From Ancylobacter polymorphus (GTDB lineage: Bacteria; Pseudomonadota; Alphaproteobacteria; Rhizobiales; Xanthobacteraceae): a stretch of DNA of 64,000 bases. Positions within the stretch are counted from its first letter, which is position 1. Each line of letters begins with the position of its first letter. The notes under the pieces are model-generated. The model worked only from the letters and a program-made list of their open reading frames with translations, was not told where the DNA came from and did not search any database. The stretch is from assembly GCF_022836935.1 (NCBI RefSeq), contig NZ_CP083239.1, positions 434,001-498,000 of the forward strand. Reading direction: 5' to 3'. Positions 1 to 64,000 of the stretch are shown here, piece by piece. The position numbers and the translations under genes are program-made.

Positions 1-419
1 GTGGCGAGCACGCCGGCCTCGTCCCGCGCCTCGGGCAGCGTCTCGAAGGGAATGGCGGCGCTCTTCAGCACCTTCACCGCATCCGGCGGGCCGGCGCCGT
101 CGAGCGCGATGATGAGATCGGGACCGACCGACAGCACCCCTTCGGGCGACAGCGCGCGCATGTAGCCGACATTGGGCTTCTCGGCGAGGGCGCGCGGGGG
201 GTAGGTGCTCGACGTGTCGACGGCGACCACGCGATCCTCCAGCCCCAGAGCATAAAGCGTCTCGGTCACGGCGCCGCCAATGGCGAGAATGCGCTGGGGC
301 GCGGTGGCGGAGGCAGCATGCGCGGCCGGCCCCTGGCCGATGACGGTCAACGCCAGCAGGCCCATAGCCAGCACCACCCTCGCAGGGACACTCGTGATCG
401 GTATGCGCCGCAGCATCAT
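1..419 (-). CDS. hmuT: Hemin ABC transporter substrate-binding protein, N-terminal part
   Basis: Reading from an ATG ending at 419 leftwards, the protein has a basic start and hydrophobic signal peptide ending near AAHAASA. It continues with ILAIGGAVTETLYALGLED and later PNVGYMRALSPEGVLS, hallmarks of the HmuT-type periplasmic hemin-binding protein (TroA/FepB fold) that delivers heme to an inner-membrane HmuUV permease. Only about 139 residues are present; the gene runs off the left edge of the window, so this is truncation by the window and not decay. A second ATG codon follows the first directly, so the start is uncertain by one codon. The permease and ATPase genes would be expected beyond the left edge. 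The family call is firm; heme rather than another iron chelate is inferred from the GGAVTE and MRALSPEG signatures. Confidence 0.85.
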   Translation of the reverse strand, partial: MMLRRIPITSVPARVVLAMGLLALTVIGQGPAAHAASATAPQRILAIGGAVTETLYALGLEDRVVAVDTSSTYPPRALAEKPNVGYMRALSPEGVLSVGPDLIIALDGAGPPDAVKVLKSAAIPFETLPEARDEAGVLA

Positions 420-702
420 GCGTCTCTCTTCTGTTCGTCGCCGGCACAATAGGCAGGCGTACCTCCCAATTCCACAGCAACGCGGCACAAAAGAGAGACA
501 TGACAAAGATTATAAATGTAATAAATTGAAGACGCGCAGATGAGACGAACCTGCCACAACGCCCAGGATCCGCTGCGGTGCGAAGGGCCCGGGCCGCGCC
601 GCTCTAGGCATCCCCCCTCGGTTTCATATAGTTGTTGCCGGCGGCAGCCTGCGCCGCCCGCCTCGCGGGTCGCGATTGTTCGCCGTCTTTGGATGGGACC
701 TG
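420..702. other. Intergenic region, probable divergent promoter area
   Basis: No convincing gene lies here; short open frames have no recognisable features. It separates hmuT (minus) from the GumC fragment (plus). An AT-rich patch around 502-530 (attataaatgtaataaattg) stands out in this GC-rich genome and could hold the hmuT promoter. I do not see a textbook Fur, Irr or RirA box. Confidence 0.4.
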
Positions 703-847
703 ATGCACGGACAGATGAACCGAGCCCCGGCGGCGGAGGATGATGATCGCATCGATCTTCATCAGGTCGTGGACTTCCTTGTCCGCCGCCGCCTGCTGAT
801 CGGCTTCATCGCCGTGCTGACGATGGCGCTGGCGCTGGGCACGGCCT
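703..847 (+). pseudogene. Truncated GumC/Wzz-like polysaccharide chain-length protein (N-terminus only)
   Basis: From ATG 703 (or ATG 715) the product has an acidic lead (AAEDDDRIDLHQVVDFL), a basic RRR and one hydrophobic segment (LLIGFIAVLTMALALGTAL). This layout is typical of the N-terminal membrane helix of exopolysaccharide chain-length/export proteins of the GumC/Wzz/ExoP group, which are usually 450-750 residues. Homology stops at 847, exactly where the insertion sequence's terminal repeat begins; the frame then reads about 14 IS-encoded residues to a stop at 891. The remaining gene is not seen on the other side of the IS, so a deletion accompanied or followed insertion. Very short, so the family call is tentative. 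Confidence 0.5.
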
Positions 848-861
848 TGTCCGTCGTCAGC
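848..861 (+). repeat. IS3-family left terminal inverted repeat
   Basis: TGTCCGTCGTCAGC matches, as reverse complement, 2348-2361 without mismatch. Beyond it similarity continues imperfectly (GGCGCC...GCAGATT against AGCGCC...ACAGATT). Confidence 0.85.
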
Positions 862-920
862 ACATTTGGCGCCGATCGCGGCGCAGATTAGCGGAGAGCG
901 GGCCTTGTCTGGGGGTGATG

Positions 921-1897
921 TTAGGCAGCGAGCTTGCGGTGCTGCACTCGCCGCAGTTCGATGGTCTGTCGCTTGATCCTCATCCGTTGTTGGACGATGG
1001 CTGGAGCCCTGCCGAAGTCGGCATCGACGGGTGTCAGTTTGCCAGGCTCTCGTGGTAACGCTGGTGATTGTAGTGCTCGACGAAAGCCTCGATCCGGGCC
1101 TCAAGGTCGCCGGGCAGGAACTAGTTTTCCAGGAGGATGCGGTTTTTCAGGTTCTGGTGCTACCTCGATCTTGCCTTGGGTCTGAGGATGGCACGGGGCG
1201 CCGCGCACATGGCTCATCTTATTGGCCTCGATGTATCCGGCCAGTTCGCTGGCGATGTAGCTGGGGCCGTTGTCGCTGAGCAGCTGAGACTTGTGCAACA
1301 CCGTGGCGCTGTCGCAGCCGGACGCCGCCAGGGCGAGGTCCAACGTGTCGTTGACGTCCTCGGCGCGCATGTTGGTGCACAGCTTCCAGGCAATGATGTA
1401 GCGCGAGAAGTCGTCGAGCACGGTCGACAGGTACATCCAGCCCCAACCGATCATCTTGAAGTAGGTAAAGTCGGTCTGCCACATCTCGTTTGGGCGGGTG
1501 GTCCGGGTGTGCAAGCATCGGCGGCCTTGATCACGACGAAAGCCGGGCTGGTGATCAGATCGTGCGCCTTGAGCAGCCGGTAGATCGTTGATTCCGACAC
1601 GAAGTAGCGCTTCTCGTCGGTGAAGCGCACGGCCAACTCCCGGGGGCTCAGCTCGGCTTGTTCCAGCGCCAGTTCGATGATCTGGTCGTGGATGCCCGCA
1701 GGGATACGGTTCCACACCCGGCTCGGCGCCGACGGGCGATCCTCCAGCGCCTCCGGCCCGCCTTCAAGGTAGCGATCATACCAGCGGTAAAACGTCCGAC
1801 GGGGGATCCCGAACTGGTCCAGCGTACGCTTGGCCGGCAGGTGCGACCGCTCGACGATCCGGATGATCTCCAGCTTCTCGGATGCGCGATACCTCAT
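921..1897 (-). pseudogene. IS3-family transposase orfB, disrupted
   Basis: Translation from ATG 1897 gives MRYRASEKLEIIRIVE, an HTH region (IPRRTFYRWYDRY) and LSPRELAVRFTDEKRYFVSE. Near 1510-1530 the frame is lost, and the catalytic core continues in another frame with NEMWQTDFTYFK, STVLDDFSRYI and LLSDNGPSYIASE. Around 1150 two bases are missing after GKIE, and a Trp and a Tyr codon have become TAG in the following stretch. The tail RRVQHRKLAA and TAA at 921 remain readable. Intact relatives make this as a DDE transposase, probably by frameshifting with orfA. At least three independent lesions show it is dead. Confidence 0.85.
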
Positions 1898-2276
1898 TCT
1901 TCGTCGCCCCCATCCGCGATCATGCTTTTGAGCAGACGGTTCTCGAGCGTCAGGTCGGCCACGCATTCTTTCAGGGCGCGGGATTCGCGGCGCAGGTCCT
2001 GCACCTCGCCGGCGGTCGCGGCACGGGTCGTATCGCCGGCCAGGCGGCGCTTGCCCGCTCCATGAACTCCTTCGACCAGGTGTAATACAGGCTCTGGGCA
2101 ATGCCTTCCTTGCGGCACAGTTCGGCGATGCTGTCCTCCCCGCGCAGCCCTTCGAGCACGATGCGGATCTTGTCCTCGGCCGAGAAGTGGCGCCGGGTCT
2201 AGCGCCTGATGTCCTTCACCACCTGCTTGGCAGGGGTCTTCGCTGGCGATTTTGCATTGGAGGATCTGGGCTTCAT
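1894..2276 (-). pseudogene. IS3-family transposase orfA, disrupted
   Basis: The original start is ATG 2276 (MKPRSSNAKSPAKTPAKQV). A TAG at about 2200 interrupts the frame in VKDIRR*TRRHFSAEDK, where relatives have a lysine. The HTH core IAELCRKEGIAQSLYYTW is intact. A single-base deletion in EFMEAGKRR then shifts the frame near 2060; the leucine-zipper part with VADLTLENRLLKSMIADGG ends at 1894, overlapping orfB by 4 bp. OrfA of IS3 elements binds the terminal repeats and supplies the front half of the fused transposase. Confidence 0.82.
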
Positions 2277-2347
2277 CTTCGTTCCTTCGTCACTACGACG
2301 AAGCCCAAATCCTCCTTAAATCACAACCTCAAATCTGTGCCATGGGC

Positions 2348-2361
2348 GCTGACGACGGACA
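2348..2361 (-). repeat. IS3-family right terminal inverted repeat
   Basis: GCTGACGACGGACA is the exact reverse complement of 848-861. It lies where the FkbM reading frame loses family similarity, which fixes the IS boundary. Confidence 0.85.
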
Positions 2362-2872
2362 GCCGCGTGAACCCGAACCTCTCGCGATACATCCGATAGT
2401 AATTCGTCAGCAGGTCGACCTTGACCTCGACGGAACGAACGATCTTGTTGTGATCCTGGAAGATATCGACAGCGCTGTGGTCGGGAGACGCGAGCGAGCT
2501 GAACTGGTTGGACGCCATGATATTGAAGCTGTCCACGCCCACATGGTCCGCCAGTGCCACCTCCTCAATCTGCCACAACGGGTCGCCCTTGGCCAGCGCC
2601 CGTACATGGTCGGCGCATTTGGGAATCGGCTCGAAAGAGACGATGAGCCCCTGATAGCCGACCTGCTGGCGCAGCATGGTCGCGGATTGGCCTATATTGG
2701 CACCGACATCGAAAATGCAGTCGATAGCGAAATGCTTGATGAACCGCCGCAGATGAATGCGCTCGGGAAGGGTATGCAGCTCGCCGTGGCGGACAAGCAG
2801 TAGCTTTGAGCGGGAGCCGCGCTCGACCAGCCGAGAATGACCGGTCGCCGCCGACCGCATGAGCCGCTTCAT
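2362..2872 (-). pseudogene. FkbM-family methyltransferase, C-terminus lost
   Basis: From ATG 2872 the product contains the SAM-binding motif CIFDVGANIGQSATMLR, then IVSFEPIPKCADHVRAL, typical of the FkbM methyltransferase family that O-methylates sugars in polysaccharides and glycolipids. Family members are about 250-280 residues; here similarity runs about 170 residues to RERFGFTR and stops at the IS3 terminal repeat. The frame then reads into the IS and ends at a stop at 2321. The missing part contains the rest of the Rossmann-like fold, so the product is probably non-functional. With the GumC fragment it suggests a lost exopolysaccharide locus. Confidence 0.8.
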
Positions 2873-2992
2873 GTACCCACCGTTCGCTCACACTCGGCCG
2901 CGCCAAGGCGATGGCCGCCACATGGTCGACGAGATTGGCGGACCGCGAACGGGGACGCAATCCACCTGCCGCAACCTGACGGCGCGTTTCCC

Positions 2993-3676
2993 CTATGACG
3001 CCGTCTCCTCGGCCGCGCGGGTACGTTCGAGGAAATCGATCAGCGAGACGCAGGCGCCGAGAATATGCTGGCGGGTGAGTTCGGCGGCCTCCTCCGCATC
3101 GCGGCGGATGCAGGCGAGCAGGATGCCCTCATGTTCGCGTCGCGCGCGGGCCATGCCGTCGGTGAGCACCAGCTGGGCGCGCAGATAGCGGTCTACGCGG
3201 TCGAGCGCGGCGCTGATGGTCTGCAGGTAATAGGGCCGCCCGGACGCCTCGTAGAGGCTGTAGTGGAAGCTGCGGTTGAGCTCGCCCCAGTGCGAGGAAT
3301 CGGTCTCGGTGGCAAAGGCATGAGCGAACCGCTTGGCCGCCTCCAGCGCCTCGTCCGACATGCGCTCCACCGAATAGCGTAGCACCTCGGGCTCCAGCAG
3401 GGCGCGGAACTGGAAGATCTCGCGGATCTCGTCGGTGGACAGGGTCGTGACCACGGCGCCGCGATAACGCTGGGTCGAGACCAGCCCCTGCTCTTCCAGC
3501 CGGGTCAGCGCCTCGCGGACGGGAATGCGGCTGACATTGAACATGCGGGCGATATGGTCCTGCCGCAGGGTCTGGCCTTCGGCAATGTCGCCCTTGGCGA
3601 TCGCCTGGCGCAGCGCGTCGAAAATGACATCCGATGCGGATGCCATCTGCGCGATGTCCGTCGCCTTCACCTTCAC
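2993..3676 (-). CDS. GntR-family (FCD/FadR type) transcriptional regulator
   Basis: The 227-residue protein has an N-terminal winged helix (residues about 15-75, with EGQTLRQDHIARMFNVSRIPVREALTRLEEQGLV) and a C-terminal all-helical FCD ligand domain (about 85-215). The FCD metal-site residues appear in the ELNRSFHYSLYEASG and AARREHEGIL-type regions. It is transcribed divergently from the ABC-transporter/hydroxyproline operon that begins at 3915, so it probably represses that operon and responds to a hydroxyproline-related effector. Two palindromes in the shared 238-bp intergenic region are likely operators. Start at ATG 3676 fits the family length. Confidence 0.88.
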   Translation of the reverse strand: MKVKATDIAQMASASDVIFDALRQAIAKGDIAEGQTLRQDHIARMFNVSRIPVREALTRLEEQGLVSTQRYRGAVVTTLSTDEIREIFQFRALLEPEVLRYSVERMSDEALEAAKRFAHAFATETDSSHWGELNRSFHYSLYEASGRPYYLQTISAALDRVDRYLRAQLVLTDGMARARREHEGILLACIRRDAEEAAELTRQHILGACVSLIDFLERTRAAEETAS

Positions 3677-3755
3677 CTGCCTGCCTCCCGAAACCCGGCG
3701 CCGATTCAGCCGACATCCGGCTTTCGGCAGCGTGCCGTTTTGTCGTCCGCGATTC

Positions 3756-3774
3756 TACCTGATGTGCACAGGTA
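3756..3774. promoter_or_regulatory. Candidate GntR operator, TACCTG-N7-CAGGTA
   Basis: A perfect 6-bp inverted repeat with a 7-bp spacer lies between the divergent GntR gene and the ABC operon. Size, symmetry and place fit a dimeric winged-helix repressor site. A second perfect palindrome lies 36 bp further right. Confidence 0.55.
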
Positions 3775-3810
3775 AAATTCGCACCGCGACCTTAAAATGG
3801 ATATTGCAAC

Positions 3811-3820
3811 TTGGATCCAA
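3811..3820. promoter_or_regulatory. Second candidate operator, TTGGATCCAA
   Basis: A perfect 10-bp palindrome about 95 bp before the start of the binding-protein gene. FCD-type GntR proteins often bind short palindromes of the TTG-N4-CAA kind, which this fits. Confidence 0.5.
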
Positions 3821-3914
3821 AAATTGGAAGCTCCTTTCCGTCGCCGGCTCGGGCACCGCAGGGGCGCCGCCGGTCATCAACAATGAAGACAGCTTCCTCC
3901 AGAGGAGAGCCATT

Positions 3915-4730
3915 ATGGCTAAGGGATTCGGCATTCTGGCCGCGGCGGCGCTGACGCTCGCCGCCGCTCTGCCCGCGCAGGCGGACAAGCTCGACGACAT
4001 CATCGCTTCCGGCACGCTGCGCTGCGCGGTGGTGCTGGACTTCCCGCCCATGGGCTCGCGTGATGCCAACAACAACCCGATCGGCTTCGACGTCGATTAC
4101 TGCAACGACCTCGCCAAGGCGCTCGGCGTGAAGGCGGAAATCGTCGAGACCCCGTTCCCCGACCGTATCCCGGCGCTCATCTCCGGCCGCGTCGATGTCG
4201 GCGTCGCCTCGACCTCCGACACGCTGGAACGCGCCAAGACCGCCGGCTTCACCATCCCCTATTTCGCCTTCAAGATGGTCGTGCTCACCAAGGACGGCCT
4301 CGGCATCAAGGATTACGACAGCCTGAAGGGCAAGAAGACCGGTTCGGTCGCCGGCACCTTCGAAGCGCTGGCGCTTGAGAAGGACGTGAAGGCGTGGGGC
4401 GCGGGCACGACCTTCCGTGGCTACCAGACGCAGGCGGATGTGTTCCTCGCCCTCGCCCAGGGCCAGATCGACGCCACGGTCGTCACCTCCACCGTCGCCG
4501 CCGCGATCGTGAAGGAAGGCAAGTATAAGGGCCTGATGATGGGCGGCGATGCCCCCTACGACATCGACTATGTCGCCCTCATCGCCCTGCGCAACGAGCA
4601 GGGCCTCCTCAACTACCTGAACCTGTTCATCAACCAGCAGGTCCGCACCGGCCGCTACAAGGCGCTCTACGACAAGTGGATCGGCCTCGGCGCTGCCCCC
4701 GACCTGACGGTGCCCGGCGTCTATCGCTGA
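3915..4730 (+). CDS. Amino-acid ABC transporter, periplasmic substrate-binding protein
   Basis: The 271-residue product starts at ATG 3915, preceded by AGAGGAGAG. It has a signal peptide (MAKGFGILAAAALTLAAAL, cleavage after PAQA) and the family 3 solute-binding fold: LDDIIASGTLRCAV, FDVDYCNDLAKALG, FPDRIPALISGRVDVGV and the later YDSLKGKKTGSVAGT. This family captures polar amino acids or opine-like compounds in the periplasm. It is first of a run with two permeases and an ATPase, followed by hydroxyproline enzymes, so the ligand is probably a hydroxyproline or related imino acid. Substrate is inferred from context only. The frame is open further upstream, but the signal peptide and Shine-Dalgarno site decide the start. 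Confidence 0.9.
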   Translation: MAKGFGILAAAALTLAAALPAQADKLDDIIASGTLRCAVVLDFPPMGSRDANNNPIGFDVDYCNDLAKALGVKAEIVETPFPDRIPALISGRVDVGVASTSDTLERAKTAGFTIPYFAFKMVVLTKDGLGIKDYDSLKGKKTGSVAGTFEALALEKDVKAWGAGTTFRGYQTQADVFLALAQGQIDATVVTSTVAAAIVKEGKYKGLMMGGDAPYDIDYVALIALRNEQGLLNYLNLFINQQVRTGRYKALYDKWIGLGAAPDLTVPGVYR

Positions 4731-4744
4731 GCGCTCGCCCAACG

Positions 4745-4843
4745 CGTCATCCCGGACGGCCGGCAGGCCGCTGCGGGATGACGCCGAGGCAAGCCCGGTC
4801 GACGCTCCCGGCTCTGTGGCTTCGCCTCAGGCCGGGATGACGG
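4745..4843. repeat. Intergenic palindromic repeat, CGTCATCCCGG type
   Basis: The segment opens with cgtcatcccgg, has an internal gggatgacg at 4775-4783 and closes with a second gccgggatgacgg at about 4831-4843, so arms can pair in more than one way. It contains further internal complementarity (CTCCCGGCTCTGTGGC and GGCTTCGCC). It looks like the extragenic palindromes common in Rhizobiales, and lies between the binding-protein and permease genes where it could tune relative expression. Confidence 0.6.
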
Positions 4844-4901
4844 CCCGGCATCTTTCTTGCCCCTGCATTCTGCGCCCGATGCCCGCGACCACGAGCCCGC
4901 C

Positions 4902-5564
4902 ATGAACTACACTTTCCACTGGCTGCCGGCGTTCCGCGCCCTGCCCGACATGTTGTGGGGGGCGCTGGTCACGCTGGAGATCGCCGTGCTCTCCATGCTG
5001 CTCGGGGTCGCCTTCGCGATCCTGCTCGCACTCGCCGCCGCCTCGCCCTACCGGGCGCTGCGGGCGCTGGCGGCCAGTTGGATCGAGCTTGCCCGCAACA
5101 CACCGGCGCTGTTCCAGATCTACATGGCCTATTTCGGCCTCGGCTCGCTCGGCATCCATCTCGACAGTTTCGTCGCCCTGCTCGCGGGCATCACCTTCAA
5201 CAATGCCGGCTATCTCGCCGAAACCTTCCGCGGCGGCCTGCGCGCCGTGCCGCCGACGCAGGTGCGCGCCGCCCGCTCGCTCGGCATGGGGCAGGTCCAG
5301 GCCTTCCGCCTAGTGGTGATGCCGCAGATGTTCCGCATCGTCTTCTATCCCCTCACCAACCAGATGGTGTGGGCGATCCTGATGACCTCGCTCGGCGTCA
5401 TCGTCGGCCTCAACAACGATCTCACCGGCGTCACCCAGGATCTGAATGTGCGCTCCTTCCGCACCTTCGAATATTTCGCGCTCGCCGCCGTGATCTATTA
5501 CCTGCTCGCCAAATTCGTCACCCTCTCCGCGCGCCTGATGGCGTGGCGGCTGTTCCGCTACTGA
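4902..5564 (+). CDS. Amino-acid ABC transporter permease 1
   Basis: A 220-residue HisM/GlnP-type inner-membrane permease with about five hydrophobic segments. The EAA-loop region reads ETFRGGLRAVPPTQVRAARSLGMG, which contacts the ATPase. ATG 4902 is chosen because it gives the usual length; an upstream ATG at 4857 would add a non-hydrophobic lead. It is 14 bp before the second permease, and the two should form a heterodimeric channel for the substrate delivered by the 3915 binding protein. The 171-bp gap before it is filled by a palindromic repeat. Confidence 0.88.
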   Translation: MNYTFHWLPAFRALPDMLWGALVTLEIAVLSMLLGVAFAILLALAAASPYRALRALAASWIELARNTPALFQIYMAYFGLGSLGIHLDSFVALLAGITFNNAGYLAETFRGGLRAVPPTQVRAARSLGMGQVQAFRLVVMPQMFRIVFYPLTNQMVWAILMTSLGVIVGLNNDLTGVTQDLNVRSFRTFEYFALAAVIYYLLAKFVTLSARLMAWRLFRY

Positions 5565-5578
5565 GAGGGGCGCGCGCC

Positions 5579-6244
5579 ATGTTCTCCTCGCTGTTCGAGA
5601 CCAGCTTCTCCTTCAACGACCTGCTGTTCATGCTGAAGGGCGCCGGCGTCACGCTGATGCTCACCTTCTGGGCGGTGCTCGGCGGCACGCTGCTCGGCGT
5701 CGTCTTCGGCGTCATCCGCGCCATCGCGCCCTGGTGGGTCAACGCCCCGCTCGGCGCCATTCTCGACGTGTTCCGCTCCATCCCGCTGCTGATCCAGCTG
5801 GTGGTGGCGAATTCCTTCAAGACGATCATCGGCTTGCACTGGGCGCCGTTCACTGTCGGCTGCGTCGTGCTGGCGCTGTACATGTCGGCCTATTGCACCG
5901 AGATCGTCCGCTCCGGCTTCCTCGCCGTGCCCGCCACCACGCGCCGCGCTGCCCGCTCGCTCGGGCTCTCCTGGCGGCAGGACCTGACCGAGATCGTGTT
6001 CCCCATCGCGCTCCGCGTCGCCTTGCCGAGCTGGATCGGCCTGACGCTCGGCGTGATGAAGGACACCGCCATGGTGTGGTGGATCGGCGTCGTCGAATTG
6101 CTGCGCTCCTCGCAGGTCATCGTCACCCGCATCCAGGAGCCGCTGTTCGTGCTCTCCATCGCCGGGCTGATCTACTTCCTGATGAGCTTCCCCATCGCCC
6201 GCCTCGGCGCCCGCCTCGAAAAGCGCTGGCGCGAGAACGACTGA
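5579..6244 (+). CDS. Amino-acid ABC transporter permease 2
   Basis: 221 residues, HisQM/GlnP family, multi-spanning. The cytoplasmic EAA loop reads SGFLAVPATTRRAARSLGLSW, and the C-terminus ends in a charged RLEKRWREND tail. ATG 5579 follows GAGAGGGGCGCG, a strong Shine-Dalgarno stretch. The frame is open far upstream through the first permease gene, but that is a GC-bias artefact. Pairs with permease 1 to form the transmembrane channel; the ATPase gene begins 17 bp downstream. Confidence 0.88.
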   Translation: MFSSLFETSFSFNDLLFMLKGAGVTLMLTFWAVLGGTLLGVVFGVIRAIAPWWVNAPLGAILDVFRSIPLLIQLVVANSFKTIIGLHWAPFTVGCVVLALYMSAYCTEIVRSGFLAVPATTRRAARSLGLSWRQDLTEIVFPIALRVALPSWIGLTLGVMKDTAMVWWIGVVELLRSSQVIVTRIQEPLFVLSIAGLIYFLMSFPIARLGARLEKRWREND

Positions 6245-6261
6245 GACGCTGAGGTTTTTGT

Positions 6262-6987
6262 ATGTCGATCGAAATACAGGACGTTCACAAATCCTTCGGC
6301 TCGCTCGAAGTGGTCAAGGGCGTGACCATGACCGTCGAGAAGGGCGAGGTCGTCTCCGTCATTGGTGGGTCCGGCTCGGGCAAGTCCACTTTGCTCATGT
6401 GCATCAACGGGCTTGAGCCGATCAATTCCGGCCGTATCCTCGTCGACGGCACCGACGTTCACGGGCGCGGCACCGACCTCAACAAGCTGCGCCGCAAGAT
6501 CGGCATCGTCTTTCAGCAGTGGAATGCGTTTCCCCACCTGACGGTACTGGAAAACGTGATGCTCGCCCCGCGCAAGGTGCTGGGCAAGTCGAAGGCCGAG
6601 GCCGAGGCCATTGCGGTGGACAAGCTCGCTCGCGTCGGCCTGTCGGAAAAGCTGAAGGTCTATCCCTCCAAGCTCTCCGGCGGCCAGCAGCAGCGCATGG
6701 CGATCGCCCGCGCGCTTGCCATGTCGCCCGACTACATGCTGTTCGACGAGGTGACCTCGGCGCTCGACCCGCAGCTCGTCGGCGAGGTGCTCGACACCAT
6801 GCGCTCGCTCTCCGCCGAGGGCATGACCATGATCGTCGTCACCCACGAAATCGCCTTCGCCCGCGAGGTCTCCGACCGCGTCGCCTTCTTCCACAAGGGC
6901 AAGATCCACGAGATCGGCCCGCCCGCCCAGGTCATCGGAAATCCGCAAAAGCCCGAGACCATCGACTTCCTGAAATCCGTCCTCTGA
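6262..6987 (+). CDS. Amino-acid ABC transporter ATP-binding protein
   Basis: The 241-residue nucleotide-binding subunit has Walker A GGSGSGKST (about residues 35-43), Q-loop FQQWNAFPHLT, signature LSGGQQQRMAIARAL, Walker B YMLFDEVTSALD and the switch histidine in VVTHEIAFAREV. It matches the HisP/GlnQ/OccP class serving polar amino-acid importers. It completes a four-gene importer with the genes at 3915, 4902 and 5579. The catabolic gene at 7028 follows after 40 bp with AAGGAG before its start, so uptake and breakdown are probably co-transcribed. Confidence 0.93.
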   Translation: MSIEIQDVHKSFGSLEVVKGVTMTVEKGEVVSVIGGSGSGKSTLLMCINGLEPINSGRILVDGTDVHGRGTDLNKLRRKIGIVFQQWNAFPHLTVLENVMLAPRKVLGKSKAEAEAIAVDKLARVGLSEKLKVYPSKLSGGQQQRMAIARALAMSPDYMLFDEVTSALDPQLVGEVLDTMRSLSAEGMTMIVVTHEIAFAREVSDRVAFFHKGKIHEIGPPAQVIGNPQKPETIDFLKSVL

Positions 6988-7027
6988 TCCCTTCGCGCAT
7001 TCGCACGAGACTTTAAGGAGCATTCCC

Positions 7028-7924
7028 ATGTGGCAGGGCGTCTATCCCGCCGTTACCGCCAAGTTCAACGAAGACGACACGCTCGATCACAAGGAGATGG
7101 AGCGGTGCTTCGGCCTGCAGATCGACGCCGGCGTCGACGGCATCATCGTCAACGGCTCGCTCGGCGAAGGCCCGATGCTCTCGCATGACGAGCGCCTCGC
7201 CGTGCTGAAGACTGCCAAGGCGGTCGCCGGCAAGCGCCCGGTGCTGATGACCATCGCCGATTCCGCCACCCGCGATTGCGCGAGCCTCGCCAAGCGCGCC
7301 GCCCAGGCCGGCGCCGACGGGCTGATGGTGGTGCCGAGCCTCGTCTACCACACCAACCCGAAGGAGACGGTGGCCACCCTCTCCGCGGTGGCGGAGGCGG
7401 CCGACCTGCCGGTCATGATCTATTCCAACCGCGTCGCCTACCGCGTCGACGTGACCGTCGAGATCATGGCAGAACTCGCCAAGGACAAGCGCTTCGTCGC
7501 GGTGAAGGAGTCGTCGGACGACATCCGCCGCACGGTGGAACTGCAGAACGCCTTCGGCGACCGCTTCGACATCTTCACCGGCGTCGACAATCTCGCCTAT
7601 GAGGCGCTGGCGCTCGGCGCGGTGGGCTGGGTCGCCGGTCTCGTCGTCGCCTTCCCCGAGGAAACGGTCGCGATCTACCGGCTGATGAAGGCCAAGCGCT
7701 ATGACGAGGCGCTGGCGATCTACCGCTGGTTCCGCCCGCTGCTCGACCTCGACGTGTCGACCTATCTCGTCCAGAACCTCAAGCTGGTCGAAGCCATGGT
7801 CACCGGCACCACCGAGCGCGTGCGCGCGCCGCGCCTGCCGCTGGAAGGCGAGCAGCGCGCCAAGGTGGAGAAGATCGTGCGCGAGGCCCTCGCCACCCGC
7901 CCGACCCTCGCCAAGGCGGCGTGA
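7028..7924 (+). CDS. DapA-family lyase, probable pyrroline-4-hydroxy-2-carboxylate deaminase
   Basis: The 298-residue protein belongs to the dihydrodipicolinate synthase/N-acetylneuraminate lyase superfamily. It has the GSLGEGPML phosphate/carboxylate loop, the active-site Tyr in MIYSN (Y132) and the Schiff-base Lys in FVAVKESSDD (K160). DapA itself is ruled less likely because neighbours encode 4-hydroxyproline epimerase and a DadA-like oxidase. In the known pathway a DapA-family enzyme deaminates and dehydrates 1-pyrroline-4-hydroxy-2-carboxylate to 2-oxoglutarate semialdehyde. Shine-Dalgarno TTAAGGAG precedes ATG 7028. Function is inferred from context; the family is clear. Confidence 0.82.
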   Translation: MWQGVYPAVTAKFNEDDTLDHKEMERCFGLQIDAGVDGIIVNGSLGEGPMLSHDERLAVLKTAKAVAGKRPVLMTIADSATRDCASLAKRAAQAGADGLMVVPSLVYHTNPKETVATLSAVAEAADLPVMIYSNRVAYRVDVTVEIMAELAKDKRFVAVKESSDDIRRTVELQNAFGDRFDIFTGVDNLAYEALALGAVGWVAGLVVAFPEETVAIYRLMKAKRYDEALAIYRWFRPLLDLDVSTYLVQNLKLVEAMVTGTTERVRAPRLPLEGEQRAKVEKIVREALATRPTLAKAA

Positions 7925-7944
7925 GGGCAGCGTCCATCGACGCG

Positions 7945-8045
7945 ACCCCTCATCCCCGGGCTTGACCCGGGGACCCAGGGGCCGGGATTCCCTCTCGGAT
8001 ATTTTTAGGCGATCCCGGATGCGGCCTGCGGCCGCTCCGGGAGGA
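7945..8045. repeat. Intergenic repeat with CCCCGGG-CTTGA-CCCGGGG hairpin
   Basis: The stretch begins CCCCTCATCCCCGGGCTTGACCC and carries a perfect CCCCGGG/CCCGGGG stem, then further complementary parts (GGGATTCC, GGATCC-like and a GCGGCCTGCGGCCGC stem). This is the widespread Rhizobiales type built on the phrase CCGGGCTTGACCCGG. It separates the deaminase and oxidase genes. Confidence 0.6.
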
Positions 8046-8053
8046 CGCCCAAT

Positions 8054-9328
8054 GTGAACAGCGCGGTCAAAAACGTGCCCTCAGCCTCCCCCCCGAACGA
8101 CATCGTCATCATCGGCGCCGGCATTGTCGGACTTTCCGCCGCGTTCCATCTTCTGGCCGAGGGGCACCGGGTGCGTCTGGTCGAGCGCGGGGGCGTGGCG
8201 GAAGGGGCGAGCTATGGCAATGCCGGGGCTCTCGCCTTCACCGACATTCTCCCCCTCGCCTCGCCCGGCATGCTGCGCAAGGCGCCGAAATGGCTGCTCG
8301 ACCCGCTCGGGCCGCTGACCATTCCCCCGCGCTACCTCGTGCCGATCACCCCGTGGCTGATCCGCTTCTGGCGCGCCAGCCTGCCGGACCGCTACCAGGC
8401 CTCGATAACGGCGCAGGGCAACCTCATGCGCTTTGCCGCCACCGCCATGCAGGCGCTGGTGAACCAGGCCGGCCTTGCCGAGCATCTGCGTGCCGACGGC
8501 AATCTCCAGCTCTATGAGAGCGAGGCCGAGCTTGCCGCGGCGATGCCGGGCTGGGAGGCGCGGGCGCGCGAGGGCATCGCCTTCGAGCATGTGCGCGGCG
8601 CGCGGCTGGCGGAACTCCAGCCCGGCCTGTCGCCGCGCTTCACGGTCGGCACCTTCACCCCGCACTGGCAGACGGTGAGCGACCCCTATCATTTCGCGCT
8701 CGCTCTGTTCCGCACGGTGATGGCCCGCGGCGCCGGGCTCGTGCATGGCGAGGTGGTCGGCGTCACGGCGGACGCGAATGGCGTCGAGCTGCGCCTCGCC
8801 GACGGCAAGCGGCTCAGGGCCGGCCGGGTGGTGATCGCGGGCGGCGCGTGGTCGCGCCCGCTGGCGAAGTCGCTCGGCGATTCCGTGCCGCTGGAGACCG
8901 AACGCGGCTACAACACCACACTGCCCCCCGGCGCCTTCGACCTGCGGCGCCAGCTCACCTTTGGCGGCCACGGCTTCGTGGTGACGCCGCTGTCCACCGG
9001 CATCCGCGTCGGCGGCGCGGTGGAACTGGGCGGGCTGAAGGCGCCGCCGAATTTCAAGCGCTCCGAGGCGATGCTGACCAAGGCGGCGCGCTTCCTGCCG
9101 GGCCTGCGCACCGAGGGCGGCAAGCAATGGATGGGCTTCCGCCCCTCGCTGCCGGATTCGCTGCCCGTGATCGGCCCCGCCACCGCCTCGCCGCGCGTGC
9201 TCTATGCCTTCGGCCACGGCCATCTCGGCCTGACCCAGAGCGCGGCGACGGGTAAGCTGGTGGCCGATCTTGCCGCCGGGCGCCGGCCCTCCATCCCGCT
9301 CGACCCTTTCCGCCCCGACCGTTTCTGA
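8054..9328 (+). CDS. DadA-like FAD-dependent oxidoreductase, probable D-hydroxyproline dehydrogenase
   Basis: 424 residues. An N-terminal FAD-binding Rossmann motif (IVIIGAGIVGLSAAFHL, about residues 17-33) is followed by the DAO-fold body. The C-terminal GHGHLGLTQSAATGKLVADL is typical of DadA/GlyA-type amino-acid oxidases. GTG 8054 is the start, since an ATG two bases earlier is closed at once. In the trans-4-hydroxyproline pathway such an enzyme oxidises cis-4-hydroxy-D-proline, made by the epimerase encoded 12 bp downstream, to 1-pyrroline-4-hydroxy-2-carboxylate. Probably membrane-associated and feeding the electron-transport chain rather than an oxygen-using oxidase, but this is not shown by the sequence. 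Confidence 0.85.
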   Translation: MNSAVKNVPSASPPNDIVIIGAGIVGLSAAFHLLAEGHRVRLVERGGVAEGASYGNAGALAFTDILPLASPGMLRKAPKWLLDPLGPLTIPPRYLVPITPWLIRFWRASLPDRYQASITAQGNLMRFAATAMQALVNQAGLAEHLRADGNLQLYESEAELAAAMPGWEARAREGIAFEHVRGARLAELQPGLSPRFTVGTFTPHWQTVSDPYHFALALFRTVMARGAGLVHGEVVGVTADANGVELRLADGKRLRAGRVVIAGGAWSRPLAKSLGDSVPLETERGYNTTLPPGAFDLRRQLTFGGHGFVVTPLSTGIRVGGAVELGGLKAPPNFKRSEAMLTKAARFLPGLRTEGGKQWMGFRPSLPDSLPVIGPATASPRVLYAFGHGHLGLTQSAATGKLVADLAAGRRPSIPLDPFRPDRF

Positions 9329-9340
9329 CGAGTAGAACCC

Positions 9341-10342
9341 ATGGCGCGACACAGCTTCTTCTGCATAGACGGCCACACCTGCGGCAACCCCGTGCGGCTG
9401 GTGGCCGGCGGCGGGCCGAACCTCGTCGGCGAGACCATGATCGAGAAGCGCGCCCATTTCCTGCGCGAGTTCGACTGGATCCGCACCGGGCTGATGTTCG
9501 AGCCGCGCGGCCACGACATGATGTCCGGCTCGATCCTCTACCCGCCGACGCGGTCGGATTGCGACGTCGCCATCCTGTTCATCGAGACCTCCGGCTGCCT
9601 GCCCATGTGCGGCCACGGCACCATCGGCACGGTGACGATGGCGATCGAGCACGGGCTGGTAACGCCGAAGACGCCGGGCGTGCTGATGCTCGACACCCCC
9701 GCCGGCGTGGTGAAGGCGGAATACAAACAGGTCGGGCAATATGTGGAAGAAGTGCGCATCACCAATGTGCCGGCCTTCCTCTATGCGCGCGGGCTCACCG
9801 CCGAATGCCCCGGCCTTGGCGAGGTGACGGTGGATGTCGCCTATGGCGGCAATTTCTACGCCATTGTCGAGCCGCAGGACGCCTTCCGCGACATGGCGGA
9901 CTTCACCGCCGGCGAACTGGTGGGCATGAGCCCGGCACTGCGCCGCGCGCTGAACGAGAAATATGAATTCGTGCACCCGGAAAAGCCGGAGATTCGCGGC
10001 CTGTCGCACATTCTCTGGACCGGCGTCGCCCGCCACCCGGAGGCGCATGCGCGCAACGCGGTGTTCTATGGCGACAAGGCGATCGACCGCTCGCCCTGCG
10101 GCACCGGCACCTCGTCCCGCATGGCGCATCTCGCCGCGCTCGGCCAGCTGAAGGTAGGCGATGATTTCGTGCATGAGAGCATCATCGGCTCGCTGTTCAA
10201 GGGCCGGGTCGAGGCGGCGGTGAAGGTGGGCGAGCGCGACGCGATCATCCCCTCCATCGGCGGCTGGGCGCGCATGACCGGCTACAACACCATTTTCATC
10301 GACGACCGCGACCCCTTCGCGCACGGCTTCGTGGTGGTGTGA
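9341..10342 (+). CDS. 4-hydroxyproline 2-epimerase (proline racemase family)
   Basis: The 333-residue protein has both catalytic cysteines of the proline racemase family: C90 in LPMCGHGTIG and C253 in DRSPCGTGTSSRMA. The pair removes and returns the alpha proton on opposite faces, turning trans-4-hydroxy-L-proline into cis-4-hydroxy-D-proline. The CC signature excludes the dehydratase branch, which has Thr at the second place. Neighbouring oxidase and DapA-family genes supply the next two steps. Proline racemase is the alternative activity but is less likely in this context. Confidence 0.87.
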   Translation: MARHSFFCIDGHTCGNPVRLVAGGGPNLVGETMIEKRAHFLREFDWIRTGLMFEPRGHDMMSGSILYPPTRSDCDVAILFIETSGCLPMCGHGTIGTVTMAIEHGLVTPKTPGVLMLDTPAGVVKAEYKQVGQYVEEVRITNVPAFLYARGLTAECPGLGEVTVDVAYGGNFYAIVEPQDAFRDMADFTAGELVGMSPALRRALNEKYEFVHPEKPEIRGLSHILWTGVARHPEAHARNAVFYGDKAIDRSPCGTGTSSRMAHLAALGQLKVGDDFVHESIIGSLFKGRVEAAVKVGERDAIIPSIGGWARMTGYNTIFIDDRDPFAHGFVVV

Positions 10343-10359
10343 ACAACGCCGGGCGCACC

Positions 10360-10467
10360 GTCATCCTGAGGTGCTCGGGCTTCGCCCGAGCCTCGAAGGA
10401 GGCTCACGCAGGGCGCCATCTGTTTCAACATCCTTCGAGGCTCGCTGCGCTCGCACCTCAGGATGAC
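10360..10467. repeat. Intergenic palindromic repeat GTCATCCTGAGGTGC, copy 1
   Basis: The ends form a perfect 15-bp inverted repeat (GTCATCCTGAGGTGC with GCACCTCAGGATGAC). Inner parts pair again (TCGGGCTTCGCCCGA and CCTTCGAGGCTCG / CGAGCCTCGAAGG). This is the well-known repeat of Bradyrhizobium-like alphaproteobacteria. A second copy with few differences lies at 12857-12965. It sits between the epimerase and enolase-family genes. Confidence 0.85.
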
Positions 10468-10509
10468 GGCTGAACGCGGGCGGCAACGGCAGACAACGGA
10501 AACCACGCC

Positions 10510-11613
10510 ATGAAGATCACCGGCATCAAGGCCTACAAGGTCGGGCTCCCGCTGCGGGAAGGCCGCTACAACTGGTCAAACGGCAATTTCATCGAGGTGT
10601 TCGATTCCACCGTGGTGGCGGTGGAGACCGATGCCGGCATCACCGGCTATGCCGAATGCTGCCCGCTCGGCTCGGCGTACCTTCCGGCCTATGCGCATGG
10701 CGTGCGCGCCGGGCTGGAGGAAATCGGCCCGAAGGTGATCGGCCTCGACCCCACCGACCTCAACGTGCTGAACCGGCATATGGACGCGGTGCTGCGCGGC
10801 CACCCCTATGTGAAGGCGCCGATCGACATCGCCTGCTGGGACATTCTCGGCAAGGTGGCGGGCCTGCCGGTCTACAAGCTGCTGGGCGGCGCGGCGCAGG
10901 AAAAGGTCGCGCTCTACCGCGCCATCTCGCAGGAAGCGCCTGACGTGATGGCGAAGAAAATCGCCGGCTACAAGGCCGAGGGCTACACCAAGTTCCAGCT
11001 GAAGGTCGGCGGCGATGCCGACCAGGACATCGACCGCATCCGCGCCACGCGCGACATTCTTGACGCCTCGGACATTCTCGTCGCCGACGCCAATACCGGC
11101 TGGACCCGGGCCGAAGCGGCGCGCATCTGCGCGGAAGTGGCCGACCTCGATGTCTATATCGAGCAGCCCTGCCCGACCTATGAGGAATGCCTCTCGGTGC
11201 GTGCCCGCACCGCGCGGCCCTTCGTGCTCGACGAGGTGATCGACGGCGTCGGCACGCTGATGAAGGGGCTGGCGGATGACGCGATGGACATCATCAACCT
11301 CAAGATCTCCAAGGTCGGCGGGCTGACCAAGGCGCGGCTGATGCGCGACATCTGCGTCGCCTCCGGCACGCCGATGACCATCGAGGACACCTGGGGCGGC
11401 GACATCGTCACCGCCACCATCGCCCATCTCGCCCGCTCGACGCCGGAGGAGTTCACCTTCTCCGCTACCGACTTCAACAGCTATGGCACGGTGGACATCG
11501 CCAGCGGCGCGCCCAAACGTGTCAACGGCTTCATGACCGCCGCCGACGCGCCGGGGCTGGGCATCACCCCGCTGTTCGACGTGCTCGGCGACCCCGTGGT
11601 GGTAATCGGCTGA
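10510..11613 (+). CDS. Enolase-superfamily enzyme, probable cis-3-hydroxy-L-proline dehydratase
   Basis: The 367-residue protein has the mandelate racemase/muconate lactonizing enzyme layout: a capping domain (1-125), then a barrel with KFQLKVGG, metal-ligand carboxylates in [15 protein letters not shown] and FVLDEVIDG, and the second-face base in NLKISKVGG. In hydroxyproline clusters, members of this group dehydrate cis-3-hydroxy-L-proline to 1-pyrroline-2-carboxylate, or act as 2-epimerases on hydroxyproline betaine. The proline-racemase-family neighbours on both sides favour the first. The product would be the substrate of the reductase at 16737. Specificity needs an assay; superfamily membership is secure. 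Confidence 0.75.
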
Positions 11614-11622
11614 GGACTTTCA

Positions 11623-11735
11623 CTCCCTCTCCCCGTCGGGGAGAGGATCGGGGTGAGGGGTCTTCGACACGCCGCAATGGCAGCCCCCCTCACCGACCCG
11701 CTTCGCGGGCCACCTCTCCCCGTCGGGGAGAGGGT
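11623..11735. repeat. Intergenic repeat with two CTCTCCCCGTCGGGGAGAG hairpins
   Basis: Two copies of the perfect palindrome ctctccccgtcggggagag flank a middle that includes ggtgagggg and cccctcacc, which can pair with each other. The whole block is therefore a nested hairpin. The type is widespread in alphaproteobacterial intergenic regions. It fills the gap before the second racemase-family gene. Confidence 0.75.
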
Positions 11736-11764
11736 CAAGGCGCCGCACGTAAACGCGAGGCCCC

Positions 11765-12802
11765 ATGCGTAGCTCCAAGATCATCCACATCGTCGGCTGC
11801 CATGCCGAGGGCGAGGTCGGCGACGTGATCGTCGGCGGCGTGGCGCCGCCGCCGGGCGACAGCGTGTGGGCGCAGTCGCGCTTCCTCGCCTCCGACAACA
11901 CGCTGCGCAATTTCGTGCTGCAGGAACCGCGCGGCGGGGTGTTCCGCCATGTGAACCTCTTGGTGCCGCCGAAGGACCCGAAGGCGGCGGCGGCGTTCAT
12001 CATCATGGAGCCGGAAGACACGCCGCCCATGTCCGGCTCCAACTCCATCTGCGTCTCCACCGTGCTGCTCGACACCGGCCTCGTGCCGATGACCGAGCCG
12101 GAGACCCATATGGTGCTGGAGGCGCCGGGCGGGCTGATCGAGGTCACGGCCTATTGCCGCCATGGCAAGGCCGAGCGGATCAAGGTGCGCAACCACCCCT
12201 CCTTCGCTGACAAGCTGGACGCGCAGCTGGAAGTGGAGGGGCTCGGCACGCTCACCGTCGACACCGCCTATGGCGGCGACAGCTTCGTCATTCTCGACGC
12301 CCACGCGCTCGGCTTTTCGATCCGCCCGGACGAGGCGAAGGACCTCGCCGAGACGGGCATGCGCATCGTCAAGGCGGCGAACCGCCAGCTCGGCTTCAAA
12401 CACCCTGAGAATGCCGACTGGAACCACATTTCCTTCTGCCAGTTCGCCGCGCCCGTGATGGAGGTGGACGGCGTGAAGACCGGCGCCAATGCGGTGGCCA
12501 TCCGCCCCGGCAAGATCGACCGTTCGCCCACCGGCACCGGCTGCTCCGCCCGCATGGCCGTGCTGCACGCCAAGGGCCAGCTGAAAGTGGGCGAGACCTT
12601 CATCGGCCGCTCGATCATCGATTCCCGCTTCGAGTGCCGGATCGAGGGCGAAACGACGCTCGGCGGGCGACCGGCGATCCTGCCCTCGATCATGGGCCGG
12701 GCCTGGGTGACGCACACCGCGCAGCTGATGGTCGACCCGGAAGACCCATGGCCGACCGGCTACCGGCTCTCCGATACGTGGCCGGTTTGGAAGCAGGACT
12801 GA
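11765..12802 (+). CDS. Proline racemase-family protein with Ser90/Thr256, probable trans-3-hydroxy-L-proline dehydratase
   Basis: 345 residues of the proline racemase fold. The position of the first catalytic cysteine is Ser (S90 in [11 protein letters not shown]) and that of the second is Thr (T256 in [13 protein letters not shown]). In the family, a Thr at the second place marks trans-3-hydroxy-L-proline dehydratases, which use one base plus water elimination and do not racemise. Those usually keep the first Cys, so the Ser here is a further change. A 1-pyrroline-2-carboxylate reductase gene in the same cluster (16737) fits dehydratase activity. The family is certain and the substrate is inferred. 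Confidence 0.78.
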
Positions 12803-12856
12803 GGTTCGCGTTCCGGCCGGTGCGGAAGCGGGACGGACGGGGCTTGAATCCGCGCC

Positions 12857-12965
12857 GTCATCCTGAGGTGCTCGGGCATCGCCCGAGCCTCGAAGGAGGC
12901 TCGCGCAGGGCGCCCTCGGCTTCAGCATCCTTCGAGGCTCGCTATCGCTCGCGCCTCAGGATGAC
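12857..12965. repeat. Intergenic palindromic repeat GTCATCCTGAGGTGC, copy 2
   Basis: Second copy of the 10360-10467 element. It keeps the GTCATCCTGAGG/CCTCAGGATGAC ends, the TCGGGC-GCCCGA inner stem and the CCTTCGAGGCTCGC arm. The loop sequences differ, as expected for stem-conserved repeats. It lies just before the terminator at 12983. Confidence 0.85.
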
Positions 12966-12982
12966 GTTGTGAGCCACCAAAA

Positions 12983-13010
12983 AAAGAGGCGCCCCGCGAG
13001 GCGCCTCTTT
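12983..13010. terminator. Strong bidirectional intrinsic terminator
   Basis: A perfect 11-bp stem AAAGAGGCGCC / GGCGCCTCTTT with a 6-base loop has A-runs on the left and T-rich sequence on the right. It therefore works in both directions between the convergent racemase-family gene (plus) and TRAP operon (minus). Confidence 0.9.
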
Positions 13011-13031
13011 CATTTCAAGCGGCAAGCGCTC

Positions 13032-14021
13032 TCAGCCCAGCGTCGCGCCGATCTTGCGCAGCTCGGGCAGGATCGGCGCCTTGGGCGTCCAGATCTTGTC
13101 GTATTCGGCGATGATCGGCGCCGCGTCGGCGGTCGGCGGCACGACGATCTTGATGCCGGTGCCCTCGAAATCCTTGAGGAGCTTCGGCGCATTGGTCACG
13201 GTCTGGTCGACCTGCACCGCCAGCGCTTCCTTGGTCGCGGCGGTGATCAGCGCGCGGTCCTCGGTGGACAGCGTCTGCCACGCCTTGCCGGAGGCCAACG
13301 CGATGAAGGGCATGAACACCGCGTCCATCCGCATCAGCACCTTCGACACCTTGTCGAAACGCTGATTCCACGAGAAATCGAGATCGGCCTCCAGCCCGTC
13401 CACCTGGCCATTGGCCATGGCGTCATAGACCTGCGGCGTCGGGATCGGGGTCGGGGCGGCGCCGAGCAGCGAGTAGAAATCGCGGAAGGCCGGCGTCGTG
13501 TTGATGCGCAGCTTCATGCCGTTGAGCCCGGCAATGCCGTCGATCTCCTTGGCCGAGAACACCACGCGGATCGAGGTGATGCCCCAGCCGAGGCCGAGCG
13601 TGCCGGTTTCCTTCGGCAGCGGCTCCAGCATCTGCATGGCGATGGGCTGGCGAACCAGCTTGGCGGCGGCCTCGGTGGAACGGATCACGTAAGGCGCGAG
13701 GATGGCGGCGACGTTCGGCACCCGGTTGCCGACTTCGGCCGCCTGCAGGAAGGCCATGTCGAGTGCGCCGGTCTGCAGCTGCTGCATCATCGCGCCCTCA
13801 TTGCCGAGCTGGCCGGCATGGAACACGGTCATGGTGAGCTTGCCGCCGGTCTTTTCCTTCAGCACCTCGGCGACCTTCAGCGCGGCGTTGTTCCAGGGGT
13901 GGCCGGGCGGGGTGATGATGCCGAGGCGCAGATCGCGCGCCTGGGCGCGCAGCACGCCGGGGGCGGCGAGCGGCAGGGTGGCGCCGGCAGCGGCGGCGAG
14001 CAGGGTACGGCGGGTGATCAT
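13032..14021 (-). CDS. dctP: TRAP transporter substrate-binding protein (DctP family)
   Basis: 329 residues. A twin-arginine-like leader (MITRRTLLAAAAGATLPLAA) is followed by the DctP fold: LRLGIITPPGHPWNNAALKVAE, FHAGQLGNEGAMMQQLQTGALDMAF and the later GMKLRINTTPAFRDFYSLLG carboxylate-binding region. It is the last gene of a dctQ-dctM-dctP operon. TRAP binding proteins deliver organic acids or small zwitterions to a sodium-driven QM permease. Here the ligand is probably a hydroxyproline or related compound, from the neighbouring racemase, dehydratase and reductase genes. Terminated by the hairpin at 12983-13010. Confidence 0.9.
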   Translation of the reverse strand: MITRRTLLAAAAGATLPLAAPGVLRAQARDLRLGIITPPGHPWNNAALKVAEVLKEKTGGKLTMTVFHAGQLGNEGAMMQQLQTGALDMAFLQAAEVGNRVPNVAAILAPYVIRSTEAAAKLVRQPIAMQMLEPLPKETGTLGLGWGITSIRVVFSAKEIDGIAGLNGMKLRINTTPAFRDFYSLLGAAPTPIPTPQVYDAMANGQVDGLEADLDFSWNQRFDKVSKVLMRMDAVFMPFIALASGKAWQTLSTEDRALITAATKEALAVQVDQTVTNAPKLLKDFEGTGIKIVVPPTADAAPIIAEYDKIWTPKAPILPELRKIGATLG

Positions 14022-14048
14022 CGGGGCGGTCCTTTCGGCTGGAAGGGT

Positions 14049-15314
14049 TCAGCGGATGAGGGCGGTGGAGAGGCCGGGAAAGATCGAGAGCAGCACCAGC
14101 AGCAGGCAGGCGGCGAAGAAGAACGGCAGGGTGACGAGAAACATCTTGCCGGGTTTCGCTCCCGTCACCGCCGCCGCCACGAAGAAGCACAGGCCCACCG
14201 GCGGGGAGAGGAAGCCGAGCACGAGGTTGACCACCGCCACCACGCCGAACTGCACGGGGTCGATGTGATAGACCTCGGTGGCGATCGGCAGCAGGATCGG
14301 CACCGTCATGATCAGCCCCGGCGCGCCGTCGATCACCGTGCCGATGACCAGCAGGATGACGTTGACCAGCAGCATGAAGCTGACCGGGCCGGTGGCGATG
14401 GACTGAATCCACAGCGCCACTTCCTGCGGCACCTTGGCGAAGACCAGTACCCAGGACAGCACACCGGCCGCCGCCACAAGAAACAGCACGATGCCGGAAT
14501 AGACGCCCGCCCGCACCAGCATGCGCGGCAGCTGCGACAGCGACAGCTCACGGGTCCAGAACCGACCCACCAGCACGGAGGCCAGGGCGCCGACGGCGGC
14601 GGATTCGGTGGGGTTGGCGAGGCCGGTGAGGATGGAGCCGACGATGACGATGGGGATCAGCAGCGTCGGCGCGCAGGCCACCACGGTGGCGACGCGCTCG
14701 CGCAGGGTGAAGCTCTCGCCGCGCGGGTAATTGTAGACATAGCCCATGACGGCGATGACGACGCAGAACATCGCGGTGAGCACGATGCCGGGGATCAGCC
14801 CGGCCACCAGCATGGTGCCGACCGGCACCTGCGCCAGCACGGAATACATCACGAACATGATCGAGGGCGGAATGATCGGCCCCAGCATGCCGGCATAGGC
14901 GGTGAGGCCGGCGGCGAAGGTCTTGTCGTATCCCTTCGCCTCCATCTCCGGCACCATGATCTGCGCCATGATCGCGACCTGCGCCGTCGCCGAACCGAGG
15001 ATCGAGGAGACGAACATGTTGGCCAGCATGTTCACATAGGCGAGGCCGCCGCGCAGCGAGCCGACAAAGGCCATGGTCATGGAGATGATCTGGCGGGTGA
15101 TGCCGCCGCCATTCATGATCTCGCCGATGAGAATGAACAACGGGATGGCGATCAGCCCGTAATTGTCGACCGAGCCGAACATCTGCATCGGGAAGCTCTG
15201 ATAGAGCACCGGATTGCCCGAGGCCTGGATGAAGACGACACCGGTAAGGCAGATGGCGATGCCGATCGGCACGCCGACCAGCAGGAAGACGAGGAAGGCG
15301 GCGCCGGTGAGCAT
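14049..15314 (-). CDS. dctM: TRAP transporter large permease (DctM family)
   Basis: 421 residues with about 12 hydrophobic segments, starting MLTGAAFLVFLLVGVPIGIAI, the usual opening of DctM. The internal repeat signatures include IPLFILIGEIMNGGGITR, GMLGPIIPPSIMFVMY and the mirrored LGFLSPPVGLCFFVAAAV. It forms the ion-coupled transport core together with the small subunit. Its start overlaps the dctQ stop by one base, which implies translational coupling. Length equals the family norm. Confidence 0.92.
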   Translation of the reverse strand: MLTGAAFLVFLLVGVPIGIAICLTGVVFIQASGNPVLYQSFPMQMFGSVDNYGLIAIPLFILIGEIMNGGGITRQIISMTMAFVGSLRGGLAYVNMLANMFVSSILGSATAQVAIMAQIMVPEMEAKGYDKTFAAGLTAYAGMLGPIIPPSIMFVMYSVLAQVPVGTMLVAGLIPGIVLTAMFCVVIAVMGYVYNYPRGESFTLRERVATVVACAPTLLIPIVIVGSILTGLANPTESAAVGALASVLVGRFWTRELSLSQLPRMLVRAGVYSGIVLFLVAAAGVLSWVLVFAKVPQEVALWIQSIATGPVSFMLLVNVILLVIGTVIDGAPGLIMTVPILLPIATEVYHIDPVQFGVVAVVNLVLGFLSPPVGLCFFVAAAVTGAKPGKMFLVTLPFFFAACLLLVLLSIFPGLSTALIR

Positions 15315-15934
15315 CAGGCGACCTCCTCGGCATTGCTGAGGCCGATACCGCTGCGGTCCGGCGGGCTGGCGAGGCCGATATCCTCAAGGAGGTTGGCCGC
15401 GCTATGGACCATGAGGGTGAGCGCGAAGAGCGGCATCACGAGATAGACCACCCAGCTCGGCCAGTTCAGCGTCTGGGTGCGCTCCGTATAGAGGAAGTTG
15501 AACGTCGCCCCGCCATATTCACGCGCATCGAAGCCGGCCGAGGCGATGCCGACCGGGTCCATCCACAGCCAGCACATCACCGCCAGCGCCACGCCGAAGC
15601 CGAGAATGCAGAGCGTGGCGAGGACCCGCATCGCCTTCACCGCCGAAGGAGGCAGGCGCTCGGTCAGAATGGTCATGGAGAAATCGAGCCGCAGCCGCGA
15701 CATGGCGGAAGCGCCGAGAAAGGTGAGCCAGACGGTGGTGAAGATGGCGGATTCGTCGATCCAGTAGAGCGGGACATGGCTGTAGCGGGTGACGACGTTG
15801 AGCAGGATCAGCCCGGTGAGCAGCGCCATCAGGCTGCCAATGGCGAAGCGCTCCAGGACCAGAAGGGCTTCCGACGCTGCGGTGACGGCACGAAAGGGCC
15901 GACCACCGGCAGCAAAGCCGTTGGTGTGCGTCAT
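15314..15934 (-). CDS. dctQ: TRAP transporter small permease (DctQ family)
   Basis: 206 residues with four hydrophobic segments, including LLVLERFAIGSLMALLTGLILLN-like TM1 and the conserved region around YWIDESAIFTTVWLTFLGAS. ATG 15934 is taken as start because GAGGGGAACGGG lies just upstream; an in-frame start at 15988 would add a non-conserved lead inside the promoter region. First gene of the TRAP operon and divergent to the GntR gene at 16027. Confidence 0.87.
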   Translation of the reverse strand: MTHTNGFAAGGRPFRAVTAASEALLVLERFAIGSLMALLTGLILLNVVTRYSHVPLYWIDESAIFTTVWLTFLGASAMSRLRLDFSMTILTERLPPSAVKAMRVLATLCILGFGVALAVMCWLWMDPVGIASAGFDAREYGGATFNFLYTERTQTLNWPSWVVYLVMPLFALTLMVHSAANLLEDIGLASPPDRSGIGLSNAEEVA

Positions 15935-16026
15935 ATACCCGTTCCCCTCTTTTTTGTGATCGTAGATTTTATAAATTATATCCGTCAATATGTTTGGGTG
16001 ATTATTCGGGGCGCGACCGAAGGTAA
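15935..16026. promoter_or_regulatory. Divergent promoter and operator between TRAP operon and GntR gene
   Basis: On the minus strand TTGACG (about 15987-15992) and TACGAT 18 bp later form a plausible sigma-70 promoter for dctQ. Between and over these elements lies an AT-rich imperfect 18-bp palindrome (15965-15982, GATTTTATAAATTATATC). The site would suit the GntR repressor encoded next door. AT content contrasts sharply with the flanking genes. Confidence 0.5.
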
Positions 16027-16740
16027 ATGAACCCGCTTCTCAAGCACCGGACCCTGTCGGCGGCGATCCTCGATCAGCTGCGCCGCGCCATATTGGACGG
16101 CACCTATCCCGCCGGCGCCCAGCTCCGGCAGGACGCGCTGGCCGCCACCTTCAATGTGAGCCGCATTCCCATTCGCGAGGCGCTGTTCCAGCTCGATGCC
16201 GAGGGGCTGGTGCGGATCGTGCCGCAGAAAGGCGCGATCGTTTCCGAACTCTCGGCCGATGAGATCAACGACGTGTTCGGCCTGCGCATGCTGCTGGAAC
16301 CCCGCCTGCTCGCCCGCTCCATCCCTCATCTCGATGCCGGGGACTTCGCCCGCTTCGAGGACATGCAGCAGCAGATGGTCGCGGCCACCGCGGCGCAGGA
16401 TCTCAGCCGCTGGGGCCAGATGAACGCGGAATTCCACATGGCGCTCTATGGCCATGCCGGCCAGCCGCGCTCCCTTTCCATTGTCCACTCGCTGCTGCAG
16501 TCGAGCGACCGCTACACGCGGGTGCAACTCAGCGACACTGCGGGGTCCGGTATGGCCGGCATGCAGCGCGCATTCGAGGAACATGCCACGCTGATCGACC
16601 TCAGCCGCGCGGGGGAGACGGCGCGCGCCTGCGCCTTCCTCGAAGAACACATCCGCACCGTGCATGACGACCTGCTGCGGGCGCTGGAGCGGGGCGCGCG
16701 GGAAGCGGCCCGTCTCCAGGAAGCAGGAGCCGTTTCATGA
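16027..16740 (+). CDS. GntR-family (FCD type) transcriptional regulator
   Basis: 237 residues. The winged helix lies at about 8-72 (AQLRQDALAATFNVSRIPIREALFQLDAEGLV) and the FCD ligand domain follows (LRMLLEPRLLARSI, QMNAEFHMALYGHAG, FEEHATLIDLS). It is similar in form to the 2993 regulator but clearly a separate paralogue. Transcribed divergently from the TRAP operon and overlapping the reductase gene by 4 bp (ATGA), so it probably controls both. Shine-Dalgarno GAAGG precedes ATG 16027. Confidence 0.88.
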   Translation: MNPLLKHRTLSAAILDQLRRAILDGTYPAGAQLRQDALAATFNVSRIPIREALFQLDAEGLVRIVPQKGAIVSELSADEINDVFGLRMLLEPRLLARSIPHLDAGDFARFEDMQQQMVAATAAQDLSRWGQMNAEFHMALYGHAGQPRSLSIVHSLLQSSDRYTRVQLSDTAGSGMAGMQRAFEEHATLIDLSRAGETARACAFLEEHIRTVHDDLLRALERGAREAARLQEAGAVS

Positions 16741-17798
16741 ACGCGCCGGGCACGGGAAACGCGCTGGTCACGCTGAGCCTTGCCGAGGTCCATGCGCTCA
16801 CCCGCGACACGCTGCGGGCCGCCGGGCTCGGCGTCGCGCATGCGGAAGCCATCGCCCGCTCCATCACCCGCGCCCAGGCGGATGAATGCCATTCGCATGG
16901 GCTGTATCGGCTGCTCGGCTATGTCGACAGCGTGCGCAGCGGCAAGGCCGAGCGCGAGGCGCTGCCCGTGCTCACCCGCACGACGCCGGTCATTCTCAAT
17001 GTCGATGCCCGGCGCGGCTTCGCCCCGCTCGCCATCGAGGCCGGCGTGCCGCCGCTGATCGAGGCGGCGAAGACCTATGGCATCGCCGCGCTGGCGATCC
17101 ATGACTGCTATCATTTCTCCGCGCTGTGGGCGGATATTGAACCCGCCGTCGAGGCGGGGTTGGCGGCCTGGTGTTTCACCATCGGCCAGTGCTGCGTCGC
17201 GCCGGCGGGTGGCACGACGCCCTTGCTGGGCACCAACCCGATCGCCTTCGGCTGGCCCGGGCCGGCGGGGCAACCCTTCATTTTCGATTTCGCCACCAGC
17301 GCGGCCGCGCGCGGCGAGGTGGAACTCAAGCGCCGCGCGGGCGAGACGCTGCCCCAGGGCTGGGCGGTCGGCCCCGACGGCGCCCCGACCACCGACCCCG
17401 CCGCCGCGCTCAAAGGCGCACTGCTACCCTTCGGCGGGCATAAGGGCTCGGCCCTCTCGCTCATGGTGGAACTGATCGCCGGCCCGCTGATCGGCGATCT
17501 CACCAGCCGCCAGGCCAAGGCGGTGGAAAATGGCGATGCCGGCCCGCCCCTCGGCGGGGAGCTGTTCATCGCCATGGACCCCGCCATGTTCGGCCGCGAC
17601 ACGCTGAGCCAGCGGCTTGAGGACGCCGACGCGCTTTTCGCCCTCGCCAAGGCCCAACCGGGGGTCCGGCTGCCGGCCGAGCGCCGCTATGCCGCCCGCG
17701 CCCGCAGCCGTGAGGGCGTGCAGATTCCCGCCGGCCTTCTGGCGGAGATTCGGGCCCTGACACAAGGCGACACCGAGGGCGAGCGCACACGCCGCTAG
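16737..17798 (+). CDS. Ldh-family reductase, probable 1-pyrroline-2-carboxylate reductase
   Basis: 353 residues of the malate/L-lactate dehydrogenase type 2 family (NAD(P)H-dependent, not the classical Rossmann LDH). Seen are VDARRGFAPLAIEAG, IAALAIHDCYHFSALW with the catalytic His region, PLLGTNPIAFGWP and a C-terminal GGHKGSALSLMVELIAG. This family includes the DpkA/LhpI enzymes that reduce 1-pyrroline-2-carboxylate or 1-piperideine-2-carboxylate to L-proline or L-pipecolate. Two probable dehydratases in this cluster (10510 and 11765) would make exactly that substrate. ATGA overlap with the regulator gene shows coupling. Confidence 0.83.
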   Translation: MNAPGTGNALVTLSLAEVHALTRDTLRAAGLGVAHAEAIARSITRAQADECHSHGLYRLLGYVDSVRSGKAEREALPVLTRTTPVILNVDARRGFAPLAIEAGVPPLIEAAKTYGIAALAIHDCYHFSALWADIEPAVEAGLAAWCFTIGQCCVAPAGGTTPLLGTNPIAFGWPGPAGQPFIFDFATSAAARGEVELKRRAGETLPQGWAVGPDGAPTTDPAAALKGALLPFGGHKGSALSLMVELIAGPLIGDLTSRQAKAVENGDAGPPLGGELFIAMDPAMFGRDTLSQRLEDADALFALAKAQPGVRLPAERRYAARARSREGVQIPAGLLAEIRALTQGDTEGERTRR

Positions 17799-17885
17799 CG
17801 AACGGAAGGGCGCCTGGTCTATCTGGGATCGGTTATCTCAGGACGGGTGCCGCGCCGATGGCGGGCCGAAGACGGGCGGAGCGGC

Positions 17886-19880
17886 ATGCAGCAGCCGGCA
17901 GGAGATGAAACGCCACAGGCCGCCGGGCGGGCGCGGGCGCGCGCCATCGCAACCCGCAGCAGCTCGCTTTCGGCGGTCGTCCGCCTGCTGATCCTGCTGC
18001 TTCTCGTGGGCGGTGGCGGCGCCATCGCCTGGACGGCGACAATTCCCTCGCAGGACCATGTGATCGCCCGCGCCATGTTTGAGGACCGCGACGGCACCAT
18101 GACCATCGACGAGGTGACCGGTGCTGCCTTCGCGCCCGTCGCGCCGATTCTCACGCGCGGCTATACGCCCTCCGCCACCTGGCTGCGGCTCACCGTCGGC
18201 CCGGCCGATGGCGGGCCGCTGGTGCTGCGCATCCGCCCGACCTATCTCGACCGCGTCGCCCTGTTCGAACCCGTGCCCGGCCGGCAAGGCGTCTGGCGCG
18301 AATATGTCACCGGCGACCGCACCCCGTTTCTCGAACGCGAAATGCCCTCGGTCACGCTCGGCTTCACCATCTGGCCGACCGGGCCGGCGACGACCTATTA
18401 TCTGCGCCTCACCACCACCAGCACCTCGCTGATGCACGCCGAGGCGCTCGTGCCGCAAGTGGCGGCGCTGCGCGACCTGCACATCCATGTCAGCCAGATC
18501 TTCATCCTGGCGCTGCTGCTGTTCATCCTGTTCTGGACCGCCAGCGACTTCGCCCTCAACCACGACATCGTGGTGGGCTGCTTCGCGATCAACCAGCTGT
18601 TTTTCATCAGCTATAACGTGCTGATCATGGGCTATGGCGCCCTGATCTTTCCCAACGCGCCGGCGGGCTTCGTCGACACGCTCACCAGCGTCTCGATCAT
18701 CGCGGCACCGCTGTTCTCGCTGCTGACCAACCGCCTGCTGCTGCGCCAATTCGACCTGATCCCGCTGGCGCGCTGGGGCATCGACACGCTGCTTCTGGCC
18801 TTGGTCATCGCCTTCGGCCTGCTGGCGGCGGGCGCCACCCAGCAGGCGCTGAAGCTGAACGCCCTGGTGGTGGCGCTCATCGTGCTGCTGCTGCCGCTGA
18901 TGGCGTTCGGCACGCGCCGCGAGGCGCCGCCCGGCCGACGGGTGCTGCGGGTCTTCTATGTCATCCAGGCGGTGGCGCTCCTGCTCACCATGCTGCCGAT
19001 CCTCGGCGTGCTGCCCGCCTCGACCTGGAACCTCGACGCCAATATCATCCACGGGCTGCTGTCCGACCTACCCATGTTCGTGCTGCTGGCCCTGCGCTCG
19101 CGGGAAGCGCGCGAGCGCGGCATCGAGGCACAGCTGGCGCTCGATCTCACGCGCGGCCAGTTGGAACTGCAGCGGGCGCAGTTCGAGATGCAGAACCGCT
19201 TCATGGCGATGCTCACCCATGAACTGCGCACGCCGCTCTCCGTCATCCGCCTCTGCGTCGACACGGCGAAGGTGGCGGGCGAGCCGCGCCGGCTGATCGA
19301 GGCCGCCTTCGGCAATATGGAAGGCATCATCGACCGCTGCAGCTTCGCCGACCGCATGGAGCAGAAGGGCCTCGACGTGGTGCGGGCACCAGTGGATGTC
19401 GCGGCGGCGCTGCGGGCGGCGGTGGCGGCGAGTTCCGAGGCCGCGCGCGTCGCGCTGCAGGTCGGGGCACTGCCCAGCGTCACCTCCGACGCCCGGCTCA
19501 TCGCCACGGTGCTGCACAATCTCATCGACAATGCGCTGAAATACTCGCCGGAGGGCTCGACCGTGGAGGTGACGGCCGCGGCGGAGGCGGGCGAGGCCGG
19601 CCCCGGCGTGCGGATCACGGTCGAAAACGGGTGCGGGCGCACGGGCGTGCCCGATCCGACGCAATTGTTCGAGAAATTCTACCGGGGGCCACACGCGCGC
19701 ACCAAGAGCGGCTCCGGGCTGGGGCTTTACATCGTCCACGGAATCGTGGACCTCCTTGATGGTTTGATCACATACGATTTCATCGAGGGAAGAGCGCGCT
19801 TCAGCGTCTGGTTGCCATGCTCAGCATTGCCGTCGTCGAAGACAATGACGATCTGCGAACCGCCATCGTCAACGCCCTGA
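17886..19880 (+). CDS. 7TM sensor histidine kinase
   Basis: About 664 residues. An N-terminal membrane anchor (AVVRLLILLLLVGGGGAIAW) is followed by an extracytoplasmic beta domain, then about seven hydrophobic segments, as in the 7TMR-DISM receptors. A kinase core follows with H-box MLTHELRTPLSVIRL (His near residue 445), N-box NLIDNALKYSPEGS and G-box SGSGLGLYIVHGIV. The start may instead be GTG 17847. The C-terminal tail overlaps the response-regulator gene by 64 bp, so the two are certainly expressed together. The ligand is not predictable. The autotransporter directly downstream of the pair is a possible target. Confidence 0.87.
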   Translation: MQQPAGDETPQAAGRARARAIATRSSSLSAVVRLLILLLLVGGGGAIAWTATIPSQDHVIARAMFEDRDGTMTIDEVTGAAFAPVAPILTRGYTPSATWLRLTVGPADGGPLVLRIRPTYLDRVALFEPVPGRQGVWREYVTGDRTPFLEREMPSVTLGFTIWPTGPATTYYLRLTTTSTSLMHAEALVPQVAALRDLHIHVSQIFILALLLFILFWTASDFALNHDIVVGCFAINQLFFISYNVLIMGYGALIFPNAPAGFVDTLTSVSIIAAPLFSLLTNRLLLRQFDLIPLARWGIDTLLLALVIAFGLLAAGATQQALKLNALVVALIVLLLPLMAFGTRREAPPGRRVLRVFYVIQAVALLLTMLPILGVLPASTWNLDANIIHGLLSDLPMFVLLALRSREARERGIEAQLALDLTRGQLELQRAQFEMQNRFMAMLTHELRTPLSVIRLCVDTAKVAGEPRRLIEAAFGNMEGIIDRCSFADRMEQKGLDVVRAPVDVAAALRAAVAASSEAARVALQVGALPSVTSDARLIATVLHNLIDNALKYSPEGSTVEVTAAAEAGEAGPGVRITVENGCGRTGVPDPTQLFEKFYRGPHARTKSGSGLGLYIVHGIVDLLDGLITYDFIEGRARFSVWLPCSALPSSKTMTICEPPSSTP

Positions 19881-20497
19881 AGGGCGAGGGCCACCATGTG
19901 GTCGGTTTCGACTGCGCCGAGGCCATCGCCGAACAGGGGCAGGCGCTGCGCATCGACCTGGTCGTGGTCGATCTCAACCTTCCCGGCGAGGATGGGCTGA
20001 GCCTTACCCGGAGGCTGCGCGTCACCAACCCTGATATCGGCATCATCATGATGACCGCCCGCACCCGCAGCGACGACAAGCGGATCGGCTATGAAAGCGG
20101 CGCGGATATCTATCTGCCGAAGCCGGTCTCGCTGGAGGAGCTGACCGCTGCCATTCTGGCGCTGTCGCGGCGCCTGCGCCCGGCCGCGCCGGCGCCGACG
20201 GGGCTTGTGCTCGACACGGTGCGGCTCACTCTGGCCGGGCCGCAGGGCGCACTCGGCCTCTCTGCGCCCGAGGCGGCGCTGCTCGCGGCCTTCGCCCGGG
20301 CGCAGGACCACCGGCTGGAGACCTGGCAGATCATCGTCGTGCTCGAACAGGGCGACCGCGCGCCGAACCGCAACGCCCTCACCGTGACCATGTCCCGCCT
20401 CTCCGCCAAGCTGCGGCACTGCGGTGGCGGCGCGCATCCGCTGCGCGCGATCCGCAATTGGGGCTACCAGTTCTGCGAACCGATCGTCTTGACCTGA
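19817..20497 (+). CDS. Response regulator, OmpR-like
   Basis: 226 residues. The receiver domain has the acidic pair in VVEDNDDLR, phosphorylation Asp in VVVDLNLPGEDG, the conserved Thr in MMTARTRSDD and Lys in YLPKPVS. The C-terminal part (about 135-226) is a winged-helix effector, ending LRAIRNWGYQFCEP as in OmpR/PhoB proteins (RGxGY-like motif, here NWGYQF). The start lies within the kinase gene. Partner of the 17886 kinase. Confidence 0.87.
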   Translation: MLSIAVVEDNDDLRTAIVNALKGEGHHVVGFDCAEAIAEQGQALRIDLVVVDLNLPGEDGLSLTRRLRVTNPDIGIIMMTARTRSDDKRIGYESGADIYLPKPVSLEELTAAILALSRRLRPAAPAPTGLVLDTVRLTLAGPQGALGLSAPEAALLAAFARAQDHRLETWQIIVVLEQGDRAPNRNALTVTMSRLSAKLRHCGGGAHPLRAIRNWGYQFCEPIVLT

Positions 20498-20617
20498 ACG
20501 GCACGTCGTCGCCCAGACAACCCTCCAATACCTCCGGTAAGCTTCTGTAATCTTTCACCTCCCGTCTTCGCTACTTTACCGCCCCAGGGTTGAGGGCTGA
20601 ACGGGAATTACGGGAAG

Positions 20618-23600
20618 ATGGGAAAGCTTGAACGCCGGGTGAGCCGCGGGCGCACCGTCGGGAGAATCGCGGCCGGCGGCGCGCTCGTCGCTGCCTTCTC
20701 GGGCCTCGCCCCGCAGGCGCAGGCGGACTGCGTGCGCAACGATACTGTGGTGACCTGCGCGACGGCCTCGCCGGCCGGCTATGAAGAGATCGTCACCAGC
20801 GGCCGCACCGACCGGACCGTCAACGTCGCCGCCGATGTCGCCGACGGCATCGAGATCCAGCTCCTGCAGGGCGGGAATATCGATTTCCACCAGAAATCCG
20901 GCACCATCACCAACAATTACGGTGACAGCGTCTATCTCAAGACCACCGATGGCAAAGTCACCGGTACGTTCGGCAACATGTCCACCAAGGACAACGCGCT
21001 GGAGATCGTGGCGTCGGAAATCGACATCACCGTCGATGGTTCGATCACCGGCACCGGTTTCGCCTCCTCCGGTGTTAACTTCTACGATGTCGGCTCGGTG
21101 AAGATCACCAATTCGGGCGGCGACGCCAACGCCATCAGCGGCAATTCGGCCGGGCTCAATGTCTGGCATGCCGACAGCTTCACGCTCATCAACGAAAACG
21201 GCAGCAAGATCACCGGCACGACCAAGAGCAGCGACGGTGTCTTCGCCAACGACATCGACGGGAATATCTCGATCTCGAACGACGGCAGCTCGATCACCGG
21301 TTCAACCGCCTTCGGCGCCTGGTTCAGCAGCGGCGACCTGACCATCGAGAACGGCAGCGGCACGATATCGGGCACGTCTTACGGCATCGACATCTACGAT
21401 CTCGGCGGCAGCGCGAAGGTCAGCAATGGCAGCGGCACCCTTGCCGGCGTCAGCTCCAGCGGCGCCTCCTTCGTCACCATTGGCGGCGATGTGGAGGTGA
21501 AGAACGGCACGGGCGGCAAGATCACCAGCTCGAAGGACTATGCCCTGCTCGCCTATCTCGTCGAGGGCGACACGCTCATCGAGAACAGCGGTGGCCTCAT
21601 CGCCTCGGCCAAGGGCGGCATCTATGCCGACGGCGCCAGCGTGACCATCATCAACCGACCCGGTCTCGACGCCGAGGAGATTGAGCAGTTCGGCTTCATC
21701 ACCGGCGGCATCGTCATCGACAGCGGGGCTTACTCGGCGAAGGACGACACGGGCGGCGCCACGCTGACCAACGAGGCCGGGGGCATCATCATCAGCCAGG
21801 CGCTGCCGGTGCTGGACGGCGAGATCACCCGCGAGCAGATCGCCGCCGCCTCGGCGGTGACGGTGGTGAAGGCCACGGGCGGGCGGATCGCGATCGCCAA
21901 TGACGGCATTCTCATCGGCCGCGTCCAGCTCACCAAGTCGGACGACGTGTTCGAGAACACCGGCGGCTGGGTGGTCAGCGGCGTCAATGATTTCGGCTCC
22001 GGCCAGGACGCGCTGACCAACAAGGGCACCATCTACGCGGCGGCCCTCGCCGACACCGCCGAGACCACCCGCTTCGACGGGCTGGAAACCTTCACCAACC
22101 AACGTATCTTCAGCCTTGCCGATGGCGGGGCCGGCGACACGGCGGTGTTCGCGGGCGATGTCGCCTTCGCCAAGGGCGCGACCTACATCATCGATGTCGG
22201 CCTTGCCGGGCAGGCGGACCTGATCAGCGCCGAAGGCAAGGCGACGATCGATTCCGGCGCCGCGATCCGCCTGCGCGCCGTGGACGAAATCGCTTTCGGC
22301 ACCGACTACCGCGTGCTCAGCGCCGCTGGCGGGGTAACCGGCAATTTCGGCGAGGTCGACGGCGAGGTGGAGGTCTCGGCCTTTGTCGGCCTCACCTCTC
22401 TCAATACCGGCTACGACCTTTATGTCCGCTACGATCAGGTGCGCGACTTCACCGCCGCCGCCGCAACGCGCGACCAGTTCGCCGTGGCGAGCGCGCTCGA
22501 CACGCTGCCGGGCAAGGAGCCGACGGGCACCCTGCGCAACGCGCTGGCCTTCCTTACCACCGACGCGCAGGCGCGGGGCGCCTTCGACCAGCTCGCGGGC
22601 GAGGTGTACGCCTCCTCGCAGAGCCTGTTCGTCCAGCAGAGCAGCCTGATCCGCAACGCGTTGATCGACCGGATGCGGGCGGCGCAGGGGGCAGTGGGTG
22701 CCTCCGCCGCGCCGGTGCTGGGCTATGCGCCGGCGCCGGGCAGCAGCCCCGCCGCGCGGGCCATCGACGACGGGCTTGCCACCAAGGCCACTCCCCTCGC
22801 GGCGACCACGCCGGAACGGGCGCTATGGGCGACCGGCTTCGGCTCCTGGACCGATTTCGACGGCAGCGCCGACGCCGCCGGCTTCAACGGCTCGACGGGC
22901 GGCTTCCTCATGGGCGGGGATGCCGGCTTCGACGGCGGCTGGCGGCTCGGCGTGGCGGGCGGCTACAGCGCCACCTCATTCAGCGGGTCGGGCGCCTCCG
23001 GCGACAGCAACAACTGGCATATCGGCGCCTATGGCGGCAACCAATGGGGCGCGCTCGCCCTGCGCGCCGGCCTCGCCTATACGTGGCAGGACGTGTCGAC
23101 CTCGCGCTCGGTCGCCTTCCCCGGCTTCGCCGACAGCCTGAGCGCGGATTATCACGCCGGCCTGTTCCAGGCCTTCGGCGAGCTCGGCTACCGGCTGGAG
23201 ACGGCCTTCGCCGCCTTCGAGCCCTTCGCCAACCTCGCTTATGTCAGCCTTGACACCGACAGCGCGGGCGAATGGGGAGGCGCGGCCGCGCTCGCGACCC
23301 GCGGCAACGACATGGAAACCAGCTTCACCACGCTCGGCCTCAGGGCCGAGAGAGACATGGTGCTCGGCAGCTTCGCGACCACGCTGCGCGCCTCGGCCGG
23401 CTGGCGCCATGCCTTTGGCGACATCACTCCGGTGGCGACGCAGGCCTTCCTCGGCTCGGCGACGTTCGACACGACAGGCGTCGCTCTCGCCGAAGACGCT
23501 GCCGTGGTGGAAGCGGGGCTCGATGTGCATGTCGGCGCCGGCGCCACGCTCGGCGTCGCCTATACCGGCCAATATGGCGACGACGTCACCGAGAACGGCT

Positions 23601-23629
23601 TCAACGCCAGTTTCAAGCTGAGCTTCTGA
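20618..23629 (+). CDS. Type V autotransporter outer-membrane protein
   Basis: 1003 residues. A signal peptide (AAGGALVAAFSGLAPQAQA) is followed by a long passenger of degenerate beta-helix repeats rich in G, N, S, T and D, with repeated ITGT, ISN and NGSGT phrases (about 60-560). The last 270 residues form an autotransporter beta-barrel: ALWATGFGSWTDFDG, GFLMGGDAGFDGGWRLGVAGGYS, AGWRHAFGD and the terminal aromatic residue in FNASFKLSF. It should expose the passenger at the cell surface, for adhesion or biofilm by family analogy. No protease catalytic motif is evident in the passenger. The two-component genes lie 120 bp upstream. Confidence 0.88.
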   Translation: MGKLERRVSRGRTVGRIAAGGALVAAFSGLAPQAQADCVRNDTVVTCATASPAGYEEIVTSGRTDRTVNVAADVADGIEIQLLQGGNIDFHQKSGTITNNYGDSVYLKTTDGKVTGTFGNMSTKDNALEIVASEIDITVDGSITGTGFASSGVNFYDVGSVKITNSGGDANAISGNSAGLNVWHADSFTLINENGSKITGTTKSSDGVFANDIDGNISISNDGSSITGSTAFGAWFSSGDLTIENGSGTISGTSYGIDIYDLGGSAKVSNGSGTLAGVSSSGASFVTIGGDVEVKNGTGGKITSSKDYALLAYLVEGDTLIENSGGLIASAKGGIYADGASVTIINRPGLDAEEIEQFGFITGGIVIDSGAYSAKDDTGGATLTNEAGGIIISQALPVLDGEITREQIAAASAVTVVKATGGRIAIANDGILIGRVQLTKSDDVFENTGGWVVSGVNDFGSGQDALTNKGTIYAAALADTAETTRFDGLETFTNQRIFSLADGGAGDTAVFAGDVAFAKGATYIIDVGLAGQADLISAEGKATIDSGAAIRLRAVDEIAFGTDYRVLSAAGGVTGNFGEVDGEVEVSAFVGLTSLNTGYDLYVRYDQVRDFTAAAATRDQFAVASALDTLPGKEPTGTLRNALAFLTTDAQARGAFDQLAGEVYASSQSLFVQQSSLIRNALIDRMRAAQGAVGASAAPVLGYAPAPGSSPAARAIDDGLATKATPLAATTPERALWATGFGSWTDFDGSADAAGFNGSTGGFLMGGDAGFDGGWRLGVAGGYSATSFSGSGASGDSNNWHIGAYGGNQWGALALRAGLAYTWQDVSTSRSVAFPGFADSLSADYHAGLFQAFGELGYRLETAFAAFEPFANLAYVSLDTDSAGEWGGAAALATRGNDMETSFTTLGLRAERDMVLGSFATTLRASAGWRHAFGDITPVATQAFLGSATFDTTGVALAEDAAVVEAGLDVHVGAGATLGVAYTGQYGDDVTENGFNASFKLSF

Positions 23630-23644
23630 CGGGAACACCGTAAT

Positions 23645-23670
23645 CCGGCGGATGCGGGTCCGCCGGTCTT
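23645..23670. terminator. Intrinsic terminator-like hairpin after the autotransporter gene
   Basis: CCGGCGGA-TGCGGG-TCCGCCGG is a perfect 8-bp stem followed by TCTT. It lies between the convergent autotransporter and NAGGN peptidase genes. The T tract is short, so efficiency is uncertain. Confidence 0.6.
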
Positions 23671-23763
23671 CGCGGGACGGGCGCTCACACGGCACCGGCC
23701 CGTGGAGGGCCCCGGGTCGCATGGGCGGTGCGCCCCGGGGATGACTTTTCCGCCTCCGGGCGT

Positions 23764-24927
23764 CTATTCCGCGAGGTCCTCGCTCTCGACATCGGAGGAC
23801 AGTTCCTGCACCGCCTCGCGCGTTGGCTGGCGGGTGAAGCCCTTGAGGTCGGCGGTCGGCTGGAAGTCGCGGGTGATCTCCACCGGGCTGACGACATAGG
23901 CGGTCACCAGTTCCGCCAGCGAGCGCAGCGCGTGCATGTGGATGCGCTCATAGCCGTGGGACGCATCGACGCCGAAGGTGATGAGCGCGGTGCGCACATC
24001 CGCCCCGGCGACCACGGCGCTTGCCGAATCCGAGCGGTAGAAGCGAAAAACGTCCTTCTGGTAGCGAATGTCGTTGGCGCGGCACAGTTCCACCAGCTTG
24101 CGGGTGAGGTGATAGTCGAACGGCCCGCTCTCATCCGCCATGGAAATCGTCACGCCGAACTCGTCGGAATTCTGCCCCGGCGCGGTGGTGCCGTTGTCGA
24201 TCACGACAAGCGAGGCGACATCGGCGGTGAGCACGGCGGAGGCGCCGACCCCCACTTCCTCGGCGATCGAAAACAGCCAGTGAATATCGACCGGCGTTTC
24301 CGCCTTCGCCTCGTGCAGCGCCCGGATCGCCGCCAGCATCACCGCGACGCCCGCCTTGTCGTCGAGATGGCGCGAGACGATGAAGCCGCTGTCGAGGAAC
24401 TCCGGCTGCGGGTCGATGGCGATGATGTCGCCGATCTCGAAGCCGAGATGATGCAGATCCGCCGCGTTGCGCGCCCGCGCATCGACCCGCATTTCCACAT
24501 GCTCCCAGCCGACCGGCAGATGGTCCACCTCCTCGTTGAAGGTGTGGCCGGAGGCCTTCAGCGGCAGGATCGTGCCGCTATAGCTGCCCTTCTCGGTAAA
24601 AACCGTGCCGCGCGCGCCTTCGGCGAAGCGCGCCGACCAGGTGCCGATCGGCACGAGCGACAAACGACCATTCTCCTTCAGCGCCTTCACCTGTGCGCCG
24701 AGGGTGTCGACATGCGCCACCAGCGCCCGCGCGCCCAGCGGCGTGCCGCCGGGGCGGACGGCGCGGATGGCACCGCGCCGGGTGAGCTCCACCTTCAAGT
24801 CGAAATGGGCGAGTTCCTTGGCGACGAAGCGGACGATGGTGTCGGTGTAGCCGGTGGGGCTGGGGATGGCGAGCAGCCGGCGCAGCACCTTGGCGAGATA
24901 GTCCGCGTCGATGGTCAGCCGCGTCAT
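23764..24927 (-). CDS. M42-family peptidase of the NAGGN osmoprotectant system
   Basis: 387 residues. Metal-binding motifs of the M42/M20-like aminopeptidases are present: ALVAHVDTLGAQV, RHLDDKAGVAVMLAA, the catalytic SIAEEVGVGAS and the distal MADESGPFDYH and TFGVDASHGYERIHM. It overlaps ngg by 4 bp. This peptidase accompanies N-acetylglutaminylglutamine amide synthesis genes in many proteobacteria and is thought to recycle or trim the dipeptide, though its role is not well established. Confidence 0.87.
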   Translation of the reverse strand: MTRLTIDADYLAKVLRRLLAIPSPTGYTDTIVRFVAKELAHFDLKVELTRRGAIRAVRPGGTPLGARALVAHVDTLGAQVKALKENGRLSLVPIGTWSARFAEGARGTVFTEKGSYSGTILPLKASGHTFNEEVDHLPVGWEHVEMRVDARARNAADLHHLGFEIGDIIAIDPQPEFLDSGFIVSRHLDDKAGVAVMLAAIRALHEAKAETPVDIHWLFSIAEEVGVGASAVLTADVASLVVIDNGTTAPGQNSDEFGVTISMADESGPFDYHLTRKLVELCRANDIRYQKDVFRFYRSDSASAVVAGADVRTALITFGVDASHGYERIHMHALRSLAELVTAYVVSPVEITRDFQPTADLKGFTRQPTREAVQELSSDVESEDLAE

Positions 24928-26615
24928 GCCTCCGCCCTCCCCTGCGGCGCGTCCATGGCGTGACGCACGCCGGCCGGAATGGCGAGGGGGAACAAGAGGT
25001 CAATGAAGCGCTCGGCGGTGGGCTGCGGTTCGTGGTTGGCGAGCCCGGGACGTTCATTGGCCTCGATGAACGCATAGTCCGGCCCGGTGGGCGATTTGAC
25101 CATCAGATCGACGCCGACCACGGGAATGTCGATGGCCCGCGCCACCTTGATGGCGGCCTCCACCAGGGTGGGATGCACCATGTCGGTGATGTCATGGATG
25201 GTGCCGCCCGTGTGCAGATTGGCCGTGCGCCGCACCTTCAGCTCTTTGCCGGAAGGCAGGACATCCTCCATCGAGAAGCCGGCATCGCGCACCGTGCGTT
25301 CCGTCTCCCCATCGCAGGGAATGCGCGATTCCCCCGAGGTCGCAGCGGCGCGCCGGCGGCTTTGCGCCTCGATCAGCGCGCGCACCGTGCTGCGGCCGTC
25401 GCCGACCACCGTGGCCGGGCGGCGGATCGCGGCGGCGACCACGCGGTAATTGATGACGACGAGCCGCACGTCCTCGCCCTCGACGCATTGCTCGACCAGC
25501 ACCTCGCTGCAGTAGTTGCGCGCCTCGGCGATGGCGGCGTCGAGCTCGTCCAGCGAGGCCACCCCGACGCTGACGCCCTGCCCCTGCTCGCCGCGCGCCG
25601 GCTTCACCACCAGACGGCCATGGCGCTTGAGGAAGGCGGCGATCTCCTCCATCGGCGCGCTGGTGGTGAGCTGCGCCGGCACCCGCACGCCCGCCTCGGC
25701 GACGATGCGGCGGGTGATACTCTTGTCGTCGCAGATCGACATCGCCACCGCCGAGGTCAGTTCCGACAGGCTCTCGCGGCAGCGCACGGTGCGGGCGCCA
25801 AAAGCCAAGCGGAAGAACCCGCCGGCGGGGTCGATCGGCTCCACCAGAATGCCGCGCCGGCGTGCCTCGTTGATGATGATCTGGGCGTAGGGGTTGTAGC
25901 CTTCGCTCGGCTCCGGGCCGGCGAACAGCTTCTCATTGATCGGGTTCTTGCGCTTTACCGTGAAGAAGGTCACCCGCTCGAAGCCGAGCTTCTCATAGAG
26001 CGCGATGGCCTGCGCGTTGTCGTGCATCACGGAGAGATCGAGAAAGGCCGCGCCCTGCTCCGCGAAGCGCTCGGCGAGGCAGCGCACCAGCGCCTCGCCA
26101 ATGCCGGGTTGGCGCGCCTGCGGGTCGACCGCCAGACACCAGAGCGAGGTGCCGCGCGCCGGATCGTCGAAGGCGAGGCGGTGATCGACGCCCGTCACCG
26201 TGCCGACGATGCGCCCCGTCGCCTCATCCTCGGCCACGAGATAGGTGAGCGGGTCGGGCGCGCGCGGCGACTGGAAGAACTCCAGCGGCACCGTCACCAT
26301 GCCGCGCGAGGCATAGATGCGGTTGATGGCGTCGGCATCCGCGCCCGTTTCCAGCGGGCGAATGCGAAAGCCCGCCGGCGGCCGGTCGGATGGGCGGTAG
26401 CGGGCGAGATCGAGCCGGAAGGTGTGCGAGGGATCGAGGAACACTTCCTGCGGCGCGTGCGAGAGCAGCACATGCGGCTCCTCGACATAGACGGCGATGT
26501 CGCGCCGGTCCGGGCCTTCCTCGCGCAGCGTGTCGACGAGATCGGGCAGGCTGTCGAAGGTCTGGCCGAAGATCAGCCGGCCCCAGCCGACATTGAGAGC
26601 GCAATTGCGTGTCAT
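24924..26615 (-). CDS. ngg: N-acetylglutaminylglutamine synthetase
   Basis: 563 residues in two parts. The N-terminal half (to about 235) is a GNAT acetyltransferase (TSLWCLAVDPQARQPGIGEALVRCL, then YEKLGFERVTFFTVKR). The C-terminal half is an ATP-grasp ligase (LVVKPARGEQGQGVSVGV, EVLVEQCVEGEDVRLVVI, FIEANERPGLANHEPQ) like the glutathione/cyanophycin synthetase group. The fusion makes N-acetyl-glutaminyl-glutamine, the precursor of the osmolyte NAGGN. It lies between asnO (16 bp upstream) and the peptidase gene, so all three form an operon, probably induced by osmotic stress. Confidence 0.9.
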   Translation of the reverse strand: MTRNCALNVGWGRLIFGQTFDSLPDLVDTLREEGPDRRDIAVYVEEPHVLLSHAPQEVFLDPSHTFRLDLARYRPSDRPPAGFRIRPLETGADADAINRIYASRGMVTVPLEFFQSPRAPDPLTYLVAEDEATGRIVGTVTGVDHRLAFDDPARGTSLWCLAVDPQARQPGIGEALVRCLAERFAEQGAAFLDLSVMHDNAQAIALYEKLGFERVTFFTVKRKNPINEKLFAGPEPSEGYNPYAQIIINEARRRGILVEPIDPAGGFFRLAFGARTVRCRESLSELTSAVAMSICDDKSITRRIVAEAGVRVPAQLTTSAPMEEIAAFLKRHGRLVVKPARGEQGQGVSVGVASLDELDAAIAEARNYCSEVLVEQCVEGEDVRLVVINYRVVAAAIRRPATVVGDGRSTVRALIEAQSRRRAAATSGESRIPCDGETERTVRDAGFSMEDVLPSGKELKVRRTANLHTGGTIHDITDMVHPTLVEAAIKVARAIDIPVVGVDLMVKSPTGPDYAFIEANERPGLANHEPQPTAERFIDLLFPLAIPAGVRHAMDAPQGRAEA

Positions 26616-26631
26616 ATCGCGTCCCTCCCGC

Positions 26632-28407
26632 TCAGACGCCGTGCGACTGGAGCCACATTTCCAGCAACGCCACCTGCCAGAGCTCCGAGCCGCGCAGCGG
26701 CGTGATGTGGGAGACGGGATCGGCGAACAGAGTGTCGAGATAGTCCTGCCGGAACAGGGAGCGCTCGCGCGCCGCCTGCGAGCCGAGTACGTCGCGCACC
26801 ATGTCGAGATAGGGGCCGGAGATGTATTTGAGCTGCGGCACCGGGAAATAGCCCTTGGGCCGGTCGATCACCTCGTGCGGCACGACCAGCCGGGCGGCCT
26901 CCTTCAGCACGCCCTTGCCGCCCTGCGCCAGCTTGAACTCCGGCGGAATGGTGGCGGCGAGTTCCACCAGCTCATGGTCGAGGAAGGGCACGCGCGCTTC
27001 CAGCCCCCAGGCCATGGTCATGTTGTCGACCCGCTTCACCGGATCGTCGACCAGCATCACCTGCGAATCCAGCCGCAGCGCCCGGTCCACCGGGGTCGCC
27101 GCGCCCTCCGCCAGCAGATGGGCGGCGACGAGGTCGCGGCTGACATCGCTGTCCGCCAGCCATTGCGGATTGAGCTGCCGGGCGAGCGTGGCATGGTCGC
27201 GGTCGAAGAAGCCGCGCGCATAGTCGCCCACCACGTCGTCACTGTCGGCGAGCGGAGGGTACCAGTGATAGCCGGCAAACACTTCGTCCGCACCCTGGCC
27301 GGACTGCACCACCTTGATCGACTTCGAGACCTCGCGCGAGAGCAGGTAGAAGCCGATATTGTCATAGGACACCATCGGCTCGGACATGGCGTGGATGGTG
27401 TCGGGCAGCGCGCCCATCAGGTCGGCGGACGGCACGAAGATCTTGTGATGGTTGGTGCCGAAGTGCTTCGCGATGAGGTCGGAATAGACGAACTCGTCGC
27501 CCTTCTCGCCATTGGCCTCCTCGAAGCCGATGGAATAGGTGGCGAGATCGCGCTGCCCCTCCTGTGCCAGCAGGCCGACGATGATCGAGGAATCCACCCC
27601 GCCCGACAGCAGCACGCCAACCGGCACATCCGCCACCATGCGCCGGCGCACGGCGGTGCGCAGCGCGTCCAGCACCCGGTCGCGCCAGTCATCGGCGGAG
27701 AGGGTGACATCCTCCGCCCGGCGTTCATAGGGCGGGCGCCAATAGACGCGCTCGGTGAAGGTGCCGTCCGGCGTATAGCGGCGCACTGTCGCCGGCGGCA
27801 GCTTGCGCACGCCCTTGAGAATGGTGCGCGGCGGCGGCACCACGGCGTGGAAGCTCATATAGTTGTGCAGGGCGTCGCGGTCGATCGTTGTGTCGACATC
27901 CCCCGCCGCCAGCAGCGCCGGCAGGCTGGACGCGAAGCGCAGGCGCTTGGTCCCTTCCGTATAATAGAGCGGCTTGATGCCGAAACGGTCGCGCGCCAGC
28001 ACCACCGCCCCGCTGTCGCGCTCGGCGATGGCGAAGGCGAACATGCCATGAAAGCGCTCGACGCAGGCCTCGCCCCAGGCGTGATAGGCCTTGAGGATGA
28101 CCTCGGTGTCGCCGTGCGAGAAGAAGCGGTAGCCCTTCGCCTCCAGCGCGGCGCGCAGCTCCGGATAATTGTAGATGCAGCCATTGAAGGTCAGGGTCAG
28201 CCCGAGTTCGGGGTCGACCATGGGCTGTGCGGCCTTGTCGGAGAGATCGATGATGCGCAGGCGGCGATGGCCGAAGGCGACAGGCCCCCGCGCTTCCAGC
28301 CCGGCCCCGTCTGGTCCGCGCGGCGCGAGCACATCCATCATGGACGCAATGGCACGCGCATCGGCGAAGGACCCATCAAAGCGAACGTCTCCGGCAATTC
28401 CACACAT
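26632..28407 (-). CDS. asnO: N-acetylglutaminylglutamine amidotransferase (asparagine-synthetase-like)
   Basis: 591 residues. The start is ATG 28407 because Cys2 in MCGIAGDVRF must become the N-terminal nucleophile of the class II glutaminase domain (to about 210); an upstream in-frame start would block it. The synthetase domain carries the PP-loop LLSGGVDSSIIVGLL. Homologous to asparagine synthetase B, it amidates the NAG-glutaminyl-glutamine made by ngg to give NAGGN, an osmoprotectant of rhizobia and pseudomonads. Context with ngg and M42 genes distinguishes it from true AsnB. Confidence 0.9.
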   Translation of the reverse strand: MCGIAGDVRFDGSFADARAIASMMDVLAPRGPDGAGLEARGPVAFGHRRLRIIDLSDKAAQPMVDPELGLTLTFNGCIYNYPELRAALEAKGYRFFSHGDTEVILKAYHAWGEACVERFHGMFAFAIAERDSGAVVLARDRFGIKPLYYTEGTKRLRFASSLPALLAAGDVDTTIDRDALHNYMSFHAVVPPPRTILKGVRKLPPATVRRYTPDGTFTERVYWRPPYERRAEDVTLSADDWRDRVLDALRTAVRRRMVADVPVGVLLSGGVDSSIIVGLLAQEGQRDLATYSIGFEEANGEKGDEFVYSDLIAKHFGTNHHKIFVPSADLMGALPDTIHAMSEPMVSYDNIGFYLLSREVSKSIKVVQSGQGADEVFAGYHWYPPLADSDDVVGDYARGFFDRDHATLARQLNPQWLADSDVSRDLVAAHLLAEGAATPVDRALRLDSQVMLVDDPVKRVDNMTMAWGLEARVPFLDHELVELAATIPPEFKLAQGGKGVLKEAARLVVPHEVIDRPKGYFPVPQLKYISGPYLDMVRDVLGSQAARERSLFRQDYLDTLFADPVSHITPLRGSELWQVALLEMWLQSHGV

Positions 28408-28591
28408 ACGGCTCTCGGTCTCCTGTGGCTGGGGCATCGGCCCGGGAGCGGTGGCATCGTCCGATCCGACCTACTCCGATAGGGATAAGCACCGGGGGCG
28501 CGTTTCGTTTCATCGCGACCAACGGCTTTCGAGCCGAGGGCGCGCTGTGTCCTATCGTTACGCGGCTAAGAAACAGGCTGGGGGAGGTCGA

Positions 28592-29284
28592 TCAGGGCGC
28601 CGCCCCGCCGGGCGCGGCCTCGGCCTCACGCGCCTGCCGGATGCGGGCGTCGACGCCCTGAAGCGCGACCTCGGCCACCGCTTCCAGATCCGCCCGGCCG
28701 ACGCCGTCGCGGGCGAGAAGCGACATGCCCCCCTGCACGGTCTGGAGGAAGCGGGCAAGGGCGTGGCAATCGAGGCCGGCGGGCAGTTCGCCTTCCGCAA
28801 CGCCGCGCGCCAGCCGCGCGGTGAGCCGTTCCAGCGTGGTTTCGCGGGCGGTGCGCAGACGGTCGCAGAGCGCGGGATGCGCCTCGCCATCCACCGCCGC
28901 GAGCGCCACCATGCAGCCATGGGGAATGTCGGCGCGACAGCCGGTCAACGCCGCGGCGGAATCGAACAGCAGCGCCGCGACCGCCTCGCGTGCCGTTGGC
29001 GCCGCCTGGAAGCCGGCCCAGACCAGCCCCTCATAGCTCTGCCCGTAATGGCCGAGCGCTTCGACATAAAGCGCTTCCTTGCAGCCGAAAGCGGCATAGA
29101 GGCTGGGGGCACCGATGCCCATGGCGGCGGTGAGATCGGCGACGGAGGTCGCCTCATAGCCCTTGGTCCAGAACAGCCGCATCGCCTGCGCCAGAGCCGC
29201 GTCGCGGTCGAAGGCGCGCGGGCGTCCCCGGCTGCGGGCCGGGCCGGCGGGACGGTTCGAGGCGGGGCCGTCTGAATTCTGCAT
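28592..29284 (-). CDS. TetR/AcrR-family transcriptional regulator
   Basis: 230 residues from ATG 29284. The N-terminal HTH is at about 20-70, with FDRDAALAQAMRLFWTKGYEATSVADLTAAMGIGAPSLYAAFGCKEALY, the typical TetR signature. The C-terminal ligand domain is helical and not assignable. It is transcribed divergently from an SDR gene, with a 30-bp near-palindrome in between, so it probably represses the SDR gene and itself. An in-frame start 48 bp upstream would extend into the operator region. Confidence 0.88.
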   Translation of the reverse strand: MQNSDGPASNRPAGPARSRGRPRAFDRDAALAQAMRLFWTKGYEATSVADLTAAMGIGAPSLYAAFGCKEALYVEALGHYGQSYEGLVWAGFQAAPTAREAVAALLFDSAAALTGCRADIPHGCMVALAAVDGEAHPALCDRLRTARETTLERLTARLARGVAEGELPAGLDCHALARFLQTVQGGMSLLARDGVGRADLEAVAEVALQGVDARIRQAREAEAAPGGAAP

Positions 29285-29328
29285 CGTTCGATATATAAAG
29301 GCTTGACCGTCCCGATCAATCGCTTTAG

Positions 29329-29358
29329 CCATTTATGTATCAATCACTATATAAATGG
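29329..29358. promoter_or_regulatory. Candidate TetR operator, 30-bp near-palindrome
   Basis: CCATTTATGTA and TATATAAATGG form 11-bp arms with one mismatch around an 8-bp centre. The site is AT-rich against a GC-rich background and lies between TetR and SDR genes, 8 bp before the SDR start. Confidence 0.65.
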
Positions 29359-29365
29359 ATCGATC

Positions 29366-30106
29366 ATGAGTGAACTGGCTGGAAAGCGCGCTTTGGTAAC
29401 GGGCGCCTCGCGTGGCATCGGGGCGGCCATCGCCCTGGCACTGGCGGAAAAGGGCGCGGATGTCGCGCTCACCTATGAGCGCTCGGCCGAGCGCGCGGGA
29501 GAGGTGGTAAGCCGCATCGAGGCGCTGGGCCGGCGCGGGCTGGCGATCCAGGCCGACAGCGCCGATCCGGCGGCGGTGAAGCGCTCGGTCGACGAGGCGG
29601 TGGCGGGGCTCGGCGGGCTCGACATTCTCGTCAACAATGCCGGCATCGCCCGCCAGGGCCCGGTGGCGGAGATCAGCCTCGCCGATCTCGACGCGCTGCT
29701 GAACGTCAATGTGCGAGCCGTGGTGCTGGCCTCGCAGGCGGCGATCCCGCATCTGAAGGCCGGCGGCCGCATCATTTCCATCGGCTCCTGCCTCGGCGAG
29801 CGCGTGCCCTTTGGCGGCGTGACGGTCTATTCCATGACCAAATCGGCGCTGCTGTCCTTCACGCGCGGCCTCGCCCGCGAGTTGGGCCCGTCCGACATCA
29901 CGGTGAATGTGGTGCAGCCCGGCGCCACCGACACCGACATGAACCCGGCCGATGGCGAGCACGCCGACGGCATGCGCGCCCTCACCGCGCTGGGCCGCTA
30001 CGGTGCGCCGGCCGATATCGCGGCGGCGGTCGCCTTCCTCGCCAGCCCCGCAGCACGGCAGATCAGCGGCACCGCCCTGACCGTCGACGGTGGCTTCAAC
30101 GCCTGA
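29366..30106 (+). CDS. SDR-family oxidoreductase
   Basis: 246 residues of the classical short-chain dehydrogenase family. NAD(P)-binding TGASRGIGAAIALAL is followed by LDILVNNAGIA, a catalytic serine in IISIGSCLG, Tyr and Lys in VYSMTKSALLSF, and a C-terminal ISGTALTVDGGFNA. Quite similar to 3-oxoacyl-ACP reductase-like enzymes of unknown substrate that accompany TetR regulators. ATG 29366 is right after the palindrome, so repressor binding would block transcription directly. Confidence 0.9.
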   Translation: MSELAGKRALVTGASRGIGAAIALALAEKGADVALTYERSAERAGEVVSRIEALGRRGLAIQADSADPAAVKRSVDEAVAGLGGLDILVNNAGIARQGPVAEISLADLDALLNVNVRAVVLASQAAIPHLKAGGRIISIGSCLGERVPFGGVTVYSMTKSALLSFTRGLARELGPSDITVNVVQPGATDTDMNPADGEHADGMRALTALGRYGAPADIAAAVAFLASPAARQISGTALTVDGGFNA

Positions 30107-30190
30107 CCCAGCCATCCGCGCGCCCATTTACGGGGCCGGCGGCAAGGCGGGCCGCAAAGGCCCAGGGGGAAAGCCCTAAACCACACGGCC

Positions 30191-30214
30191 GGGAGGCGAT
30201 ACGCATCGCCTCCC
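30191..30214. terminator. Hairpin after the SDR gene, terminator-like without T tract
   Basis: GGGAGGCGAT-ACGC-ATCGCCTCCC is a perfect 10-bp stem with a 4-base loop. No T run follows (ACTCCCTC), so it may be a Rho-dependent or processing signal. The surrounding 30107-30373 holds no gene. Confidence 0.45.
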
Positions 30215-30373
30215 ACTCCCTCATCCAGCGATCGCGCGCGGGAGGGAAATGGGGGCTTTCGGTTGACGACCGGAGGCACGTGGCCTACGAGTTGCAGATT
30301 ATACCATTTCGCATTATCGACACTCCTTCGCCTCGCCGCTCTTTCTCTGCGCCCACAAGGCTCATTTTGCGCA

Positions 30374-32761
30374 ATGTCGACCGATGAATCTCGCGTCCGT
30401 TATTGGCTTTTCGGCGAAAATACGCAGAATTTCGGCGATTATATTTCTGAATACTTGATATCGCACCTCTTCTTCGACCATCGGCCCGGCACGTCCGGCA
30501 TCCACATCATCGGCAGCGTGATCGACGACATCTTCGTCCCGCCGCACGCCGCCAGGGAACGCCCGGTCGTGTTCTGGGGATGCGGCGTGCGCGAACCCGG
30601 TGGTCTGTCGCAGGCAAACCGGCCATCGACCGAGATTCGCGCCGTACGAGGGCCGCTGAGCGCCGCCGAACTCCAATTTGGCGCCGATGTGCCGCAAGGC
30701 GACCCGGCGTTTCTCCTTCCCGCGCTTTACCGCCCGCGAAAGCTGGAGGCGCTGCGCGGAAAAACCCTTTGCATCCCGCATTTCCATGACACGCGCGACG
30801 ATGAGGCTCTTCGCGCCGCCTCGGGCTGCGATGTGGTGGTGCGCACCACGATCGCGCCGTCGGAAAAGGCACTGACCTATGTCATCGATGCGATCTTCTC
30901 CGCCGATTTCGTGCTCGCCTCGGCCATGCACGCCTGTCTGGTCGCCGCGGCCTATCGGCGGCCTTTCGCCTTCTGGAGCGGAAAGAACATCGACCTGCCG
31001 TTCAAATGGCGCGATGCGGCGCTGTCGCTCGACATCCCCTGCGTCTTCGTTTCCCATATCGACGAGGGCCGGCGCCATTATGCCGAGGCCATAGCGCCGG
31101 CGATCCGGCTGCCGGACATGCGGCCGAGCCTGATGCGCGCCCCGCTGCTGGTGCGGGCGTCGGGGCTCGCCGCAGTCCTGCGCTGGTACCGGGACAATCC
31201 GCTCGCCGACGGGCCCGCCGACCCGTTCGAAGACAGCGAGGCGCTCGCCCGCTTCGCGACGGAGCAGCAGGCGCTGTTCGACAGCATCGTGGCGGAACCG
31301 CTCCGCCGGCCGGAGCCGGCGCAAGCGCCTGAGGCCCCTCCCCGCCCCGGACCTTTACCCCGGATGCTGTTTGAAAAGGACGGCACGCCGAGGCTGGCCC
31401 TGCGTCGCCTGCTGTTCCACACCAGCGGCAAGCCGCGCCGCCTGCTCCGGCTCTGGTTCATGCGCCATGGCGCGCCACCCCGCCTGCTCCAGCCCTGGAT
31501 GCGAAGCGAGGCCTACCGCGCCTTGCCCAAGGCGTTTGGCGTTCACGCCGCCGCGAGACCTCGTGCCGACGGCCCCGGCATCCCGGACGCGGCCTCGGCC
31601 GTGCTGCCGGAGCGCCCATTGGCCGGCATACCGATCGTCGAAGACCGCCCCCGGGTGCTCATCATCGACGGCACCTATCCCACGCCCGACCGGGATTCCG
31701 GCTCCATCGACGCGGTCCATTTCGTGCGGATCTTCAGGGAACTCGGATACAGCGTCTATTTCTGTGCCACCGGCAGTTTCAGCTCCGGCGCACTGGACGC
31801 CGTTCAGAGCGACGCCAAGGTGCGCCTTCAGCATCTCGGCGCGATCGTCGTAGACGATGTCTATGCGCGCAGCCCCGACGATTTCATCCGCGCGAATAGC
31901 TTCCTGTTCGATCTCTTCTTTCTGTCCCGCGTGTATGCCGGCGGGCACTTCTATGAGACGATACGCGCACACGCCCCAGAGGCACGGATCCTCTTCAATA
32001 CGGTGGATCTGCATTTTCGGCGGGAAGATCGAGAAGGCCGGCTCGAAGACAACCCGGCCAAGATCGACGCCGCACGCGCGACCCGCGAGAGAGAACTGCA
32101 CCTTGTGCGCCAGGCGGACGCAGCCCTCGTTGTCTCGCAGGACGAGCTGACGCTGCTGCGCAGAGAAGCGCCGGAGGCCCGCGTCCACGCCTTCCCGCTG
32201 ATCCGCGCTATTGCCGGCCGGGACACCGATTTTGCCGCCCGGCGCCATATCGGGTTCGTCGGCGGCTACAAACACCAGCCCAACATCGACGCCGCGCTCC
32301 ACTTTCTGGAGGCGATCTGGCCGCGCATCCGTGGAGAACTGCCGGAGGCTCAGTTCCACCTCATGGGCGCCGACATGCCCGATTGCCTAAGCGCCCGGAC
32401 GGATCCCGGCCTGGTGATCGTGGGACATGTGCCGGATTTGCGCGCCGCTTTCGAGGACATGCGGCTGACCGTGGCGCCCCTTCGCTATGGCGCCGGCGCG
32501 AAGGGCAAGGTGCTGTCCAGCCTGACCCATGGCGTGCCCTGCATCTGCACCTCGATCGCCGCCGAAGGGATGCAGTTGGGCAGCGACGGGGGCATTCTGG
32601 TCGCCGACGCCCCCGAGGACTTCGCCGCGCTGGTGGTGCGCGCCTATCGCGACGAGCCCTTGTGGCAGCAGCTTTCGGCCGATGGGCTGCGCCGCGCGGA
32701 GGAACATCACAGCTTCGCCGCCGGCCTCGCCCGTATGACCGCGATCATCAAAAACCTTTAG
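30374..32761 (+). CDS. Polysaccharide pyruvyltransferase-glycosyltransferase fusion
   Basis: 795 residues from ATG 30374. The N-terminal part (to about 310) resembles polysaccharide pyruvyl transferases (WLFGENTQNFGDYISEYLI, VFWGCGVRE, IRAVRGPLSA, PQGDPAFLLP, FVLASAMHACLVAAAY). The C-terminal part (about 430-795) is a GT-B glycosyltransferase with RPRVLIIDGTYPTPDRDSGS, RHIGFVGGYKHQPN, the acceptor region GHVPDLRAAF and the donor-binding LRYGAGAKGKVLSSL. A linker of low conservation joins them. One protein could both pyruvylate and extend a surface glycan. No other glycan genes lie beside it; the nearest are the pseudogenes at 703 and 2362. Confidence 0.8.
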   Translation: MSTDESRVRYWLFGENTQNFGDYISEYLISHLFFDHRPGTSGIHIIGSVIDDIFVPPHAARERPVVFWGCGVREPGGLSQANRPSTEIRAVRGPLSAAELQFGADVPQGDPAFLLPALYRPRKLEALRGKTLCIPHFHDTRDDEALRAASGCDVVVRTTIAPSEKALTYVIDAIFSADFVLASAMHACLVAAAYRRPFAFWSGKNIDLPFKWRDAALSLDIPCVFVSHIDEGRRHYAEAIAPAIRLPDMRPSLMRAPLLVRASGLAAVLRWYRDNPLADGPADPFEDSEALARFATEQQALFDSIVAEPLRRPEPAQAPEAPPRPGPLPRMLFEKDGTPRLALRRLLFHTSGKPRRLLRLWFMRHGAPPRLLQPWMRSEAYRALPKAFGVHAAARPRADGPGIPDAASAVLPERPLAGIPIVEDRPRVLIIDGTYPTPDRDSGSIDAVHFVRIFRELGYSVYFCATGSFSSGALDAVQSDAKVRLQHLGAIVVDDVYARSPDDFIRANSFLFDLFFLSRVYAGGHFYETIRAHAPEARILFNTVDLHFRREDREGRLEDNPAKIDAARATRERELHLVRQADAALVVSQDELTLLRREAPEARVHAFPLIRAIAGRDTDFAARRHIGFVGGYKHQPNIDAALHFLEAIWPRIRGELPEAQFHLMGADMPDCLSARTDPGLVIVGHVPDLRAAFEDMRLTVAPLRYGAGAKGKVLSSLTHGVPCICTSIAAEGMQLGSDGGILVADAPEDFAALVVRAYRDEPLWQQLSADGLRRAEEHHSFAAGLARMTAIIKNL

Positions 32762-32905
32762 CATCGGGGAACGGAGCCTGGCGGAGCTGCGGCGCGAGGG
32801 CGATCACCCATGCCGTAGCCATCCGCGCTCATCCCCGCACAGCGGCTCCGGCCTTTTCATCCACCATGCCCTATAATCGCTACAGCTTTGCCGTAGGCCG
32901 CAGGC

Positions 32906-33373
32906 ATGAACAAACCCGTCCCCGTGCCGCCCGCCATTAATCGCCTCCTTTATGGGGCGGCGTTCGCCTGCGTCCTCATCATCGTGGTCCTCTCACTGCT
33001 CCCTGCCGAGGAGATGCCGCGCACGGGCATTCCCGATGGCACCGACCATTTCATCGCCTATTGGGGCACGGGCGGCCTGATGGCGCTCGCCTTCCGGGGG
33101 CGCGGCGCGGTGCTGGCGCTTGCGGGTCTTGCCCTGGTCGGCCTTGGCGGCCTCATGGAGGTGCTGCAGCAGCTCTCGCCCGGCCGCTCCACGACATGGA
33201 GCGACTTTCTCATGAGCGGCGGAGGGGCGCTTGCCGGCCTCCTCATGGGGACCATAGCGGCCCGCATCATCAGCTATGGGCGCCGGCAGTACAGCGAGCG
33301 CCTCGACAGCCTGCCCCACCTCGGAGCCCCCATGCCGCCGACGCCTGCGCCTGTTCGGCGCGGGCGTCCGTGA
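32906..33373 (+). CDS. VanZ-like membrane protein
   Basis: 155 residues with four hydrophobic segments. LLYGAAFACVLIIVVLSLLP, TDHFIAYWGTGGLMALAF and GLMEVLQQLSPGRSTTWSDFLMSGGGALAGLLMG match the VanZ-like family, in which a conserved acidic/histidine face is seen (HFIAYW, EVLQ, SDFL). The function of most members is unknown; it is not evidence of glycopeptide resistance. Monocistronic by appearance. Confidence 0.78.
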   Translation: MNKPVPVPPAINRLLYGAAFACVLIIVVLSLLPAEEMPRTGIPDGTDHFIAYWGTGGLMALAFRGRGAVLALAGLALVGLGGLMEVLQQLSPGRSTTWSDFLMSGGGALAGLLMGTIAARIISYGRRQYSERLDSLPHLGAPMPPTPAPVRRGRP

Positions 33374-33408
33374 GCCGGTAAACCGCCTGTCGGATGAGGC
33401 CGGCCCCC

Positions 33409-33840
33409 TCAGGAGCCGACACCCGCCATCTCGTTGCTGACGGCCTCCTCGTCCGCCTCCACGCTGACGACCGTGAGCGTATGGACCGTGCCGTCACGGG
33501 CCGTCCACTTCATCGACTGTCCCCCTGAGAGCCCGATCAACGCCACGCCCATGGGTGTCATCACGGATACCTTCCCCGCCAGAATATCGGCCTCGCCGGG
33601 GAGAACGAGCGTCACGGTGCGGTCGTCGCCGTCATCGGTGGTGAACCTGAACCGCGAGCCGAGGCGCACGAAGGGCGAGCCCGGCTTCTGCGTGGCCACA
33701 ACCCGCGCCCGGTCCAGCTCGGTGTACAGCTCCTCGGCAAGGTCGGGATGGCGCGACGCATAGCTGTCCGCCAGCTTCGTCAGGCGTGCGTGGTCGTCGC
33801 TTGTGATGAGGATGGCCGGCTTGCGGCTGGCGAGTGCCAT
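33409..33840 (-). CDS. rnk: Rnk-like nucleoside diphosphate kinase regulator (GreA/GreB C-terminal domain)
   Basis: 143 residues. ATG 33840 follows GGAG with suitable spacing; a TTG further upstream would overlap this site. An N-terminal helical arm (ILITSDDHARLTKLADSY, ELDRARVV) precedes a GreA/GreB-like FKBP-fold domain (VRLGSRFRFTTDDGDDRTVTLVLP, VMTPMGVALIGLSGGQSMKW). Rnk proteins bind RNA polymerase near the secondary channel but lack the Gre coiled coil. The C-terminal extension here is acidic. Confidence 0.82.
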   Translation of the reverse strand: MALASRKPAILITSDDHARLTKLADSYASRHPDLAEELYTELDRARVVATQKPGSPFVRLGSRFRFTTDDGDDRTVTLVLPGEADILAGKVSVMTPMGVALIGLSGGQSMKWTARDGTVHTLTVVSVEADEEAVSNEMAGVGS

Positions 33841-34234
33841 TGAAGTCTCCAATTGAAATGACCGCAGCGCGCGGCGCGCGCTTCGCGTGTCGTTAGTCTG
33901 ATGATGTGGATTGTGCCGCCCAAGGCGGCTTCGCGACCTACAGCCTGAGACCGCGCGCCCCGGTGCCAGGGCGCAGGGCGGCCCAGCCGGGGGCTAGTGT
34001 CCCGCGATGGGACACACCCGAAAATGCTGATATTGTGCGCGTGCGATAGGCATGCCCAGAAGGTGGGGGTAGCTTTCCCCAAAGTCAAATCCTGAACGAG
34101 CAACCTCGGGCGGGCAACCTCGTTCAGCTTTGTCGACCGCCCAAGCTAAAACGGCTGCGAGCACCGTTCTGCAGCAAGAGCGGCCACAAAAATCTCGATA
34201 TCTCAATAAGTTCTTGATTTTTCAGGAACATGAA
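33841..34234. other. Gene-free stretch with an inverted repeat
   Basis: I see no gene in this 394-bp region. It holds a GTGTCCC-GCGAT-GGGACAC inverted repeat at 33997-34015 and two similar phrases (GCAACCTCG) near 34099 and 34115. The right end is AT-rich just before the tRNA-Thr 3' end. Confidence 0.5.
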
Positions 34235-34309
<75 letters not shown>

Positions 34310-34563
34310 GCCGGCTCTCGGTGGGCAGGGCCACCAAGGCGCGGGGACGTTTGCCACAGTGTGCCGGTCGGCGCAAGCGTCCGGCGTGCAAATCCCCAAA
34401 GCCTGTGCATGCCGTGGACAAGCCGGCGCGCGGCGGCGCCCTCAAGGCCCCTCCCCCGCCGGGCGCGGGCCGGCCCTTCCGCCCATAGCCGGGGCACAGT
34501 AGAAGATCGGATCACCGGCAAACAAGGCGCGCCGGTGGCGAAACGCGACGCGGAGGCGACGGG

Positions 34564-34755
34564 ATGAGTGGCGAGGGGGAAACCGAGCGGGCCGAGCGGC
34601 TCGCCGCCGCGCTGCGCGCCAATCTCGCCCGGCGCAAGCAGCAGGCGCGCGGGCGTCGGGAGAGTCCGCCGGCAACCGAGGCGACCGATGCCTGCCAGCC
34701 ACCGCACGCCGGAGCGCGGCCGCAGACGCCAGCCCCCTCCGACGGCGAGGGTTGA
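34564..34755 (+). CDS. Small hypothetical protein, charged
   Basis: 63 residues, starting MSGEGETERAERLAAALRAN, then LARRKQQARGR. The helical, Arg/Glu-rich N-terminal half followed by a Pro/Ala-rich acidic tail resembles small unknown proteins commonly encoded just before murA in alphaproteobacteria. No domain is recognisable and no role can be assigned. The neighbouring frame is also open, but this frame has the family-like start. Confidence 0.55.
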   Translation: MSGEGETERAERLAAALRANLARRKQQARGRRESPPATEATDACQPPHAGARPQTPAPSDGEG

Positions 34756-34920
34756 GCGCGCGTTGTCGCAGGCCGCGCCCCGCGCTAAAGATGACGGGAA
34801 CAAGGATGGGGCGCCACGAATCGGCCCCATCGCCCAGACATGCCGCTGCCGACAGGCGCCGGACGCGACCGGATCGCGCGGGTCGCGCCGCTGTCGCGCG
34901 CTGAAGGAGTACCTGACCTC

Positions 34921-36210
34921 ATGGACCGCATCCGCATCGTCGGCGGCAATCCGCTCAACGGGACGATCCCGATCTCCGGCGCCAAGAACGCCGCCCTGCC
35001 GCTGATGGTCGCCGGCCTGCTCACCGACGAGAAGCTCATTCTGGAGAATGTCCCGCGTCTGGCGGATGTCTCGCAGCTGCAGCGCATTCTCGGCAACCAC
35101 GGCATCGACATCACGGTGAACGGCAAGCGGCGCGGCGACGACGCCAATGCCGGGCAGACGCTGGAAATCGACGCGCGGGTGATCGTCGACACCACCGCGC
35201 CCTATGAGCTGGTGTCCAAGATGCGGGCCAGCTTCTGGGTCATCGGCCCGCTGCTTGCGCGGATGGGCGAGGCCAAGGTCTCGCTGCCCGGCGGCTGCGC
35301 CATCGGCACGCGCCCCGTCGACCTGCATATTGCGGCGCTGGAAGCGCTGGGCGCCGAGATCGAGATCGATGCGGGCTATGTGCTGGCCCGCGCGCCGAAA
35401 GGGCTGAAGGGCGGCCGCATCGTCTTCCCGAAGGTGACGGTCGGCGCCACCCATACCGCGCTGATGGCGGCGAGCCTCGCCGACGGCGAGACGGTGATCG
35501 AAAACGCCGCGCGCGAGCCGGAGATCGTCGATGTCGCCGACTGCATCAACGCCATGGGCGGGCGCATCGAGGGACAGGGCACCTCCACCATCCGCATCAC
35601 CGGCGTGCCGCGGCTGCGCGGTGCGCGCCACAGCGTGCTGCCCGACCGTATCGAAACCGGCACCTATGCCATGGCGGTGGCGATGACGGGGGGCGACGTG
35701 CTGCTTTCCGGCGCGCGCGCCGATTTGCTGGAGACGGCACTCGACACGCTGCGCGAGGCGGGGGCGGAGATTTCCGTTTCCAATGAGGGGCTGCGGGTGA
35801 AGCGCAACGGCGCCGGCATCTCCCCGGTGACGGTGACGACGGAGCCTTTCCCCGGCTTCCCCACCGACCTTCAGGCGCAGCTGATGGCGCTGACCACCCG
35901 GGCACGCGGCACCTCGCACATCACCGAGACGATCTTCGAGAACCGCTTCATGCATGTGCAGGAGCTCGCCCGGCTCGGCGCCCGCATTCATCTCGACGGC
36001 GAGACCGCCACCATCGAGGGAGTGGAGCGGCTGAAGGGCGCCCCGGTCATGGCCACGGATCTGCGCGCCTCGGTGTCGCTGGTCATCGGCGCGCTCGCCG
36101 CCGAGGGCGAAAGCATGATTCACCGCGTCTACCACCTCGATCGCGGCTTCGAGCGGCTGGAGGAGAAGCTCTCCGCCTGCGGCGCCGAAATCGAGCGCCT
36201 GGCGGGCTGA
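34921..36210 (+). CDS. murA: UDP-N-acetylglucosamine 1-carboxyvinyltransferase
   Basis: 429 residues of normal length. Seen are [21 protein letters not shown] (Lys for PEP), the fosfomycin-target Cys in [15 protein letters not shown], and the distal [23 protein letters not shown] region (here [13 protein letters not shown]) with [13 protein letters not shown]. It catalyses the first committed step of peptidoglycan synthesis, adding enolpyruvate to UDP-GlcNAc in the cytoplasm. ATG 34921 follows AAGGAGTACCTGACCTC. The Cys suggests fosfomycin sensitivity. Confidence 0.96.
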
Positions 36211-36315
36211 GCCCGGCTACGCAGTCTTCCGCAGCCTCTTGGACGTCCGCAACCCCTTGCCGGAGCGGGGTTGCGGCGCCATCTGTGCCGCGAGTGAGGC
36301 GGCGGAGAGAATGAC

Positions 36316-36795
36316 ATGGCCGGTTTGAAGCTGGTGGCGCTGGACAGCGAGGACCTCGCGGTCCTCTCGGTGCATCTGCAGGACGCGGTGGTCGCGATCG
36401 GCGACATGACCTTCCTGCCGAAGGAGCGGCGCTTCGTGCTGCTCGCCAACCGCTTCGACTGGGAAAAGGCGATCCAGGCTGAGGCGATGGCCGATGCCGA
36501 CGCCCCCATCGGCGCGGCGGCGGCCGCCGCCGGCCCCTGCGTGCGCCGCCGGGCCGGGCTGCGCTTCGAGCGGGTGCTGGGCGCCCGGGTGCGCGGCATC
36601 GACCTCAAGAAGAAACAGGGCGTGCTCAACCTGCTGGCGGTCACGTTCCAGGAAATCGACGCCCCCTCCGGCATCGTCACCTTCCTGTTCTCCGGCGGTG
36701 GCGAGGTGCAGCTCGATGTCGAGTGCATGGAAGCCGGGCTGGAAGATCTCGGCCCCGCCTGGGACGCCAAGGGCACGCCCTGCCACGAGGCGTGA
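36316..36795 (+). CDS. DUF2948 family protein
   Basis: 159 residues. The opening KLVALDSEDLAVLSVHLQDAV and DMTFLPKERRFVLLANRFDWE, and the later LNLLAVTFQE, match the DUF2948 family, which in alphaproteobacteria is usually encoded between murA and hisD as here. Soluble with no known function. An Ala/Asp-rich insert near residues 55-75 is not conserved. Confidence 0.85.
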   Translation: MAGLKLVALDSEDLAVLSVHLQDAVVAIGDMTFLPKERRFVLLANRFDWEKAIQAEAMADADAPIGAAAAAAGPCVRRRAGLRFERVLGARVRGIDLKKKQGVLNLLAVTFQEIDAPSGIVTFLFSGGGEVQLDVECMEAGLEDLGPAWDAKGTPCHEA

Positions 36796-36978
36796 GAGCG
36801 CAGCAGCCGGCCGCGCGCTCCCTTGCGAATGTCCTTGTCTTCGGCAAGCCCGGTTGCGATAGGACAGGGGAACAGGCAGCGGCGCCCCGCGCGACCTGAC
36901 GCCCCCGCGGCGTCGGGGCGACGGCCGGGAAGAGAGGCTGCTGCCGACGTGCCGCTTGCCGACCCGTAGGACCCCGCC

Positions 36979-38271
<1,293 letters not shown>

Positions 38272-38281
38272 CGGGGCGGCG

Positions 38282-38776
38282 ATGGGCGACCCGGATCCCC
38301 ATGCCGAAACCCGCCGCCTGTCGGCGGTGACGCTGGACGGCGCTTCCATCGGCCGCTCCAATGTCGATGTCGAGCATGAACGCGCCGTCGCCATCTATGA
38401 CCTGCTGGCGGAAAACAGCTTCGCCCCGCTCGGCGACACCGCCCCCGGCCCCTACCGGCTCGCGATTGCCCTAAATGAGGGCCGCCTGGTGCTCGACGTC
38501 ACCCGCGAGGACGGCGCGCCGGTCGTGCAGCATCAGCTCTCGCTCAGCCCGCTGCGGCGCGTGGTGCGCGATTATTTCATGGTCTGCGAGAGCTATTATT
38601 CCGCCATCCGCACCGCCAGCCCGTCGCAGATCGAAGCCATCGACATGGGCCGGCGCGGCCTGCACAACGAGGCCTCCGAATTGCTGCGCGAGCGGCTGAA
38701 GGACAAGATCGCCCTCGACTTCGGCACGGCCCGGCGCCTGTTCACGCTGGTCTGCGCGCTGCACTGGAAAGGCTGA
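38282..38776 (+). CDS. UPF0262 family protein
   Basis: 164 residues. SADAVTLD-like opening (here [30 protein letters not shown]), then [21 protein letters not shown] and [14 protein letters not shown], match the UPF0262 family of alphaproteobacteria. It begins 10 bp after hisD and precedes the phosphatase gene by 2 bp, so all are probably co-transcribed. Function is unknown. Confidence 0.87.
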
Positions 38777-38778
38777 GC

Positions 38779-39267
38779 GTGGCGCCGCCCGGCTCCGCCG
38801 ACGCCTCCCCCGGCCCCGCGCCGGCCGCTCGCCGCGAGCGGCCTCAATCGGTTCTGTTCATGTGCGGGCAGAACTGCGTGCGCTCGCCCATGGCGGCGGT
38901 GCTGGCGCGCCATCTGTTCGGGCGCTCGCTCTATGTCGGCTCCGCCGGGGTGATGAAGGGCGAGACCGACCCGTTCGTCACCGCCGCCATCGACGAAGTA
39001 GGTCTCGACCTCTCCCGCCACCGGCCGCAGACGCTGGAGGAACTGGAAGAGAATGAGGGGCTCGGCTTCGATCTCGTCATCACCCTATCGCCCGACGCCC
39101 ATCACCGCGCGCTGGAACTGACCCGCACCAACGCCATCGACGTGGAATACTGGCCGACCCCCGACCCGACGCTCGCCAGCGGCAACCGCGAACAGCGGCT
39201 CGACGCCTATCGCGAGGTTCGCGACGAGCTGGAACGGCGGATCCGCGCCCGCTTCCGCCCGAAATGA
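38779..39267 (+). CDS. Low-molecular-weight phosphatase family protein
   Basis: 162 residues starting at GTG 38779. The P-loop reads [15 protein letters not shown]; the LMW-PTP/arsenate reductase signature CX5R is seen as CGQNCVR. The later DP in [13 protein letters not shown] fits the catalytic Asp loop. Substrate may be phosphotyrosine or arsenate; the conserved neighbours favour a general housekeeping role. Overlaps nothing and follows UPF0262 after 2 bp. Confidence 0.83.
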
Positions 39268-39361
39268 GCCGGCGGCGGCAAGGCCGTTCCGTTTTCCCCG
39301 CACATGCTCTAGCTTGCCGGCCGATTGCCCCGCCGGCCCGCCGGCGCAAAGGAGTGACCGC

Positions 39362-39985
39362 GTGAGCGCCCGCCCGACACTGGTGCTGGCCTCGGGTTCG
39401 CCGCGCCGCCTGGCGCTGCTGGCCCAGGCCGGAATCGAACCCGACGCCCTTCTGCCCGCCGATATTGACGAGACGCCCGAACGCGGCGAGCTGCCCCGGC
39501 GGCTGGCGCTGCGGCTGGCCCGCGAGAAGCTGGACGCCGCCGATGCGCGCCGCCGCGCCATGGACCAGCATGAGGGCGCTTTCCTGCTCGCCGCCGACAC
39601 GGTGGTGGCGGTGGGACGCCGCATCCTGCCCAAGCCGGATATTGCCGAAGAGGCGGCGGACTGCCTGCGCCTGCTCTCCGGCCGCGCCCACCGCGTCTAT
39701 ACCGGCCTCGCGCTGATGACGCCGAAGGGCGGGATACGCACGCGCCTTGTCGAGACCCGCGTGCGCTTTAAGCGCCTGTCGCGCGAAGAGATGGACGCCT
39801 ATGTCGCCTCGCGCGAATGGGAGGGCAAGGCCGGCGGCTACGCCATTCAGGGCCTTGCCGGCGTATTCGTGGTCAAGCTGGTCGGCTCCTACACCAATGT
39901 GGTCGGCCTGCCGCTGGCGGAAACCGTGGCGCTGCTGGGGGGCGAGCGTTTCCCGATCTATAAGCGCTGGGGCCACCCGGAATGA
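39362..39985 (+). CDS. maf: Maf family nucleoside triphosphate pyrophosphatase
   Basis: 207 residues from GTG 39362, with AAAGGAG upstream. The start motif [18 protein letters not shown], then [10 protein letters not shown] and the [13 protein letters not shown] segment, are diagnostic for Maf/Maf-like proteins. They hydrolyse non-canonical or modified nucleotides and affect septum formation. ATGA overlap with yacG. An earlier in-frame ATG at 39314 would add a poorly conserved lead. Confidence 0.92.
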
Positions 39986-40194
39986 GCGCCGACATTGCCG
40001 GCCCAAGCGGCAAGCCGTGCCCGATCTGCGGCAAGCCGATGGTTGAAAAATACCACCCCTTCTGCTCCGCCCGCTGCGCCGATGTCGATCTCAACCGCTG
40101 GCTGACCGGGGTCTATGCGATCCCGGTCACGGAAAACGACGACGAGGACGGCGAGGAGCCTTCCCTCGCCCCCAAGCCGCCGCGCGAGGGCTGA
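39982..40194 (+). CDS. yacG: DNA gyrase inhibitor YacG
   Basis: 70 residues with the zinc-ribbon CPICGKPM and [15 protein letters not shown], followed by an acidic C-terminal tail (ENDDEDGEE). YacG binds GyrB and blocks its DNA access. Four cysteines in CX2C-X15-CX3C spacing agree with the family. Last gene of the hisD row; overlaps maf by 4 bp. The following 293 bp up to the tRNA hold no clear gene. Confidence 0.93.
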
Positions 40195-40487
40195 AGGGGG
40201 ACTTTCGGGCGGCGTCCGGCCCCGATACCGCTCTGTTGCGGCACGGGCCGATGCATGTGCGGCCGGCCCCACGCCCAACATCTCCGGCGTTGCCGAATGC
40301 CCGCGGGCGACGAGCGGCGAACGACGCTCCATCTGAAACGGCGCCGGGCGCGACGGTGCGGGGCGAGCCGACCATCGGTGACACGGCTGGGGAAAGGCTG
40401 AATTTCCGTTTCATGACATATGGACAGGCCGCAGCCGAGACTCTATAACCCGCCCGCTCCGCACGGCTTGCAGCCGTTGCCGGCTAC
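40195..40487. other. Gap between yacG and tRNA-Phe
   Basis: No gene is supported in these 293 bp. The stretch presumably holds the tRNA-Phe promoter; an AT-richer piece lies at 40395-40450 (TTTCCGTTTCATGACATATGG and CTCTATAACC). Confidence 0.4.
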
Positions 40488-40563
40488 GCCCAGGTAGCTC
40501 AGTTGGTAGAGCATGCGACTGAAAATCGCAGTGTCGGCGGTTCGACTCCGTCCCTGGGCACCA
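40488..40563 (+). tRNA. tRNA-Phe (GAA anticodon), probable integration site
   Basis: GCCCAGG pairs with CCTGGGC. D arm AGCTCAGTTGGTAGAGC; anticodon stem TGCGA/TCGCA around CTGAAAA gives anticodon GAA; T arm with GGTTCGACTCC; CCA encoded. Length 76 nt. The integrase gene of the phage-like island ends 61 bp downstream, so the 3' half of this tRNA is the likely att core. Confidence 0.96.
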
Positions 40564-40624
40564 TCTAACCCCTTGATATCGCTAGACTTTTCAGCGCAGG
40601 GGGCGGTGTTTTTCAGCCAGTTTG

Positions 40625-41707
40625 TCATATTTTCTGACCCGGTTTGACAGCCCTTGTTCTGCGGCTGTTCACTTCGTGGCCGAAGCGGCCGGCCACCTCA
40701 TCCATCTTTTTCGACAGGTCCGAGCCCTGCGCGTACATCTGCGCCATGGCCTCGGTCTTCTGCCCGAGCGCGTCGGCGATGGTGCGCAGGTCGGCCCCGC
40801 TCTCGCGCAGAATCGCCGCCACCGTGTGCCGCAGGCCGTAGAGCGTCAGCCCCTCGCCGATGGCGCCAGCCTTCTCCAGCGTGTGCTGCAGCTTCATCCA
40901 TGACGAGTTGAAGCCGGAGACGGTCCACGGCCGGCCGCGCGAGTTGGCGCACAGGGTGATGGCCGAATGCGCCGGCGCCGCCGCGAGAATGTCGCGCAGC
41001 GGGTCGATGACGGGCCAGATGACGCCTTCCTCGGTCTTCGACCTGCTGGTGTTGATCCGGCCGCCGGTATAGGCCGTGCGCGGCAGGGTGAGCGCATCCT
41101 TCGGCCCGAGCCCGGTAAACATCATCAAGGCCAGCGCCGGCAGCATATGCGCGGGAGCGGCATCGAGCACCGCGTGGCGCTCTTCATCGGTCCAGCGGCG
41201 ATTCTGCTTCGGCAGGCCCTTGGGGCGGCGAATGCTGCGGATGCCCTCCGCCGGGTTCTCCTTCACGTGGCCGCGCTCCTTGCCCCAGGCGAAGAGCAGG
41301 GACAGGACGGTCTTGAGATAGTTCGCGAACCAGCGCTTGTGCTTGGCCTCGGCCTTGTCACGCAGCTTCACCACGAAGGGCGGGGTGAAGCGCGTCAGCG
41401 GCGTATCTTCAATGGGCTTGAGATAGTCGAAGACACGCTGATAGCCGGCGCGCGTCGTGCGGGTCAGGCGCTCGAGGAAATCCTTGCTCCCACGGTACTC
41501 CTTGATGAGAGCCCCCAGCGTGCCGGGGCGGGTCGTGCTGGCACGGTCCTGCAGTGCCGTGATGCGGGCACACTCCGCCAGAAACGCAGCGGTGCCGATC
41601 GGGGCCTTCACAAGATCAACCGGCATACGGGAAGCGCGGTGATAGCACCGCATCTTCCCGTGCCGGTCCTTGAAGATCTGGAAGCCTTTGACGTGCACCA
41701 CGGTCAT
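40625..41707 (-). CDS. Tyrosine-type site-specific integrase
   Basis: 360 residues from ATG 41707. A SAM-like core-binding region (GTLGALIKEYRGSKDFLERL, about 65-150) is followed by the catalytic domain with LTLYGLRHTVAAILRESG (His-x-x-Arg region), ALGQKTEAMAQMYAQG and the nucleophile Tyr in that last motif. The place of the first Arg reads FTGLGPKDALTLPR, which differs from the common TGLRxxE box but is usual for this alphaproteobacterial phage-integrase subgroup. It lies next to tRNA-Phe, its probable target. The AlpA-like gene ends 2 bp before its start. Confidence 0.88.
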   Translation of the reverse strand: MTVVHVKGFQIFKDRHGKMRCYHRASRMPVDLVKAPIGTAAFLAECARITALQDRASTTRPGTLGALIKEYRGSKDFLERLTRTTRAGYQRVFDYLKPIEDTPLTRFTPPFVVKLRDKAEAKHKRWFANYLKTVLSLLFAWGKERGHVKENPAEGIRSIRRPKGLPKQNRRWTDEERHAVLDAAPAHMLPALALMMFTGLGPKDALTLPRTAYTGGRINTSRSKTEEGVIWPVIDPLRDILAAAPAHSAITLCANSRGRPWTVSGFNSSWMKLQHTLEKAGAIGEGLTLYGLRHTVAAILRESGADLRTIADALGQKTEAMAQMYAQGSDLSKKMDEVAGRFGHEVNSRRTRAVKPGQKI

Positions 41708-41709
41708 GG

Positions 41710-41946
41710 CTAGCCCAGCTTTTCGAGAATGGCGTCGTCGCTGTCGGCGGCGCCGGTCTTGAGGCTGTCCACCCACGAATCGAGGTCGCGCACGTCCCAC
41801 AGGCGCGAGCCGTCGGGATAGGCGACGGCCGGCACGGGGCAGAGCATCTCGAAGCGCGCCGCCGGCAGCCCACAATAGGCTGCCGCATCGGCCTTCTTGA
41901 GCATCCGGTAGGGCTGCACCTGAAGTGAGAGCATCGCCTTCGCCAT
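41710..41946 (-). CDS. AlpA-like/excisionase-like small HTH protein
   Basis: 78 residues from ATG 41946. LKKADAAAYCGLPAARFEMLCPVPAVAYPDGSRLWDVRDLDSWVDSL shows the MerR-like winged-helix of AlpA/excisionase proteins, with RLWDVRDLD as the wing. Directly upstream of the integrase and likely to control its expression or excision. Family membership is based on the motif layout only. Confidence 0.72.
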   Translation of the reverse strand: MAKAMLSLQVQPYRMLKKADAAAYCGLPAARFEMLCPVPAVAYPDGSRLWDVRDLDSWVDSLKTGAADSDDAILEKLG

Positions 41947-41948
41947 CG

Positions 41949-42164
41949 TCAGAGCCCTTTGCTGGTTGCGAGATAGACGGCCTTTGGCGCGGCGCGGGAG
42001 GCGTCGCGGATCTGGCGTTCGAGGTCGGCGATGGCGGCGGCGAACTCGGCATCGGTGCGATAGGTGATCTCGCGACCGTCGGAGAGGCGCACCCGGCTGG
42101 TGCCCTCCGCGCGCATGGCGCGGAGGGAGTCGAGACGCTCGTGCAGGGTGGAGAGGTCCGCCAT
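41949..42164 (-). CDS. Phage head-tail connector-like (gpW-type) protein
   Basis: 71 residues from ATG 42164, overlapping the capsid stop by one base. Start MADLSTLHERLDSLRAMRAEG, centre GREITYRTDAEFAAAIADLERQIR and the C-terminal ATSKGL agree with small head-tail joining proteins of the gpW type. These sit at the portal and are needed to attach tails. Gene order beside capsid and portal supports the call. Confidence 0.7.
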   Translation of the reverse strand: MADLSTLHERLDSLRAMRAEGTSRVRLSDGREITYRTDAEFAAAIADLERQIRDASRAAPKAVYLATSKGL

Positions 42165-44239
42165 CACGCGCCCTCGTTCTTGTAGAGGCCGCGGAAGTCG
42201 ATGACGCCGCAGCCGAAGTCGAGCCCGGCGGCGACCTTGACGGCGCGGGTGTCGAAGTCGATCTCGGTGCGGATCTGCGGCCCCTCGGCGCCGGAGACAT
42301 AGCCATAGACGAGGCTGGGGGCGGCGGCCGGGTCCGCCATGACGTACCAGCTGGTGCCGGTGATGTTGGCGTCGACCACCAGCTCCATCGTGCCCGCCCA
42401 CGGGTTCACATCGCCCGCCTTGGCGGCGGTGATGGCGGCAAGCACCTGGCGGGCGGCAAGCTCGGTGTCCGGCCCGACCACGAGGAAGCGGGGGGCAAGG
42501 TTGAGCGGCACGCCGTCGAGGCTCTTCTGCTTGCGCAGCGCGGCGACGGCGAGGCCGACCGAGGCGACCGAAAGAGCGGCGCCGGTGGTAGCCTTGTTGC
42601 CATGGTCGGCATGGAACAGCGCCTTGCCGTCGGAGAGGGCGGCGTTGGCGGCGAGCAGGCCGTAGACGCGGGCGTTCTCGTCGCTGGCGGCGCGGATGGC
42701 GATCATGGAGGAGAAGTCCGCCAGCGCCGAGAGGTCGTCATTGATGAGGGCGCGGCGGCCGATGGCGATGCCGGCATTCAGCTCCTTCGCCCGTACCTTC
42801 TCCCGGTTCTCGGAGAGGGTGCCGTATTTCAGCTCACCGCCCTCATTGGTCTCCTGGAAGGTCGGGAAGTCGCCGATGCGCAGGAAGGAATGGTCGCGAA
42901 AGTCGGTGAAGGACCGGCGGGCGGCGATGAGGCGATAGGTCGGCTCGGCGGCGGCGTAGTTGGCGAGCAGGGCCTTGTTGGCCGCGTCCGCCAGCAGCAG
43001 GGGGAAGTCGCTGGTGGAATGGGCGCCGACGGCGCGCTCCATCAGCGCGTTCTGGTCGCGCAAATTGAGGCGTTCGCCGCGCGCCTGGGCGAGGTCGCCG
43101 ATCATGTCCAGCATGCGGAAGCCGGCATAGGCGCGCGAGCGCCCTTCCAGCTTCACCCGGCCGGGAGCGAGGCGATGGGCGAGAGCCTCGCCCATGGCGG
43201 AGCGGATCGCCGCCGGGTCGGTGTGGTCGTGGGTGACGGTCGCCACGGTCGGGTGGAAGGTCTGCAGGGGCGCGCTGCGGGCCTGCATGGCGGCGAAGGC
43301 GGCGGCGCGGGCGGCGTCGGTGGTGGCGTTGGCGTCGATCTGGCTGTCGATCCAGCCCTGATCGAGGCCGGCGACATTGGCGATGGAACGGATCTCCATG
43401 TTGATCGCCGCCCGCTCTGCAGCGGCCGGCGGGTTGAGGGACGGCGCGGGGGCCGGGGTGGAATGAGCGGGCGCGGGCGCCGGCTCGGTGCTGACCGTCA
43501 TGTCGTGGCTCCTGATGCCTGCATGCGGGTCGGCGGGGACAACGACGAGGCTGGCCTCGATCAGGGTGAAGCGCTCGGCCACCTTCTCGCGGCGGCCGGT
43601 CTTGAGGTTGGTGCGCTCGGACCAGCGCTCGACGGCGTAGCCGATGGAGATGCCGAAGGTGGCACCGTCCGACAGCTCGGCGGCGATGCGCTGGGAGCGG
43701 GGATTGTGGCGGGAGAGCGTGGCGCGGCCGAGGAGGTCCCCGCCGACCACGCGCAGCGTGTCGACGCTCCCGAGCTGGCGGTCCACGCTCTCCCTTCCAT
43801 GGCTGTCGAGCAGGGGCACGCGGGCGGGCCAGGCCGGCTGCGACAGGAGGAGAATTTCGTCATAGGGGCCGCGCACGTCCCAGCGCTCGACAGCCGCGCC
43901 GGTGGAGAGCACCGCCTCGAAGGTCTGGCTCTCCGCATCCCAGCTGGAGGCGGGAAGCGTCGCGCGACGGGTGAGGATCTCGGCGGGGGCAGCGGAACGG
44001 GTTTCCACCTTGGCCGGGCGGGGCGGCGCCTCAAGGCAGATGCACTCGCCATTGCCGACGCCGACATAGGCCATGCCGTCCTCGTCGGCGATGGCGGCGA
44101 GGTGGTCCATGAAGGCGTCCATGGTGCAGCCGAGATGCTTCGGCATGTCGGCGGCCGGGGGCATCATGCCGCGCTGCATCGCGTCGTTCAGGTTGCGCAT
44201 GCGCGCATGGAACTCGGGGGTGTCGAAATAGCCGTTCAT
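42164..44239 (-). CDS. Prohead protease/major capsid protein fusion
   Basis: 691 residues. The first 250 form an HK97-type prohead protease: ILTRRATLPASSWDAESQTFEAVLS, the catalytic His in LLDSHGRESVD and Ser in LIEASLVVVPADP. A Pro/Ala linker (about 250-275, PAPAPAHSTPAPAPS) leads to a capsid part with FPLLLADAANKALLANYAA, FRDHSFLRIGDFPTFQETNEGG, IAIGRRALINDDL and FLVVGPDTELAARQVL, as in gpT-like capsid proteins. Cleavage should release mature capsid. Overlaps the portal gene by 4 bp. The fusion is known in alphaproteobacterial phages. Confidence 0.87.
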   Translation of the reverse strand: MNGYFDTPEFHARMRNLNDAMQRGMMPPAADMPKHLGCTMDAFMDHLAAIADEDGMAYVGVGNGECICLEAPPRPAKVETRSAAPAEILTRRATLPASSWDAESQTFEAVLSTGAAVERWDVRGPYDEILLLSQPAWPARVPLLDSHGRESVDRQLGSVDTLRVVGGDLLGRATLSRHNPRSQRIAAELSDGATFGISIGYAVERWSERTNLKTGRREKVAERFTLIEASLVVVPADPHAGIRSHDMTVSTEPAPAPAHSTPAPAPSLNPPAAAERAAINMEIRSIANVAGLDQGWIDSQIDANATTDAARAAAFAAMQARSAPLQTFHPTVATVTHDHTDPAAIRSAMGEALAHRLAPGRVKLEGRSRAYAGFRMLDMIGDLAQARGERLNLRDQNALMERAVGAHSTSDFPLLLADAANKALLANYAAAEPTYRLIAARRSFTDFRDHSFLRIGDFPTFQETNEGGELKYGTLSENREKVRAKELNAGIAIGRRALINDDLSALADFSSMIAIRAASDENARVYGLLAANAALSDGKALFHADHGNKATTGAALSVASVGLAVAALRKQKSLDGVPLNLAPRFLVVGPDTELAARQVLAAITAAKAGDVNPWAGTMELVVDANITGTSWYVMADPAAAPSLVYGYVSGAEGPQIRTEIDFDTRAVKVAAGLDFGCGVIDFRGLYKNEGA

Positions 44240-45618
44240 GCCACGGTCTCCTCGATGGGCGCCGGAGCGGCGGCAGGCTTGGCCTTGGCCGGCGCGGTGA
44301 AGGTCAGGCCGAGGCTCGCCTCGCGGGCCTTGTCGGCGGCGATCTCGGCATCGAGCGCGCCGAGATCCATGCCGCGCGCGGCAACCGCCTCGCGGCGGCT
44401 CATCAGCCCGGCATTGATCGCCTCGATCTCCGCCTGCACATCCTTCGCCGGGTCCACCCATTGCTGCTTCGGGGTTATCCAGCGCACCGGGAGCAGCTCC
44501 TGCGGGCGGGCGGCAAGCCGGCCCTGCAGGCTCTCGATCATCGCCCAGCGGCGCCAGATGGGGCGCAGCGCCTGGAAGACGATGACATTGTGCTGGATCA
44601 TCTCCACCCGGCGGCGCCACTCGACGAGGCCGGCGCGGATCGAGGAATAGTTGACGCTGGAGAGGTCGCCGGTCAGCACCTCATAGGGCAGGCCGAGCGC
44701 GGCGGCGATCTCGTGGAGGGTGATGCGGGCGAAGTCGTTGGCCTCCTGCGCGATGGCGGGGGGCGTGGTGGTGCGAACGTCCTGCCCCGGCAGCAGCGGC
44801 AACAGTGTGCCCGGCTCCATGCCGGCGATGAGGGCGCCCTGCGACACCTCGCCCCCGAAGGGCATCGATCCATCAGGGGTGACAATGAAGCCGGTCAGCA
44901 GCGCCCCGACCTTCTGGCGCACCAGCTGGGCGCCGTGCCACTCGTCATGTTCGGCCAGCCGCAGGATGGCCGGGGCGAACCACGAGACGCCGCGCACCTG
45001 GCCGGGGAAGTCGGGGCGGAACAGATGCACCACGTCCTCGGCCGGCACGCGCACCGGCTGAAGGTTGAGGCCGAGGCCGATCTCCGGGCGCTCCTTGACG
45101 ATCCAGTAGGCGACGCGGGAGCCGAACCTGTCGAACTCGACGCCGTTGACGATGCGCCCGCCCTGGGGGAGCGGGCGGGTGAGCGAGGCGTCCAGCTGGT
45201 CGGGATCGAGCACACGGATGCGCAGGCCTGCCGGGGTGGCGATCAGCAGCGCCAGCGCTTCGCCATCCACCACCATGCCGCCAACCATCAGGGCGGTGAG
45301 GCCATAGAAGTCCATCAGGCCGTCGGCGTCCGCCTCGTCCGTCCACGCCGTCCAGCGCGCAGCCAGCGTGCCCGTCACCGCCGGGACGATGCCGGTGCCG
45401 ACGAGGCTGCTGACATGCGCCGCCTTCCCGGCCGCCGCGTGTGGGTTGTTGGCGACGAGATAGCGGGCGCGGTAGGAGAGCGGGGCGCGGGCCTTCTGCG
45501 CCGCGCCGTGCTGGTTGGCCGTCTTGCCCCAGCCCGTCGCACGGCGGCCCGTCGCCGCGCCCTCATAGGAACGCGAGCGCAGCCGGTTCATAAGGCGGGA
45601 GAGCGCGGCCGGGAACAT
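44236..45618 (-). CDS. Phage portal protein, lambda family
   Basis: 460 residues of the lambda-type portal family: RARYLVANNPHAAAGKAAHVSSLVGTG, a central LDPDQLDASLTRPLPQGGRIVNGVEFDRFGSRVAYWI, and LPYEVLTGDLSSVNYSSIRAGLVEWRR. It forms the dodecameric ring through which DNA enters the head. Its start overlaps the upstream gene's stop, and its stop overlaps the protease/capsid start, so the head genes are one transcript. Full length, so intact. Confidence 0.92.
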   Translation of the reverse strand: MFPAALSRLMNRLRSRSYEGAATGRRATGWGKTANQHGAAQKARAPLSYRARYLVANNPHAAAGKAAHVSSLVGTGIVPAVTGTLAARWTAWTDEADADGLMDFYGLTALMVGGMVVDGEALALLIATPAGLRIRVLDPDQLDASLTRPLPQGGRIVNGVEFDRFGSRVAYWIVKERPEIGLGLNLQPVRVPAEDVVHLFRPDFPGQVRGVSWFAPAILRLAEHDEWHGAQLVRQKVGALLTGFIVTPDGSMPFGGEVSQGALIAGMEPGTLLPLLPGQDVRTTTPPAIAQEANDFARITLHEIAAALGLPYEVLTGDLSSVNYSSIRAGLVEWRRRVEMIQHNVIVFQALRPIWRRWAMIESLQGRLAARPQELLPVRWITPKQQWVDPAKDVQAEIEAINAGLMSRREAVAARGMDLGALDAEIAADKAREASLGLTFTAPAKAKPAAAPAPIEETVA

Positions 45619-46127
45619 TACGCCACCTTGGCCAGCGCCGCGTCGATCTTGCGGACATGCTTGGAGAGGTTCACCAGCACGATCTGGCTGGGGGCGGCAC
45701 CATGCTCGGCGGCCATCTCCGCCGTTTCCTTGAGGATGCGGGCATTCACCTCCTCCAGCGTGCCGCCGATATGGGCGCGGCCCTCGTCGTCGCCGCCGAA
45801 GATCAGCGCGCCGATCCAGATATCGGCGAAGGGCTTGGCCGTCTGCGGGTGCTCGCCCTCAAAGGCGCCGCGCGCATTAGCAAGCAGGCGGGAGGCGGCG
45901 ACCACATCGAGCTTCATCACGTCGACCAGTTCGACCAGAGCGGAGGTAAGCGCGATCTCGGAGGCGCTGTAGCGCGTCCAGCCGCCGCGATCCTCGCCGT
46001 CGGGGCCGACGGTGGAGAGGTCGGCGAAAGGCAGGTGATCGCGGCGGCGCAGGGACTTGAAGCGCTCGACCTTGATGCCGAGCGCCTCGCAGGCGGTGCT
46101 GATGGTGAAGGGGCGTTCGGTGTCCAT
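45618..46127 (-). CDS. Hypothetical phage protein with N-terminal MerR-like HTH
   Basis: 169 residues. The N-terminal part (TISTACEALGIKVERFKSLRRRDHLPFADLS) looks like a MerR/AlpA winged helix, followed by GGWTRYSASEIALTSALVELVDV. The rest is helical and has no assigned fold. Located directly before the portal gene and overlapping it by 1 bp. The place and DNA-binding look would suit a small terminase subunit, but I see no firm similarity. Treat as unknown. Confidence 0.6.
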   Translation of the reverse strand: MDTERPFTISTACEALGIKVERFKSLRRRDHLPFADLSTVGPDGEDRGGWTRYSASEIALTSALVELVDVMKLDVVAASRLLANARGAFEGEHPQTAKPFADIWIGALIFGGDDEGRAHIGGTLEEVNARILKETAEMAAEHGAAPSQIVLVNLSKHVRKIDAALAKVA

Positions 46128-46210
46128 GGGGCTCTCTCGAAAACGGGGCTTCGTTGACCCGATTATGCACGCTTCGCAATCGGGGTCAAGTCAGCCCGTT
46201 GTTGCGTGCC

Positions 46211-46531
46211 TCACTCGACGTGCCACCCGTTCCAAACCCCGCCCCACTGGTCCATCAGCCCTTCCGCATCGGCGATTCCGTCCTCAGCCTGGTCATGCTC
46301 GCAGTCGCAATCCCAATGGCCGGTGCCGCCGCCAAAGAGCTCCGGCCGGCCGCCCTCCCAGCCGAGCGAGGGCTCGCCATCGCTGTCCGGCTCATCGTCG
46401 CCGCCGTCTTCCTCATCGGGGTCGCCCTCCAGCTCGTCGAGCATGGCGATAAGGGCTTCAATGGCGCGCTCGGCCCGCTCGCGCAGGCGCTGGCGCTCGA
46501 CCATCACGAACTCGCGGGTGTGGACGTTCAT
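46211..46531 (-). CDS. Hypothetical acidic phage protein
   Basis: 106 residues. An N-terminal helix (ERQRLRERAERAIEALIAMLDEL) is followed by a strongly acidic, Gly-rich centre (DPDEEDGGDDEPDSDGEPS) and CDCEHDQAEDG. Small proteins with the same acidic pattern recur in alphaproteobacterial prophages. No function is known. ATGA overlap with the gene at 46528 shows co-translation. Confidence 0.65.
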   Translation of the reverse strand: MNVHTREFVMVERQRLRERAERAIEALIAMLDELEGDPDEEDGGDDEPDSDGEPSLGWEGGRPELFGGGTGHWDCDCEHDQAEDGIADAEGLMDQWGGVWNGWHVE

Positions 46532-46920
46532 GGCCGCACCTCCCGACTGGCCGGCGCGGGCATCAGCAGCCGAGCGTCGCGCACCTTCACGTCCGCCACC
46601 ACGATGGCGAGCACGCTCTCGTCGAACCAGTCGCGCTCGACCACGTGCTCGCCATAATGCTTGTTGTCGGAATAGAGCAGCAGGTGCCCCTTCCTGCCGC
46701 CGAGCGTGCTGGAGGCGCGTGTGAGCTTTACGCCGCCGAAAGGGTCGCTCATGAGATAGATGCCCTCGCCCTCATAGCTTGTGCAGGGGCGCACCAGCAC
46801 ATGGTCCCACCGGCTGCGGAGCGTCGGCTCCATGGTGTCGCTGGGCACCATCTCCAGCCGAAGCTGGGGCGAGAGCAGCGCCGTCGCCGGCACCGCCTGT
46901 CCGAACAGGTCGCCGCTCAT
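46528..46920 (-). CDS. S24/LexA-like peptidase-fold protein
   Basis: 130 residues from ATG 46920, which overlaps the stop of the upstream gene by 4 bp. LRLEMVPSDTMEPTLRSRWDHVLVRPCTSYEGEGIYLMSD resembles the peptidase domain of LexA/cI-like regulators (S24), with Ser in PSDTMEPT and a mid KLTRAS region where a Lys would stand. There is no HTH. It may be a stand-alone regulator or modifier of phage repression. Family placement is moderate. Confidence 0.6.
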   Translation of the reverse strand: MSGDLFGQAVPATALLSPQLRLEMVPSDTMEPTLRSRWDHVLVRPCTSYEGEGIYLMSDPFGGVKLTRASSTLGGRKGHLLLYSDNKHYGEHVVERDWFDESVLAIVVADVKVRDARLLMPAPASREVRP

Positions 46921-47333
46921 GTCCGCCCCTCCGGCTGGGAGGCGCGGGGCTTGCGCCACAGGTCGATGGGTTCGGCGATCTCGTCGAGGATGCCGCCGCG
47001 TTGAAAGCGCGGATCAGCCCGCCACTCATAGGTCAGGCGGCTGGCATGGACCCACGCCTCGGCCGGCCGGCCATGCGCGGCCCGCCGGGCGCCGGCACCC
47101 TCCAGCATCCACCCATCGCCCGGCGCCGCCAGCTCATCCATAGCGGCGGCAAAGGCCAGCCACGCCGCGCGGGGGCGCTGCAGCGGATCGATGGGGGCCG
47201 GTGCGGCAAGGCTTGGCGCGGGCATCGCCAGAGCCAGAACGCCCGTCGGCACGGTCACAAGCGCCGCACCAAGGCAAAGCGCCTGGCGCCGGCTGGGAAC
47301 AAGGCTCTCCCGTTCGCGAACATGGCTGTCCAT
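46917..47333 (-). CDS. Hypothetical protein with TAT-like signal
   Basis: 138 residues starting MDSHVRERESLVPSRRQALC, with SRRQALCLGAALVTVPTGVLALAM, which resembles a twin-arginine signal. The rest shows no known domain (AWLAFAAAMDELAAPGDGWML). First gene of a three-gene ATGA-coupled row. Its first 39 bp recur at 48405-48443, possibly a duplicated leader. Unknown function. Confidence 0.55.
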   Translation of the reverse strand: MDSHVRERESLVPSRRQALCLGAALVTVPTGVLALAMPAPSLAAPAPIDPLQRPRAAWLAFAAAMDELAAPGDGWMLEGAGARRAAHGRPAEAWVHASRLTYEWRADPRFQRGGILDEIAEPIDLWRKPRASQPEGRT

Positions 47334-47344
47334 GCGCGTGCTCC
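47306..47344. repeat. 39-bp direct repeat, copy 1
   Basis: The segment starts tctcccgttcgcg and ends catggctgtccatgcgcgtg plus ctcc. It matches 48405-48443 except for AA against GG in the middle (37/39). It covers the start codon and first 9 codons of the gene at 46917-47333. Confidence 0.75.
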
Positions 47345-47378
47345 AATCAGGTTCGAAGGGGGAAATGACGTGGTGGCG

Positions 47379-47549
47379 CTAGGCCGGCGTCACGGCCGAA
47401 GAGCGCTGGCGATCCATGCGCTCGCGAATGGAACGGACGATTTCCGAGTTCTGCGACGAGCCGTTGCGGGTCGCCTCATGCTCGATGAAAGCCTTGAAAT
47501 CCGGGGGAAGCCGAAGCATCAGCTTTGGCCAGTCGCGCTGCCCGCTCAT
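47379..47549 (-). CDS. Arc-family DNA-binding repressor
   Basis: 56 residues from ATG 47549, with GGAG six bases upstream. LMLRLPPDFKAFIEHEATRNGSSQNSEIVRSIRERM is a ribbon-helix-helix domain of the Arc/MetJ group: a beta strand of alternating residues, then two helices. It is divergent from a second Arc-family gene at 47652, with three operator-like repeats between, as in a lysis/lysogeny switch. Confidence 0.82.
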   Translation of the reverse strand: MSGQRDWPKLMLRLPPDFKAFIEHEATRNGSSQNSEIVRSIRERMDRQRSSAVTPA

Positions 47550-47566
47550 TGCGAACTCCATACTGC

Positions 47567-47635
47567 CAACTTGGCATCATAGGAACCGAAGGAAGGATTG
47601 ATGTCAACTAGGCATCATTCCAAATTAGCATCATT
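47567..47635. promoter_or_regulatory. Three operator-like direct repeats, CAACTwGGCATCAT
   Basis: Copies at 47567-47580 (caacttggcatcat), 47605-47619 (caactaggcatcatt) and 47621-47635 (caaattagcatcatt) lie between two divergent Arc-family genes. Spacing of 38 and 16 bp suggests cooperative binding of ribbon-helix-helix dimers. Confidence 0.78.
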
Positions 47636-47651
47636 CGAGTAGGCTGCGGAT

Positions 47652-48008
47652 ATGAGTGAGAAATCCTACCCCAGCCAAAGTCAGGACCGCTTTATCGTTC
47701 GCTTGCCGGACGGGATGCGCGAGCGCATCGCCGAGGAGGCGAGGAAGAACAACCGTTCGATGAACGCCGAGATTGTTTCGAGACTGGAGCAAACCTTTAA
47801 TCTCGTCTCAGCCGCACCGCTCTCCAAGGGAATAAAGAACCTCTCTAGCAACATTAAGATGTTAGCTATGGAGGCCATTGTTATTTCAAATTACGCTTCT
47901 TCGCTTGAGCAATATCTCGATGTTGTTGACCCCGGCGGCCCGCGTCCGCCGCGCCCTAGCTTCGATGAGGCGGCCTTAGAAAGCGGTTCAGACGGTGACA
48001 ACGGGTAG
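47652..48008 (+). CDS. Arc-family DNA-binding protein, longer paralogue
   Basis: 118 residues. The N-terminal ribbon-helix-helix region ([39 protein letters not shown], about 10-50) is followed by a helical extension and a Pro-rich tail ([16 protein letters not shown]). Same family as 47379 but twice as long. The two divergent proteins probably compete for, or share, the repeats at 47567-47635 and so set the island's expression state. Confidence 0.8.
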
Positions 48009-48404
48009 TCCGCCATTGGCGGCGCTTGGTTGGTAGCTGCCGGCGGCAGTTGGCCGGCAGGCTCGATGACGAAGGGGCGTGGCGCGCTCCGCGCTGCCCA
48101 GGAATCCCAGCGCGGGCCGGCCGGCCGCGCCACGCCCCTCCGGGCCGGGGCCTCAGCTGATGGCGGGTGCAGTGCCCTCCGGCGCGCTGGCCAAGACCAT
48201 CAGCGCGCGGAGGCCAGAGGCGCCCATCCGCCGGTGCGAGGCTCCGGCCGGTGGCGGGCGGGGTAGGTTCCACACCGAGCAGGAAAGCCAGCGCGCCTTG
48301 ACGGGCGCGCGGCCCCGGATGCCCGGCGTGCGCTTATCCGAACGCACCCCGCCCATCCGGTTAGGAGCCCTCAGCCGCAACGCTGCCGGGCCGCGTGACG
48401 CACT

Positions 48405-48443
48405 TCTCCCGTTCGCGGGCATGGCTGTCCATGCGCGTGCTCC
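48405..48443. repeat. 39-bp direct repeat, copy 2
   Basis: Near-identical to 47306-47344 (37/39). The copy keeps the same MDSH-R-RE start in minus orientation, then the frame stops after 23 codons. It points to partial duplication within the island's regulatory part. Confidence 0.75.
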
Positions 48444-48460
48444 TGTGGTAATGCTGATTT

Positions 48461-48470
48461 CAGTGCACTG
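48461..48470. promoter_or_regulatory. Palindrome CAGTGCACTG before the XRE gene
   Basis: A perfect 10-bp palindrome, with related half-sites CAGTGCAG (about 48480), CAGTACG (about 48492) and ATTGTACTGAT (about 48517). The cluster lies 15-70 bp before the small HTH gene and could be its own operator. Confidence 0.45.
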
Positions 48471-48525
48471 TCCTGATAGCAGTGCAGATGCCAGTACGTC
48501 AACAGGATTTCAGGACATTGTACTG

Positions 48526-48750
48526 ATGATTGCCGTTCAGTGCCGTATGGCCCGCGCCGCCTTAGGTTGGGGCGTGCGCGACTTGGCCAGGGAGGCTAGC
48601 GTCTCGATCGATACGATCACCCGCCTTGAGAAGGGCGAGGCGCTTCTGCCCCGGACGGTCGAGGCGATCCAGCGGGCACTAGAAGAGGCCGGCGTCATTT
48701 TTGTGGACGAGAATGGGGAAGGCCCCGGCGTGAGACTCAAGAAGCGGTAA
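48526..48750 (+). CDS. Small XRE-like HTH regulator
   Basis: 74 residues. QCRMARAALGWGVRDLAREASVSIDTITRLEKGEALLPRTVEAIQRALEEAGVIFVDENGEGPGVRLKKR is a complete minimal XRE/Cro HTH with the typical C-terminal GVIF..ENGEGPGVR strand seen in phage and chromosomal alphaproteobacterial regulators. An ATG at 48526 fixes a normal length; frames upstream are GC artefacts. Probable regulator of the nearby small genes or of the defence-like cargo. Confidence 0.78.
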   Translation: MIAVQCRMARAALGWGVRDLAREASVSIDTITRLEKGEALLPRTVEAIQRALEEAGVIFVDENGEGPGVRLKKR

Positions 48751-48778
48751 GCTCTGACTCTGATCGAGGAGACGCAAG

Positions 48779-48988
48779 ATGAGCAACACAATCGATGACT
48801 TGAAGGTCCTACGCGACCAACTTGTAGAAAGGCGCCGTGATGAGGCCTACATGGTCGGCAATTCCCATCATGACGAGCGGATTGAAAAGCTCGTGCGCGT
48901 ACATCTCGCTATCGCCGCGCTTGATGCTGTAATCGTCGAAGGCAAGGATGGCCCACCGCCGCGTGAGCCGCGTATTCTCGTCCTATGA
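48779..48988 (+). CDS. Small hypothetical protein
   Basis: 69 residues. GAGGAGACGCAAG before ATG 48779 is a good Shine-Dalgarno. The sequence is helical and charged (MSNTIDDLKVLRDQLVERRR, then RIEKLVRVHLAIAALDAVI). Follows the XRE gene by 28 bp, probably in the same transcript. No known domain. Confidence 0.6.
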   Translation: MSNTIDDLKVLRDQLVERRRDEAYMVGNSHHDERIEKLVRVHLAIAALDAVIVEGKDGPPPREPRILVL

Positions 48989-49053
48989 GCCCGTTATGAT
49001 TGGCCGAAACTGACCGCCTTCAGCGAGAGACACTCCAAATCCAGGGGCTTCAC

Positions 49054-49338
49054 ATGGCAATCGATCAAGGCATGTTTGACGTATTTACAGTGAAAGATGC
49101 GGAAGGCAGGCCCGGTATAAAAGCGTATGTTCAGCTCAAAAAATCGAGTGTTCCAAAGGGTTTTTCCCTTAAAGGTGACCTTATCTGTTTGACGGCTGAT
49201 GCGGTAAGCGAGTCTGAATTCAGTATGCATGTCGACGAGTTGATTGATCAACTTACAAAACTAAAGCCTAAAGCGGCGGCTTGTTTTCGGCGGGAAAGAG
49301 AACAACGGCGACGTGGCGAATTGAGCCCGTCCAGATAG
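49054..49338 (+). CDS. Small hypothetical protein
   Basis: 94 residues from ATG 49054 (CCAGGGG upstream). FDVFTVKDAEGRPGIKAYVQLKKSSVPKGFSLKGDLICL suggests a beta-rich fold, then a helical part and a basic tail (REREQRRRGE). Base composition is less GC-rich than the phage head genes, as in the reverse-transcriptase region. No function is apparent. Confidence 0.5.
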   Translation: MAIDQGMFDVFTVKDAEGRPGIKAYVQLKKSSVPKGFSLKGDLICLTADAVSESEFSMHVDELIDQLTKLKPKAAACFRREREQRRRGELSPSR

Positions 49339-49583
49339 CTCACTGACAAATTTCTGCTCGACCATATTCGTCGCCGCGATCTGTGAAGGCCGGGGGTGGT
49401 TGAGGAATTCTACGCGAGAATCAAACGTCTGATATGAGGTGCTGGACTGCGCCGGGAGCGGACAATTGCTGAGCGTCCGACCGCAGACGTTCCGCTTCGC
49501 CCCCATACCAGTCATTGCAGCGGCCTCGATCTCACCCCACAATCGGACGGCTTGCGGGTCTACGCCCCCCCCTGTAACTCAGC
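49339..49583. other. Region beyond the reverse-transcriptase gene, possible ncRNA site
   Basis: No supported gene. The stretch is bordered by the RT stop codon on the minus strand. Some defence reverse transcriptases use a non-coding RNA template encoded beside the RT gene, so this 245-bp gap and the gap at 51258-51485 are the places to look. No clear strong hairpin was found here by eye. Confidence 0.3.
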
Positions 49584-51257
49584 CTAATAGCCGTCGTCCT
49601 CGTCGTAATCATTGTCATCGTCGAGCTCATCCAATTCGAACGTGAAGTCGTCAAGGAAATCGTCGCGGACCCGCTTGAGACGAACATTGTCACCGCGCAG
49701 AGAGCGCAGAGTAGTGTCGATCGACGTGAACCCGGTAGTGATCGAGAGGAACCGGATCTTCCTAGCTTGTAGCGGCGCAAAATAAGGGTCCGCCTCGATG
49801 AACGCTGTTGAGGGCGCTGGATTGATGCCGAGGCACACGCTCTCATAGGCGTACAGCCACATGCCACTGCGGAGACCTTCGCCGGAAAGCGCGCTATTCC
49901 ATCTGGTGAAGTCGATCGGGCCCCCTACGAGCCGAAGACTGACACACAATGCAGTCAGCAAGGCTACCAACGCGTTATCGATCGCGGTGAGGGGTTCAAC
50001 ACTCGACGCTGAAAGCGGGATTCGCAAGCGGGCAGCAAGAAACAAAAACCAGACAATCTCACCGGTCCGGTTCTCTCGGGCGAGTGCTGGCAGGCGATGT
50101 TCAAGGAATTCGGCCAGCTTTGGCAATTCGACGTCGTTGCGCTCGGCTTGGCGCAGCAGTGTGATCTCAACGAGAAACGCGACCAAGCTCGCGTTGCGCC
50201 GGTAGGCCGCGATTAGATGGCTCTGAATCTTGGCCCAACTGGCCGCCCGCACGAATGCTGCGCGCGCATTCTGGAAGGCATATTTCTCAACGTTGATGTC
50301 GGGATGTGCATCGCAGATCCGACCCACGCGATAAAAAAATTGTTGAAATTCCGCGTCACTACTTGGACCGCCGGGCACATAAGATCGCACTTCCTGCTTC
50401 CAGCCGTTATCGTGCCTAATTGAAGTTGAAATGATTGCCGACTTGTCGCTGTTTAACTCAAGTTCGTACTGCGCGGCAGCTTGGCGAAGAGCTGCGATAA
50501 GGTCTTTTCCTGAGTGATTGGCACCACTACTAATTGTATAGTCATCGATATATCGCGAAGCGTCACGTGGTCCGATTCTAACCTTTTCACGCAGAGCAAC
50601 GTCAATCGCGGATGCGACAACTTCGGCGATTAGGCGTGAGCAGTCGGGACCCACCGGCAAGCCGATGGTCTGGCCGTCCTGCGCATTGCGGCACAACAGG
50701 TCGATAAGATTGCCAAAATGCTCCACACCGCGATTAAGTTTGGCGAACGCTTTGCCGTGAATCGCCCAGGGAATTGCGTGTGTGTAGATCGAATGAAAAA
50801 AGGCGCGAATGTCGGCGCCTACGAATTCCTCACGCCTCGATGATAGGTCCACGCGAAAGTCATCGCGAAGATCGACGCTCGGCCGAACTAAGGCGCGCGG
50901 ACCATTCCAGTCAAAGATCGGCGGCGACGAGGAGATTCGTGAATTCTTAGCTGCCGCCCTGATTTTCATGTAATTGTCGGCTATAGCCCGCGATAAAAGC
51001 AAATAGGCAATAGGATTCGGGACACCATGGCGGCGGTCGTCCTTCCCGAATCGGGGAAAATAGAACCAGCTTGGCTCAGAAATATAGCGGTGGAATGCTG
51101 GCTTACCCTTTACCAGTGGCATTGCGTCGATACTGTCAAGGATTGATTTTCGATATTTCGCTAGATCGTGTGAAACAAAGCACGGTGGCAGCTCCGGGGC
51201 GAAATATCCGTGTGACAGAAGGCGTCGAAGTCGTTCGGATTTTGTCTTTGCTGTCAT
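49584..51257 (-). CDS. Reverse transcriptase, defence-type (DRT/Abi-like)
   Basis: 557 residues from ATG 51257 (a longer frame to 51320 is possible). The RT palm carries Asp149 in VGADIRAFFHSIYTHAIPWAIHG, the region GLPVGPDCSRLIAEVVAS, and the catalytic YIDD at about 236-239 in SRYIDDYTIS. The part after the palm (about 330-510) is helical and unassigned, and the tail is acidic (ELDELDDDNDYDEDDGY). It lacks intron-maturase and retron features (no msr/msd seen, no VTG motif noticed). The group with SIYTHxIPW and Y-x-DD contains bacterial UG/DRT antiphage enzymes. It stands divergent to a large ABC ATPase, which suggests a two-gene defence module. Confidence 0.85.
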   Translation of the reverse strand: MTAKTKSERLRRLLSHGYFAPELPPCFVSHDLAKYRKSILDSIDAMPLVKGKPAFHRYISEPSWFYFPRFGKDDRRHGVPNPIAYLLLSRAIADNYMKIRAAAKNSRISSSPPIFDWNGPRALVRPSVDLRDDFRVDLSSRREEFVGADIRAFFHSIYTHAIPWAIHGKAFAKLNRGVEHFGNLIDLLCRNAQDGQTIGLPVGPDCSRLIAEVVASAIDVALREKVRIGPRDASRYIDDYTISSGANHSGKDLIAALRQAAAQYELELNSDKSAIISTSIRHDNGWKQEVRSYVPGGPSSDAEFQQFFYRVGRICDAHPDINVEKYAFQNARAAFVRAASWAKIQSHLIAAYRRNASLVAFLVEITLLRQAERNDVELPKLAEFLEHRLPALARENRTGEIVWFLFLAARLRIPLSASSVEPLTAIDNALVALLTALCVSLRLVGGPIDFTRWNSALSGEGLRSGMWLYAYESVCLGINPAPSTAFIEADPYFAPLQARKIRFLSITTGFTSIDTTLRSLRGDNVRLKRVRDDFLDDFTFELDELDDDNDYDEDDGY

Positions 51258-51485
51258 CGCCCTCAGCCTTTCGGCACGCAGTAACGGTCGCAAAGTCTGG
51301 AGGACCATGCCACTCTGCAATACCTACGCCATCGGCGCCTACTGGGAAAGCCGAATTGCATGCACATCGGCTATCCGCATCTCGGTGCGATCTGCCTCAT
51401 GGCTGCCTGTCCAGCAGCCGCTTAAGTTAGGCGCCGCTGGACAAGACCGCAGTATATCGTAAGCTCCCATAAAGGGTAGCGTTCA
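51258..51485. promoter_or_regulatory. Divergent promoter region of RT and ATPase with inverted repeat
   Basis: The 228-bp gap serves both genes. It holds an 8-bp inverted repeat TGTCCAGC (51408-51415) / GCTGGACA (51436-51443) around 20 bp, and AAAGGG before the GTG start of the ATPase. The hairpin could be a regulator site or part of a small RNA. Confidence 0.45.
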
Positions 51486-53756
51486 GTGCTGACACGTATA
51501 GATCAACTTAAGAACATCGGGCGCTTCACGTCCTTTAAGCAGCGCGCCGACGCGCTGGGACAAGTGGCGTTGGTCTTCGCCAGGAACGGCTATGGCAAGA
51601 CCACCATTTGCGCCGTGCTTCGGTCTGCCTCAACGCAGGACTCCGCGCCGATCGGCGAGCGTCTGCACTTGGGCAACGCGGGCCTACCCGAGGCGGCCCT
51701 TAACTTTGATCCGACCGGGGGTGTCGTGTTCCAGAATGGGAGCTGGAACCGAACCCCGCCGAGCATCCTTATCTTCGACGGCGAATTCATCCGCCGGAAT
51801 GTCCACACGGCCGACGAGGTCACGCGCGACAACAAGCGCCAGCTACTCCGGGTAATCGTCGGGGCGACGGGTGTCCGCCTCGCCGAAACCGTCACCGACA
51901 TTGATGCGAAGAACACCCAGCTCAACACTGAGCTGAGGGACCTGGAACGCGCGATCCGTACCGCCCATCCCTCAATCTCGGACTATTCGGGTTTCGCCAA
52001 CGCCGCCATCCCGGACGACATCCAGCTTCGGATCGACGAGCGCCGCCGTCGCTTGTTGGCCGCCCAACGTGCGAACGACGTTCGCACTCGACAGAACATT
52101 ACGCTTTGGCGACAACTGCCCGATCTAGATAGGGTGATTGACCTTTTAACCGATGTCCTTGATGGCGCCAGCGACGCCGCCGAGCGCCGCATTGCCGATC
52201 ATATGGCCAAGCACGGGTTCGACTCTGGTGGACGGCGATGGCTGGCCTATGGTGCCCAACGCGCTAGAAATACTTGCCCGTATTGCGATCAGGATCTCGG
52301 GCCCTCGACGATTGCGGCGGAAATCAAATTTCTTTTCGGTGAGGCCTACACCACCCTGACCGCGTCTATAGACGCCCAGCTGTCGATCCTCGATGGCCTC
52401 CTCACCGCCGGTAAGGTGGGCAGCATCCGCGCTGTCGCCGAGGCGAACCGGGTGGCCTTGGATTTCTGGCGCCAAGTCGGCGATCTGCCGGTTCTGGATG
52501 AACTCCACGACACTGATATCGAGCGACTCGAGGCGGCGCTGCAACCCGTCATGACAGCGCTAGAGCGCAAAGCAGCAGCGCCGTTGACGCCGATCCAGCT
52601 CGACGCCGATCTGGTCCGCGCCGCCCGGGAAGCAATTAGCATTGCCGAGATCTACGCTGGGCAGGTCTTGGCTTGCAATCACGCCATTGAGGTTGTTCGC
52701 ACGGAAAACGCCGCTGAACTCACGGCGAGCCAGATGCGGGAACTCCAGGAAGCGGTCGACAAGCGCTTGGCGCTCCAAGCTAAGGCTCAGGACCCGTTGA
52801 AGACCCTGTGCGAGCGCTGGAAGTCCATAACTGACGAGCGAGCGGCGCTGGCAAGTAACCGCAGCACGGCGCAAAGGGCTTTGACGGCACATGTGGAGGC
52901 GACAGCGACTGCCTATGAGGCAGGAATCAACGAGTTGCTCGAAGCGTTTGGGGCTAACTTCCGGCTCTGCCAGACCAAGGCCAGCTACGTCGGTCGTGAT
53001 CCGAACACGGAATACTGCATTGACGTCAACGGTCACGTGCTGAAGGCGGGGGAGTCTGGGGCTGCCTCCAAGCCGAGTTTTCGCACCGTCCTCAGCGCCG
53101 GCGACAAGTCAAGTTTGGCTCTTGCCCTCTTCGTCACCCAAGTGAAACAGCGCGCCGACCTCGGTGACTGCATCGTAGTCTTCGACGACCCATTCAACAG
53201 CCAAGATACTGCGCGTCAATTCGAGACTGCCTCCCAAATCCGCCTCATTGCCGCCCATGCGCGCCAAGTCGTGGTTCTGTCCCATGATCCGCGCTTCCTT
53301 CACCTGATCGAGAAAGATAAGGGCACATTGGTCGTCACACAGCATCAAATCGTCGCCGAAAGCGACTGGGTAGCCAGCCTCAAGATTTGGAACGTCGAAG
53401 ACGAGGTCAAAGCTGACTACGTCCGACGCGCCGAGCGCATCCGCGCCTACGCCTCCACTGGTGTGCATCTGACCGGCTGCAACGGCCCGCTCTTGGCCAG
53501 TGATATCCGTATCTTTGTCGAGGAATACATTGACCTTCGTTTCCCGGGGCGTTTTGCCCCCCGCACACTTCTCGGCGCCATGGTCGATGCAATTGATGCC
53601 GCAGGGCCGAACGACGATCTCCATATCCATCGGAACGACCTCCGCGCCCTGAACGAGTTTAGTCGGCCAGAACATCACCGCGGGACAACGTCCCCAGATC
53701 CCACGCAGCTGCGTGCCCAGTGTAAGAAGGTAGTGAAAATCATCGGGATGTACTGA
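51486..53756 (+). CDS. Large ABC/Rad50-like ATPase with CxxC (RloC/AAA_13-like)
   Basis: 756 residues from GTG 51486. Walker A is ARNGYGKTT (32-40), the ABC signature LSAGDKS is at 536-542, Walker B IVVFDDPF at 563-570 and H-loop His600 in VVVLSHD. Between them lie long helical, coiled-coil-like segments (140-240, 350-480) with CPYCDQD (C264, C267), like the zinc hook or CxxC of Rad50/RloC proteins. The C-terminus contains ALNEFSRPEHHRG, a possible effector site. RloC/PrrC-type ATPases act as anticodon nucleases against phage, and PARIS/Septu-type ATPases also look like this. Its stop codon directly abuts the stop of the terminase fragment. Confidence 0.82.
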   Translation: MLTRIDQLKNIGRFTSFKQRADALGQVALVFARNGYGKTTICAVLRSASTQDSAPIGERLHLGNAGLPEAALNFDPTGGVVFQNGSWNRTPPSILIFDGEFIRRNVHTADEVTRDNKRQLLRVIVGATGVRLAETVTDIDAKNTQLNTELRDLERAIRTAHPSISDYSGFANAAIPDDIQLRIDERRRRLLAAQRANDVRTRQNITLWRQLPDLDRVIDLLTDVLDGASDAAERRIADHMAKHGFDSGGRRWLAYGAQRARNTCPYCDQDLGPSTIAAEIKFLFGEAYTTLTASIDAQLSILDGLLTAGKVGSIRAVAEANRVALDFWRQVGDLPVLDELHDTDIERLEAALQPVMTALERKAAAPLTPIQLDADLVRAAREAISIAEIYAGQVLACNHAIEVVRTENAAELTASQMRELQEAVDKRLALQAKAQDPLKTLCERWKSITDERAALASNRSTAQRALTAHVEATATAYEAGINELLEAFGANFRLCQTKASYVGRDPNTEYCIDVNGHVLKAGESGAASKPSFRTVLSAGDKSSLALALFVTQVKQRADLGDCIVVFDDPFNSQDTARQFETASQIRLIAAHARQVVVLSHDPRFLHLIEKDKGTLVVTQHQIVAESDWVASLKIWNVEDEVKADYVRRAERIRAYASTGVHLTGCNGPLLASDIRIFVEEYIDLRFPGRFAPRTLLGAMVDAIDAAGPNDDLHIHRNDLRALNEFSRPEHHRGTTSPDPTQLRAQCKKVVKIIGMY

Positions 53757-54040
53757 TCACCCCACCCAGCTTGACCGCACCACGGCCGGTGCCCGGCGCG
53801 GCGCTTCGCCGGCGACTTCCGGCGCCGCAGCGCCGGCCCGCACCTCCGCCGCCTCCACCTTGCCCACCATCTCCGCCAGGCTCATGCCGGCGGCATAGAG
53901 CCCGTGCAGCGCCGCCGTGGCGTAGACGCGGCAGTCGAGCGGCTCGTTGCGCACGCCAGGGTCGGGCACCCATTCGATGCGGGCGACGCCGCGCGTGTAG
54001 CGGCGCACGGGGCGCTCCGCGACGAGGCCGGTGAACCAGA
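53757..54040 (-). pseudogene. Large terminase subunit, C-terminal fragment
   Basis: The minus-strand frame, cut by the IS21 end at 54040, reads LWFTGLVAERPVRRYTRGVARIEWVPD and then VRNEPLDCRVYATAALHGLYAAGM, the C-terminal nuclease end typical of GpA-family large terminases. Only about 94 residues remain out of about 600. The rest is not found beyond the IS, so the packaging motor of the island is lost. Its stop touches the ATPase stop with no base between. Confidence 0.8.
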
Positions 54041-54112
54041 GTGTTGATTTCCGTTGAGAAGTGACCCTGGATTTCCAGTGAGAAGTGACCCGGGCTGATG
54101 GTGGTCTTGGGG

Positions 54113-54907
54113 TTAGGTTGCGGTCAAGTTTCGCGGCTTCTCCCTGGTGGGTTTGGGTGGCTTTGCCGAGCTGCTCTTGAAGCGGAAGCTGTCATTGCCG
54201 GTCTCGAGGATATGGCAGTGATGGGTGAGCCGGTCGAGCAGGGCCGTGGTCATCTTGGCATCGCCGAAGACGGCAGCCCATTCGGAGAAGCTGAGATTGG
54301 TGGTGATGATCACGCTGGTGCGCTCATAGAGCTTGCTCAGCAGGTGGAACAGCAAGGCGCCGCCCGAGGTGCTGAACGGCAGGTAGCCGAGCTCGTCGAG
54401 GATGACGAGGTCGGCATGGAGGAGCCGACCGGCGATCTGACCCGCTTTGCCTTGGGCCTTCTCCTGTTCGAGAGCGTTGACGAGCTCGACGGTAGAGAAG
54501 AAGCGGACCCGCCTGTGATGATGCTCGACGGCGTGGACGCCGAGAGCCGTGGCGATGTGGGTCTTGCCGGTACCGGGACCACCGATCAGGACGACGTTGT
54601 GCGCGTCGTCGAGGAACTCGCAGCGATGGAGTTGGCGCACGAGCGCCTCATTGACCTCGCTGCTGGTGAAGTCGAAGCCGGCGAGGTCGCGATAGGCCGG
54701 GAAGCGGGCGGCCTTGAGCTGATAGGCGGTCGAGCGCACCTCCCGCTCGGCGGTCTCTGCCTTCAGGAGCTGTGAGAGGATCGGCATGGCGGTCTCGAAG
54801 GCGGGAGACCCCTGTTCGATGAGTTCGGCAGCGGCTTGCGCCATGCCGTGCATCTTGAGGCTTCTCAGCATAATGACGAGGGCTCCGCTGGCCGGATCAT
54901 GACGCAT
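54113..54907 (-). CDS. istB: IS21-family helper ATPase IstB
   Basis: 264 residues from ATG 54907. AAA+ core with Walker [15 protein letters not shown], Walker [14 protein letters not shown] and [16 protein letters not shown]. IstB assists the IstA transposase in target choice and strand transfer. Overlaps istA by 11 bp. Complete, so the IS may be active. Confidence 0.92.
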
Positions 54908-56426
54908 GGCGCGCCTCCCTGGCCCTGCGGAGGGCGTCATAGCGTTCGACATTGGCTTGAGGCTCGGTGGTCAGCGTAAGGGCGCCAGGAGCTGGGATCG
55001 TCGGCGTGCTCAGCGGTGTACCGTCGATCAGGCGGTGCAGCAGATTGAGGATGTGGGTCTTGGTCGGCACGCCTGCTTGCAGCGCGAGTTCGACGGCCGT
55101 GAGCACGACCTGCTCGTCATGCTGGAGGACCAGGGACAGGATCTCCACCATCTCGCGGTCACCGCCCGGCCGCTTGAGCAGATGCTGCTGCAAGGATCGG
55201 AACGCCGGCGGCATCTCGGCGAACGGTGCGCCGTTGCGCAATGCGCCGGGCTTGCGCTGGACCACGGCCAGATAATGCCGCCAGTCATAGACGGTCCGGC
55301 TCTGGCGATCATGGGAGCGAGCGAACACCCGACCATGCTCACAGATGGCCTGTCCCTCAGCGACCACAACGATCCGGTCGGGATAGACACGCAAGCTCAC
55401 CGGGCGGTTGGCGAAGGAGGCCGGCACGCTGTAGCGATTGCGCTCGAGGTGGACGAGGCAGGTCGGGGAAACGCGCTTGGCGTGTTCGACGAAGCCGTCG
55501 AACGGCCGCGGCATCGGCATCAGGTGGCGGATCTCCTCAGCCCACACATCGGCGATCGAGCCGGGTTGCGAGCCGTGCCCGGCCTGCGACCACAGCTCCC
55601 GGCACCGGGTCTCGAGCCACTCGTTCAAGGCCTCCAGCGAGGGGACGTTCGGTATGGGTTGCCAGAGCCGATGACGGGCATCCTGTACGTTCTTCTCGAT
55701 CTGCCCCTTCTCCCAGCCGGAGGCCGGGTTGCAGAACTCCGCCTCGAACAGGAAGTGGCTGACCATGGCCGAGAAGCGGATGTTGACCTGGCGCTCCTTG
55801 CCCCGGCCGACCTTGTCGACGGCCGTTCGCATGTTGTCGTAAATCCCCCGCCGCGGCACGCCGCCCAGTACCCGGAAGGCGTGGTTATGGGCGTCGAACA
55901 GCATCTCGTGGGTCTGCTGCGGGTAGGCTCGCAGAGTGAAGGCGCGGCTGTAGGACAGCTTGACGTGAGCGACCTGCAGCTTGGTGCGCTCGCCGGCGAT
56001 GATCGCCCAGTCCTCAGACCAGTCGAACTGGAACGCCTCTCCGGGCACAAAGGCCAGCGGCACGAAGGTGCCGCGGCCGCTGGTCTGCTGCTCGCGCAAC
56101 CGGGCGGCCTTCCAGTCGCGGGCAAAGGCCGCCACCCGATTGTAGGAGCCCTCATAGCCCAACGTCACGAGATCGGCGTGCAACTGCTTGACGGTGCGCT
56201 TGTGCTTGCGCGACTTGCCGCTCTCCACCCGCAGCATCGCCGCGAGCTTGTCGGCATAGGGATCGAGCTTGCTCGGCCGGTCCGGAACGTGAAACCGGGG
56301 TTCGACGCTGTCCGCTCGCAGGTACTTACGCACGGTGTTCCGTGAGAGCCCGGTGCGGCGGGATATCTCCCGGATCGAGCTACGATCCCTATGATGCCAG
56401 CGTCGGATGACGCTCAATAACTCCAT
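54897..56426 (-). CDS. istA: IS21-family transposase IstA
   Basis: 509 residues from ATG 56426 ([36 protein letters not shown], an N-terminal HTH). DDE core: Asp in [12 protein letters not shown], Asp in [12 protein letters not shown] and Glu in [14 protein letters not shown]. The C-terminal beta and helical parts are present. A longer frame to 56486 has no support. Normal length for the family. Confidence 0.93.
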
Positions 56427-56540
56427 GTCGATCACTCCGCTGTCCCCCGCGTGTGCCGCGTGAGACGTGGTGAAAACATGGGTCACTTCTCGATGGAAAA
56501 ATCCGCTCCTGCAGGGTCAGATCTCAGTGGAAATCAACAC

Positions 56541-56640
56541 CCGGCGGCGCACCCAGCCCTCCGCCGTGACCAAGGCCGGAAACTCCAGCCTCCGGCGGTC
56601 CAGAAAATGGTCTCGGATCAATCAACCCTCGGTCTCTCTC
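56541..56640. other. Mosaic junction next to the IS21 right end
   Basis: 100 bp that do not match the terminase fragment on the other side of the IS. Read on the minus strand one frame gives LEFPALVTAEGWVRRR, of unknown origin. The GntR fragment loses similarity at about 56668, so this piece came from elsewhere. Confidence 0.4.
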
Positions 56641-56787
56641 CTAAGCCGGAAGAGCAAAGGGTCTCAGGTCAGACACGCTGAACAGATCCGCGAGTTGCTG
56701 CTCGCCGAGCCGCGTACCGGGCTCGATGCGACCTGCGAGGATCGCGGAAAGGATCGCGTCCTCGATATTGGGCGGGGGTAGGCTCAT
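56641..56787 (-). pseudogene. GntR-family regulator, N-terminus only
   Basis: From ATG 56787 the frame reads MSLPPPNIEDAILSAILAGR, then IEPGTRLGEQQLADLFSVS, the first half of a GntR winged helix. At the expected SRTxVREAL recognition part it changes to DLRPFALPA and stops at 56641. Family members have about 220 residues, so about 80 percent is gone. The cut point near 56668 marks a recombination edge of the island. The upstream palindrome at 56802 probably was its operator. Confidence 0.78.
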
Positions 56788-57049
56788 AAGGCTTGCTCAC
56801 CAGCTGGTATACAAGCTGCCAAGCAAGCGCCGTGCCGACTTCACGCCGAAGCCGAAAAGCATCGCAGAGATGAGGTCAGCCCCGTCACGGCGCGCGGGGG
56901 CGCAGGATAAGGCGGCTCTGTTGGGCGTTGCCGGCCAAGGGGGGCCGACAAACGGACATCGGCGAGTGGGCCCCACGGCGCCTCCTGGCCAGGTGCTGAC
57001 CTTCAACCTCCCGTCAGGAGCGCCGAAACGGACGCCCCCAGCAACCCGT
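56788..57049. other. Gap between GntR fragment and efflux operon
   Basis: 262 bp without a supported gene. It holds the palindrome at 56802-56817 and GC-rich short repeats. Being downstream of the outer-membrane factor gene, it may hold its terminator; I see no clear hairpin with T tract. Confidence 0.4.
56802..56817. promoter_or_regulatory. GntR-type operator palindrome AGCTGGTATACAAGCT
   Basis: A 16-bp palindrome with one mismatched pair and a central GTATAC, as bound by FCD-type GntR proteins. It lies 15 bp before the truncated GntR gene, an autoregulatory site now orphaned. Confidence 0.55.
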
Positions 57050-58588
57050 TCAGTTGCGTTCAGACATCGCGAATTTCTGCGCCCAGTCCGTGCGAACAAA
57101 GCGGGGCGCCATCCGGTCGGTCACTTCCGGTGTGCGCGTGTCGACGACACTCGACCATCCGCCGCCCAGCGCCTTGTTCAGGGCGATGTAGTCCGTCGTG
57201 ATCGCCACGCGGCTCTGCAATTGGGCGTCTTCTGCCGAATAGAGCGAACGTTCCGCATCGAGCACGTCGAGGAAGCTGCTGCTGCCGCTTTGATACAGCG
57301 TGCGCGCCAACGAGGCCGCCTGCCGGTAGGACCGCACGGACGCGTCGAGGCTGCGGATGCGCCGCTGCTCCTGCCTCAGCGCCACGCTGGCATTCTCGAC
57401 ATCCTGCAGCGCCGTCAGCACCGCCGTGCGATAGGCGACGAAATAGGCGTCGCGCTCGGCCTGAGCGTACTCGACCGCGGCTTCCAACTGCCCGGCATTG
57501 AACAGTGGCACACTCACGCTCGGGCCAAAACTCCAGTTGATGGACGAACTCTTTCCAAGACCGCCGATCTTGCTCGCCGAGGTCGACACCTCGCCGGCAA
57601 GGCTGACATCGGGATAGCGCGCGGCCTCGGCCTGACCGATCTGCGCGGTGTATTGGGCGAGCTGGCGTTCGGCGAGCCGCACATCCGGGCGTGACAGCAG
57701 CACGTCGGCCGGCACGCCCTCCGGCACCGGGCGGCCCGGCGCGGGAATGGGAGCGCTGCGCTTCATAACGTCGTTCAGCGCGGAGGGCGGTTGGCCCAGC
57801 AGGATGGCGAGCTGGTGCACCGACTGCTGATAAGAAGATTCAAGCTGAGGAATATCGGCTTCCGTGCTGGCCGCCTGCCCTTCGGCATTGGCCGCGTCGA
57901 CGGCGGACGCGGACCCGGCCTCCAGCTTGGTGCGCGTCAGCGCCGCCGTCTCGCGCTGCGAGGTTGCCGTGCGCCGTGCCAGCGCGATGCGGGCCTGATA
58001 GCCGCGCGCCTCGACATAGCTGGTGGTCACGTCGCCGATGAGCACCAGCAGCGTGTTGCGCAGGCTCTCCTCGGAAGCGTCGAGCCCATATTTCGCGGCT
58101 TCGACCGCGCGGCGGTTCTCGCCGAACAGGTCAAGCTCCCAGCTCGCATTGGCGCCGAGGTTGAAGGTGTCGAACGGACCGGACACCGTCACATCCCCGG
58201 TGTCGGAGACATTGCTGCCATTGTCGGCACGGCTGTAGCTGCCGGAGCCGGTCAGCGTCGGGGCGAGCGCGGCCAGAGCCTGCCGCCGCGTGGCCCGCGC
58301 CTCACGCACACGGGCTTTGGCCGTCGCGACATCGAGATTGCCGGCGACCGCCTGCTCGACAAGGCGGTTCAGCGTCGCGTCGTTGAGCTGCTCCCACCAA
58401 TGGGCGAGGTCCGGTGGCAGACGGGTGGCATCGTCCGCCGTCAGGCTGGCCGTTTTGCCGCTACCCCAGGCGGTAGGCATCTGCATCGCCGGGGCGGTGT
58501 AGTCGGGGCCGACGGCGCAACCGCTCACCAGGCCGGCGATGAGGACAAGCGAGATGTGCCAGAGCGGCCGCAGCTGGGAGGGGGGCAT
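57050..58588 (-). CDS. NodT-family outer-membrane efflux factor
   Basis: About 512 residues from ATG 58588, giving a lipoprotein signal (LWHISLVLIAGLVSGC, lipobox LVSGC). An alternative ATG at 58645 overlaps the pump gene stop. The TolC/OprM-like duplicated domain shows WWEQLNDATLNRLVEQAVAGNLDVATAKARV, GANASWELDLFGENRRAVEAA, LARRTATSQRETAALTRTKLEAG and RPDVRLAERQLAQYTAQIG. It forms the outer-membrane channel of the tripartite pump. Last gene of the operon adaptor-pump-channel. Confidence 0.9.
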   Translation of the reverse strand: MPPSQLRPLWHISLVLIAGLVSGCAVGPDYTAPAMQMPTAWGSGKTASLTADDATRLPPDLAHWWEQLNDATLNRLVEQAVAGNLDVATAKARVREARATRRQALAALAPTLTGSGSYSRADNGSNVSDTGDVTVSGPFDTFNLGANASWELDLFGENRRAVEAAKYGLDASEESLRNTLLVLIGDVTTSYVEARGYQARIALARRTATSQRETAALTRTKLEAGSASAVDAANAEGQAASTEADIPQLESSYQQSVHQLAILLGQPPSALNDVMKRSAPIPAPGRPVPEGVPADVLLSRPDVRLAERQLAQYTAQIGQAEAARYPDVSLAGEVSTSASKIGGLGKSSSINWSFGPSVSVPLFNAGQLEAAVEYAQAERDAYFVAYRTAVLTALQDVENASVALRQEQRRIRSLDASVRSYRQAASLARTLYQSGSSSFLDVLDAERSLYSAEDAQLQSRVAITTDYIALNKALGGGWSSVVDTRTPEVTDRMAPRFVRTDWAQKFAMSERN

Positions 58589-58634
58589 GAGTTCACCGGT
58601 CGCGTCAGAAGGCCGGGCAGCCCCGGAGAAGCGG

Positions 58635-61600
58635 TTAGCGGGCATCGGCGCTCTCCACCGGGACGGCAGGTTCCGAAGCGCCACGCGGCGCGGCATGGCC
58701 TGCGAACACCCGCCGCACCGTTACGAAAAGCAGCGGTATGAAAAACACGCCGAGCACGGTGGCCGCGATCATGCCGCCCATCACGCCGATGCCGATGGCG
58801 TTCTGCGCGCCCGAACCGGCCCCGGTGGCGATGGCGAGAGGCGTCACGCCGAGGATGAAGGCGAGCGAGGTCATCAGGATAGGGCGCAGCCGCTGGCGTG
58901 CCGCATCCAGCGTCGCCTCGACGAGCCCCATGCCATGCGCCTGCCGCTCGATGGCGAACTCGACGATGAGGATGGCGTTCTTGGCGGCGAGGCCGATCGT
59001 GGTGAGGAGGCCGACCTTGAAATAGACGTCGTTGCTCTGGCCGAACATGGTGGCGGCGAGCAGCGCGCCGAACACGCCGATCGGCACCGACAGCAGCACC
59101 GCGAAGGGGATCGACCAGCTCTCATAGAGCGCGGCGAGGCAGAGGAACACGACCAGCAGCGAGATGACGTAAAGCGCCGTCGCCTGATTGGCGGAGAGCC
59201 GCTCCTGATGCGACAGGCCGGTCCACTCATGGCCATAGCCCGCCGGCAGCCTGCCGATGATCTCGTCCATCGCCGTCATGGCGTCGCCAGATGAGACGCC
59301 CGGCGCGGCCTGGCCCTGGATCTCCAACGCCGAGGCGCCGTTGAAGCGCTCCAGCCGCGGCGAGCCATAGGTCCAGTGGGTCGAGGCGAAGGAGGAGAAC
59401 GGCACCATGGTTCCGGCGGAGTTGCGCACCTCCCACTTGGCGAGATCTTCCGGCTGCATGCGGAAATCGGCCGCCGACTGGAGATAGACCTTCTTCACGC
59501 GGCCGCGGTCGAGGAAGTCGTTCACATAGCTGCTGCCCCAGGCCGTGGAGAGCGTGTCGTTGATGTCGGCCAGCGAGACGCCGAGCGCGCTCGCCTTTTC
59601 CTGGTCGATGTCGACGACGAATTGCGGCTCGTCCTCAAGCCCGTTCGGGCGTGTGGCGACGAGGCGAGGGTCCTGCGCCGCCATGCCCAGCACCTGGTTG
59701 CGCGCGGCCATCAGCTTCTCATGGCCGGCCCCGTTGATGTCCTGGAGATAGAGGCTGAAACCGCCGCTATTGCCCATGCCCTGAATGGCCGGCGGCATGA
59801 GGGTGAACACCATGGCGTCGCGCGCATGCAGCTTCGCCATGGCCCGGCCGGCCACCGCCTGCGAGGACAAGGCCGGCGACTTGCGCTCGTCGAACGGCTT
59901 CAGCCGAACGAAGGCGATGCCGAGATTCTGACCCTGGCCGCTGAAGCCGAAGCCGTTGACACTGAACACGCCTTCGACCGCCTCCTTTTCCTCTTCGAGG
60001 AAGTGGCGGCGGACGGTGTCCAGCACGGCCTCGGTGCGGTCCGATGTGGCGCCCGCGGGGAGCTGCACCATTGTGATGAGGATGCCCTGGTCCTCTTCCG
60101 GCAGGAAGGAGGAGGGCAGGCGTACGAACATCCAGCCCAATGCCACGGCGAGGGCGAGGAAGATGGCGAGGAAGCGCCCGCTGCGCGCCACAACACCGGC
60201 CGTGCCTGTGCGGTAGGCCCGCGTGCCGCGCTCGAAAGTGCGGTTGAACCAACCGGCCCAGCCGGTCTGCTTGGCCCCTTGCTGCACCGGGCGCAGCAGC
60301 GTGGCGCAGAGCGCCGGGGTGAGGATCAGCGCCACCAGCACCGACAGGATCATCGCCGAGACGATGGTGACGGAGAACTGGCGGTAGATCACGCCCACCG
60401 ACCCGCCGAAAAAGGCCATCGGGATGAACACGGCAGAGAGCACGGTGGCGATGCCGATCAGCGCGCCAGTGATCTCCCCCATCGACTTGCGGGTGGCCTC
60501 CTTGGGGGAGAGCCCCTCCTCCTCCATCACGCGCTCGACATTTTCAACCACGACGATGGCGTCGTCGACCAGGAGGCCGATGGCCAGCACCATGGCGAAC
60601 ATGGTGAGCGTGTTGACGGAGTAGCCGAACAGCGCGAGCACGCCGAAGGTGCCGAGCAGGACCACCGGCACGGCCAGCGAGGGAATGAGCGTCGCCCGGA
60701 AGCTCTGCAGGAAGACGAACATCACGATGAAGACGAGGACGATGGCCTCGGCCAGCGTGCGCACCACCTCCTCGATGGAGAGCACGACGAAGGGCGTGGT
60801 GTCGTAGGGATAGACAACCTCGACCCCTTCCGGGAACGTCGGCTTCATCCGCTCCAGCGCCGCCTTGACGCGCTCGGCGGTGGCGATGGCGTTCGCGCCC
60901 GTGCCGAGATTGATGGCGAGGCCACCCGCCGGCTTGCCGTTGTAGCGCGAGGCGGTGGTGAAGCTCTCCGCCGCCAGTTCGACGGTGGCGACATCGTTGA
61001 TGCGCACCAACGAGCCATCCGTGGTGCTCTTGAGGATGATGTTCCGGAACTGCTCGGGCGTCTGCAGGCGCGAGCGCGCGGTGACCGTGGCGTTGAGCTG
61101 CTGGCCGGTGCGGGCCGGCAGGCCGCCAAGCTGGCCGGCGGAAACCTGCGTGTTCTGCGCCCCGATGGCACTCGTCACGTCGCTCGGCATGAGCTGGTAC
61201 TTCGACAGCTTCTCCGGGTCGAGCCAGATGCGCATGGCGTAGGAGGAGCCGAACAGCGTGGTGGAACCCACGCCCTCGATGCGCTTCAGCGTGTCGTTGA
61301 GGGTCGAGTCGACATAGTCTGACACGTCGGTGGACGACAGGCGCCCATCGGTCGAGACGAAGCCGATGACCAGCAGGAAGCCGTCCGAGGCCTTTTCGAC
61401 CGCGATGCCATTGGTCTGCACCACGCTCGGCAGCTGCGCCTGGACCAGCTGCAGCTTGTTCTGCACCTGCATCTGGGCGATGTCGGGGTCGGCCGCGGTG
61501 GTGAAGGTGAGGGTGATCGTCGCCTGGCCGGTCGAGGTCGAGGTGGCCGACATGTAGTCGAGATTGTCGATGCCGGTCATGCCCTGCTCGATGATCTTGG

Positions 61601-61784
61601 TCACCGAATTCTCGACCGTCTGCGCGTCGGCGCCGGGATAGGAGGCGGTGACGCTCACCGTCGTCGGGGCGATCTGGGGGTATTGCGCGATGGGCAGGGT
61701 GTTCAGCGCCAGGACGCCGCCGAGCATGATCAGCAGCGCGATGACCCAGGCGAAGACCGGTCGGTCGATGAAGTAGCGGGACAT
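58635..61784 (-). CDS. RND multidrug efflux pump, HAE1 type (AcrB/MexF-like)
   Basis: 1049 residues with two sets of six membrane helices and large periplasmic loops. [23 protein letters not shown] is the classic start. The proton-relay Asp pair is in [29 protein letters not shown] and [25 protein letters not shown] are the further hallmarks of HAE1 pumps. Drives export of amphiphilic compounds with the proton gradient. 11 bp after the adaptor gene. The substrate range cannot be read from the sequence. Confidence 0.95.
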
Positions 61785-61795
61785 GGAACGCGCCT

Positions 61796-63064
61796 TCAGT
61801 TCGCCGTGGAGGTGCCGGCGGCGTCCACGCGGGCCGCGCCTTGGGCAATGGCCGCGCTCGCCGCCGGGGCTGCGCTCTGCTGGCCGCGCTCGCGCACCTC
61901 GCCGGTGGTTTCGTCCACCACCACGTCGACCGGGGTCACGTCCTGGCCGGGGCGGGCGAACTGACTGCCTTCGACCACCACGCGGTCGCCATCGCCAATG
62001 CCAGCCTCGACCAGCCAGCTATTGCCGACGCTGCGCGCGACGGTGAGCACGCGCTGCTCGACCTTGTTGTCAGCATTGACGACCAGCGCCACCGGCTCGC
62101 CCTTGGTGTTGCGGGTCACGCCGCGCTGGGGAACGAGGTAGCTGTCCGGGGCAACGCCTTCCTCGATGATGGCGCGCACATACATGCCGGGCAGCAGCAG
62201 CCGGTCCGGGTTGGGGAATTGCGCGCGCACGCCATAGGTGCCGGTGGTGGTGTCGACATAGGCGGAAGTGAATTCCAGCGTACCCGGCAGCGGGTAAAGC
62301 TGGCCGTTATCCAGCTTCAGCCGCACCTGCACCCTGTCGCCGCTGATCTTGATGCGCCCGTCGCGGATCGCCTGCCGCAGGTTGAGCAGATTGGTGCTCG
62401 ACTGGGTCACATCGACATTGATCGGATCGAGCGTGCGGATGGTGGTGAGCGCCGTATCCTGGCTCGCCGTCACCAGCGCGCCGGGGGTGAGCACCGACTT
62501 GTCGATGCGTCCGCCGATCGGCGCGGTGATGCGGGTGTAGTCGAGATTGATCCGCGCGGTGTCGACGCTGGCGCGCGCGGCCGCGACTTCGGCCTTGGCC
62601 TGCGCCAGCGAGGCGACGGCGTCGTCATTGTCCTGCTTGCTTACCGCATTCTGCTTGATCAGCCCGGCATAGCGCTCGACCTTGGCCTCGGCGCTCGGCA
62701 CCGCCGCCTCAGCCTTCTGCAGGCTGGCGACAGCGCTGTCATAGGCGGCCTGATAGCTCGCCGGTTCGATCTGGTAGAGCGGGTCACCGGCCTTGACCTC
62801 ACCGCCCTCCTGGAAAAGCCGCTCCTTGATAAGCCCGCCGACCTGCGGCCGGACTTCGGCAACCAGCGAGGCCGAGGTGCGTCCCGGCATCTCGGCGGTG
62901 ATCGCCACCGACTGCGGATGCACGGTGACGACACCAACCTGCGGGCGCCCCTGCGCGCCCGGGCCGGGCAAGCCCGCATTGTCCTTCCCGTCGCACGCCG
63001 CCAGCGCCACCGCGAAGAGAACAAGCACTGCAATTTGAGCCAAACGGCCGTTGAGACGTGACAT
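61796..63064 (-). CDS. RND efflux periplasmic adaptor (membrane fusion protein)
   Basis: 422 residues. A lipoprotein signal ([15 protein letters not shown], lipobox LAAC) is followed by [35 protein letters not shown] (barrel-sandwich/lipoyl part), a coiled-coil hairpin (about 100-175), the beta-barrel and a C-terminal proximal domain with [16 protein letters not shown]. It links pump and outer-membrane factor. First gene of the operon, divergent from a TetR gene with a palindrome in between. Confidence 0.93.
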
Positions 63065-63083
63065 CGGAGCCGATCTGATTTAT

Positions 63084-63099
63084 GGTACGTTGCAGTACC
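63084..63099. promoter_or_regulatory. TetR operator, GGTAC-N6-GTACC
   Basis: A perfect 5-bp inverted repeat with a 6-bp spacer, extended by flanking A/T pairs (ATGGTAC...GTACCAAT). It lies between the adaptor gene and the TetR gene, 20 bp before the adaptor start. It resembles sites of AcrR/TtgR-like repressors. Confidence 0.7.
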
Positions 63100-63174
63100 A
63101 ATATTTCTCAAGCGGCCGGATTGTCAATTGTGTTAGGTCTGCAACACCGATTGTCGCCTGCTGGAAGCGTTGCT

Positions 63175-63828
63175 GTGCCCTGCGAAGAAACGAAGCCCGC
63201 TACTGCCCCCCGCTCACGGGGACGTCCCAAGCTGATGCCTGCCGCCGCCCGTCGTGACGAAATCGTTGCCGTGGCAACCCAGATGTTTCAGGAGGCGGGT
63301 TATGCGCGGCTGACCACAGACGCGGTGGCGGCTCGCTGCCGCATCTCCAAGCGCACGCTCTATGAACTGTTTCCCAGCAAGGCGGCGCTGTTGACGGCGA
63401 TCATCGACCAGCATCGCACGCGCATGATCCGGCTGCCGGCGGAGTACGATGATGTCCCGCTCGAGCGCGCGCTGGACCTGATCTTCGGCAACGATATCGA
63501 CGACGAGGCCGACCGCGAGCGCTTTGCCTTCCTGCAGCTCATATTCGTCGAAGCGGTTCAGCACCCCGAACTGGATCAGATATCGGCGACGCACGGCAAA
63601 GGCGTCATCCTGCAGTTGCTCGGCGACTGGATCGCTCACGAATGCCGTCGCGGGCGCCTCGATGTCCCCGATCCGAAAGACGCGGCGCGCATGCTGATGG
63701 ACATGGTCGCGGGCTCCACCACCCGCGGCCTCGACGGACGGCTCGCCTGGGACGGCAGTGACCGCCGCCGGGCCTATGTCCGTGAGTGCATCCGTGTGTT
63801 CCTGCACGGAACGAAATCACCTCGCTGA
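63175..63828 (+). CDS. TetR/AcrR-family regulator of the efflux operon
   Basis: 217 residues from GTG 63175, with GGAAG seven bases before it. The frame opens earlier (63082) but that start lies inside the operator palindrome. HTH: RRDEIVAVATQMFQEAGYARLTTDAVAARCRISKRTLYELFPSKAALL. The C-terminal domain (about 90-205) is a helical ligand pocket. It is divergent to the RND operon and almost surely its repressor, released by pump substrates. Confidence 0.9.
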   Translation: MPCEETKPATAPRSRGRPKLMPAAARRDEIVAVATQMFQEAGYARLTTDAVAARCRISKRTLYELFPSKAALLTAIIDQHRTRMIRLPAEYDDVPLERALDLIFGNDIDDEADRERFAFLQLIFVEAVQHPELDQISATHGKGVILQLLGDWIAHECRRGRLDVPDPKDAARMLMDMVAGSTTRGLDGRLAWDGSDRRRAYVRECIRVFLHGTKSPR

Positions 63829-64000
63829 GGTGGCGATTTCGCGGCGTGGCGGCGGCTATTGCGCGGGTGGCAGGCATGTTCGCCCCCGCGCTGCACGCGA
63901 CGCTGGTGACATTCCACACCAGGGGCGATCCCGCCCCTCTTCCCCTCGCCTCGCATCGGTTCGGGCGAAGCCGCGGCGACCGGGCCCTTGCACCGCCAGA
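63829..64000. other. Right edge, no gene seen
   Basis: 172 GC-rich bases after the TetR gene. Open frames exist on both strands but none has recognisable features. A gene may begin or end beyond the window. Confidence 0.35.

Follow-up and report, generated by a model that had tools for sequence, protein, structure and literature searches.

DRT6 (UG12), a class 1 unknown-group reverse transcriptase (RT) represented by the hexameric structure 9wy8, has been described as a single-gene system (reviewed in PMC13213688). C-terminal residues that prime DNA synthesis have precedents in DRT3b (Y666), DRT9 (Y496/Y498) and DRT10 (S456/Y444). The ATPase RloC has a C-terminal nuclease signature, Arg-x3-Glu-x36-52-His, and has been proposed to be responsive to DNA damage (PMC2610378). 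The nuclease domains of PrrC and RloC are filed as HEPN.

The window, i.e. the whole stretch of DNA that was analyzed, is 64,000 nt of Ancylobacter polymorphus (GCF_022836935.1, NZ_CP083239.1, positions 434,001–498,000, forward strand). An RT gene and a gene for an ABC ATPase are found side by side in it (Table 1). An earlier note on this DNA described both open reading frames, placed them in a phage-derived island and spoke of defence-type genes carried as mobile-element cargo. Re-checking of coordinates and motifs bears this out: an integrase, a capsid/protease, a portal protein and a C-terminal remnant of TerL are recognized around the pair, and the description as cargo holds for the RT and the ATPase alike. 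The pair probably represents two separate, complete defence genes, a DRT6/UG12 RT and an RloC-like sensor-toxin, carried in an exchangeable slot of an apparently tail-less, satellite-like element.

Table 1. Positions in the window of the element, its cargo and the motifs discussed
Feature	Position	Strand	Basis or detail
tRNA-Phe, integration site	40488..40563	+	
Integrase	40625..42052	-	
Head maturation protease/major capsid protein, fused	42164..44620	-	
Portal protein	44236..45618	-	
Cargo slot, limits approximate	48732..53756		Extent of DNA similarity with related elements
DRT6/UG12-type RT, 557 aa	49584..51257	-	PADLOC PDLC03748; PDB 9wy8 by sequence and fold
Acidic RT C-terminal tail ending in Tyr557 (proposed primer)	49587..49652	-	
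Spacer between divergent RT and ATPase genes	51258..51485		228 bases
RloC-like ABC ATPase, 756 aa	51486..53756	+	PADLOC PDC-S06; Pfam AAA_13
CPYC, zinc-hook-like CxxC, residues 264-267	52275..52286	+	
R675-x3-E679, predicted nuclease triad	53508..53522	+	
EHH with His731, predicted nuclease triad	53670..53678	+	
Terminase large subunit (terL) C-terminal remnant, slot right edge	53757..54008	-	Pfam GpA_nuclease; PHROG 15
IS21-family element, cuts terL	54041..56540		istB 54113-54952; istA 54897-56486

The element and its exchangeable slot

A related element is present at the same tRNA-Phe site in a congener (G018). The slot flanks, portal side and terL, are common to seven congeneric elements, a count made without a weaker relative (L137) and two copies at contig ends (L135 and L136), and the cargo between these flanks differs from element to element. 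On the terL side the DNA matches in relatives begin at 53757 or 53846 and end at 54041; this match is missing in L129. The cargo recognized among the scanned open reading frames of the seven slots consists of DSR1-like, DSR2, DRT8 plus nuclease, type IIG restriction-modification (R-M), AbiJ-type and SIR2-NACHT genes. Slot genes match PADLOC models in six of the seven loci, with the match limited to the SIR2 domain in L128 and the best match in L133 spanning the first 356 of 1265 residues; the seventh locus (L130) displays a Pfam AbiJ domain. The repertoire of the slot, with the window included, is then DRT6, DRT8, DSR1-like, DSR2, R-M, AbiJ-type, SIR2-NACHT and RloC-like. In this family of small capsid-encoding elements the terL–portal slot swaps defence genes, which makes it a good hunting ground for unknown ones. 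The slot resembles those of P2- and P4-like elements, being small, situated between two conserved phage genes and subject to a high turnover of defence genes, but the element here encodes a capsid, and its slot is bounded by terL and by the genes on the portal side.

By its sequence the element appears to be a satellite that encodes a capsid. No tail families were found among the element proteins scanned, a scan that took in only part of the small open reading frames. The head genes, and the truncation of the window copy, would also fit a degraded full prophage. Two congeneric copies argue against such degradation. One, in the same tRNA-Phe, is ∼16.7 kb long as delimited by tRNA-end repeats, provided that the single contig forms a circle; it contains integrase, capsid, portal, slot, terL, terS and primase genes and no recognized tail gene. 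The other, in tRNA-Leu, is ∼13.7 kb long by a 15-base repeat and is without even terS and primase. A prophage origin of this kind is therefore considered unlikely.

Capsid-forming PICIs (cfPICIs), a group named in PMC11389934, can be likened to the satellite-like element by gene content, as it has an integrase, head and packaging genes and no recognized tails. The cfPICIs are not known to have tails. Nothing relevant to cfPICIs or defence hotspots in alphaproteobacteria was present among the literature matches listed.

The terL gene is cut by the IS21-family element, and a search of the rest of the window for a second copy (at least 14 bases) of the tRNA-Phe end found none; thus the element is probably immobile now. 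No near-identical DNA was found in plasmids. The cut terL and the missing end copy might indicate that the RT and ATPase genes, or one of the two, are in decay on an element that IS21 has already disrupted. Both open reading frames are full length, retain their catalytic motifs and have no internal stop codons, which makes decay improbable.

The reverse transcriptase and its C-terminal tail

On the evidence of sequence profiles and predicted fold, the RT is a DRT6/UG12-type enzyme. The longest open reading frame (49584–51320, minus strand) starts at a TTG and encodes 578 aa; alignment with relatives places the start at the ATG at 51257, which gives 557 aa. The top PADLOC model is Drt6 (PDLC03748, E 4.6e-154, profile positions 2–497 of 511). 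DRT4 (UG15) is second best both by profile (E 5.9e-100, ∼180 bits below Drt6) and by fold. Retron models of PADLOC score far below Drt6, and a retron identity was rejected. Pfam RVT_1 is matched with 34 bits against a cut-off of 29.6. A sequence search of the PDB gives 9wy8 as the best match, and the fold search places 9wy8_A at rank 1 (E 8.9e-22, TM 0.75/0.83), although the identity in the fold alignment is 24%. The RT has YIDD at residue 236 and SIYTHAIPWA at residue 156, and Y236, D238 and D239 are invariant in an alignment of 16 sequences. With DRT6 it shares the YIDD motif, a helical C-terminal domain and the single-gene format. The earlier note was right to see a DRT-type RT with YIDD. 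By itself, however, this gene matches a known single-gene system, which counts against the new module proposed there. Matches to the RT in phage records number nine, none with at least 80% query coverage. The clade of close RTs is alphaproteobacterial wherever a record carries a name.

The final 22 residues of the RT include 13 Asp/Glu, and an acidic C-terminal stretch is present in the 9wy8 alignment as well. The last residue is Tyr, after a variable acidic tail, in all 18 intact close RTs (the window RT is counted and some are near-identical); the RT belongs to a clade in which every intact sequence has this terminal Tyr, which may set it apart from the solved DRT6. The conserved position suggests, by analogy with DRT3b, DRT9 and DRT10, that the terminal Tyr of the close RTs may be a C-terminal primer. 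Tyr is absent from the last four residues of three distant DRT4/DRT6-like RTs (L052, L053 and L056) and likewise of L076, whose frame holds a stop. Terminal-Tyr priming may therefore fail for part of the family. Confidence in the predicted RT model is low for the tail and for parts of the RT domain, and thus the location of Tyr557 cannot be read from it.

The sequence of events that we infer is as follows. A homo-oligomer of the RT would synthesize DNA without an RNA template, and the chain would be begun on the enzyme's own Tyr557, brought to the YIDD site by the flexible acidic tail. On infection by phage, RT-made DNA would accumulate and phage growth would be halted, as reported for the related DRT4. 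An invariant final Tyr on a variable acidic tail offers a one-residue handle on how DRT6 enzymes initiate DNA.

The RloC-like ATPase

The designation RloC-like, given to the ATPase in the earlier note, is correct in layout and motif, i.e. ABC motifs, a CxxC and an R-x3-E/H triad. Walker A starts at residue 35 and is followed by LSAGDKS at 536, Walker B at 563, the H-loop at 596 and EHH at 729. Within the CPYC motif, C264 and C267 are invariant in nine ATPase sequences, and long predicted helices flank the motif on both sides; like RloC, the ATPase has a CxxC hook motif, a predicted zinc hook. R675, E679 and H731, the last after a spacing of x51, are invariant in 12 ATPase sequences and fit the RloC pattern. 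The combination of ABC motifs with a C-terminal R-x3-E-x36-52-H triad likens the ATPase to RloC and PrrC by motif and layout, but it has a His before the catalytic His where RloC often has Ser. An EFSRPEHH site had been put forward as the effector site. Its His731 is indeed invariant, but the site forms one corner only of the R675/E679/H731 triad. Residues 660–756 are helical in the predicted model.

Among profiles, PADLOC PDC-S06 (PDLC04895) matches residues 1–694 with E 5.5e-65, and Pfam AAA_13 matches with E 1.9e-26. PDC-S06 is a candidate label only, and in a passage of PMC11514479 the name is tabulated and nothing more. The match to the PADLOC PrrC model is weak (E 0.01), and no model named RloC is found among the 21 PADLOC matches. 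In fold searches the head resembles SMC, Rad50, RecF and RecN; a HEPN protein is not listed there, the matches covering residues 1–642.

Taken by itself, this head fold would be compatible with a DNA-repair or SMC/RecN-like housekeeping protein. The distribution of the gene is sporadic, which argues otherwise. Matches at E 1e-3 are found in 23 of 385 genomes, the window genome counted, and are near full length in eight others only. In 60 other genomes drawn among relatives, 57 have no match, and the single in-genus match is split in two pieces. In addition, the invariant R-x3-E and His lie outside the ABC head and the gene is situated as cargo, so that a housekeeping role has little probability. 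The ATPase is not found in phage records, and four pattern matches in IMG/VR yielded no confirmed case. By appearance, the ATPase looks like a tRNA-cutting toxin. Perhaps the Rad50-like ABC head and the CxxC hook detect DNA ends or damage during infection; the ATPase would then free the predicted C-terminal HEPN-type RNase (R675/E679/H731), which would cut tRNA.

Adjacency of the two genes

The starts of the RT and ATPase genes diverge from the shared 228-base spacer, and common regulation through it is possible. The G+C contents of the RT (0.542) and the ATPase (0.604) are both lower than those of capsid (0.707) and portal (0.715).

The earlier note proposed that the two genes act together as a new module. 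In a two-gene system of this type, DNA made by the RT on infection would be sensed by the Rad50-like ATPase and the RNase would fire. The divergent arrangement of the adjacent genes is consistent with this, as is the proposed response of RloC to DNA damage (PMC2610378), and pairs of an RT with an effector do exist, e.g. DRT8 + RTasPDDEXK in the G018 slot. However, no ATPase relative is found near any of 18 close RT loci and no related RT near any of 13 ATPase loci, i.e. homologues of the pair are not neighbours in the loci examined. Strong matches to both proteins are present, among 385 genomes, in the window's own genome only, and neither the ATPase nor spacer DNA accompanies the RT in 19 loci. 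The description of DRT6 as a single-gene system (PMC13213688) and the differing G+C contents of the two genes also argue against a joint system, which is accordingly judged very improbable; a conserved RT + ATPase module is rejected on the absence of pairing.

In relatives the slot holds other defence-type genes, and thus the adjacency of RT and ATPase needs no functional link. Most likely the two are side by side since both occupy an exchangeable defence slot, rather than as parts of a new two-gene system. Neighbours in a cargo slot need not be partners. A circuit confined to this locus, in which protein-primed DRT6 DNA would be the ligand of the hook ATPase and would trigger tRNA cleavage, is likewise very improbable; if true, it would couple an RT-made alarm DNA to an anticodon nuclease.

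When window positions 46000–57000 are compared with the 19 RT loci, the RT gene is the only part with DNA similarity, except that two of the loci also match the IS21 region. Thus no conserved ncRNA or partner is seen travelling with the RT. The same region has no Rfam match, and an RT-associated ncRNA was rejected as a candidate. A motif search near the 18 RT loci for other Rad50/RloC-style ATPases revealed two ABC proteins only, of 367 and 382 aa. The neighbours of the RT vary across these loci, and an obligate DRT6 partner was also rejected: only one pair of neighbours, an OLD/TOPRIM-type ATPase and a helicase, recurs beside the RT from host to host. It is present at 5 of the 18 loci and is, by annotation, putatively Gabija-like.

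Identity and arrangement of the two genes

Both open reading frames of the earlier note, with the motifs named for them, are present in the window sequence. Comparison with relatives places the start of the reverse transcriptase (RT) at the ATG at 51257, which gives a protein of 557 residues, and a spacer of 228 bases separates it from the divergent RloC-like ATPase gene. All enzymatic statements on the two proteins are predictions. Among PADLOC models, the RT best matches Drt6 (PDLC03748, 512.1 bits), the best Drt4 model reaching 333.5. The closest PDB sequence match is 9wy8 (E 7e-50). This entry, 'hexameric DRT6', also ranks first in a fold search with an AlphaFold2 model of the RT (mean pLDDT 69.5; E 8.9e-22, TM 0.75/0.83), and the predicted fold next matches DRT4/UG15, AbiK and Abi-P2. 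A 2026 review describes DRT6 as a single-gene system, names the phage protein ORF55 as activator, and considers the product chemistry less resolved than that of DRT4 (PMC13213688); a further review says the same (PMC13314766). A 112-aa open reading frame adjoins the RT gene and has no match in Pfam, PADLOC or NCBIfam.

Genomic company of the RT and the ATPase

The 18 close RT loci comprise four of the six best plasmid matches, with 8 kb flanks, and 14 confirmed loci from a scan of genome contigs, with flanks of up to 10 kb that are in some cases shortened by contig ends (e.g. L019, L024, L026 and L027). They are not all independent, as the four plasmid loci are mutually very similar, and likewise L022 and L024. 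A relative of the ATPase is found near the RT at none of the 18 (tblastn, E 1e-3), and a motif search reveals no Rad50/RloC-type ATPase at any of them. Conversely, the open reading frames of 13 ATPase-relative loci, including three where the ATPase copy is broken or incomplete (L011, L111, L112), comprise no relative of this RT, and no gene family besides the ATPase is present in more than three of the 13. Among 385 genomes of the class, the ATPase is matched in 23 and the RT in 17, the window genome being in both sets. Both genes are matched only in the window's own genome and in G285, where two weak matches lie some 340 kb from each other. These counts are lower bounds, set by BLAST/HMM sensitivity and flank length. 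The earlier note had proposed that the two act jointly as a new antiphage module; conserved adjacency is absent from both sets of loci, and the best match of the RT alone, to single-gene DRT6, speaks against a need for the ATPase as partner. ATPase relatives in pieces are seen in a congener, G017 (L003/L006/L111), and on a Methylobacterium plasmid (L011).

Gene families around the RT recur in subsets only. The main recurrent neighbour directly beside it is an OLD/TOPRIM-type ATPase with a helicase, Gabija-like by annotation, at five of the 18 loci (L007–L010 and L016, from rhizobial plasmids and Novosphingobium). When window 46000–57000 is compared with 19 RT loci (the 18 and L070), DNA similarity is limited to the RT gene, besides IS21-region matches in L026 and L019; no Rfam family is matched in the same interval. 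The restricted similarity, the lack of an Rfam match and the lack of a constant neighbour indicate that the RT behaves as a self-sufficient gene. The Paramagnetospirillum kuznetsovii copy has a premature stop codon and is apparently broken.

An exchangeable slot in a capsid-encoding element

Portal relatives are present in 15 of the 30 genomes of the genus, the window genome included. Ten portal regions were fetched, and the seven with good flank matches (L128–L134) were used. The capsid-portal side is common to the window and all seven (about 73–93% identity). The terL end, from window position 53757 or 53846, is common to six in the same order and is not matched in L129. Addition of the G018 tRNA-Phe copy (L141/L142) brings the set to seven resolved relatives and the window. 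Slot genes have PADLOC matches in six of these relatives and a Pfam Abi-type domain in the seventh, L130, whose genes have no PADLOC match and are candidates for unknown defence genes. Some further slot open reading frames were outside the scan or gave no match. These comparisons indicate that the slot between terL and the portal side is a defence hotspot with different cargo in each copy (L128, L130–L134, L141), to which the P2/P4 defence hotspots are a known parallel (PMC9122126). Drt6 and the RloC-like gene, by the same comparison, represent the window's version of the shared slot, and would be neighbours because both occupy a site that holds other cargo in relatives. A repeat of ∼40 bases lies at the portal-side slot edge in several elements and could be a seed for cargo-swapping recombination.

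The G018 copy is integrated in the same tRNA-Phe as the window element, and its far end has a 54-column match (94%) to the tRNA end. It is about 16.7 kb if the contig is circular (the element spans the contig end to end). Besides the slot it contains genes for integrase, capsid/protease, portal, terL, terS and primase, the names of the last two being taken from homologues in L134 and L130. A copy in tRNA-Leu of G019, delimited by a repeat of 15 bases, measures about 13.7 kb, and its end lies shortly beyond terL. No tail genes were recognised among the element proteins scanned, and the element is capsid-encoding and apparently tail-less. It resembles the capsid-forming satellites named in PMC11389934. 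The far end of the window element was not found; DNA common to the window and the congener G008 resumes at 56672.

Features of the window and of related loci
Sequence	Feature	Position	Remarks
Window	RT	49584–51257 (-)	DRT6/UG12-type
Window	Acidic C-terminal tail of RT	49587–49652	Terminal Tyr
Window	ATPase	51486–53756 (+)	Diverges from RT gene; 756 aa
Window	112-aa open reading frame	49000–49338 (+)	Within slot
Window	IS21 element	54041–56540	Interrupts terL
Window	∼40-base repeat	47306–47344; 48405–48443	
L025	P. kuznetsovii RT gene	10001–11611	
L128	SIR2_2-NACHT, slot		PADLOC matches SIR2 part only, E 1.6e-9
L128	∼40-base repeat	7019–7064	
L129	∼40-base repeat	14344–14389	
L130 (G023)	MauJ, AbiJ_NTD4 domain proteins, slot	8742–10130; 12248–13288	Pfam only
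L130	∼40-base repeat	14114–14167	
L131	Dsr2, slot		PADLOC E 5.5e-129
L132	Type IIG R-M and Fic-like gene, slot		
L132	∼40-base repeat	14975–15019	
L133	Dsr1-like protein, slot		E 2e-83, best over residues 1–356
L133	Further slot open reading frame	10788–12344	No PADLOC match; no Pfam match above cut-off
L134	AbiJ/Abi_C and PDC-M07A/B, slot		
L134	∼40-base repeat	5182–5507	
L141	DRT8 and partner RTasPDDEXK, slot		E 1.8e-150; E 5.7e-70
L141	Further slot open reading frames	10310–10906; 11005–12012	No PADLOC match; no Pfam match above cut-off
L141	∼40-base repeat	12518–12981	

The C-terminal tyrosine of the RT

The Asp/Glu-rich C-terminus of the RT is variable in length and sequence among close relatives. 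Tyr is the last residue in every intact close sequence, 17 relatives at 54–79% identity plus the window itself; L025, the fragment L027 and duplicates of the window are excluded from this set of 18. Precedents are known from DRT3b, where Y666 lies in a tail that extends to residue 667 (PMC13174585), from the tail of DRT9 (Y496/Y498; PMC12483538) and from DRT10 (S456 as the last residue or, in a relative, Y444; PMC12632851). With these precedents, the conserved terminal residue leads us to favour, with some reserve, Tyr557 as the primer of the RT. The position differs from that in AbiK, where the internal Tyr44 is used instead (PMC9508834). No mention of a terminal tyrosine of DRT6 was found in the portions consulted of two papers on DRT6/UG12, the main DRT4/DRT6 papers being outside this scope.

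Among distant relatives that align over most of the protein (24–29% identity), the last four residues include Tyr in the similar pair L071/L072, in L054, in L074 and in L055, whose gene is also that of L075. They include none in L052, L053, L056 and L076, the last with a stop in its frame. Among RTs that match in the RT core only, Tyr is terminal in L057, L058, L061 and L079, lies in the last two residues before the end in L059 and L078, and is absent near the end in L060 (same gene as L077). A Tyr near the C-terminus is thus no peculiarity of DRT6, being present in the majority of the more distant RTs compared.
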